Source: a virus
Direction: 5' to 3' (one strand)
DNA length: 31,734 bases
IMG/VR virus record: IMGVR_UViG_3300032011_003329
Coordinates: 1 to 31,734 of that record
Every line of letters starts with the position of its first letter. Within the stretch, counting starts at the first letter, position 1. Position numbers and translations under genes: made by a program. Below, in pieces: positions 1 through 31,734 of this stretch. Under the pieces are notes generated by a model, which did no database searches, had not been told where the DNA came from, and saw only the letters and a program-made list of their open reading frames with translations.

Positions 1-441
1 ATAGCGGGAGACGGTGGATTTCAAATGAACATTCAAGAGCTTCAAACTGTAGTTCATAATGATATCCCACTTAAAATATTTATATTAAACAACAACGGAT
101 ATTTAGCCATATCTTTAATGCAAGACAATCTGTTCGACAGTAATTATGTTGGCTCTACCAATAGCAGTGGGGTTTCTTCTCCCGATTTCACCCGAATAGC
201 TGAAGCCTACGGTATACCTTCAGTTAGGTTTAATAACAATCAAGAATTAGAAAACAGTATCACAGAAGTCCTAACACACAAAGGGCCTATTGTATGCGAA
301 ATAATGATGCCCGAACATCAACTTCTTGTTCCTAGAGTCCAAAGCAAGAAAGACTCTTCTGGTAAAATTGTTTCTACTTCAATTGAAAACATGTTTCCTT
401 TCCTCCCAGAAGAAGAAACAGAAGCCATCATGACTCAATGA
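1..441 (+). CDS. ThDP-dependent acetolactate synthase-like enzyme, C-terminal part
   Basis: The frame is open from base 1, so the gene starts outside the window; the first internal ATG at 25 is not the start. The visible piece opens with A-GDGGFQMN-IQELQT and reaches an NNNGY motif about 25 residues later. This is the GDG-to-NN diphosphate and magnesium binding motif of thiamine-diphosphate enzymes, in the form typical of acetolactate synthase-like proteins. The remaining ~110 residues fit the end of that C-terminal domain. Such enzymes occur in surface-polysaccharide clusters, and the next six or seven genes are of that kind, so a role in making a sugar or acyl precursor is likely; the substrate cannot be read. 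The stop overlaps the next start as ATGA (438-441), which indicates co-translation. It could also be a decarboxylase of the same superfamily. Confidence 0.8.
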   Translation: MAGDGGFQMNIQELQTVVHNDIPLKIFILNNNGYLAISLMQDNLFDSNYVGSTNSSGVSSPDFTRIAEAYGIPSVRFNNNQELENSITEVLTHKGPIVCEIMMPEHQLLVPRVQSKKDSSGKIVSTSIENMFPFLPEEETEAIMTQ

Positions 442-1061
442 ATATAGTTTTACTAGGCAAGGGTTCATTAGCTATCAAAGCGTGTGAGTGGATAAACTCA
501 AACACCGACTTTAACCTATTGGTTGTTGTCCCAGATAAACCTGAACCTGCTTGGACAGAATCAATATCTGACTGGGCTCTCACCAATAATATAACTTTAG
601 TTTCTTCTGGTAGATACCAAGACATACCTAAAGATGTAAATATAGATTTAGCAATTTCTATTTTTTATGGTAAAATTATCAAACAAGATTTTATTGATCG
701 CTGCGGAGACGTAATCAACCTACACAACAGTCCATTGCCGAAATACAGAGGCGTTAGACCAATCAACTGGGCTCTGAAAAATAATGAAGAAACACACGGC
801 GTTACTGTTCATAGGGTAACAAAAGGCATAGATGATGGTCCGATCTTAGGTCAAGTAGTTTACCCTATCTACCCAGAAATAGAAGAGGTGGAAGACGTTT
901 ACAACAAAGCTTTAGACTATGGCTGGCTTTTATTTAAAGATGTAATGACAAAATACGATTACGCCCGCAAACAGGCAAAACCACAAAAAGGCTTACACCC
1001 TTATTACAGTATGAAGATTGTAAGGTATTTAGGAGAAAGAGAGGGGTTCAGAAGATCATGA
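438..1061 (+). CDS. Formyltransferase of the methionyl-tRNA/sugar N-formyltransferase family
   Basis: This 207-residue protein has the core of the formyltetrahydrofolate-dependent transferase fold. The signature INLHNSPLPKYRG (about residues 93-105) matches the SLLPxYRG loop of Fmt and of sugar N-formyltransferases. The expected catalytic set is present: Asn94, His96 and Asp132 in GIDDGPIL. It is shorter than Fmt (about 315 residues) and lacks the C-terminal tRNA-binding domain, so it probably formylates a small molecule, most likely an amino-sugar nucleotide, rather than Met-tRNA. The aminotransferase and GDP-mannose dehydratase nearby could provide such a sugar. It begins in an ATGA overlap with the ThDP gene and ends in another with the oxidoreductase gene. 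Confidence 0.85.
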   Translation: MNIVLLGKGSLAIKACEWINSNTDFNLLVVVPDKPEPAWTESISDWALTNNITLVSSGRYQDIPKDVNIDLAISIFYGKIIKQDFIDRCGDVINLHNSPLPKYRGVRPINWALKNNEETHGVTVHRVTKGIDDGPILGQVVYPIYPEIEEVEDVYNKALDYGWLLFKDVMTKYDYARKQAKPQKGLHPYYSMKIVRYLGEREGFRRS

Positions 1062-1894
1062 AAATAGGCTTAGTTGGGTATGGGTATTGGGGTAAAATAG
1101 TGTGGAATAACCTTAACGACATGGGTTATGAAGTTACCATTTGTGATCCATTTTTAGATTTTGGCGTCAAAGACTACAAAGGGCTAGATGTAGATTGCGT
1201 TTTCGTTCTCACTCCAGTTGATTCCCATTATGAAGTTTGCTCGCATTTCTTGAGTAAAGGCGTGCATGTTTTTTGCGAAAAACCCCTAGTTACAACTTCC
1301 GATCAAGCTGTTCGCTTGTATAGGAAAGCCAAACAAAATGATGCGTGCTTATTTGTAGATTGGATTTTCACCTTTAACAATCAAGTCAATTTAATTAAAA
1401 AGCTAGTAGCAGATAAAAAGTATGGCAATCTAAAAAGCGTTACAATGAACAGGCTTAATTTAGGCCCAGAAAGAAAAGATGTAAGCGCTAAATACGACCT
1501 TGCATGTCATGATGTTAGTATAGTAAGTCACATATTTAACAATAAAGCCCCAAATAAAGCTCACTGGCTTGGCTACAAAAGAAAAAAAGCTTCATCTGTC
1601 AACGATAGCTGTTTTGGTTTTTTAAATTTTGGTCAGACTATGGTTCAAATTAACACTAGCTGGCATTACGGTAAGAAAGATAGAACCTGCATTTTTGAGT
1701 TTGAGAAAGGTTTTCTGTATTGGGAAGACGCCGAACAAAAGCTCGAAATAAACGGCAAATCATTATGGAAAGATGGCCCCTCGCCACTGGAGAACTCTAT
1801 AAACGCTTTCTTAAAAAAGGGGTACGATCACAAACATCAAGAAAAATTGACCATCAATGTTTTAAAGGTATTAGAGAATGAAAATACTTTTTAA
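1058..1894 (+). CDS. Gfo/Idh/MocA family NAD(P)-dependent sugar oxidoreductase
   Basis: The N-terminus has a Rossmann fold with GYGYWG at residues 7-12 for NAD(P) binding, followed by the family hallmark CEKPL at 73-77, whose Glu-Lys-Pro lies at the nicotinamide site. The rest forms the alpha/beta substrate domain, with HDVS in the expected place of a catalytic His-Asp region. At 278 residues it is shorter than most family members (330-380). It overlaps the aminotransferase gene by 17 bases. Such pairs (for example WbpB with WbpE) oxidise a sugar nucleotide to a keto sugar that the aminotransferase then aminates. That pairing is inferred from position. The exact substrate is unknown. Confidence 0.88.
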   Translation: MKIGLVGYGYWGKIVWNNLNDMGYEVTICDPFLDFGVKDYKGLDVDCVFVLTPVDSHYEVCSHFLSKGVHVFCEKPLVTTSDQAVRLYRKAKQNDACLFVDWIFTFNNQVNLIKKLVADKKYGNLKSVTMNRLNLGPERKDVSAKYDLACHDVSIVSHIFNNKAPNKAHWLGYKRKKASSVNDSCFGFLNFGQTMVQINTSWHYGKKDRTCIFEFEKGFLYWEDAEQKLEINGKSLWKDGPSPLENSINAFLKKGYDHKHQEKLTINVLKVLENENTF

Positions 1895-2993
1895 TAATTT
1901 AAAAGCTCAGAATGACCCCCTTAAGCCAGCCTTCCTTGCTAAAGTTGAAACGCTGCTTGAAAAGGGCGATTACATATTAGGCGGAGAAGTAAATGAGTTT
2001 GAAGAAAGGTTTGCTGAATTTGTTGGTACGAAATACGCTGTTGGCGTAAGCAGCGGAACGGACGCAGTTAGGCTAGCGATAGAGTCTGTGATTGAAACAG
2101 ACAACACCCTAATCATAACGCAAGCAAACACATTTATCGCAACAGTTGTAGCGGCCAACCAAGCCTCCTGCAAAGCTCAACTCTGTTTGGTTGATATTGA
2201 TGATTATTACCAAATGGATATGGACGACCTTGAGTCTCGCCTAGAAGAAGCTTCTGTAGAGTATAAAGATGTTATCGTCATACCAGTCAGTATGTACGGG
2301 CACACCTTTGATAAAAGAAAGCTCGAAGAACTCAAAAATAAGTATAATTTTAAAGTTGTAGAAGATTCCTCACAAGCTCACGGTTCAAAGTTTTTTGATG
2401 GGAAATACTCAGGTTCTTTTGGTGATGTTTCTGCGTTCTCTCTTTATCCTGGCAAGAATTTAGGAGGTATAGGTGATGGCGGGGTATTGACCACGAATAG
2501 TGAAGAAATAAAAGACAAATTGCTTGCTTTAAGAAGTTATGGCTCAGTGGTTAAGTATGAGCATCCAGTTATAGGCTACAACAATAGGCTAGACACAATA
2601 CAAGCTGCGTTTTTAAATGAGAAAATAAAAGTCATTCATCAATACAATGACACGAGAGCTAATATAGCTGAAATTTATCACAATGAGATAAAACACAAAG
2701 ATATAGTCAACTTTCAAAATGCTGACTATTGCAAAAAAAACACATATCACATTTACCCCATCAGAACAGACAGTAGAGAAAAGTTAGTTAGTTATCTGTC
2801 AGACAAAGAAATACAAACAGGTATACATTACCCGATCCCAATCGAGCAAACAGGCGCGTTTGAGCTTATGTTTGCTGGTTTTAATAACAAAAAAACTAGA
2901 AATTTTTCACAAAAACTAATAAGCTTACCTATACATCCGTTCATGACTGAGAGAGAAGCATTGCACGTCGTTGATACTGTGAATTTATTTTAA
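1878..2993 (+). CDS. DegT/DnrJ/EryC1/StrS family PLP-dependent sugar aminotransferase
   Basis: The full-length 371-residue protein shows the family pattern: NDP near the N-terminus, SSGTDA at 58-63 for phosphate binding, VEDSSQAHG at 161-169 with Asp163 for the pyridine nitrogen, and FSLYPGKNLGG at 187-197 with Lys193 as the expected Schiff-base lysine. Members transfer an amino group from glutamate to a keto sugar nucleotide, either at C3 or C4. The start lies within the end of the oxidoreductase gene, with no clear Shine-Dalgarno. With the dehydratase at 4735 it could make GDP-perosamine; with the adjacent oxidoreductase it could make a 3-amino sugar. The sequence alone does not decide. Confidence 0.93.
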   Translation: MKILFNNLKAQNDPLKPAFLAKVETLLEKGDYILGGEVNEFEERFAEFVGTKYAVGVSSGTDAVRLAIESVIETDNTLIITQANTFIATVVAANQASCKAQLCLVDIDDYYQMDMDDLESRLEEASVEYKDVIVIPVSMYGHTFDKRKLEELKNKYNFKVVEDSSQAHGSKFFDGKYSGSFGDVSAFSLYPGKNLGGIGDGGVLTTNSEEIKDKLLALRSYGSVVKYEHPVIGYNNRLDTIQAAFLNEKIKVIHQYNDTRANIAEIYHNEIKHKDIVNFQNADYCKKNTYHIYPIRTDSREKLVSYLSDKEIQTGIHYPIPIEQTGAFELMFAGFNNKKTRNFSQKLISLPIHPFMTEREALHVVDTVNLF

Positions 2994-2995
2994 CT

Positions 2996-3895
2996 ATGAA
3001 ATGTTTAATTACTGGAGGCGCTGGGTTTATAGGCAGTAATTTAGCAGATGAACTATTACAAAGAGGGGATGAGGTTGTTGTAGTAGATAATGAATCAGCA
3101 GAAAGTAATCTAAAATTTTATTGGAACCAAAACGCTTCAAACTACCCTGTAGATATTTGTGACTACAATGCCTTAAGTTGGGTTTTTAGACATGAAAAAC
3201 CTGAAATAATTTTCCATATGGCGGCAGAAGCCAGAATTCAGCCGTCCATAAAACAACCACAAAAAGCTTGCCAAGTTAATTTTGTTGGCACTTGCAATAT
3301 TCTTCAGGCTGCAAGAGAATTTAAAGCTAAAAGAGTTATTTACTCCTCTACTTCGTCAATGTATGGCAGGATCAATACTCCGCCACTAGTGGAGACTATG
3401 CCTAAAGACTGTTTGACGCCTTACTCTGTTAGTAAAGCTGCTGGTGAAGACTTGTGCAGGGTTTACAATAACATCTATAGCGTTGAAACAATAACACTTA
3501 GATATTTTAATGTCTACGGCTCTAGACAACCAATTAAAGGTCACTACGCGCCAGTTATAGGTAAATTTATAGAACAAAAAAATGAAGGTAAACCTATGAC
3601 TGTGGTTGGGGATGGCCTACAAACAAGAGATTTTACTCACATAAAAGACGTTGTAAATGCTAATGTGCTTGCGGCGGAAACAAAAAAACCAGAAGCACTC
3701 GGCCAAGTGTTTAATATTGGAGCAGGAAAACCTTACACCATATTAGACATTGCAAAACTGGTAGGTGGTGAGTATATTCACATAGACGAAAGGCCAGGGG
3801 AAGCTAGGCATACGCTAGCTGACTGTGCTAAAGCTAGAAAAATTCTAGGCTGGAAACCTGAAAAATCTATTTCAGATTATTTAAAATTAATATAA
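2996..3895 (+). CDS. NAD-dependent epimerase/dehydratase (extended SDR)
   Basis: An extended short-chain dehydrogenase of 299 residues. GGAGFIG at 7-13 binds NAD, HMAAEAR near 74-80 is the second cofactor motif, YSSTSSMYG at 116-124 holds the catalytic Ser/Thr, and YSVSK at 143-147 gives the Tyr-Lys pair. LRYFNVYGSRQ is typical of UDP-glucose 4-epimerase and WbpP-like enzymes, so inversion at C4 of a UDP-hexose or N-acetylhexosamine is the best guess. It follows the aminotransferase stop by two bases and precedes the glycosyltransferase by one, so it is in the same operon. A dehydratase role cannot be excluded. Confidence 0.88.
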   Translation: MKCLITGGAGFIGSNLADELLQRGDEVVVVDNESAESNLKFYWNQNASNYPVDICDYNALSWVFRHEKPEIIFHMAAEARIQPSIKQPQKACQVNFVGTCNILQAAREFKAKRVIYSSTSSMYGRINTPPLVETMPKDCLTPYSVSKAAGEDLCRVYNNIYSVETITLRYFNVYGSRQPIKGHYAPVIGKFIEQKNEGKPMTVVGDGLQTRDFTHIKDVVNANVLAAETKKPEALGQVFNIGAGKPYTILDIAKLVGGEYIHIDERPGEARHTLADCAKARKILGWKPEKSISDYLKLI

Positions 3896-3896
3896 G

Positions 3897-4745
3897 ATGT
3901 TTTACGATTATATAATGTTTTTCAATGAGAACGATATCCTAGATATCAGGCTCCATACTCATGACCCAGTGGTAGACAAATTCATCATTGTAGAAGCGGG
4001 CCAAACTCACATGGGCGACTCTAAACCGTTTTTCTTTGATAAAGAAAGGTTTAAAAAGTTTGAAGATAAAATTATTTACATACAGATTCCATCCTTGGAT
4101 GAAGCTATGTCTCAATACCCAGAGATAGTTAAAAAAAGCGCAGCAGGCGGAAACGCTAGGGTTCATCACGGATGGGCAAGAGAAGAGTTTCAAATTAATT
4201 ATTTTTATAAGGTTGCTGAAGATATCGGCATTAAAGATGATGATATAGTTAGCTGGGGAGGGCTTGACGAAATTATAAGCGAAGACGGCTTTAAGCGCGG
4301 GATAGAAATAATAGAACAGGGCTTACCATCAGAGACGCATCACCAGCTAGCAACACCAATAGTTACTTACGAATGGGATTTAAGATGCTACAAACTTAAC
4401 TTAAAAGCTGCTTGGGGAGGACACGGCACATGCACAATGAAATATGCAGAAGCAAAATACGTCCCTTTTGCTATGGGCAGAGCTTTAAGCGTTTTTACTC
4501 ACACCGTTAAAGGACCAGTGGCTTGGCATTTATCATTTATGTCTAAAAATTCAGAAAATTTAGCTTATAAGTATAGGTCTTTTGCTCACGGCCCTGAGTG
4601 TGCTGACGGTCATGAAGCAGCTAACGCAGAAACAAAAGTGTTTAATAATTTTAATCTTTCAGAAGCAGAAATAGAAACCTTACCTCAATACATACAAGAT
4701 AACCCAGATTTATTTGAGGGTTATTGGTGGAAAAATGAAAATTAG
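3897..4745 (+). CDS. Glycosyltransferase family 17-like protein
   Basis: The 282-residue protein begins FYDYIMFFNENDILDIRL, followed by VDKFIIVEAGQTHMGDSKP, which closely fits the start of family 17 glycosyltransferases (beta-1,4-mannosyl-glycoprotein N-acetylglucosaminyltransferase-like). KDDDIVSWGGLDEII matches the family's acidic region, usually DD-hydrophobic-SDxDEI, which binds metal and nucleotide sugar. The family is known in eukaryotes and also scattered in bacteria and large viruses. Here it would attach a sugar to a cell-surface or virion glycan. There is no signal peptide or membrane segment, so it is probably cytoplasmic. It overlaps the dehydratase start by 11 bases. Confidence 0.82.
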   Translation: MFYDYIMFFNENDILDIRLHTHDPVVDKFIIVEAGQTHMGDSKPFFFDKERFKKFEDKIIYIQIPSLDEAMSQYPEIVKKSAAGGNARVHHGWAREEFQINYFYKVAEDIGIKDDDIVSWGGLDEIISEDGFKRGIEIIEQGLPSETHHQLATPIVTYEWDLRCYKLNLKAAWGGHGTCTMKYAEAKYVPFAMGRALSVFTHTVKGPVAWHLSFMSKNSENLAYKYRSFAHGPECADGHEAANAETKVFNNFNLSEAEIETLPQYIQDNPDLFEGYWWKNEN

Positions 4746-5793
4746 AAAAGTCATAGTCACAGGTATCTTAGGTCAGGACGGTGCTAACATGGCCGAGTAC
4801 CTCCTCAGAGACCCTAATTGTAGGGTGTTTGGTATGATGCGTAGAAGCGCTAACCCAAACTTCGAAAACACAGAAAAATTTGATGGACATGAGAATTTTC
4901 GGTTTGTTCACGGCGATTTAACTGACACTATCAGCATCGAAAACGTAGTAAAGAAAATAGAGCCAGATTATTTTATTAACTTTGCCGCCAATAGTTTTGT
5001 GGGGTGCAGTTGGGATATGCCACTGCATGTGATGGACGTGAACGCTAATGGAGTATTGCGATGTTTAGAGGCGATCAGAAATTTTAGTCCTAAATGTAGG
5101 TTTTACAGTGCGGGAAGTAGCGAGCAGTTCGGTGATGTGGATTACAGCCCGCAAGATATTAAGCACCCTATGAAGCCTAGAAGCCCATACGGGGCTTCAA
5201 AATGCGCTGCACATCACTTAGTTAAAGTATATAGGGAGTCCTACAATCTTTATGCCGTGCATGGTATCCTTTTTAATCATGAAGGGACAAAACGAGGAGA
5301 AGAATTTGTAACGAGGAAAATCAGCAAAGGTGTCGCAAGAATCTATCATCAACTCAGAGGCGGTTACGAAGAGTTTGAGCCAATTTCGTTAGGTAACATT
5401 TATGCTAAAAGAGACTGGAGCGACAGTGAGGATTTTGTAAACGGTATATGGGCTATGCTGAATGAGCCAAAGGAGCCTAAAGACTATGTGCTTGCTAGCG
5501 GTGAAACTCACACCATCAAAGAGTTTGTGGAAAAAGCTTTTAATTACGCAGGGATCAAGGGTCAATGGGTTGAAATAGAAGGTCGTCCTGAGAAAACTCG
5601 TTACATATATGATTGTGACGATAAGTATCACGACTTAGTTGTTATTGATTCAGAATTTTATAGACCAGCAGAGGTAGAACTGCTTCTTGGTGACTCAACA
5701 CCAATTAGAGAAGAAATAGGATGGAAGCCTAAAAGCTCGTTTAATGACTTAGTAAATAAAATGGTTAAACACGATATGCTGAATTACCAATAA
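4735..5793 (+). CDS. gmd: GDP-mannose 4,6-dehydratase
   Basis: Converts GDP-D-mannose to GDP-4-keto-6-deoxy-D-mannose, the precursor of GDP-fucose, GDP-rhamnose and GDP-perosamine. VTGILGQDGANMAEYLL is the Gmd form of the NAD motif (GxxGQDG). HGDLTD, FAANSFVG, SAGSSEQFG and the SPYGASK Tyr-Lys motif follow in order, and GILFNHEGTKRGEEFVTRKI is the diagnostic Gmd block, with one unusual change (EGTKRG where ESPRRG is common). I chose ATG 4735 (352 residues, MKIRKVIVTG) over a TTG at 4714: it puts the Rossmann fold at the N-terminus and has GGTGG eight bases upstream. The length is normal for the family. The stop overlaps the next start as TAATG. Confidence 0.93.
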   Translation: MKIRKVIVTGILGQDGANMAEYLLRDPNCRVFGMMRRSANPNFENTEKFDGHENFRFVHGDLTDTISIENVVKKIEPDYFINFAANSFVGCSWDMPLHVMDVNANGVLRCLEAIRNFSPKCRFYSAGSSEQFGDVDYSPQDIKHPMKPRSPYGASKCAAHHLVKVYRESYNLYAVHGILFNHEGTKRGEEFVTRKISKGVARIYHQLRGGYEEFEPISLGNIYAKRDWSDSEDFVNGIWAMLNEPKEPKDYVLASGETHTIKEFVEKAFNYAGIKGQWVEIEGRPEKTRYIYDCDDKYHDLVVIDSEFYRPAEVELLLGDSTPIREEIGWKPKSSFNDLVNKMVKHDMLNYQ

Positions 5794-6806
5794 TGGACAA
5801 AGAACACATATTTATACTTTATGATCAAGTAGCTAAATTAGAAGGGGAAAAACACCCTCGCAAAAACAAACTGTATTCAACTTTAAAAGCTCATGGGCAG
5901 CTTAGTGTTTTTTCTCAGCAAGACCTTTTTAGAATAGACAATTCGCATTATATAAATTTTTTATTTTACGATTTATACACAAAATTTTCAAAAAACAATT
6001 ATGTAAAAATTCACCCAATTATTTGGCATGGTAATGAGCTAGGGTGTAGGATGTTCTATGATCTGTTAAAATTTTATAATTTACATGAAAATCTTATTTT
6101 TATGGGTGAAGCGCCTCATACTCCAGCCAAAAAACTTAGCTTTATGAAACGGCCACTTGGAAAAGATTTTAATTTAGGTTTTTCTGATTTTGCCGATGAC
6201 TGGTTTAAAGAAAACACTTCAAAAGAAATAGTTGAAAAAATAACACAAGAAATTGGAGAAGAAGCCACGCAAGCGCCTAAAAAGGTTACACCGAACACAA
6301 TATCTATTATTTCTCAACCGACTACCGCTTTTGATTCTCTCTATCCTTTAAGATTCCCCCCGATAGATTTCCCTATTGCTATTAGATTGTTTTTAGAGAA
6401 AAAGTACAAAAACAATTTTAAAAATTTAAAAATACTTTGGCACTTACACCCCTCAGAAAAAGAAAAAAATGACTTACCTAAATACAGTTACGATCTCTTG
6501 GGTCTGCCGATAGCTTTTCCGAAAGGTTCAACTTACAAAGAAGTTTCAAATTCAGAATTAATAATCGGTTGGGACTCAACGGCTTTAATTAAATTGTTTT
6601 TCGCTGGATACGATAATGTTCACTCTCTAAAAGACACGCATTACTTAAACTACAGCAAGGACCGATTTATTACAGCCAGTAAAATTAATGCTTGTTCATT
6701 TCAAGTTGATAATTACGACAGCAAAGGTGAGTTTGATAAATTCATTTCAGATAAAGATACATATCAAAAACTTTGCTCTCCAAATGATATAAAATTTGCA
6801 TATTGA
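5793..6806 (+). CDS. Putative capsule-type glycosyltransferase, GT-B-like
   Basis: I do not recognise this 337-residue protein with certainty. Its C-terminal half has features of GT-B polysaccharide transferases of the capsule or polysialyltransferase type: ILWHLHPSEK, then SNSELIIGWDSTALIKLFFAGYDNVHSL. This resembles the HP motif and the serine-containing nucleotide-binding turn (G-x-S-T/S-x-L-x-x-x-x-x-x-G). The N-terminal half has a WHGNE block and is rich in Phe, Tyr and Lys. It is the last gene of the glycan operon and is translationally coupled to the dehydratase (TAATG). Its TGA stop lies inside the -35 of the next promoter. A role in moving the sugar made upstream is inferred from context. 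Confidence 0.5.
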   Translation: MDKEHIFILYDQVAKLEGEKHPRKNKLYSTLKAHGQLSVFSQQDLFRIDNSHYINFLFYDLYTKFSKNNYVKIHPIIWHGNELGCRMFYDLLKFYNLHENLIFMGEAPHTPAKKLSFMKRPLGKDFNLGFSDFADDWFKENTSKEIVEKITQEIGEEATQAPKKVTPNTISIISQPTTAFDSLYPLRFPPIDFPIAIRLFLEKKYKNNFKNLKILWHLHPSEKEKNDLPKYSYDLLGLPIAFPKGSTYKEVSNSELIIGWDSTALIKLFFAGYDNVHSLKDTHYLNYSKDRFITASKINACSFQVDNYDSKGEFDKFISDKDTYQKLCSPNDIKFAY

Positions 6807-6838
6807 CTCTTGATCAAGTAAACGTTATAAGAGTGTGT
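6802..6838 (+). promoter_or_regulatory. Leaderless promoter P1 ahead of the recA-region genes
   Basis: -35 TTGACT at 6803-6808, a 17-base spacer, -10 TATAAG at 6826-6831. The expected transcription start is 6837-6838, on the GTG start codon of the next gene. CAAG sits at 6815-6818, the same place as in the other promoters of this family. The TGA stop of the upstream gene is contained in the -35. Confidence 0.75.
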
Positions 6839-7208
6839 GCTTAAAGGTCTAACAGATTTACAAAAATGCCAAGCGATAATCACTAGGTTTTTATCTCACA
6901 AGAAAAAAATCGGTTGGCCCAACCAAATGAAGCTTCTAAAAGAACTTCTTCTTATCATTCCAGATCACAATTTCTGGTATAATCTAGAACTTTCAACAAA
7001 AATCTCGTCACTGGCCTTCTTTAAAACAAAAGAAGGAAAACTAGTAGCTAACCTAGCTTATAAGAAAACCAAAATTGACTTGAATCCTCCTAAAGAAAAG
7101 GTTATATTAGGTGATAAAATTGGAGAAGATAAGAAAATAACACCAAAAAAACCTAAAACGCTGAAAGAATTTTTAAATGCCAAGACAGAAAAAAGAAAAG
7201 ACGAGTGA
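6837..7208 (+). CDS. Small lysine-rich protein of unknown function
   Basis: 123 residues from a GTG start placed at the predicted transcription start of promoter P1. The first ~55 residues look helical (KCQAIITRFLSHKK, MKLLKELLLIIPDHNFWYNL). The tail after residue 75 is very rich in Lys, Pro and Glu (about 80-123) and is probably disordered and basic. It overlaps the RecA-like gene by 32 bases, so the two are co-translated, and it may be a DNA- or recombinase-associated accessory protein. That role is inferred from position only. The start codon is the least certain part, since no Shine-Dalgarno is present and no ATG fits. Confidence 0.6.
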   Translation: MLKGLTDLQKCQAIITRFLSHKKKIGWPNQMKLLKELLLIIPDHNFWYNLELSTKISSLAFFKTKEGKLVANLAYKKTKIDLNPPKEKVILGDKIGEDKKITPKKPKTLKEFLNAKTEKRKDE

Positions 7209-8274
7209 AACTTCGCCTCTAGCTCAGATTGAGGCTTACCTAAACCAAAATAAGAACGACCATTACAACTTCGAGACAGAACATGTTTACACTGTCTCAA
7301 GTGGTAGCCTACTTTTAGATATCGAAATGAACGGAGGAATCCGTCCAGGTATCGTTAGAGCGACAGGAGTATCCGAAGGCGGCAAAACATCTTGCGCTTT
7401 GGCTTTTGCTCGCAACTTCCAAAAAGCTGACAACCACATGGTTATTTATATCAAAGCTGAAGGAAGGCTTTCTAACGGTATGATTGAGCGTGCGGGGGTT
7501 GATCAAGATGAAAAAAAGTGGTTTGTTTACAAAAGCAATGTTTACGAGTCTGTTGTTGATTTGATGCGAGATATGGTTCAAAATAACCCAGAAGATTATC
7601 GATACATGTTTATTATCGACTCTATGGATGCTCTGATTCCTCGCGGAGACTTGGAGAAATCTGCTGATGAGGCTGTGAAAGTTGCTGGCGGATCATTGAT
7701 TAGCTCCGCGTTTCTAAAACGTATGGCTTTGGGGTTAGCAACCCGTGGGCATATTTGCTTTATGATATCTCAGGTACGCAGCAAGGTGAGTATCAATCAG
7801 TACGTGAAAGAAGACCCAAAACTGACCAACGCTTCTGGTGGCAACGCTTTAATGCACTACAGCGATTGGATTATGGAGTTTCAAGAACGTTTTCAAAGAG
7901 ATATAATCAGAGAAGGTTCCACTAAAGATAGTAAAATTATTGGTCATCAATGTAATATTATTTTTAAGAAAACCCCGAACGAAAAAACTGGAGTGAGGGT
8001 TGAATACCCAATTAAATACGGGGCTCAAAGCGGCGAAAGCGTATGGGTAGAAATGGAAATCATGGAGATGATGAAAATGTGGGACATGGTGCAACAAAAA
8101 GGCGCATGGATCACGGTTGATGATTCCATTGTCGAGGAAGTAGCAAAAGCTACAGGAACTGAATTCAAAAAGCAGCACCAAGGGGAAGAAAACTTCCGCA
8201 AGTATCTAACAGAAAACAAAGACATCAAAGACTTCATGTTCAAGAAGTTTAAAGACGCCTACAAGCGAGCTTGA
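7177..8274 (+). CDS. recA: RecA-like recombinase
   Basis: 365 residues with the RecA core. GVSEGGKTS at 64-72 is the Walker A loop, KAEGRL at 93-98 is the position of the catalytic glutamate, FIIDSMDAL at 145-153 is Walker B, and ASGGNALMHYSD at 219-230 corresponds to the RecA GGxALxFYAS segment that ends loop L2. FMISQVRSK fits the strand before L2, which senses ATP hydrolysis. The protein would form filaments on ssDNA and drive strand exchange in phage replication and repair, like T4 UvsX or bacterial RecA. It lacks the long bacterial RecA C-terminal extension. The start lies within the upstream small gene with no clear Shine-Dalgarno. The stop TGA forms part of promoter P2. Confidence 0.9.
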   Translation: MPRQKKEKTSETSPLAQIEAYLNQNKNDHYNFETEHVYTVSSGSLLLDIEMNGGIRPGIVRATGVSEGGKTSCALAFARNFQKADNHMVIYIKAEGRLSNGMIERAGVDQDEKKWFVYKSNVYESVVDLMRDMVQNNPEDYRYMFIIDSMDALIPRGDLEKSADEAVKVAGGSLISSAFLKRMALGLATRGHICFMISQVRSKVSINQYVKEDPKLTNASGGNALMHYSDWIMEFQERFQRDIIREGSTKDSKIIGHQCNIIFKKTPNEKTGVRVEYPIKYGAQSGESVWVEMEIMEMMKMWDMVQQKGAWITVDDSIVEEVAKATGTEFKKQHQGEENFRKYLTENKDIKDFMFKKFKDAYKRA

Positions 8275-8306
8275 CAGGCTCGCAAGGTTAAGGCAAACTT
8301 GCTAAA
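8269..8306 (+). promoter_or_regulatory. Leaderless promoter P2 ahead of the nuclease gene
   Basis: GCTTGAC at 8269-8275 contains the -35 TTGACA (8271-8276). A 17-base spacer leads to CAAACT at 8294-8299, and the predicted start is the A of ATG 8306. CAAG at 8283-8286 and CTTG at 8298-8301 occupy the shared positions. The -10 is weak (C at its first base), which may imply an activator. Confidence 0.7.
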
Positions 8307-8830
8307 TGAAGCTCGGCGTAAACTTAAAAGATGATGACGACAGCATTCAGCGTGGGGCTGAAGGCGAAAACAACTTTGTAAAGGTTGCATCAACCAAGAA
8401 GTATAAAGTCCATAAGTCCTCCAAGATAGAGGATATGCATGGACATATAGATTACTGGCTTGAAAACGAAGCGGGAGATCGCAAGAGTGTTGATGTGAAA
8501 GGCAGGAAGAAGGCAAACAGAAGCGATACTAAATTTAGCGAGGATTGGGTCTGGATCGAATTTAAAAACGTGCAAGGGAAAAATGGCTGGGTAAAAGGCA
8601 AAGCAGACTTTGTAGCGTTTGAGTTTGAGAATTCTTTTCTGTTAGTTAGAAGAGATGAACTCAGGCAACTAGCTAGAGAACTAATCAAAGACCGCAGCAA
8701 GAGAGCGAGATATGGCGGAGAAGCTAAAAACATTTTATACTCCAGAAAAGATAGACCCAACGAGTTAATCACTCAGATTAGGGTCGCAGATATCAAAAAT
8801 AATCTGAAAACTTGGGAGTGGTGTAAATAA
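8306..8830 (+). CDS. PD-(D/E)XK nuclease-like protein
   Basis: 174 residues. The order E..G-HIDYWL-(10)-VDVKGRKK, with a likely metal-binding Asp in HIDYW followed by Asp-x-Lys in DVKG, is the PD-(D/E)XK nuclease core. WVWIEFKNVQGKNGWVKGKADFVAFEF behind it fits the final strands of that fold, as in small phage and archaeal endonucleases. A part in recombination or junction processing is reasonable, given RecA just upstream, but the DNA substrate is unknown. It has its own leaderless promoter. The last codons overlap a GGTGTAAATA motif just before the tmRNA, and the TAA stop is three bases before the tmRNA 5' end, so the two may be co-transcribed. Confidence 0.65.
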   Translation: MKLGVNLKDDDDSIQRGAEGENNFVKVASTKKYKVHKSSKIEDMHGHIDYWLENEAGDRKSVDVKGRKKANRSDTKFSEDWVWIEFKNVQGKNGWVKGKADFVAFEFENSFLLVRRDELRQLARELIKDRSKRARYGGEAKNILYSRKDRPNELITQIRVADIKNNLKTWEWCK

Positions 8831-8833
8831 TTT

Positions 8834-9236
8834 GGGCACGTACTGGTATCGATTTAAAGTCTTATACCAAACCGCAAGCAGAGGATGATAGTCGGCCTCT
8901 TAAAACATCTATCAAGGTAATTCAACTGCCAATAATGTTGATATGGCTCCTTCCGTAAGCGAAGCTGACGCGATTCTCGCTAAGTTTGGCTGGGCTGAAG
9001 AAGCTGCTGTAGCCGCGTAGGCTACCCGTCCTACTCTGGATGCTCGTTAAGGAGCTAGGGCGTCGATAACGAGCAAAAAAAGCTAGGATAGGAGTCGGTC
9101 TAGTCTAAATAAAGAGTCTCCAACCTCGCGTGTAGGTGTCAGTGATGAAGCGCGAGTTATTAACACTGACTAAGCTTGTAGTATGTTTGAGTAGGCGATT
9201 TTAAAGACAGGGGTTCAACTCCCCTCGTGTCCACCA
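8834..9236 (+). ncRNA. ssrA: tmRNA (transfer-messenger RNA), one-piece
   Basis: The two ends form an alanine-tRNA-like domain. GGGCACG (8834-8840) pairs with CGTGTCC (9226-9232), with one G-T pair; A is the discriminator and CCA is encoded (9234-9236). The T arm is a perfect 5-bp stem (AGGGG/CCCCT, 9209-9225) with loop TTCAACT. ACTGGTATCGA after the 5' acceptor strand matches the tmRNA D-loop signature. CAAAC/GTTTG (8868-8872, 9185-9189) and CAAGC/GCTTG (8875-8879, 9174-9178) fit helix P2. A pseudoknot precedes the tag (GAGG 8881/CCTC 8896 with GATAG 8887/CTATC 8909). Downstream are an 8-bp stem GCTCGTTA 9042/TAACGAGC 9067 and a pseudoknot CTCGCG 9125/CGCGAG 9151 with GTCAGTG 9138/CACTGAC 9164. 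It rescues stalled ribosomes together with host SmpB. Phage-borne copies are uncommon. Confidence 0.95.
8928..9020 (+). other. tmRNA tag-peptide reading frame
   Basis: The resume codon is most likely GCC at 8928, 14 bases after the first pseudoknot. The frame reads ANNVDMAPSV at the start and WAEEAAVAA at the end, then TAG at 9018-9020: 30 residues in all. An Ala-Asn-Asn start and a small hydrophobic AVAA end are typical of degradation tags read by ClpXP or Tsp-type proteases. The length is far above the common 8-15 residues. Confidence 0.85.
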
Positions 9237-9244
9237 ATTTAACA

Positions 9245-9664
9245 ATGAGACTGTACAATATCAGAGGCAAGCTTCAGAGCAAGTCTGTCACGAAATACCT
9301 CGTGGATTGGGATAAAAAGTCTCGCTCAAAGCTACAATTCAACACAAAACAGTTCTTTAGAGAATACTGGGAAAACCACATAGTCTACGAAGAGTTTCCT
9401 GTTTACGGCTCTAGAATGAAAGTAGACATTGTTAATGCTACTAAAAAAATCGCGGTAGAAGTCAACGGTCAACAGCACGACGAATTCAACAAGTTTTTCC
9501 ACTCAAACTCTAGAACAAAGTATCTACAATCAATTAAAAGAGACGCCGAAAAACGCCAATGGCTAGAACTCAACAACTTTATAATTATCGAAATTTATGA
9601 AAAGGATTTACAGAAGCTAAGTATCTCTTACATTAAAAAACTTTACGGTATTTCTATTGTGTAA
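9245..9664 (+). CDS. Restriction endonuclease-like PD-(D/E)XK protein
   Basis: 139 residues from ATG 9245 (MRLYNIRGK). A GTG at 9227 is in frame but lies inside the tmRNA acceptor stem, so I reject it. VYEEFPVYGSRMKVDIVNATKKIAVEVNGQQH holds the core of a DUF559/Vsr-like nuclease: a helix Glu, Asp in KVDIV, and Glu in VEVNGQQH, where Asn or Gln replaces the usual Lys. The C-terminal half (KRDAEKRQWLELNNFIIIEIYEKDL) fits the following helix and strand. The ATG is only eight bases after the tmRNA CCA, so the message may be released by tmRNA 3' processing. Repair, host-DNA attack or a homing-type role are all possible. Confidence 0.6.
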   Translation: MRLYNIRGKLQSKSVTKYLVDWDKKSRSKLQFNTKQFFREYWENHIVYEEFPVYGSRMKVDIVNATKKIAVEVNGQQHDEFNKFFHSNSRTKYLQSIKRDAEKRQWLELNNFIIIEIYEKDLQKLSISYIKKLYGISIV

Positions 9665-9672
9665 TTAAAATT

Positions 9673-9969
9673 ATGAGCAACCAACCTACAGACGTAGATA
9701 AAATCTTGATGCGCCAAATCAATGAGAAAGCAAATGGCGGCTTTATCATGTTTTCTTTTGGAGAAGATGGCTATCCTGTTGTAAACAGTCACTTTGATGA
9801 CGCTTCAAAAGCCTTAGCGTTGCAGCACTATATAACAAACTGGAGTATGGCTATAGATGCTGTTACATTAGAAAACACAGTTGCTGATATGGAGAACCAA
9901 ATGATGGATGACGATATGCCTCCTCCCGAAACCGACGACGAAGATAACCCATTTGACGATTTAGACTAA
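9673..9969 (+). CDS. Small protein with acidic C-terminal tail
   Basis: 98 residues, not recognised. The first 65 appear folded (MSNQPTDVDKILMRQINEKANGG, FSFGEDGYPVV, ALALQHYITNWSMAIDA). From about residue 70 it is almost wholly acidic with Met and Pro, ending DNPFDDLD. Acidic tips of this kind occur in ssDNA-binding proteins and in phage proteins that contact helicases, primases or polymerases. It sits nine bases after the nuclease gene and just before the helicase promoter, so a replication accessory role is a guess from context. No Shine-Dalgarno is visible before ATG 9673. Confidence 0.6.
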   Translation: MSNQPTDVDKILMRQINEKANGGFIMFSFGEDGYPVVNSHFDDASKALALQHYITNWSMAIDAVTLENTVADMENQMMDDDMPPPETDDEDNPFDDLD

Positions 9970-9971
9970 TG

Positions 9972-10009
9972 GCTTGACTTGGATTCAAGTGGATGTTAAG
10001 CTTGCGGTA
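9972..10009 (+). promoter_or_regulatory. Leaderless promoter P3 ahead of the helicase-primase operon
   Basis: -35 TTGACT at 9974-9979, 17-base spacer, -10 TAAGCT at 9997-10002, predicted start at the A of ATG 10009. CTTGA (9973-9977), TCAAG (9985-9989) and CTTG (10001-10004) are present. The first two form a perfect inverted repeat with a 7-base gap. Confidence 0.78.
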
Positions 10010-11511
10010 TGAGTGAAATCTATTCCCTACAAATTGAAAGGCATGTGTTAGGGGGATTGATCAAATATCCCGATATCTTTCCTGAGATTGACGGTTTTGT
10101 TACGGAAAAAGACTTTTTCAATAACGTTCATCACACTATTTTTAATGTAATAAAAAGCTGTGCGTATCAAAACGAATCAATAGATAAGGTAATTCTAGCC
10201 ACAAAAATCAAAGAATTAGGCGTATCGTTCAAGGACGACATTAACGTATACGACTATATCGAAAACATCAGTTTCGCATCAATTCAGCGAAATGCCGTCA
10301 TAGAATCCGCCAAAGAACTGATTAAGTTCAGGATGAGAAGAGAGATTGAATCGACAGGTAAAAAACTAAGGCAAGAGGCTGAAACCAACGGAAGCAAAGA
10401 CATTGATAAAATCATAGCTGATTGTGACGCGATTTATAATAACAAAATATCTGGCTATGTAGAAACAGATCAGCCAGAAAAAATCACAGATGGTTTATTA
10501 GACTTAGTTGAAGAAGCAGGTAACACCCCCGAAGACGAGAATGGCTTGCAATCACCATACGAAGAGTTTAACAGGCTTTACGGTGGTTTTAAATGCGGCC
10601 ACATATACGCTATTTGCTCACGACCAGGTGAAGGTAAAACAACTTGGCTAGCAGATGTTTGTTTCAAGACCGCCAAATACAACAAAGTTAAGGCTCTGTA
10701 CTTAGACACAGAGATGACCACTAAAGAAATTAGATTTAGAATGGCAGCGGCCATTTCAGGAGTACCTAGCTGGTACTTGGAGACAGGTCAGTGGAGGAAA
10801 AATGAAAATTTTCATCAGCGAGTAAAAGCTGCCGAATCCAAACTCAAAGAAGATAACGACTTTTATCACATGCATGTGTCAAACAAGAGTATTGATCAGA
10901 TATGCAGCTTAATTAAGCGTTGGTATTATAACGAAGTCGGTAGAGGTAATCAATGCTTAGTGGTTTATGACTATGTGAAATTAACTGGTGAGAAAGTCGG
11001 CCAAAACTGGGCCGAGTATCAAGCAATCGGGGAGAAGATCAATAGACTCAAAGAGGTCGCTGAAGAAGTAAATTCCCCAATGCTTACAGCTATGCAACTT
11101 AACAGGTCTGCTGAAGGCACAAACAGGGTCGATAACAGTTCGGCCATCTCCCTATCAGACAGGCTACAGTGGTTTGCTGCGTTTGTGGGCATCTTCAGGC
11201 AGAAGGACGAGGACGAACTGCTCCTTGATAATGAGTATGACGACAATGGTAACATAACCCGCGATTTTGGCACTCACAAGCTGATACCAGTTAAAAGTCG
11301 ATTTCAGGGTAGAGACGCTATGGGCCATGCCGATTACCTACGCAGGGTGTATCCTGACGGCTCCCAGAAGAATGTTGGGAACTACATTAACTTTAACCTG
11401 CAAAACTTTGGAGTTACGGAAATGGGCTCACTAACGCATATATGCGAACGTGCGCGTGAAATCTACTCCGCTGATGACGGCAGTCCTAATGATGGGGATG
11501 TTGACCTGTGA
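10009..11511 (+). CDS. dnaB: Replicative DNA helicase, DnaB family
   Basis: 500 residues. Residues 1-150 match the DnaB N-terminal helical domain (ERHVLGGLI, then helical repeats). From about 185 the RecA-like motor follows: CSRPGEGKTTWLAD at 203-216 is Walker A, YLDTEMTT at 231-238 holds the catalytic Glu, CLVVYDYVKL near 320 is Walker B, and TAMQLNR is motif H3 with its polar Gln. The hexamer unwinds the fork 5' to 3' and recruits primase, whose gene overlaps this stop by GTGA. The predicted message starts at the ATG (promoter P3), with no ribosome site. The length is close to bacterial DnaB (about 470). The C-terminus ends in an acidic stretch. Confidence 0.92.
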   Translation: MSEIYSLQIERHVLGGLIKYPDIFPEIDGFVTEKDFFNNVHHTIFNVIKSCAYQNESIDKVILATKIKELGVSFKDDINVYDYIENISFASIQRNAVIESAKELIKFRMRREIESTGKKLRQEAETNGSKDIDKIIADCDAIYNNKISGYVETDQPEKITDGLLDLVEEAGNTPEDENGLQSPYEEFNRLYGGFKCGHIYAICSRPGEGKTTWLADVCFKTAKYNKVKALYLDTEMTTKEIRFRMAAAISGVPSWYLETGQWRKNENFHQRVKAAESKLKEDNDFYHMHVSNKSIDQICSLIKRWYYNEVGRGNQCLVVYDYVKLTGEKVGQNWAEYQAIGEKINRLKEVAEEVNSPMLTAMQLNRSAEGTNRVDNSSAISLSDRLQWFAAFVGIFRQKDEDELLLDNEYDDNGNITRDFGTHKLIPVKSRFQGRDAMGHADYLRRVYPDGSQKNVGNYINFNLQNFGVTEMGSLTHICERAREIYSADDGSPNDGDVDL

Positions 11512-12431
11512 AGAAGATAGAAAACATCAAAGAGGTACTCCTTGAGTTGGGTTACAGTAACATCATGGACACACCGAAGGCTTATAGGGCTAGGCCGATA
11601 TACAGAGACTCAGATAATAATACGGTACTATCCATAGATAAAACCAGCGGCCATTTTATTGACTTTGCCAGAAATATTACTGGCAGTTTTGATGACCTAG
11701 TAAAGCTATCACTTAATCTCACAACGATTGAGGAAGCTAGAGTTTGGCTGTCAACAAAGACAGTCTCAGTCTCTATCGAAAGGGTTCAGAAACCCGAAAT
11801 ACAAATGTCAAAGATTTACTCGCCAAGCCTGCTAAACAAACTCCATCAAGACCACTCTTACTGGGAGCAAAGGGGCGTTTCTACGTATTCTGTTAGTGAG
11901 TTTAAAGGCGGCGTAAGCAAGAGCGGTAAAATGCAACACAGATATGTTTTCCCTATATTTAACGGAAAGAACGAAGTCATAGGTTTTGCTGGTAGAGACT
12001 TACTACAGATAGAAAATAACAAGCGGCCAAAATGGAAACTCATTGGTGACAAATCAATGTGGAAGTACCCACTTTTTCTTAATTATAAATTATTAAAATC
12101 TGAAAAACGAGTTATAATAGTAGAAAGCATTGGTGACATGCTTTCACTGTGGGACGCTGGTATTAAAAACGTAGTAGTGTCTTTCGGTTTGTCTTTAAGT
12201 TCTGGATTAGTAAACACTCTCTTAAGATACGACATATCCGATATCATTGTTTCGTTTAATGATGACAGCGAAAACAATGGCGCTGGCAATAGAGCGGCTA
12301 CTAAAGCAAGAAATAAACTTTTAAATTACTTTGATCCAAGTCAAGTTAGGGTTATATTTCCTACTCTTGGCGATTTCGGTGAAATGAGTAAACAGCAAAT
12401 ATCAGATTGGATGGGTAAAATAAATGGCTAA
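11508..12431 (+). CDS. dnaG: DNA primase, DnaG/TOPRIM type, without zinc-binding cysteines
   Basis: 307 residues from GTG 11508, which overlaps the helicase stop as GTGA. RYVFPIFNGKNEVIGFAGRDL at 145-165 is the DnaG basic core motif, and KWKLIGDKSMWKYPLF fits the next segment. The TOPRIM catalytic domain follows: VIIVESIGD at 202-210 (Glu206), FGLSLS near 226, and VSFNDDSENNGAGNRAA at 248-264 with the metal-binding acidic residues. The N-terminal 70 residues resemble the DnaG zinc domain in shape (ARPIYRDSDNNTVLSID, FIDFARNITGSFDDLV), but all the cysteines are gone. It lacks the C-terminal helicase-binding domain of bacterial DnaG. It would make RNA primers at the fork. Confidence 0.85.
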   Translation: MKKIENIKEVLLELGYSNIMDTPKAYRARPIYRDSDNNTVLSIDKTSGHFIDFARNITGSFDDLVKLSLNLTTIEEARVWLSTKTVSVSIERVQKPEIQMSKIYSPSLLNKLHQDHSYWEQRGVSTYSVSEFKGGVSKSGKMQHRYVFPIFNGKNEVIGFAGRDLLQIENNKRPKWKLIGDKSMWKYPLFLNYKLLKSEKRVIIVESIGDMLSLWDAGIKNVVVSFGLSLSSGLVNTLLRYDISDIIVSFNDDSENNGAGNRAATKARNKLLNYFDPSQVRVIFPTLGDFGEMSKQQISDWMGKING

Positions 12432-13428
12432 ACAACGACAATATCTTTCAGCTTCAAGTCTAAAAAATTTAGAAACATGCAGTTGGCAATACTGGTGCAA
12501 GAAAGTCTTAAAGCTACCAGACACCAACAATGATGGCGCTCGTCGGGGCTCAATATGTCACGCGCTTCTTGAATATTTACAAAATGACTGCCATAGGGCA
12601 AATTTTGATAGAATCATTAAAGCAGATTCAGTAGATGGAGACATCGCTTGTAAAAGGCTAGTTGAACGACATTTTGTTATCGCTAACATGGATGACAAGT
12701 CCGAAGAGAATTTACAGCTTGTCAAAACCATGATAATGATAGGGCTTAAGTGGGACTTCTTCTGTGAAGAAGATGATGGCGAGATAGGCGAAGCCGAGGA
12801 AGAGTTCCTTATCGAAAGCGAAGACCCTCCTTATATTATAAAAGGCTATATAGATAAAAACGCAAGCTATGAAAAAGGCAAAAAACTAAAAATCATTGAT
12901 TACAAAACCAGCAAAAAGAAATTTGATAAAGCTGAACTAGAAGCGGAAAGGCAAGCTATGATGTATACGCTTGCGGCTAAATCTCCTTGGGGCCGTAAGA
13001 AATGGCCAAAAGCAGAAAAAGTAGTCTTTAACTTTTTATTTCTGAAACCAGACTTACAGAAAAAAGGGCCAATACAGGAAGTTGAGTTTTCAGAGGATGC
13101 GTTAAAAGGGTTTGAAGCTTACGTTTCTTCTGTGTTTTTATTAATTAATGACTTCACCGAGGACGACGCTAAAGCCAATTATGCCAAATACAATGGCAAG
13201 CACTGGCTTTGCGGCCCTGCGAAAAGCGGGTGGATATGCCCTTACAATAAGGCATTTGACTACTACGTTCTTCTTGACAAAGACTCAAGTGTGTTAGAAA
13301 CTAGTAAAAAGAAATCAGACCTTAAGAAATCTAAAGGTCAGAAAATAGAAAAGAGAAATTACTCAGGATGCCCCGCAATACATGGGGAGTCCAACGGTAA
13401 AGAAAATTATGACCCATTCGACTTTTAA
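12424..13428 (+). CDS. RecB/Cas4-type PD-(D/E)XK exonuclease
   Basis: 334 residues. The N-terminus, LSASSLKNLETCSWQYWC, is the usual start of RecB-family (PDDEXK_1) nucleases. His46 in GSICHALLEY is the helix histidine, Asp144 in GYIDK and Asp159-Tyr-Lys161 in IIDYKTSKK give the active site, and Gln177 in AERQAMMYTLA is the motif Gln. Cys19 and the C-terminal Cys263, Cys272 and Cys316 are placed roughly as in Cas4 and AddB enzymes, which bind an Fe-S cluster; whether they do so here is uncertain. A likely job is 5' or 3' end processing to feed the phage recombinase. The gene overlaps the primase by eight bases and ends two bases before the polymerase PHP gene. Confidence 0.82.
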   Translation: MAKQRQYLSASSLKNLETCSWQYWCKKVLKLPDTNNDGARRGSICHALLEYLQNDCHRANFDRIIKADSVDGDIACKRLVERHFVIANMDDKSEENLQLVKTMIMIGLKWDFFCEEDDGEIGEAEEEFLIESEDPPYIIKGYIDKNASYEKGKKLKIIDYKTSKKKFDKAELEAERQAMMYTLAAKSPWGRKKWPKAEKVVFNFLFLKPDLQKKGPIQEVEFSEDALKGFEAYVSSVFLLINDFTEDDAKANYAKYNGKHWLCGPAKSGWICPYNKAFDYYVLLDKDSSVLETSKKKSDLKKSKGQKIEKRNYSGCPAIHGESNGKENYDPFDF

Positions 13429-13430
13429 AG

Positions 13431-14183
13431 ATGCTACCACTTTTTAAATCACATTATTCAATCGGTAAATCAATCTTGACCCTTGAGGAAGAAGGCTCCT
13501 CTGTCGAGGATGGCCCTCAATCAATCATCGATCTATGCAAAAAGAATGACATGAAGGAGTTGTTTTTAGTTGACGACTCCATGAGTGGTTTTTTGCAGGG
13601 CTACCTAAACAGTGAGAAAGCAGACCTCAAGTTTAGGTTTGGCCTAAGAATTAGAATCTGTGAGGATTCAAATGAAAGAAACGAAGAGCAGAAGAAGAAA
13701 ACCTCAAAAGTAATTCTGTTCGCTAAAACCAAGGAAGGGTATAAGCGGTTAATTAAAATTTATACCCAAGCAGCACAACAGGGCTTTTATCACGGGCCTA
13801 GAACCGATTACAAAACGCTTAAAGACAACTGGAGCAACAAAGACTTATCATTAATGGTGCCGTTCTACGACTCATTCTTACACCTTAACACTCTACATGG
13901 TTATATGTGTATGCCTGACCTTAGTTTTTGCGACCCAGTTTACGCGGTAGAAAACAATGACATCCCATTTAATTTTCTTATTCGCAAAAGAGTAGAAGAA
14001 TTTTGCAAGCAAGATAAGTGCGTCGAAGTGAAAAGCGTTTTTTATAACAAAAAAGAAGACTTCAAAGCTTTCTTAACATTTAGATGCATTAACAAAAGAA
14101 CCACTCTCGACAAGCCAAATCTAGACCACATGACAAGTGATGAATTTTGCTTAGAGAGCTTCCTTCAAAAAAGCTTGACCTAG
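13431..14183 (+). CDS. DNA polymerase III alpha subunit, N-terminal PHP domain as a separate protein
   Basis: 250 residues that match only the start of bacterial DnaE: FKSHYSIGKS in place of FxHLHTxYS, PQSIIDLCKKNDMKELFLVDD in place of the x-x-ITDH strand, FRFGLRIRI in place of KPIIGxE, and VILFAKTKEGYKRLIKI in place of the LLAKNxxGYxNLIKL segment. The end, DHMTSDEFCLESFL, aligns with the DnaE segment (HYLKSPEEMxxLF) just before the polymerase body, which is at 15215. Most PHP metal ligands are missing, so it is probably structural, holding the polymerase or exonuclease. No intein sequence is seen at its end. The last codons contain the -35 of promoter P4. Confidence 0.72.
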   Translation: MLPLFKSHYSIGKSILTLEEEGSSVEDGPQSIIDLCKKNDMKELFLVDDSMSGFLQGYLNSEKADLKFRFGLRIRICEDSNERNEEQKKKTSKVILFAKTKEGYKRLIKIYTQAAQQGFYHGPRTDYKTLKDNWSNKDLSLMVPFYDSFLHLNTLHGYMCMPDLSFCDPVYAVENNDIPFNFLIRKRVEEFCKQDKCVEVKSVFYNKKEDFKAFLTFRCINKRTTLDKPNLDHMTSDEFCLESFLQKSLT

Positions 14184-14210
14184 CATCAAGTATGATATAT
14201 TCTTGATATA
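14174..14210 (+). promoter_or_regulatory. Leaderless promoter P4 ahead of the cupin-exonuclease-polymerase operon
   Basis: -35 TTGACC at 14175-14180 lies inside the end of the PHP gene. A 17-base spacer leads to -10 TATTCT at 14198-14203, and the predicted start is the A of ATG 14210. CTTGA (14174-14178), TCAAG (14186-14190) and CTTG (14202-14205) match the other members exactly in position. Confidence 0.78.
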
Positions 14211-14575
14211 TGAAGTCAGGAATGATTCAAGACGTTAAAGTGGTAGGGAAAAGCTGGGGTACAGAAGAGTGGTTCGCTAACAACGAAGCCGAAGACTATT
14301 GCGGCAAAGTCCTGACGATAGTAGAAGGCGAGTCAACCTCAATGCACTACCACGCTGACAAGCATGAGACATTTTTTGTTTTACAAGGCTCTCTAAAGGT
14401 CGATTGGATTGACACAAAGCAAGGAGTGGTAAATACCACGATCATCGGTTGTGGAGGCGCTATGGAAATGCCTCGTAATAGACCCCATAAATTAACAGCA
14501 AACAATGGTAATGTTAAATTAATTGAAGCGAGCACCTTTCACCGCGACGAAGATAGCTTTAGAGTATACAGATAA
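14210..14575 (+). CDS. Cupin-fold protein, mannose-6-phosphate isomerase/sugar-isomerase like
   Basis: 121 residues forming one cupin barrel. SWGTEEWF near the start and SMHYHADKHETFFVLQGSLKVD at 45-66 give cupin motif 1 (HxH, Glu, Gly). MPRNRPHKLTA followed by LIEASTFHRDEDSFRVYR gives motif 2 and the ending typical of phosphomannose isomerase-type cupins. The metal ligands are probably His47, His49, Glu54 and His88. Single cupins like this are found in sugar clusters and in many large phages; the substrate is unknown. If it is an isomerase it could supply mannose-6-phosphate for the GDP-mannose branch at 4735. Its place inside the polymerase operon is odd. The stop overlaps the exonuclease start as TAATG. 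Confidence 0.78.
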   Translation: MKSGMIQDVKVVGKSWGTEEWFANNEAEDYCGKVLTIVEGESTSMHYHADKHETFFVLQGSLKVDWIDTKQGVVNTTIIGCGGAMEMPRNRPHKLTANNGNVKLIEASTFHRDEDSFRVYR

Positions 14576-15213
14576 TGGACGAACATTTACTCAGATACGA
14601 CAAAGAAAAGACTTACGTCTTTATTGATTGTGAGACACTAAACCTATGCTTGAATAGCTGCCATAACCTTCCTTGGCAAATTGGCATGATCAAGGTCATT
14701 AACGGCAAGATCGTTGACCAGAAAGATATCTATATCAAATGGGACACTGACCTTAAAATCAGTGATGATGCCGCTAGGATCACTCGTTACGATCAGAGGA
14801 AGATTGATCGGCTTGGCGTAAAGCCAGAGGACACTTTCGGGGTTATAGAAGAATGGTTAGACTCATGCGATTACATTGTGGGTCACAACACTCTAGGGTT
14901 CGACGTTTACTTAATTAAGGATTATTATAAATTCATGGGTAAATCCTCCGAACACTTATACCCCAAGTTTATCGATACGAATGCCATCGCAAAAGGAATT
15001 AAGATGGACATGCCATACAAAGCTGGCGAAGACCTACTAGAGTATCAATACAAAGCCTACCACACTATAAAGAAAGGCGTTAAAACCAACCTCACCGCCT
15101 TGGGTAAAGAGTTTGAGATTGATGTTGATTACAACAACTTGCATGATGCAGTCAACGATCTGATATTAAACATTAAAGTGTGGGACAAGCTGAAGTGGCA
15201 GATAGAAATATAA
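14575..15213 (+). CDS. dnaQ: DnaQ-like 3'-5' proofreading exonuclease
   Basis: 212 residues of the DEDDh family. FIDCET holds Asp18 and Glu20 (Exo I), VGHNTLGFD at 102-110 holds Asp110 (Exo II), and LHDAVNDL at 189-196 holds His190 and Asp195 (Exo III). All five catalytic residues are present, so it should be active. It is translationally coupled to the cupin gene before it and lies two bases from the polymerase gene after it. A proofreading subunit for the phage polymerase is therefore the natural reading, like epsilon of the bacterial Pol III core. It lacks a clear beta-clamp binding motif. Confidence 0.9.
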   Translation: MDEHLLRYDKEKTYVFIDCETLNLCLNSCHNLPWQIGMIKVINGKIVDQKDIYIKWDTDLKISDDAARITRYDQRKIDRLGVKPEDTFGVIEEWLDSCDYIVGHNTLGFDVYLIKDYYKFMGKSSEHLYPKFIDTNAIAKGIKMDMPYKAGEDLLEYQYKAYHTIKKGVKTNLTALGKEFEIDVDYNNLHDAVNDLILNIKVWDKLKWQIEI

Positions 15214-15214
15214 T

Positions 15215-17761
15215 ATGGAGAACTTTACTAAATCTTTTGTTGATTACAATCTTGACATTCACGGCGTAAGACTGCCGCAGTTCGAGATTAGTGACGAATA
15301 CAAGCAAGAAGCTGAAGCGGGTAGTGATTGCAGTAACTATGACTTTTTAAGAAAGCTGTGTCTGAATCGCTTTTCTAAGCTTGGCCTCAAGAAAGGAACG
15401 CAAAAGTACGATAAATACGTTAACAGGATTAAGTATGAGCTTGAAACACTTAAAGACTTAGGTTTTATCGATTATGTATTGTTGGTTTGGGATGTTATTA
15501 ACTTCTGCAAGATAAGTGATATCCCTGTTGGTCTTGGGCGTGGTTCTGCCGCTGGAAGCATAGTTTTATATCTTATTGGTGTTACTGGGATAGACCCGAT
15601 TGAGCATGATCTATATTTTGAGAGATTCATTTCAAAAATCCGAGCCAAGAAAAAGGAAGTTGACGGGATCACTTATCTCGATGGCTCACTGATGTGTGAT
15701 GTTGACTTAGACATCTGCTACTACCGTCGCCAAGAGGTTATTAAATACCTTGATGAAAAGTTCGTTGGTAAAACATCAAAAATCTTAACCTTGAATACAC
15801 TGAGCGGTAAGCTGCTCATGAAAGAGTGCGGTAAGATTGTTGCTGAAAAAAACGAAACCGAAGCAAATGAAGTCTCAAGCTTAATTCCAAAAACCTTTGG
15901 TCAAGTAATGGACATTAAACAAGCTTACGGAGAAGAGGAAAAGTTTAAAGCTTGGTGCGATGACAATAAAGAGACTTACAATATCGCCCTAAAACTCAGA
16001 AGCCTTATCAAAAATAAAGGCGTACATGCTTCGGCTATATCTCTATCCTACGACCAGATGGAAGACACTTGCCCGTCCGAGCTTACTTCTCAAAAAGACG
16101 CGGTAGTTACATCTTATGACGCAGATTGGATTTCGATTTTTAATGTTAAACTCGACCTGCTAGGTTTACGTGGCGTGTCTGTGGTTGATGATGTTTGTAA
16201 GCAGGTTGGTATTAAAGTTACCGATATTGATTTAGATGACCCGTTTATTTACAGACAGCTACAAGACTTTAGGTCTCCTCACGGATCATTTCAGATCGAA
16301 GCTAACACCAACTTCAAGGTCTGCCAAAAGGTTAAACCGAAGAATTTAGAAGAGCTTAGTGCGGTTCTAGCGTTGGCACGGCCAGGAGCCATGAACTTCA
16401 CAGATCAGTACGCAAATTATACGAACAATGACGTGTACGAGGCTATCCACCCCTTCTTTGATGATATCCTAAAGGAAACGGGCGGCGTGGCTTTGTACCA
16501 AGAGCAGCTAATGAAGATGGCTAATAAGATTGGCTTTACGCTTGATGAAGCGGAAATCTTGAGGCGGATTGTTGGTAAGAAAAAACGCTCAGAGGCGCTT
16601 AAGTGGAAGAAGAAGATTAAAGACAAGATTAAAGAAAAAAGCCTTGATGAAGAGATTGGTAATATTCTCTGGCAAATCCTTGAAGACTCAGCTAATTACT
16701 CATTCAATAAGAGTCACAGTGTAAGCTATGCAGCTTTAGCAGCTATCACAGTCTACTTGAAATTTAAATACCCGCGACAGTTCTTCCTGAGCTTGCTTAA
16801 GATGTCTCGTCACGAGCCAAGCCCAATAGAAGAGATTTCAAAAATCCACAAAGAAATGGATTTATTTGACATTAAACTTTTACCGCCTCACTTAACAAAA
16901 TCCAATATGGACTTTTCCATTGAGGGTAACGATATCCGTTTCGGATTGCTGTCAATCAAGGGGGTGTCAGATAAGGCTGTCGAGAAAATCAACGATTTTA
17001 AGAATGAGTATTCCACAAAATTTGAGGTTTTTGCCGCCGCAAAAGAAGCGAAAGTAAATGTTGGCGTGCTTTCAGCTTTGATTCAAGCTGGAGCTCTCGA
17101 AGGATTTAAACAGTCCAGAAGCAAGGTTGTGCTTGAGGCGCAGCTTTGGAACGTGCTGCATGTCAAAGAGAAGAAATTCGCAATGAAATTTGCAGATAAG
17201 TTCAATCATGATCTTATTGAGATTGTTAAGCATCTGAAGACTTTTCAAGATGAAAAAGGTAAGATTGTTATCCCTGAATCTAGGTACGAAACCATCAAGA
17301 AGAAATACCTGCCATACAAAGAAATTTACGACTTAAACAGTAAATCCGAATTTTTTGCTAACTGGTATTACGAAAAAATGCTCTTGGGATACACTTACAA
17401 CAAAACACTCAGGGATATCTTTTCAAGTAAGAGAGAAGGGCTAACGTCCGTTCGCAGCGTTAACGGTCTGGCAGAACGCAACAAGGTAGTTTTTATTGGC
17501 CAGATAGAAGACTGTTGGAAAGGCAAATCTAAAAACGGCAACAAGTATTACAAAATGGATGTCGCTGATGAGACTGCTACCTCAAAAGTAATGATTTTCA
17601 ACGACAAGATGGATGATTGCCAGTCACTTAACAATGGGCTCCCACAAAAGGGTCAGATTGTTATTGTGAAAGGCTCAACCGCAGATGGGGTGGTATTCGC
17701 TGATTTAATTAGCGTGCAAGACAACAAAGTATATACCAAACTTTCTGAGCTTAAAAGTTGA
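15215..17761 (+). CDS. dnaE: DNA polymerase III alpha subunit, catalytic part without PHP domain
   Basis: 848 residues. The start, NFTKSFVDYNLDIHGVRLPQF, aligns with the DnaE segment directly after the PHP domain, so this is the second half of the divided protein. PVGLGRGSAAGSIVLYLIG at 104-122 is the palm entry motif. CDVDLDICYYRR at 161-172 holds Asp162 and Asp164, and KLDLLGLRG at 312-320 holds Asp314, the third catalytic Asp. NKGVHASAI, LARPGAMNF, GGVALYQEQLMKMA and SYAALAAITVYLK are thumb and finger blocks of DnaE. The helix-hairpin-helix region (VLSALIQAGAL) and a C-terminal OB fold (VVFIGQIEDCWKGKSKNG onward) follow. It replicates phage DNA with the adjacent exonuclease. The stop TGA lies inside the -35 of promoter P5. 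Confidence 0.93.
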   Translation: MENFTKSFVDYNLDIHGVRLPQFEISDEYKQEAEAGSDCSNYDFLRKLCLNRFSKLGLKKGTQKYDKYVNRIKYELETLKDLGFIDYVLLVWDVINFCKISDIPVGLGRGSAAGSIVLYLIGVTGIDPIEHDLYFERFISKIRAKKKEVDGITYLDGSLMCDVDLDICYYRRQEVIKYLDEKFVGKTSKILTLNTLSGKLLMKECGKIVAEKNETEANEVSSLIPKTFGQVMDIKQAYGEEEKFKAWCDDNKETYNIALKLRSLIKNKGVHASAISLSYDQMEDTCPSELTSQKDAVVTSYDADWISIFNVKLDLLGLRGVSVVDDVCKQVGIKVTDIDLDDPFIYRQLQDFRSPHGSFQIEANTNFKVCQKVKPKNLEELSAVLALARPGAMNFTDQYANYTNNDVYEAIHPFFDDILKETGGVALYQEQLMKMANKIGFTLDEAEILRRIVGKKKRSEALKWKKKIKDKIKEKSLDEEIGNILWQILEDSANYSFNKSHSVSYAALAAITVYLKFKYPRQFFLSLLKMSRHEPSPIEEISKIHKEMDLFDIKLLPPHLTKSNMDFSIEGNDIRFGLLSIKGVSDKAVEKINDFKNEYSTKFEVFAAAKEAKVNVGVLSALIQAGALEGFKQSRSKVVLEAQLWNVLHVKEKKFAMKFADKFNHDLIEIVKHLKTFQDEKGKIVIPESRYETIKKKYLPYKEIYDLNSKSEFFANWYYEKMLLGYTYNKTLRDIFSSKREGLTSVRSVNGLAERNKVVFIGQIEDCWKGKSKNGNKYYKMDVADETATSKVMIFNDKMDDCQSLNNGLPQKGQIVIVKGSTADGVVFADLISVQDNKVYTKLSELKS

Positions 17762-17793
17762 CAAACAGCTTACAAAACCCTAATATAGTTAGA
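17758..17793 (+). promoter_or_regulatory. Leaderless promoter P5 ahead of the ssDNA-binding protein gene
   Basis: -35 TTGACA at 17758-17763 and -10 TAATAT at 17781-17786 with a 17-base spacer: the best sigma70-like match of the set. The predicted start is the A of ATG 17793. The CAAG and CTTG half-sites of the other promoters are absent, so it may escape the same control. Confidence 0.75.
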
Positions 17794-18314
17794 TGATTAC
17801 GTTTTACAAGCCAAACGCCAAAGTGACGGGGGCTGGCTGCTCATTTTATGTAAACGACCAAGGTGAGTTTTTCGCTACTTTTATCAAGCAGAAAACTGCC
17901 CCCTCTAATGGTCGCGCTGCTTCCTTTGACCAAAACAAAAAAGCCATCATGAAGCTAAGTCCTACTGAGATTGGCAGTTTTATCAATGCGATCTTAAGGA
18001 AGACTGAGGCCAAAGGTTATCACCAAAGCTCTAAACAGGTTGTTACCTTTACTATGGCGGCTTCAACAGGTGAGTATGCTGGCAAATTCACTTGGCAAGC
18101 AACCTTCACAGCAAAAGATGACTCAACGAATAAATCATCATTTTTTGTAACGCTTGAATCTAGCGAAGCTATGTTGTTGCTTGAGCACTTTAGATATCTA
18201 CTGCAAAAGCACTGGTCGATCACCGACAAAAAGTATGCTAATAAAAATTTCGCCAAAGAAGAAGCGAGCAGACAAAAATCTAATAAGCCTCAAGACGACG
18301 ACCCAGAGTGGTAA
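17793..18314 (+). CDS. Probable single-stranded DNA-binding protein
   Basis: 173 residues, predicted mainly beta with a final helix: MITFYKPNAKVTGAGCSFYVND, FFATFIKQK, KAIMKLSPTEIGSFINAILRK, HQSSKQVVTFTM, SSFFVTLESSEAMLLLEHFRYLLQKHW. This strand pattern with a closing helix fits PC4/Whirly-like ssDNA-binding folds rather than a classical OB-type SSB. The C-terminus (after about 145) is a polar linker ending QDDDPEW: acidic with a final aromatic, like the tips of SSB and T7 gp2.5 that recruit replication partners. Its place directly after the polymerase and its strong leaderless promoter support this. The family assignment is tentative. The stop overlaps the next start as TAATG. Confidence 0.5.
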   Translation: MITFYKPNAKVTGAGCSFYVNDQGEFFATFIKQKTAPSNGRAASFDQNKKAIMKLSPTEIGSFINAILRKTEAKGYHQSSKQVVTFTMAASTGEYAGKFTWQATFTAKDDSTNKSSFFVTLESSEAMLLLEHFRYLLQKHWSITDKKYANKNFAKEEASRQKSNKPQDDDPEW

Positions 18315-20230
18315 TGAAAAAAAAGAAAATCCTCATTCAAACCGACTTTGCCCTCGGTAAGACTGGCTTTGGCAGAAACGCTAAAGCCATTCTCTCTTAT
18401 TTATATAAGACGGGAAAATACGATTTAGTCCACTACTGCTGCGGTACTCCATACTCTGCAATGCAGCACAAAAAGCTTCCTTGGAAATCTGTGGGCTCAC
18501 TTCCAGATGACCAAAACGAGCTAGCGAGAATTAATCAAGACCCTAACTTAGCAAAACGCGCTTCTTACGGGGAGTATTATCTAGACAGAGTAATTAAAGA
18601 AAACGAGCCAGATGTATATATTGCCATTCAAGACATTTGGGGTATCGACTTTGCCATTAACAAGCCTTGGTTTAATAAAATCAATTCAGTTCTTTGGACT
18701 ACTTTAGATTCACTACCTATTCTGCCCAGTGCTCTTGAAGCTGCCAAGAAAACAGAAAATTTTTGGGTATGGAGTAACTTTGCGGAAAAGGAAATGAAAA
18801 AACTCGGCCAAGAACATGTTAAAACTGTTCACGGTGCTGTAGAGCCGAGCACGTTTAGAAAGCTTTCTGACAAAAAACGTCTGACTTTAAGAGCCATCAA
18901 CGGCATACCTACTGCTGATTTTATCGTTGGTTTTGTTTTCCGAAACCAACTAAGAAAAAGCGTACCAAACCTGCTTGAAGGATTTAAGCTGTTTAAAGAA
19001 AAGAACAGAGACATAAAAGCCAAACTACTACTTCACACGCATTATGGTGAAGGGTGGGACATACCAAAACTCGCAAGAGAGTACAATATCCCAGACGAAG
19101 AAATTCTAACTACTTACGTCTGTAAAGTTTGTGGCAAATACTCTGTAAACGCTTACAGAGGTCAAGACATAGACTGTCATCGATGCAACTCTAAAAAGTC
19201 ATGCACAACTACAAACGTAGGACATGGCGTGACTGAAGAGCAGCTTAATGAAGTTTATAACTTAATGGATGTGTATTGTCACCCATTTACTTCTGGTGGC
19301 CAAGAAATTCCTATTCAAGAAGCAAAACTTACTGAGTTGATCACCTTGGTGACAAACTATAGCTGCGGTGAAGAAATGTGCGAGCCAGAAGCCGCCTCAC
19401 TACCTCTAAAATGGAGTGAGTACCGAGAGCATGGCACGGAGTTTATTAAAGCTTCGACACAGCCCAACTCTATCAGTAATCAACTTACTAAAGTTCTTAA
19501 AATGAAACCCAAGCAGAAAGAGCTAATGGGTAAGCAAGCGCGACAGTGGGTGCTAGATTATTTTTCTACAGAAGCTGTTTGTGCTAAATTGGAGAATTTT
19601 ATTGATAACTCAAAAACTGTAGAATACGATTTTGATTTTGAACAGCGCAAAGGTAATCCAGATTATGTAATGCCTGAAATTAAAGATGACAGCGAGTGGG
19701 TACTGCACATGTACGGAAATATCCTTAATTATGAAAACGTCGATGAAAATGATGACGGATACAAGCACTGGATGAAAGAGATTGAAAAAGGTGCGTCTAG
19801 GGAAAAAATCGAAGCGTATTTTAGGCAAGTGGCGAAACAAGAAGTTAATAAAACAGTCAAGTTTGAAGATACCTTAGACCCAGACGATAAAGGGCGCAGG
19901 ATTTTGTATTGTATGCCTAAGAGCGCGGGTGATATATTTTTATCAACAAGCTTGTTTAAATCAATAAAAGAAACTTATCCAGACCACAATTTGTACGTCG
20001 CCACTGAAGCTCAGTTTGCAGACTTGCTAAAAGGCAACGAGTATGTTCATAGGGTCATACCGTTTAACGAGCAATTTGAAAGCCATTACTTCACTGAAGG
20101 CGCGGGAGAAAACGAAGGCTTCTTTGAAATATCGTTTATCCCACACATAACAACTCAAAAATTCCAATCTTACCAACACAACGGTAAAGATATTATCAAT
20201 TACAAAGATTTAAAATATGCACATCATTGA
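18314..20230 (+). CDS. Glycosyltransferase: GT4-like domain with zinc-ribbon insert, plus N-terminal half of a GT9 domain
   Basis: 638 residues from ATG 18314 (TAATG with the upstream stop; a GTG at 18308 is less likely). GKTGFGRNAKAILSYL at 15-30 is the GT-B donor or acceptor loop. GFVFRNQLRKSVPNLLEGF near 206-224 and HPFTSGGQEIPIQEAKLTE at 323-341 are GT4 motifs, the latter the E-x7-E region. Inside the GT4 domain, CKVC (270-273) and CHRC (288-291) form a probable zinc ribbon, an unusual insert. From about 553 a second domain begins, RRILYCMPKSAGDIFLSTSLFKSIK, the N-terminal lobe of GT9 (heptosyltransferase-like). It stops before the C-terminal lobe, which is encoded in the next gene in the +1 frame. 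Confidence 0.8.
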   Translation: MKKKKILIQTDFALGKTGFGRNAKAILSYLYKTGKYDLVHYCCGTPYSAMQHKKLPWKSVGSLPDDQNELARINQDPNLAKRASYGEYYLDRVIKENEPDVYIAIQDIWGIDFAINKPWFNKINSVLWTTLDSLPILPSALEAAKKTENFWVWSNFAEKEMKKLGQEHVKTVHGAVEPSTFRKLSDKKRLTLRAINGIPTADFIVGFVFRNQLRKSVPNLLEGFKLFKEKNRDIKAKLLLHTHYGEGWDIPKLAREYNIPDEEILTTYVCKVCGKYSVNAYRGQDIDCHRCNSKKSCTTTNVGHGVTEEQLNEVYNLMDVYCHPFTSGGQEIPIQEAKLTELITLVTNYSCGEEMCEPEAASLPLKWSEYREHGTEFIKASTQPNSISNQLTKVLKMKPKQKELMGKQARQWVLDYFSTEAVCAKLENFIDNSKTVEYDFDFEQRKGNPDYVMPEIKDDSEWVLHMYGNILNYENVDENDDGYKHWMKEIEKGASREKIEAYFRQVAKQEVNKTVKFEDTLDPDDKGRRILYCMPKSAGDIFLSTSLFKSIKETYPDHNLYVATEAQFADLLKGNEYVHRVIPFNEQFESHYFTEGAGENEGFFEISFIPHITTQKFQSYQHNGKDIINYKDLKYAHH

Positions 20231-21407
20231 GTCATACGCAACGCATTGCGGCTTGAGGATCGATAAGCCTTGGATTTACCAAAGCTACTACCCAATGAGT
20301 TACAAGCACTATATCACCCTCCAACCTGCGGGTGGGGCAGATGTACGTGATTACGGTTACTGGGATGAAGTGATTCAGTATATTCAGCCTGAACTAGAAA
20401 AACGCCAAATCAAAATTGTCCAACTTGGGACAGAAAAAGACCGCGCAATCCCTGGCTGCATTCACACTCAAGGCTCTACTGAGCTTTCTCAAGTGTCATA
20501 CTTAATTAATGGATCGATGCTTCATCTAGGGGTGGACAGTATTGGTATCCACATGGCTTCAGCTTACGACAAAAAGATTGTTGGCTTGTACTGTAATCAG
20601 TGGACTAGATCGAGTGGTCCTTATTGGTCTAACACAAAAGACGTAATCCTGCACGAGCCAAACAGAAACGGCATCAAGCCGAGCTTTTCCTTACAGGAAG
20701 ACCCTAAAACAATCAACGAAATTTCAGCAGAAAAGGTAGCTCAATCTGTTTTCGATCTACTTGGTATCGATGCTAAAATCCCTTACGAAAGAGTTCATGT
20801 TGGAAAAAACTATAATGACATTAATGTTCAAAATGTTCCAACCTCAGTCGCTAGAATAAATGAGCAGCAACTCGCAAACCATCCACTTATTGTAAGGATG
20901 GATATAGACCACAATGAAGAAGTTTTAGAAGAGCAGCTAAAACAGTGCGTGTGCGTTGTTTGCTCGACCAAACCAATTGATAAAAACATAATTATGAATT
21001 ATAAACCAAGAATACAAAACTTTGTTTATTACTTGGATGATAATCATGATAAAGAGTTTGTTGAGTTTCTTCGTAGTAATGCCGTGTCTCATAGCTTACT
21101 AACTAGAGATGGCGACGAGAAACTTGAAAAACTAAAGCTGGAATATTTAGACTACGGTTTTATTTTTCGCAAATACATTGACGAAGAAGGCATCGCAACG
21201 CTCAAAGACCAAGACCTTTCTAAGTACATGTTCAAAACTAGGAAAAAAATACTAAAAGGCGGCGAATGCTACAATAGCGTTTCAAACCTAACAGCAGAAA
21301 GACCTATGGCGTCTGTAAATGATTTTTCTTTTACTGAAATAGTAGATAACCCAGAATTTTGGGATTTTTTGGACGAAACTTATATTGTCAAAAAGCTTGA
21401 CTCTTAA
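20217..21407 (+). CDS. C-terminal half of GT9-like glycosyltransferase with extra domain
   Basis: 396 residues from ATG 20217, inside the end of the previous gene and in the +1 frame. Residues 1-185 continue the GT9 fold: MHIIESYATHCGL, HYITLQPAGGADVRDYGYWDEVIQYI, KIVQLGTEKDRAIP, SYLINGSMLHLGVDSIGIHMASAY (donor site) and KIVGLYCNQWTR. The rest (about 190-396) is not recognised; it contains VRMDIDHNEE, CVCVVCSTKP and an acidic C-terminal half. A stop just upstream (20211-20213) means any frameshift from the first gene must happen within the 14-base overlap. It may be a separate chain that pairs with the N-lobe, a programmed-frameshift product, or a true gene break. The final codons contain the -35 of promoter P6. 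Confidence 0.75.
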   Translation: MHIIESYATHCGLRIDKPWIYQSYYPMSYKHYITLQPAGGADVRDYGYWDEVIQYIQPELEKRQIKIVQLGTEKDRAIPGCIHTQGSTELSQVSYLINGSMLHLGVDSIGIHMASAYDKKIVGLYCNQWTRSSGPYWSNTKDVILHEPNRNGIKPSFSLQEDPKTINEISAEKVAQSVFDLLGIDAKIPYERVHVGKNYNDINVQNVPTSVARINEQQLANHPLIVRMDIDHNEEVLEEQLKQCVCVVCSTKPIDKNIIMNYKPRIQNFVYYLDDNHDKEFVEFLRSNAVSHSLLTRDGDEKLEKLKLEYLDYGFIFRKYIDEEGIATLKDQDLSKYMFKTRKKILKGGECYNSVSNLTAERPMASVNDFSFTEIVDNPEFWDFLDETYIVKKLDS

Positions 21408-21433
21408 TCAAGGGTAGTCTAAACTTGTATCCA
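21396..21433 (+). promoter_or_regulatory. Leaderless promoter P6 ahead of the annealing-protein candidate
   Basis: -35 TTGACT at 21397-21402 (inside the previous gene), 17-base spacer, -10 TAAACT at 21420-21425, ATG at 21433 one base after the expected start. CTTGA (21396-21400), TCAAG (21408-21412) and CTTG (21424-21427) hold the common positions. Confidence 0.76.
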
Positions 21434-22182
21434 TGACTAAGAAAGCAAACGCATTAGTTCGCACCAAGAGAGACGAAGACGGACTAATAACTGAACCAAA
21501 AGTTGAGTATTCATTTGACGAAAACGGTTTCATTGATTGGCGTAAAATGCTTAACGATGAATGGCTTTACCCCAACCCAACTAAGTATCCCGCGTCAGCA
21601 GATATTTCTAAATTAAAAGACAGTGATCTTTGTGTTCTGTTGCAGGGATACAAAGACATTGCTCAAATTCGAGGCTATACTGACGTAACTTATGATATAA
21701 TCTCACCTAGCGCAGACTATGTGGTTGCAACTTGCTCGATCACTTGGAAGCCTAACTACGAGACAGAAAATGAGGCAGTTATTTTTTCTGCGATTGGTGA
21801 CGCTTCACCCGCAAATACAAATGGGTTTGGCGCTCTCTATCTTGGACCTATGGCTGAAAATAGAGCTTTTGTTCGTTGCGTTAGAAACTTTTTGAAGATC
21901 GGCATTGTTGGTCGTGATGAGCTTGCTGGGAACGGAAGCCCAACATCAAAAGTCGCTACTGCGCGACAAGCCTCCGTGTCTACGGAAAGCGGGGTATCAA
22001 CCGCCAACCCTCACGTAGTCCTTTCATCGCTAATGGGCGAGAAAGGTGTGACATTTGAAGCTTTAGTAAAAAGATTAAAAGACGAAGGTTATAACAAAGC
22101 AGACAAGATCGCTAGGGTTGAGCAGATTCCTAAGATTAAAACTTTTGAACTTATCGAAAGAATCAAGTCAATTAAGACTTAG
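21433..22182 (+). CDS. Possible ssDNA-annealing (Rad52/ERF-like) recombination protein
   Basis: 249 residues. The central part reads LCVLLQGYKDIAQIRGYTDVTYDI, YVVATCSITWKPN, NGFGALYLGPMAENRAFVRCVRNFLKIGIVG. The last block resembles the AEtRAxxRAlRdfLgIgxv helix of Rad52/ERF-type phage annealing proteins, and the strands before it fit that fold. A variable linker follows at about 175-200. The C-terminal 50 residues (VVLSSLMGEKGVTFEALVKRLKDEGYNKADKIARVEQIPKIKTFELIERIKSI) are helical, perhaps a small DNA-binding or interaction domain. It belongs to the leaderless replication regulon and to the same strand as RecA. The match is from fold pattern only. Its last 11 bases overlap the end of the converging tail gene. 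Confidence 0.45.
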   Translation: MTKKANALVRTKRDEDGLITEPKVEYSFDENGFIDWRKMLNDEWLYPNPTKYPASADISKLKDSDLCVLLQGYKDIAQIRGYTDVTYDIISPSADYVVATCSITWKPNYETENEAVIFSAIGDASPANTNGFGALYLGPMAENRAFVRCVRNFLKIGIVGRDELAGNGSPTSKVATARQASVSTESGVSTANPHVVLSSLMGEKGVTFEALVKRLKDEGYNKADKIARVEQIPKIKTFELIERIKSIKT

Positions 22183-22495
22183 GGTAATCAGATTTAACCT
22201 GCTCTATAAACGCCGTAAGATTGTCTAGCTTATCTGACCTACCCATGTGATGCTCTGTGATAGCCTCAAACTGTTTTTCCATAGGCCATTGGGAAAGTAT
22301 TGCTTTTTGGCGCTGCACTTGAACATCTCTATTGCTAATTTCGGCAATTTGATTATCCCACTTGCCTTGCAGTTCTTCGAGTGAAGGTTTGGCGATTGAA
22401 TTACTATCAGACCAAAATAAGTCGTCATAATTATTGTTCTTAACAACCCACTCATGCTCTGAGTAAAACGTAGATAATATTTTTAAAATGTCCAT
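22172..22495 (-). CDS. Small tail-associated protein, possibly a tail-fibre chaperone-like protein
   Basis: 107 residues, the last gene of the minus-strand tail operon, coupled to the upstream gene by TAATG. Aromatic residues in the first 35 (YSEHEWVVKNNNYDDLFW) are followed by KPSLEELQGKWDNQI, and the rest is helical. The pattern of a short beta part then KPSxEEL-helix resembles small phage proteins found after tail-fibre genes (XkdW/DUF4376-like), some of which help fibre folding. That comparison is from memory of the family pattern, so confidence is modest. The end overlaps the converging gene by 11 bases, leaving no room for a terminator. Confidence 0.55.
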   Translation of the reverse strand: MDILKILSTFYSEHEWVVKNNNYDDLFWSDSNSIAKPSLEELQGKWDNQIAEISNRDVQVQRQKAILSQWPMEKQFEAITEHHMGRSDKLDNLTAFIEQVKSDYPKS

Positions 22496-23271
22496 TAGTA
22501 ACTTATCCCTTCAGCTTCTATTTCAGTTACAGTCATATATGATCGGGCGATGTCTAATCCGTAAGGATTTGTCTCTGTAGAGTTCCTGTTTAAATAAACC
22601 GTGGAAAGCGAACTTTCGGCCCTACCAAGCCGTATGCGCCACGTTTGTGAGTCCGTAGTGCCAGCGGTCACAACGAAGCTTAAAACGGCCATCTGGCCCA
22701 TTTGTGGGCCAATGAGACCATAGTTCCAGACCCTTCTCGGAGTGGTTTCCAAGTCTTTGTATAGAGCAACAACTGCGGCCCCCCAAAAGTCATTTTCTAG
22801 CGATAATTCACAAGAAACAATGAACGTACTGGACGCATGAATCGCTGAAACAGAGGTGCTAGCTATCTCGTAGCCTTGAGTATTATTTGGGGATGTTGTT
22901 GGTATTGCGGAGTTAATCCCTAAGTGGTCAGTTATATCTGTTACAGTGTGACCAATTAACCGTCTTGGTTCAGCAGTCAAAGCTGGGGTTACTGGGTCAA
23001 AGTAAAGCTTTCCATACCCCAACTCGTTTTGCACTCTTACTTCGTGTCGGCCCAGAGAAGAGTCTAAAAGCGGCACGCTTCCGTTGATAACCGTGGGGCT
23101 AGCGGCTGTAAAAGTTGAGGCGATTTCGTTTTGAAATTTATCAACAAATAAAACCCCACTTACTTGGTTCAAATTTTGCCCACTTATAACAAAGCTGTCA
23201 TTCAATAAACCGTAAGAAGGTGTTATTGAAGTACCAGAGGGCTTAGAAATAAATTGTATAGTTGATGACAT
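22495..23271 (-). CDS. Tail fibre-like protein with N-terminal IPT/TIG fold
   Basis: 258 residues. The first ~95 make one Ig-like IPT/TIG domain: PSGTSITPSYGLLNDSFVISGQNLNQVSGVLFVD, then a strand ending GRHEVRVQNELGYG. The rest is mainly beta (TSVSAIHASSTFIVSCELSLEND, WGAAVVALYKDL, QTWRIRLGRAESSLSTVYLNRNSTE), resembling a jelly-roll receptor-binding or tail fibre domain. It begins one base after the stop of the gene before it and ends in a TAATG overlap with the small helper gene. A host-recognition role in the virion tail is inferred from its place in the tail operon and its fold type; no catalytic motif is visible. Confidence 0.65.
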   Translation of the reverse strand: MSSTIQFISKPSGTSITPSYGLLNDSFVISGQNLNQVSGVLFVDKFQNEIASTFTAASPTVINGSVPLLDSSLGRHEVRVQNELGYGKLYFDPVTPALTAEPRRLIGHTVTDITDHLGINSAIPTTSPNNTQGYEIASTSVSAIHASSTFIVSCELSLENDFWGAAVVALYKDLETTPRRVWNYGLIGPQMGQMAVLSFVVTAGTTDSQTWRIRLGRAESSLSTVYLNRNSTETNPYGLDIARSYMTVTEIEAEGISY

Positions 23272-23272
23272 G

Positions 23273-25036
23273 TTATGGTGATGCGGTTAAAAATGTAAAC
23301 GACCCACTTTCACCAGTATAAGAAAAAGCGCTTAAATCAATGCTTACTGAGTGAGTCTGGTAATTATAATTATCGTTACCAGTGTTTGTAAAAGTCACAA
23401 ACGGATGTACTAATCCTGACTGTAAAAAACTACCGCTTGTTATTGTTTTGGTTTCCGAACCGTCAGACAAACTTAAAGAATAAGCGTTCATTAAGTTATT
23501 ACCACTAATTATTATATGGTCTGTGTTTGTCACCCTAGTTCTACTAACTCCTATTATAGAATTTGGATTCCCAGAAACGGTGACAGAATCATAATTAGGT
23601 ATATTTATAAGTTTATCTGAAAATGTTTGTATACTGTTGAGTGCTCCACCTTCATGAATAGAAACCAAAAACGGAGAGCCGTTTCCAATCATTCCTGCAT
23701 TTATGGTGGCTGTTATCTTAGTGATCCCAGTTGCTATACTGTGCGATAATGAAGAATTGTTTAGTGTTGCAGAGCCATATTCCCTAGCTGATTTAGGTGT
23801 GTACGAAGTGGGAGAGCTTACAATGTATTTACCTGGGACGTTAGAAACTCCTGCACCCCTAACTTTGTCATTTCCATTGATACCAACCAAAGCTCTAGCT
23901 TGAGCAGCGTTAATTGCGTCTACAGTCACCTGCTGTCCAACGACAAAGTTGGTTGTTGACAGCCCCGTTATCGTCGGCACTGGATAGAAAAAGGTGGGAG
24001 AAGTAAAAGTTCCTGTCGTACCACCAGTATACCCGCTAATGATAAGCTTAGACCTGACTATCCCTCTCGGAACACTGACTTCATTACTGTTTAGGCCAGT
24101 AGTCACAGAAGTACCTTCTACATGAGTTTGATCAAAACCTGAAAATAAAACTTTACAATTTTCTACCTGACTACCATTAACTGTTACAGTATCTTGGAAT
24201 TTAGCGGCTCCTGTTGAAACGTTAGAAATGTATGGAGAAACTATTTTTAAATTATTAGTAGTTACGGCTTCATCCGTAATTGTTTGGTTATAGTTGCCGC
24301 TAGAATAAAAACCGCTTTGGTTTTGAAGCTTAACTGGTAATCCGTTGATTGTCGCGGTAGGCACAGCAAAAGACAAACCAGAAGAACCGCTATGCACTAG
24401 GTCAGTACCCTCCAAGTAAAGCTCTTGAGAAAAACCAGATACAACGACCCTATTTACTATGTCTAGTGATTTACCCTGCACAAAACCAGACTCACCGAAA
24501 CGCAAACCAACACTAGAGCTATTTAAATCTAACGCTCCTTCTATTGGCGGCTGGCTTGCTGCTATTTCGGCTGTAAACTGCCCACCTTTTGTTTTTATAA
24601 TAACATCACGACCAGAGCCTACCGTGATATCTTGAGGCATTGTGAACACAACAGAGTTTTGTGACTCTGAATAAAATTCAGCGCTTAAATTATCAACAGT
24701 AACCCCAGTGGTTTGATGAAGGTAAGAGCCTTTTACTAGAACGTCTTCGCCCCACTGCGCTGATGTTTTGTTTAAACCAGAAAAAGTTGGCTTACCGTAA
24801 AATCTATACTGACTATCTCCAGTAACATAGTTTATGCCATTGAAAACGATTAAATCATTCAAGTCAGGTAAACAGCAAGGGACTGTTATTCCTACTTGAG
24901 TGAAGTCAGAATTGTAAGAACCAGTTTGGGTCGGAACTTGATTGCCAGTATTATTGAAAAACACTGCTGTAGTATCTGGATAAAGATTAAATCCAGTAAC
25001 AGTTAAAGTTTGCCCTTCTGTGATTCTTTTATACAT
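23273..25036 (-). CDS. Tail protein built of IPT/TIG-like Ig repeats
   Basis: 587 residues. At least five weak Ig-like repeats, each starting with a hydrophobic strand and a G-x-x-x/V-x-G-x-x-L turn: EGQTLTVTGFNLYPDTTAVFF, WGEDVLVKGSYLHQTTGVTV, FGESGFVQGKSLDIVNRVVV, FQDTVTVNGSQVENCKVLF, FVVGQQVTVDAINAAQARAL and HIIISGNNLMNAYSLSL. The repeats average 90-100 residues. Such chains are seen in tail fibres, spikes and distal tail proteins of marine phages, where they bind cell-surface sugars or act as spacers. The start overlaps the gene before it by eight bases. No protease or hydrolase motif was seen. Confidence 0.7.
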   Translation of the reverse strand: MYKRITEGQTLTVTGFNLYPDTTAVFFNNTGNQVPTQTGSYNSDFTQVGITVPCCLPDLNDLIVFNGINYVTGDSQYRFYGKPTFSGLNKTSAQWGEDVLVKGSYLHQTTGVTVDNLSAEFYSESQNSVVFTMPQDITVGSGRDVIIKTKGGQFTAEIAASQPPIEGALDLNSSSVGLRFGESGFVQGKSLDIVNRVVVSGFSQELYLEGTDLVHSGSSGLSFAVPTATINGLPVKLQNQSGFYSSGNYNQTITDEAVTTNNLKIVSPYISNVSTGAAKFQDTVTVNGSQVENCKVLFSGFDQTHVEGTSVTTGLNSNEVSVPRGIVRSKLIISGYTGGTTGTFTSPTFFYPVPTITGLSTTNFVVGQQVTVDAINAAQARALVGINGNDKVRGAGVSNVPGKYIVSSPTSYTPKSAREYGSATLNNSSLSHSIATGITKITATINAGMIGNGSPFLVSIHEGGALNSIQTFSDKLINIPNYDSVTVSGNPNSIIGVSRTRVTNTDHIIISGNNLMNAYSLSLSDGSETKTITSGSFLQSGLVHPFVTFTNTGNDNYNYQTHSVSIDLSAFSYTGESGSFTFLTASP

Positions 25037-26441
25037 ATCTGTCTACATTTAGTGTTCCGCTTCCTAAAGTATGAAGCCCCAAAGCTGTTGTGAACGACCC
25101 GCTTTCATGCCTTAAGACGTATGACCCAGCATCAATTATCCCAGACCAAGCATCTGAAACATACGGGAAGAAAGTTACCTTCCCGTATTTCTGTTCACCA
25201 TTTTCAAATTTCAAACAAGAGACATCTAGCGTTGTTAAATACCCAGTACAGCTAGACTGTAAGGTGGCTACAAATTGAGTTATAGAGCTTGCTGCTGGTG
25301 ATATTTCTCCAGTTGTATTATATATCTTCCTGTTTCTGTCAAAAGTAACTTGAATCGATGTTTCTGGACAAGTGGTAGTTACATTTGCTCCAGTATAGTT
25401 ACCGCTAATTTGCGGATTGTAACCAACATAGTATCGCTTACTTACGTAACCAGTTGCGCCTTGGTAGTAAGCTGACCCATTGTAACCGCTAAACGTAGTA
25501 GAATAGCTGGTTGTGTTATTGTTTATATTGTAAGATGTTGAGGCGCTGTTTAACTCGTCTATCACCACGCCGCTTGCATTAAAGTGAGATAGCAGTGGTG
25601 TTAGGTCGGTCAAAGCATTAGAAAGGCTAGTGCCTGTAGCAATTATAGCCCCTAAAGAAAACTGACCAGTTTCAACGCCAGTCGCTTGAGTATATGAGAC
25701 TGTTGTAAAGTTTCCATATTTGCCTGACTGCGTTGAGTTTGTTGTGTTAATTAAAGTATTTAATTGCCCTGAAAACGCCGTAGATTGGTTACACGAAGCA
25801 CTACTACTACTTGTAACGCTGCTGCTCGTTGCGCTGCTTGAGGTTGGGCCAGTTGAACTGCTTGTCGTGCTGCTACTGGTGGCGCTACTTGAACTTGGGC
25901 CAGTTGAACTACTTGTCGCGCTACTGCTCGTCGCGCTGCTTGAAGTTGCTCCCGTGGGTGGTCCTGTATAATCGCCTGAAGTACATTCTTCTCCGCTTGT
26001 ATCAGCAAAATTAAAATAATTCTCTCCATAGTCATACGAGGTGGATGCTACTGCAAAAGCGTGAATCAATGGAGCGCCGTTAGCATAGCCAGAAGGTTGC
26101 CCAGAAAACATTATGCCTACATTAACCTTCGTAGAGGCCCCAGCTTGACCTGGCGTTCCATAGTAAAAAACACCACTAGCTTCTCCTAATTGCACTCCAG
26201 TGCTGTTGTATGCGTCGTCAGTGTGTGAAAAGCCTAATCGATAATTAGCGTTTGAAGAGTCACTTTGGTCAAACTTATAAACCTTACCAGCGATATCTCC
26301 GCTACAATCATTACGCCATCGTAATGTAAATGATGGATTATGCTCCCAGCCATCACTAAAAGAGCCGCTATACTCAAATTTATCCTGACCGTAGCCGTTG
26401 TCAGCAATTCTTACTAAAATTGTTTCGTGTGGGTCAGGCAT
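25029..26441 (-). CDS. Tail protein with a serine-rich linker
   Basis: 470 residues in three parts. Residues 1-160 look like a beta domain (FEYSGSFSDGW, WRNDCSGDIAGKVYKF, VGIMFSGQPSGYANGAPLIHAFAVAS). Residues 166-216 are a low-complexity linker made of SSS, AT and TGP units, with TGP repeated 17 residues apart. Residues 217-470 form a second folded region with several cysteines (CNQS, TTCPETS, SSCTGYL, VSCLKFENGE). Such linkers usually join a virion-bound part to a flexible outer part. The function is unknown; its position in the tail operon, one base after the gene before it, supports a structural role. Confidence 0.65.
   Translation of the reverse strand: MPDPHETILVRIADNGYGQDKFEYSGSFSDGWEHNPSFTLRWRNDCSGDIAGKVYKFDQSDSSNANYRLGFSHTDDAYNSTGVQLGEASGVFYYGTPGQAGASTKVNVGIMFSGQPSGYANGAPLIHAFAVASTSYDYGENYFNFADTSGEECTSGDYTGPPTGATSSSATSSSATSSSTGPSSSSATSSSTTSSSTGPTSSSATSSSVTSSSSASCNQSTAFSGQLNTLINTTNSTQSGKYGNFTTVSYTQATGVETGQFSLGAIIATGTSLSNALTDLTPLLSHFNASGVVIDELNSASTSYNINNNTTSYSTTFSGYNGSAYYQGATGYVSKRYYVGYNPQISGNYTGANVTTTCPETSIQVTFDRNRKIYNTTGEISPAASSITQFVATLQSSCTGYLTTLDVSCLKFENGEQKYGKVTFFPYVSDAWSGIIDAGSYVLRHESGSFTTALGLHTLGSGTLNVDRYV
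25794..25946 (-). repeat. Low-complexity serine-linker coding repeat
   Basis: Imperfect tandem DNA repeat encoding units such as TSSSA and TGPSSSSA. The block around GGGCCAGTTGAACT occurs twice, about 51 bases apart. Several other frames are also open here, as expected for a repeat of this composition. It may be unstable in length. Confidence 0.8.
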
Positions 26442-26442
26442 T

Positions 26443-28698
26443 TTAGCAGTATCCGTAGAAGTATCCAGTTTCGGTTAAGTTCACGATCTCTCCAGTAGTA
26501 AAGTACGAGGGATCACCAGTGGTGCAGTATTTTCTATTGTCTTGTATTTCCCCGCTTATTAAGCTATTTACCGCACTAATGCTCTGCCCAGAAAAAGTCA
26601 AAGTGCTGGAGCCTGTAGCTGATCCAGTAACCACAGTAAAACCGCTAGTTAATGAATGCTGACCAGTCCACCCAGACGGGTAAAGCAAGTCGATACCAGA
26701 GTTAAATACATTATGCCAAATTTGGCTAGTTGTATCTTCTAGTTGAGAAGTTGCAAACGGAAACGAAATACCGCTTGAATGGCTTACGCTTTCAAAATTA
26801 TCACTTATGCCAGTAGAAGTAGAAAGCAAGACGTACCCAGAGTAAGCTCCAGAGCTTGAAATTTGACCGCTTATGCTTGTTAAGTTTTGCGCTGGATCAA
26901 AACTAGTAGCAGAAATACTCACTACTTCACCAGTGCTAGCCGAACCTATTATACCAGAGGTCACTCCAGTTAAAGATATCACAGAGCATTCAAGATTTTG
27001 GGTTCCAGTATATGAGTTGTAGTCTGCTTGGTTTCCACTTCTTAACGCAGCTATCAAAGGTAAAGCCAGTGGGTCTCCAGCGACTTGACCAGTATACGTG
27101 CCAGTAGAAGTAAAGGTAGACTCTTGATTTGTGGTGGAGGTTGATTGCCCAGTGATTGAGCACACCCTTGAGTCTAAGGAGTAAGCAAACTCGGCACTAT
27201 ATTCACCGTATTGATCTTCGCTATAAATGCCGCTGTTAAATTTATTAAGAGCCTCAGTTTGAGAGCTTGAGGCGCTCATGCTAAAGCCTTTTACGGTATA
27301 TTCGTTTGTAACGTTTTTAGAAACGATTGACTTTTTACTTAAATTAAATGTAACATTACCGCCAGTTATTACGCCACCAGAAAATGTAACTTGAACCCTG
27401 TCGCTTTCTTCGGTGGTGCTAAACTCAAAACTTTCTCCAGATAAAGCCGTCGTTAATTCTTCAGAAGTTGGTTTTTCTTGGACATACCTAAAGCCACTTG
27501 AAACATGATTTTCAAACCCATACCCATGAGATACTGAGTCTTGAATTTCAACAAAATTACTTCCAGTGAAAGATACTCCGCTTTTCGTGACAATAACGTC
27601 ATGAATGCCCGTAGCTAAACCGCTTATAGAAACGATTGCTTGGCCACTAGTGCTAGTAAACGAGCTTGGCGTTACTTCTACAGCAGTTTTTGATCTATAG
27701 ATTATAGAATTTAAATTATTTAAACCAGAGCCATTTATAATTACATTATCTGTACTGCCAAGGTTAGCTACTATTTTTTGGCTTGGGAATACGAAAAAGT
27801 CCTGACTCTTATCAGAGCCACTGATCTCTCCAGAAGTAACATATTTAGAATCACTTATTGCTGATAATCCAGACCGTAAATCTAAATGTATGAAATCATC
27901 GTGCTCTCCAGTAGGAACAGTTGCAGAAATGCCAGTGTTCGTATTTGTGAAAGAAAGGTTAATACCTGAACCCAACCTAACACCAGTTACTGATGTAAAT
28001 GCGTTACCAAAAATTGTTATCGTACCCCCGCCACTAGGAACGATGGTAAAATCATTTATTCTTGATACTGGTACAAATTTATCTGTAGTTTCGGTTTGTA
28101 TGCCTGACTCGTTACAAGTAACAGTGACGGCGGCTTGCTTTACGTTTAGATCGCCAGTGTACTCAACAGTAGCAAATGCAACAAAATTATCTGAGCCCCC
28201 CAAAGCTGAAGCAGTCATGCTACTCAACCTAGTTTCAGAGACTGTGTAATCACCAGTAGTAAAACCTGTTGGGCCTCCGCAGTAGCCACTTTCGTGGCCA
28301 CTAACCACGACACCAGAAGCTTGAGCTAAAGAGCTTCCTGTGGCGGTTATAACACAAACGCCAGACGCAGTATTAACATCCGAAAATGTTACAGCACCAG
28401 TAGCACAGCCAGAAAGGGCGGTGTCAAAAAATCCAGAAGTATTTATTATTCCGCTAAGACTGCCGTAAGCCCCATCGTCGCCATCTCCTGTTGCCGTGAT
28501 ATCAAAAACTTCAACAGAGTTTTCTTTTTGAAATACAACTTTATCATAAGTAGCGGTCTGAGGAACAAGCGCGTCAATTACACTTTGAGATACTTTATTA
28601 AAATTAGCTTGACCACTACCGAACTTAACGCCAGTCACAGAAGTAGCATTGGTTATTTCAAACCTTACCGAATCTCCTATGTTTCCGCTTACTGACAT
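26443..28698 (-). CDS. Large tail protein with IPT-like repeats, Ser/Thr/Gly-rich
   Basis: 751 residues, the largest of the tail block. Several Ig-like segments are visible: GDSVRFEITNATSVTGVKFGSGQANF at the start, GGTITIFGNAFTSVTGVRLG near 230, and STDNVIINGSGLNNLNSII near 315. Each carries the IPT pattern of strand, G-x-x-F/L and V-x-G-V. It is full of SG and TG pairs, and the middle part (about 400-520) has long beta strands. No enzyme motif was found. Coupled by TAATG to the gene before it and one base from the gene after, it is likely a fibre, spike or baseplate-hub protein exposed on the tail. Confidence 0.68.
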   Translation of the reverse strand: MSVSGNIGDSVRFEITNATSVTGVKFGSGQANFNKVSQSVIDALVPQTATYDKVVFQKENSVEVFDITATGDGDDGAYGSLSGIINTSGFFDTALSGCATGAVTFSDVNTASGVCVITATGSSLAQASGVVVSGHESGYCGGPTGFTTGDYTVSETRLSSMTASALGGSDNFVAFATVEYTGDLNVKQAAVTVTCNESGIQTETTDKFVPVSRINDFTIVPSGGGTITIFGNAFTSVTGVRLGSGINLSFTNTNTGISATVPTGEHDDFIHLDLRSGLSAISDSKYVTSGEISGSDKSQDFFVFPSQKIVANLGSTDNVIINGSGLNNLNSIIYRSKTAVEVTPSSFTSTSGQAIVSISGLATGIHDVIVTKSGVSFTGSNFVEIQDSVSHGYGFENHVSSGFRYVQEKPTSEELTTALSGESFEFSTTEESDRVQVTFSGGVITGGNVTFNLSKKSIVSKNVTNEYTVKGFSMSASSSQTEALNKFNSGIYSEDQYGEYSAEFAYSLDSRVCSITGQSTSTTNQESTFTSTGTYTGQVAGDPLALPLIAALRSGNQADYNSYTGTQNLECSVISLTGVTSGIIGSASTGEVVSISATSFDPAQNLTSISGQISSSGAYSGYVLLSTSTGISDNFESVSHSSGISFPFATSQLEDTTSQIWHNVFNSGIDLLYPSGWTGQHSLTSGFTVVTGSATGSSTLTFSGQSISAVNSLISGEIQDNRKYCTTGDPSYFTTGEIVNLTETGYFYGYC

Positions 28699-29717
28699 TA
28701 GGGTATATCTATTTGTGGGCCGACTGTTAGGCTAGATGAAGACACTTCCCCATAAGGCGTAACAACTTTTACTGGGCCGCTTTGCGCGAACCTTGGTACT
28801 TTTACTTTTATTTGTGTCGAGCTTCTTTCTGTGAATTCGTTGGTCCGAATTGTGTTATTAAAATAGACCGCAGTTGCTTGATCTAAATTATCGCCCACAA
28901 TAGTTAAATCTGCGAGAGTAGAAACTGGGCTTGGGCTTGTGCTGGTTATTGTTGGCTCCGAGCCATATCCATTCTCTTCAATGTTTAAAGTAGAAATGAC
29001 CTTCTCTCCAAAGTTGATTGATATGTCTTTACTTTGAAGTACACCCTTAACGCTCCAAAGCGTTGACTGTCCTCTTATGCCTATGTCAACACTGATCTCT
29101 TTACCCGTGTGAGGTATCGCTTCAAGAATGTTGTAAGTATCCAAAGATAAGCTTTTTACTTTTTCTCCGTATCTATGCTCAACTGGCGCAATTCCACTTA
29201 TATTATACAGCGGCGTAAAATTGTGAGACTCATCATAGGATACTGAGGCTACTTTGCTTGTAACATCCATACCCTGAAGGGTAATCGTCAAATCTGACAT
29301 TTTATACCAATCCCAGTCTTGATCTGGTAAGATTGCTGGAGAGAATGTGCCTTGTAAGTCTTCGTAAAAATTAAACGAGGTATTTACCTGTAAAATCCCG
29401 TGAGGGCTGGCACTCCAGCTATACTGATTAAGGTAGCCAGACTGAATTGTTGTACCCCCCACGTCTATGCTGAAGACGTTTTGGCCTGGCTTCGCATTGG
29501 GCATGTAAAAGGGGTCGCCACTGTTGGCGTCCACGTAGTAATTCAAGCTAAGAGTACCATTAAGACCATTTGTGGCTACATAGTTGTCTCCGCCAGCACG
29601 ATTAATACGGGTAGATTTAGTGAGTTCGTTAGAAAACGACAAAGAAGCAGAATTAGCCAAAATTCCACTACCATTCACCTTTAGGCTGATATTATTATAA
29701 TTATAGTAATCTGCCAT
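28698..29717 (-). CDS. Tail protein with two tube-like domains and a C-terminal IPT domain
   Basis: 339 residues and the first gene of the minus-strand tail operon. Residues ~7-120 (ISLKVNGSGILANSASLSFSNELTKSTRIN and GLNGTLSLNYYVD) and ~142-265 (LTITLQGMDVTSKVASVSYDES and SVDIGIRGQSTLWSVKGVLQSKDISI) look like two copies of a beta-rich tail-tube-like fold. Residues ~268-335 are an IPT/TIG domain (PTITSTSPSPVSTLADLTIVGDNLDQATAVYFN). Major tail proteins with extra Ig domains are common, but two tube-like parts also fit a distal-tail or tail-completion protein. The ATG is preceded by AAGG-rich sequence, unlike the early genes. It is divergent from the tail-tip operon. Confidence 0.62.
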   Translation of the reverse strand: MADYYNYNNISLKVNGSGILANSASLSFSNELTKSTRINRAGGDNYVATNGLNGTLSLNYYVDANSGDPFYMPNAKPGQNVFSIDVGGTTIQSGYLNQYSWSASPHGILQVNTSFNFYEDLQGTFSPAILPDQDWDWYKMSDLTITLQGMDVTSKVASVSYDESHNFTPLYNISGIAPVEHRYGEKVKSLSLDTYNILEAIPHTGKEISVDIGIRGQSTLWSVKGVLQSKDISINFGEKVISTLNIEENGYGSEPTITSTSPSPVSTLADLTIVGDNLDQATAVYFNNTIRTNEFTERSSTQIKVKVPRFAQSGPVKVVTPYGEVSSSSLTVGPQIDIP

Positions 29718-29805
29718 TACCCTTATACCTTTATCCTACATATTTACACCAAGATTTTTTATTTTTTATCGCTAAAACGTGTAAAATAAGGTAAGGAAAA
29801 AGGAT
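29718..29805. promoter_or_regulatory. Divergent late promoter region between tail operons
   Basis: On the minus strand GGTGTAAATA (29750-29741) lies 33 bases before the ATG at 29717; on the plus strand GTGTAAAATA (29779-29788) lies 27 bases before the ATG at 29806. Neither has a TTGACA-like -35 at 17 bases. Each is followed by AAGG-type purine tracts (AAGGA at 29793-29797 on the plus strand), so these genes should have leaders and ribosome sites. This is probably the start of late transcription in both directions. Confidence 0.6.
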
Positions 29806-30312
29806 ATGGGTTCTATATATGAAATATCAAGCTGGTCTGGGGGTACAGCTTCGAAAAATGAAGTTTATCTTCATAATAGCAATCACTTCTATAGTTTAGA
29901 GAGCTCAAACACTCAAACACCATCTGTGGGCGCATCAAAGTGGGGCGGTATGACTACTTTTGACAATAAAGAAGTCCCTCATTTCTTTTGGATTCCCAGC
30001 TACTCGCCAACGATCTCAACCGAACCATCTGTTAGAACTCTCAAGTTCGGAGATGGGTACGAGCAAAGAACCCCAGACGGTATTAACACAAATCTTCTCA
30101 AAATCTCTCTAACCTACGATAACAGAGACGAGGCTGAAAGTACGGCAATCGCTCACTTTTTAAACGAAAGAGGCGGTTCTGAAGCTTTTGTATATTTGCC
30201 ACCCTCCCCTTATTCCTCAATGAAAAAGTTTATTTGTAGAAAATGGGATGTTACGATGAATTTCGATAACAATTACTCCATTAAAGTAGACCTAGAAGAA
30301 GTAGTGGAATAA
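29806..30312 (+). CDS. Minor tail protein M-like (tail tip)
   Basis: 168 residues. From about residue 60 the sequence FFWIPSYSPTISTEPSVRTLKFGDGYEQRTPDGINTNL, then FLNERGGSEAFVYLPPSPYSSMKKFICRKWDVTM, matches lambda gpM: the FGDGYxQRxPxGxN block and the Pro-rich FxWxPP-like turn. gpM sits at the tip of the tail next to gpL and helps start tail assembly. The first ~50 residues (IYEISSWSGGTASKNEVYLHNS) are extra compared with lambda (109 residues) and look beta-rich, perhaps a small surface module. The gene has a good Shine-Dalgarno (AAGGA, eight bases before the ATG) and ends one base before the L-like gene. Confidence 0.87.
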   Translation: MGSIYEISSWSGGTASKNEVYLHNSNHFYSLESSNTQTPSVGASKWGGMTTFDNKEVPHFFWIPSYSPTISTEPSVRTLKFGDGYEQRTPDGINTNLLKISLTYDNRDEAESTAIAHFLNERGGSEAFVYLPPSPYSSMKKFICRKWDVTMNFDNNYSIKVDLEEVVE

Positions 30313-30313
30313 A

Positions 30314-31516
30314 ATGGAAATTTCAGAGGCTAAAAATTCTCTAAAAAAGGTTACTAGGGACGCATCTTCGCTTACCCCTACTGCAATAGTGTCTTTATTT
30401 GAGATTGACATTACTGACTTACTCAAAAACAATGAAAGAACTTTGTTCTTAGAAGGGAGTGGTTCAAGCGCTTACACAACAGACGGTAAAACTGTTTTAC
30501 GATTCCACAACAACATTAAACTATTCCAAAGCTCTATTCGTTATAATGGAAAAGCGTATTTTGCCGCCCCAATCCAAATCACTGGGTACGAAGTAAACGC
30601 AAAAGGTTCTCCACCGAGACCAAAGATGTCGATATCTATTGATCCAGAAGGCTTGTCTCAAGAAACGCAAAATAGAGTTATTTTTATCAAAACTGCGATA
30701 AGAGACTTAGATGACCTCGTTGGGTCAAAAGTAACAAGGATCAGAACGTTTGTTAAATACATAGACAGCGAGAACTTCTTTGAAAGCGACGGAACAACTT
30801 TACTAAGCAACACTGTTAACCCGCCAAAAGGTTTTGACCCAGACCCAAACGCTCAGTTTCCTCCTGATGTTTATTTTGTTGATAGGAAGTCAGCAGAAAC
30901 CGCAAACGTTTTGGAGCTAGAGCTAGCTTCTCCATTCGATACTCAAGATTTAAAATTACCAGCCCGCATTGTAAACGATTTTACTTGCCCTTGGACTTAC
31001 AGAGGTGAAGGCTGCTGCTATGAATGGTCGCAGCAAAAAAACGCAGTTGACTCTGTTTATGGAAAATCCAACGAAAGCGAGGGCAATGTTGCACACGAAA
31101 ATTCTAACTTAGATTGTAAAACAACAGCCAACCCAATACCAAACGGTAGCGTGGCAAACCCAAATGGGGCTGCTCCACCAGTAGCTACGTACAATAACGA
31201 AATTATCAACGCAGCGATTGACGGTGAAGTATTATTTAACGTCACGAATGGACAAGACGAATGGAAGGCTAATACCGTCTACAATAAAGGAGATTCAGTT
31301 AGAGTTAAAATTAAAGGTGTTAATTACTACTTTGTTTCTAAGGTAAATGCCAACTCAGGAAAAGCACCACCAAACGAAAACTTTTGGGTTGCTGATCAAT
31401 GCTCAAAAACAATTGAGGGCTGTAGACTGAGATGGGCGAACAATCCAGAGCTAGGAACACTAGAGGGGCCATTGCCTTTCGGTGGGTTCCCGACTTCTAG
31501 GAGGGCAATAGATTGA
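30314..31516 (+). CDS. Minor tail protein L-like with Fe-S cysteines and an inserted carbohydrate-binding module
   Basis: 400 residues, lambda gpL-like. LFEIDI near the start and YNGKAYFAAPIQITGYE near 77-93 fit the N-terminal domain. NDFTCPWTYRGEGC at 221-234 gives Cys225 and Cys234, and DQCSKTIEGCRLRW at 361-374 gives Cys363 and Cys370. In lambda gpL the equivalent four cysteines bind a 4Fe-4S cluster. Between them, where lambda has a short loop, lies about 130 residues, including EWKANTVYNKGDSVRVKIKGVNYYFVSK (316-343), which resembles a chitin-binding CBM5/12-type module. The tip could thus bind cell-wall sugars. The stop overlaps the next start as TTGA. Confidence 0.87.
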   Translation: MEISEAKNSLKKVTRDASSLTPTAIVSLFEIDITDLLKNNERTLFLEGSGSSAYTTDGKTVLRFHNNIKLFQSSIRYNGKAYFAAPIQITGYEVNAKGSPPRPKMSISIDPEGLSQETQNRVIFIKTAIRDLDDLVGSKVTRIRTFVKYIDSENFFESDGTTLLSNTVNPPKGFDPDPNAQFPPDVYFVDRKSAETANVLELELASPFDTQDLKLPARIVNDFTCPWTYRGEGCCYEWSQQKNAVDSVYGKSNESEGNVAHENSNLDCKTTANPIPNGSVANPNGAAPPVATYNNEIINAAIDGEVLFNVTNGQDEWKANTVYNKGDSVRVKIKGVNYYFVSKVNANSGKAPPNENFWVADQCSKTIEGCRLRWANNPELGTLEGPLPFGGFPTSRRAID

Positions 31517-31734
31517 TTTTAAACACTGACATCAAAAAACAGATTAAAGCTCAATACGATAAAGAGTTTCCCAAAGAATGCTGTGGCCTGATCGTCTCTA
31601 ACAAAGGTGCGCTTTCCTGCGTGCCTAGCAAAAACGATTCCATAGAAGAAGACTTCTTTAGGGTTAATCCAAGAGATTACTTAAAAGCCTCAAATCTTGG
31701 GGAGATTGTTGCTGTTTATCATTCTCACACCAAC
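31513..31734 (+). CDS. Tail assembly protein K-like, JAMM metalloprotease domain, partial
   Basis: The gene runs off the window; 74 residues are visible from TTG 31513, which overlaps the previous stop (TTGA). FPKECCGLIVSNKG near 19-32 matches the JAB/Mov34 start, with Glu22 in the right place, and VAVYHSHTN at the window end gives the HxH metal ligands; the final Asp lies outside. This is the first domain of lambda gpK, which is followed in lambda by an NlpC/P60 peptidase domain. The order M, L, K is conserved with lambda. The TTG start has no Shine-Dalgarno and depends on coupling. K proteins act in tail-tip assembly and are thought to cut peptidoglycan. Confidence 0.85.
   Translation, partial: MILNTDIKKQIKAQYDKEFPKECCGLIVSNKGALSCVPSKNDSIEEDFFRVNPRDYLKASNLGEIVAVYHSHTN

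Follow-up and report, generated by a model that had tools for sequence, protein, structure and literature searches.

A one-piece phage tmRNA with a long, conserved and apparently virus-specific tag in uncultured aquatic viruses

Reports of tmRNAs in phages go back two decades, and in the published work we came across no reason for a phage to need one of its own. The DNA analyzed here (the window) is an entire IMG/VR virus record, linear and 31,734 bases long, in which a tmRNA gene with a long tag reading frame lies among replication genes. Our overall proposal, which we regard as likely, is that the locus encodes a functional phage tmRNA that rescues ribosomes in the early or middle phase of infection via host SmpB and attaches a degradation tag specified by the phage.

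A complete tmRNA gene among replication genes

The single RNA gene that ARAGORN finds in the window is a tmRNA (ssrA) of 403 nt at 8834-9236 (+), and Infernal with Rfam 15 places the ends of RF00023 at identical positions. The match covers model positions 1-374 of 374 and scores 121.6 bits (E 2.5e-47), far above the gathering score of 47 bits. The standard form is the best Rfam match, ahead of the permuted alpha, beta and cyano models, and the ARAGORN call is unpermuted, so the gene is not of the two-piece type of marine phages. Every part named in an earlier, sequence-only reading of this DNA (acceptor stem, T arm, CCA and D-loop signature) was found, and where that reading counted at least two pseudoknots, four can be drawn. 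The acceptor stem pairs GGGCACG (8834-8840) with CGTGTCC (9226-9232), followed by the discriminator A and an encoded CCA, which ends the gene (9226-9236 for the 3' strand with its tail). The D-loop-like element reads GG...TCGA, the T arm AGGGGTTCAACTCCCCT lies at 9209-9225, and the connector helix P2 joins 8853-8879 to 9174-9205 in a structure drawn by hand and compared with an alignment of 20 relatives. The third acceptor pair is G:U, the identity element of alanyl-tRNA synthetase, and this G3:U70 pair is present in 77/77 distinct tmRNAs from relatives and in 20/20 sequences of the alignment.

In the 20 relatives, 92.5% of the cells are paired, compared to 40-49% when the partners are slid by 1-3 columns, and two-sided changes occur in 39 of 81 helix pairs against 15.3 in shuffles. 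The T arm is 100% paired. Pseudoknots PK1 (8881-8913; both stems 99-100% paired, two-sided changes in 6 pairs) and PK2 (9027-9074; 97-100%, 9 pairs) are the best paired of the four, and the lowest pairing among the helices is found in PK3 and part of PK4. PK3 (9083-9121) is the most variable, with main stems 64-73% paired, an isolated closing pair at 95% and two-sided changes in 7 pairs. The lower values within PK4 (9125-9170; 78-98%) are partly due to the alignment, which shifts there between two types of relatives. Judged by sequence and covariation, the gene very probably encodes a working one-piece phage tmRNA.

The gene is tightly packed between its neighbors, beginning 3 nt after the stop codon of one gene and ending with a CCA 8 nt before the next ATG. 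The upstream gene (8306-8830, +) encodes a 174-aa protein with neither a Pfam nor a PHROG match; by eye, its VDVKGRK motif hints at a PD-(D/E)XK nuclease. Its place beside the tmRNA is confined to the closest relatives, and a 29% identical protein is encoded near the tmRNA of a phage-like contig from an alphaproteobacterial MAG (L115). Before it lies a RecA/UvsX-like recombinase (7177-8274, +; PF00154 3.5e-18, phrog_97, synteny), which in many relatives is the 5' neighbor of the tmRNA, sometimes with one small gene between. Directly 3' of the tmRNA, a 139-aa nuclease-like protein (9245-9664, +) starts at ATG 9245 and not at a GTG inside the tmRNA. It has weak PHROG matches to homing/HNH endonucleases and no Pfam match, and it occupies this position in 22 records. 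A small operon protein of 98 aa, conserved by synteny (9673-9969, +), a DnaB-like helicase (10009-11511, +; phrog_19 2.8e-58), a DNA primase (11508-12431, +; phrog_47 2.1e-21) and a DnaE-type DNA polymerase (15215-17761, +; phrog_405 1.3e-154) follow. Many relatives keep the order recA, (small gene), tmRNA, nuclease-like gene, (98-aa protein), dnaB, primase. In other members of the tag family to which the window belongs (family A, below) and in a second family (family B), the tmRNA is located elsewhere, in family B often beside an HNH-like gene, which then follows it.

This position within the recA-dnaB-primase-polymerase run, with gaps of 3 and 8 nt, points to early or middle expression. Thus, of the sequence-only reading, the complete phage-encoded tmRNA stands, while a late replacement of the host copy does not fit. 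Its further suggestion, rescue on leaderless messages, is likewise dropped: a Shine-Dalgarno survey of the window, made for host type, found no excess. A lack of such motifs does not show that transcripts are leaderless, and starting without a leader does not by itself produce non-stop ribosomes. A search of 31 viral records, which are mostly fragments, yielded no SmpB (the control recovered 10/14), and this absence argues for dependence on the SmpB of the host.

The rest of the window has some features of its own. The DnaE-type polymerase looks split, as an ORF with a PHP domain (13431-14183), one with a cupin domain and one for a proofreading exonuclease (13431-15213 overall) precede a polymerase body of 848 aa at 15215-17761 without PHP. 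By eye, positions 1-6806 hold sugar-nucleotide genes (formyltransferase-like, DegT-like aminotransferase and two epimerase/dehydratase-like) that adjoin the replication operon and perhaps modify the host surface. A structural-looking protein at 25029-26441 (-) carries a Ser/Thr/Ala/Pro low-complexity stretch, SSATSSSATSSSTGPSSSS...

The tag frame and selection on its peptide

The tag ANNVDMAPSVSEADAILAKFGWAEEAAVAA comprises 30 codons, from GCC at 8928 to 9017, and is closed by TAG at 9018-9020 (+). This agrees with the 30 residues read earlier, and also with the estimate of two to three times the usual size, as the commonest tmRNA tag has 10 aa (PMC11915505) and known tags span 8-35 aa (PMC8012679). 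Directly 5' of the resume codon lies CAACU (8923-8927), whose A at -4 is the counterpart of E. coli A86, the base that sets the tag frame (PMC2481249); the frame begins four bases past it. At -1, 52 of 53 contexts from families A and B mixed have a T, in a count for which the A at -4 was a selection rule. In the window, the ARAGORN tag call (EADAIL...) begins 11 codons late, which is a choice of the program; the full 30-aa frame is called in two close relatives. For the tag alone, structure prediction gives a short helix at residues 10-19 with a mean pLDDT of 74, a weak result from a single sequence.

Relatives were collected through the DnaE polymerase and then by two pattern scans of IMG/VR. 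A tmRNA above the cut-off was present in 17/30 and 6/50 DnaE-related viral records, and altogether 77 distinct tmRNAs were extracted from IMG/VR viruses and one phage-like MAG contig. The tags of 41 belong to family A, with 30-35 aa and the consensus A..[VI]DM(E.)APS[LV].EAD[AE]ILA.FG..EE...AA. A second long-tag family, B, accounts for 34 (24 aa, consensus AKTAKYKGHISARVSLVE.TASVA) and appears as AKTAKYKGHISARVSLVEETASVA on many IMG/VR contigs, e.g., L097, L099-L105 and L206-L262. CCA is encoded in the window, as in the other members of family A that were inspected, and is not encoded in family B. The remaining two comprise one with a run of N in the tag and the one on the phage-like contig of the alphaproteobacterial MAG. 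In the latter (L115:15064-15498, also L281), an open frame, read by eye with a guessed resume codon, might encode a tag of ~45 aa, longer than the 8-35 aa given in reviews. By DnaE, DnaB or tail protein, the window virus has no close isolate phage. Two related viral records (G027 and G028, L106-L113) hold tRNA gene clusters, with Val, Arg, Gly and Leu in both and additionally Ile, Thr, Ala, Pro and Glu in G028, and these clusters could aid host finding.

The search patterns partly inflate the conservation of the tag, in columns 18-24 of family A (the EAD-ILA stretch) and in residues 1-10 of family B. As the pattern scans bias these stretches, dN/dS was recomputed with the pattern columns removed or for the relatives that DnaE had retrieved. 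Family A has a dN/dS of 0.25 overall and 0.24 without pattern columns, and family B 0.15 and 0.29, respectively; for relatives retrieved by DnaE alone, the values are 0.30 (A) and 0.15 (B). Across all tests the tag frame lies at 0.14-0.30, while the two shifted frames reach at least 0.94. The frame is thus kept in related phages, with dN/dS well below 1, and its length varies among them by whole codons. These two properties indicate that the tag is maintained for its peptide, in the interior as well, and selection on the interior at the peptide level is, from the alignments, very probable.

An apparently virus-specific tag and its possible purpose

A profile of the family A tag recovered 11/11 viral records in a control (E 1e-15 to 1e-21), including tags outside the profile, and detected no tmRNA tag in 398, 385, 395 and 388 bacterial genomes (~1,560). 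The sets of 398 and 385 represent the phylum and class around the alphaproteobacterial MAG and may overlap, while the 395 surround a Flavobacteriaceae MAG and the 388 a Verrucomicrobiales MAG. Each group is covered thinly, with no Cyanobacteria or Actinobacteriota in the sample, and the group labels were inferred, partly from alpha_tmRNA matches in the relatives of the MAG. Two profile matches below 0.001 in bacterial genomes are not tmRNAs. The alphaproteobacterial tags examined are short, e.g., ANDNRAPVALAA. Tag A is therefore apparently virus-specific as far as the sampled bacteria go, and it is probably a label of the phage's own that unfinished proteins receive.

A host assignment through the nearest GTDB relatives of DnaE was rejected, as these are ~50% identical and lie on MAG contigs of several phyla, probably as binning noise. 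The ARAGORN-called tags of the MAGs holding them are short (GENNYALAA, ADSNELALAA) with two exceptions: a Woesebacteria MAG has two calls of ~21 aa, and the other is the copy carried by the phage-like contig.

The proposed working of the tmRNA starts with transcription together with the early or middle replication genes, after which host RNases would excise it from the operon transcript. Host alanyl-tRNA synthetase would charge it with alanine, and host EF-Tu and SmpB would carry it to ribosomes stuck at broken messages, which are expected to be common during infection, with nucleases at work in the cell. The ribosome would then switch to the tag frame, add the 30 residues specified by the phage, ending in ...AVAA, and stop. 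Ending in Ala-Ala is the usual signal of the ClpXP type. The interior, which is under selection, would most likely bind a particular host adaptor or protease, and unfinished chains would thereby be destroyed on the terms of the phage.

An alternative account is that the gene provides plain backup, i.e., extra rescue capacity with an ordinary ClpXP tag whose interior fits the adaptor of an unsampled host, without any redirection. The tag start A-N-[ND]-N and the end AxVAA do resemble the alphaproteobacterial tags ANDNRAPVALAA and ANDNHAPVAVAA, and many phage tmRNAs have short, ordinary-looking tags such as ANSNFALAA in Streptomyces phages. However, the tag occurs in none of the sampled bacterial genomes, and the end signal alone hardly explains 20 additional residues with invariant interior positions. 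We regard backup as a serious contender that falls somewhat short of an even chance. The RNA might also act as a decoy that occupies SmpB and stalled ribosomes and blunts host trans-translation instead of tagging, as a short form with the tRNA-like domain in mycobacteriophage DS6A inhibits tmRNA (PMC4131195; PMC11915505). A decoy has no use for a tag, yet the tag frame, the stop codon and the frame-setting A are all kept, which makes this improbable.

Conservation of the tag stretch could in principle serve RNA structure rather than the peptide. In the DnaE-found subset, synonymous variation is reduced in the EAD-ILA stretch (pS 0.20, compared to 0.52 for the whole tag), and CUCGCU in the tag appears complementary to the 3' strand of PK2. 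A switch based on this pairing was considered and rejected because codon-shuffled tags pair equally well, and the contrast in dN/dS between a tag frame well below 1 and two other frames at 0.94 or more also speaks against it; we give an RNA role of the stretch very little weight. Least credible of all is a captured host ssrA or an attachment-site relic without function. ssrA genes commonly serve as integration sites (PMC11915505), but this tmRNA is complete, strongly covarying and syntenic in the operon of many viruses, and no bacterial copy with its tag was found in the sampled genomes.

Redirection of the phage-specified tag to another protease, which the earlier reading had suggested, is a possibility. 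That the interior alters the choice of protease or adaptor relative to the host tag is a tentative claim, and we would sooner doubt it than assert it. More doubtful still is the broadest version, in which widespread uncultured aquatic phages would reprogram protein disposal in their hosts, with the virus-only interior acting as a second degradation or binding signal that leads to another protease, adaptor or fate. With a long tag that is under selection along its length, occurs in dozens of viruses from aquatic settings and is missing in ~1,560 sampled bacterial genomes, the purpose of phage tmRNAs becomes testable.

Comparison with known tmRNA systems

The window tmRNA has all structural parts in common with the standard one-piece bacterial tmRNA (RF00023), and differs in a tag three times the commonest length (PMC11915505). 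A precedent for such length is found in Mycoplasma, whose extended tag is read by Lon according to work cited in PMC3985003 (Gur and Sauer, 2008; Ge and Karzai, 2009), so that the added length serves a different protease. The Mycoplasma tag is cellular, ends in AFA and belongs to bacteria without ClpXP; its likeness to the phage tag is one of length. Redirection of tagging becomes more credible with this precedent, together with purifying selection on the whole tag and its absence from the sampled bacteria.

Among phages, tmRNA was reported in 402 of 18,146 genomes surveyed; 50 of 53 two-piece forms were aquatic, while only 2.5% of the one-piece forms were marine, so that marine tmRNAs are mostly two-piece (PMC9004378). 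Melnitz, a marine myophage of OM43, and a group of SAR11 phages also encode ssrA in a marine setting, for which rescue or tagging of host proteins was proposed; however, the Melnitz tmRNA is two-piece (permuted), unlike the one-piece form in the window (PMC9004378). Tags are short in Bacillus phage G and in Streptomyces phages. A parallel in form is offered by the Bxz1-like mycobacteriophages (ET08, Pio), which likewise have a one-piece tmRNA with a long tag of 25 aa, ATDTDATVTDAEIEAFFAEEAAALV. Their gene lies in a tRNA cluster, whereas that of the window lies in a replication operon. Homology between the two tags was rejected, as the ..AEEAA likeness is one of composition (917 of 2000 shuffles were as good). 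The curated tmRNA database took its viruses from RefSeq (PMC11915505), and our results suggest that further tag families, not covered by it, are present in viral metagenomes. Collectively, phage tmRNAs, some with a 25-aa tag, were already known; the novelty lies in a large family of aquatic, uncultured phages whose one-piece tmRNA carries long, conserved and apparently virus-only tags and, in part of the family, is located in the replication operon.
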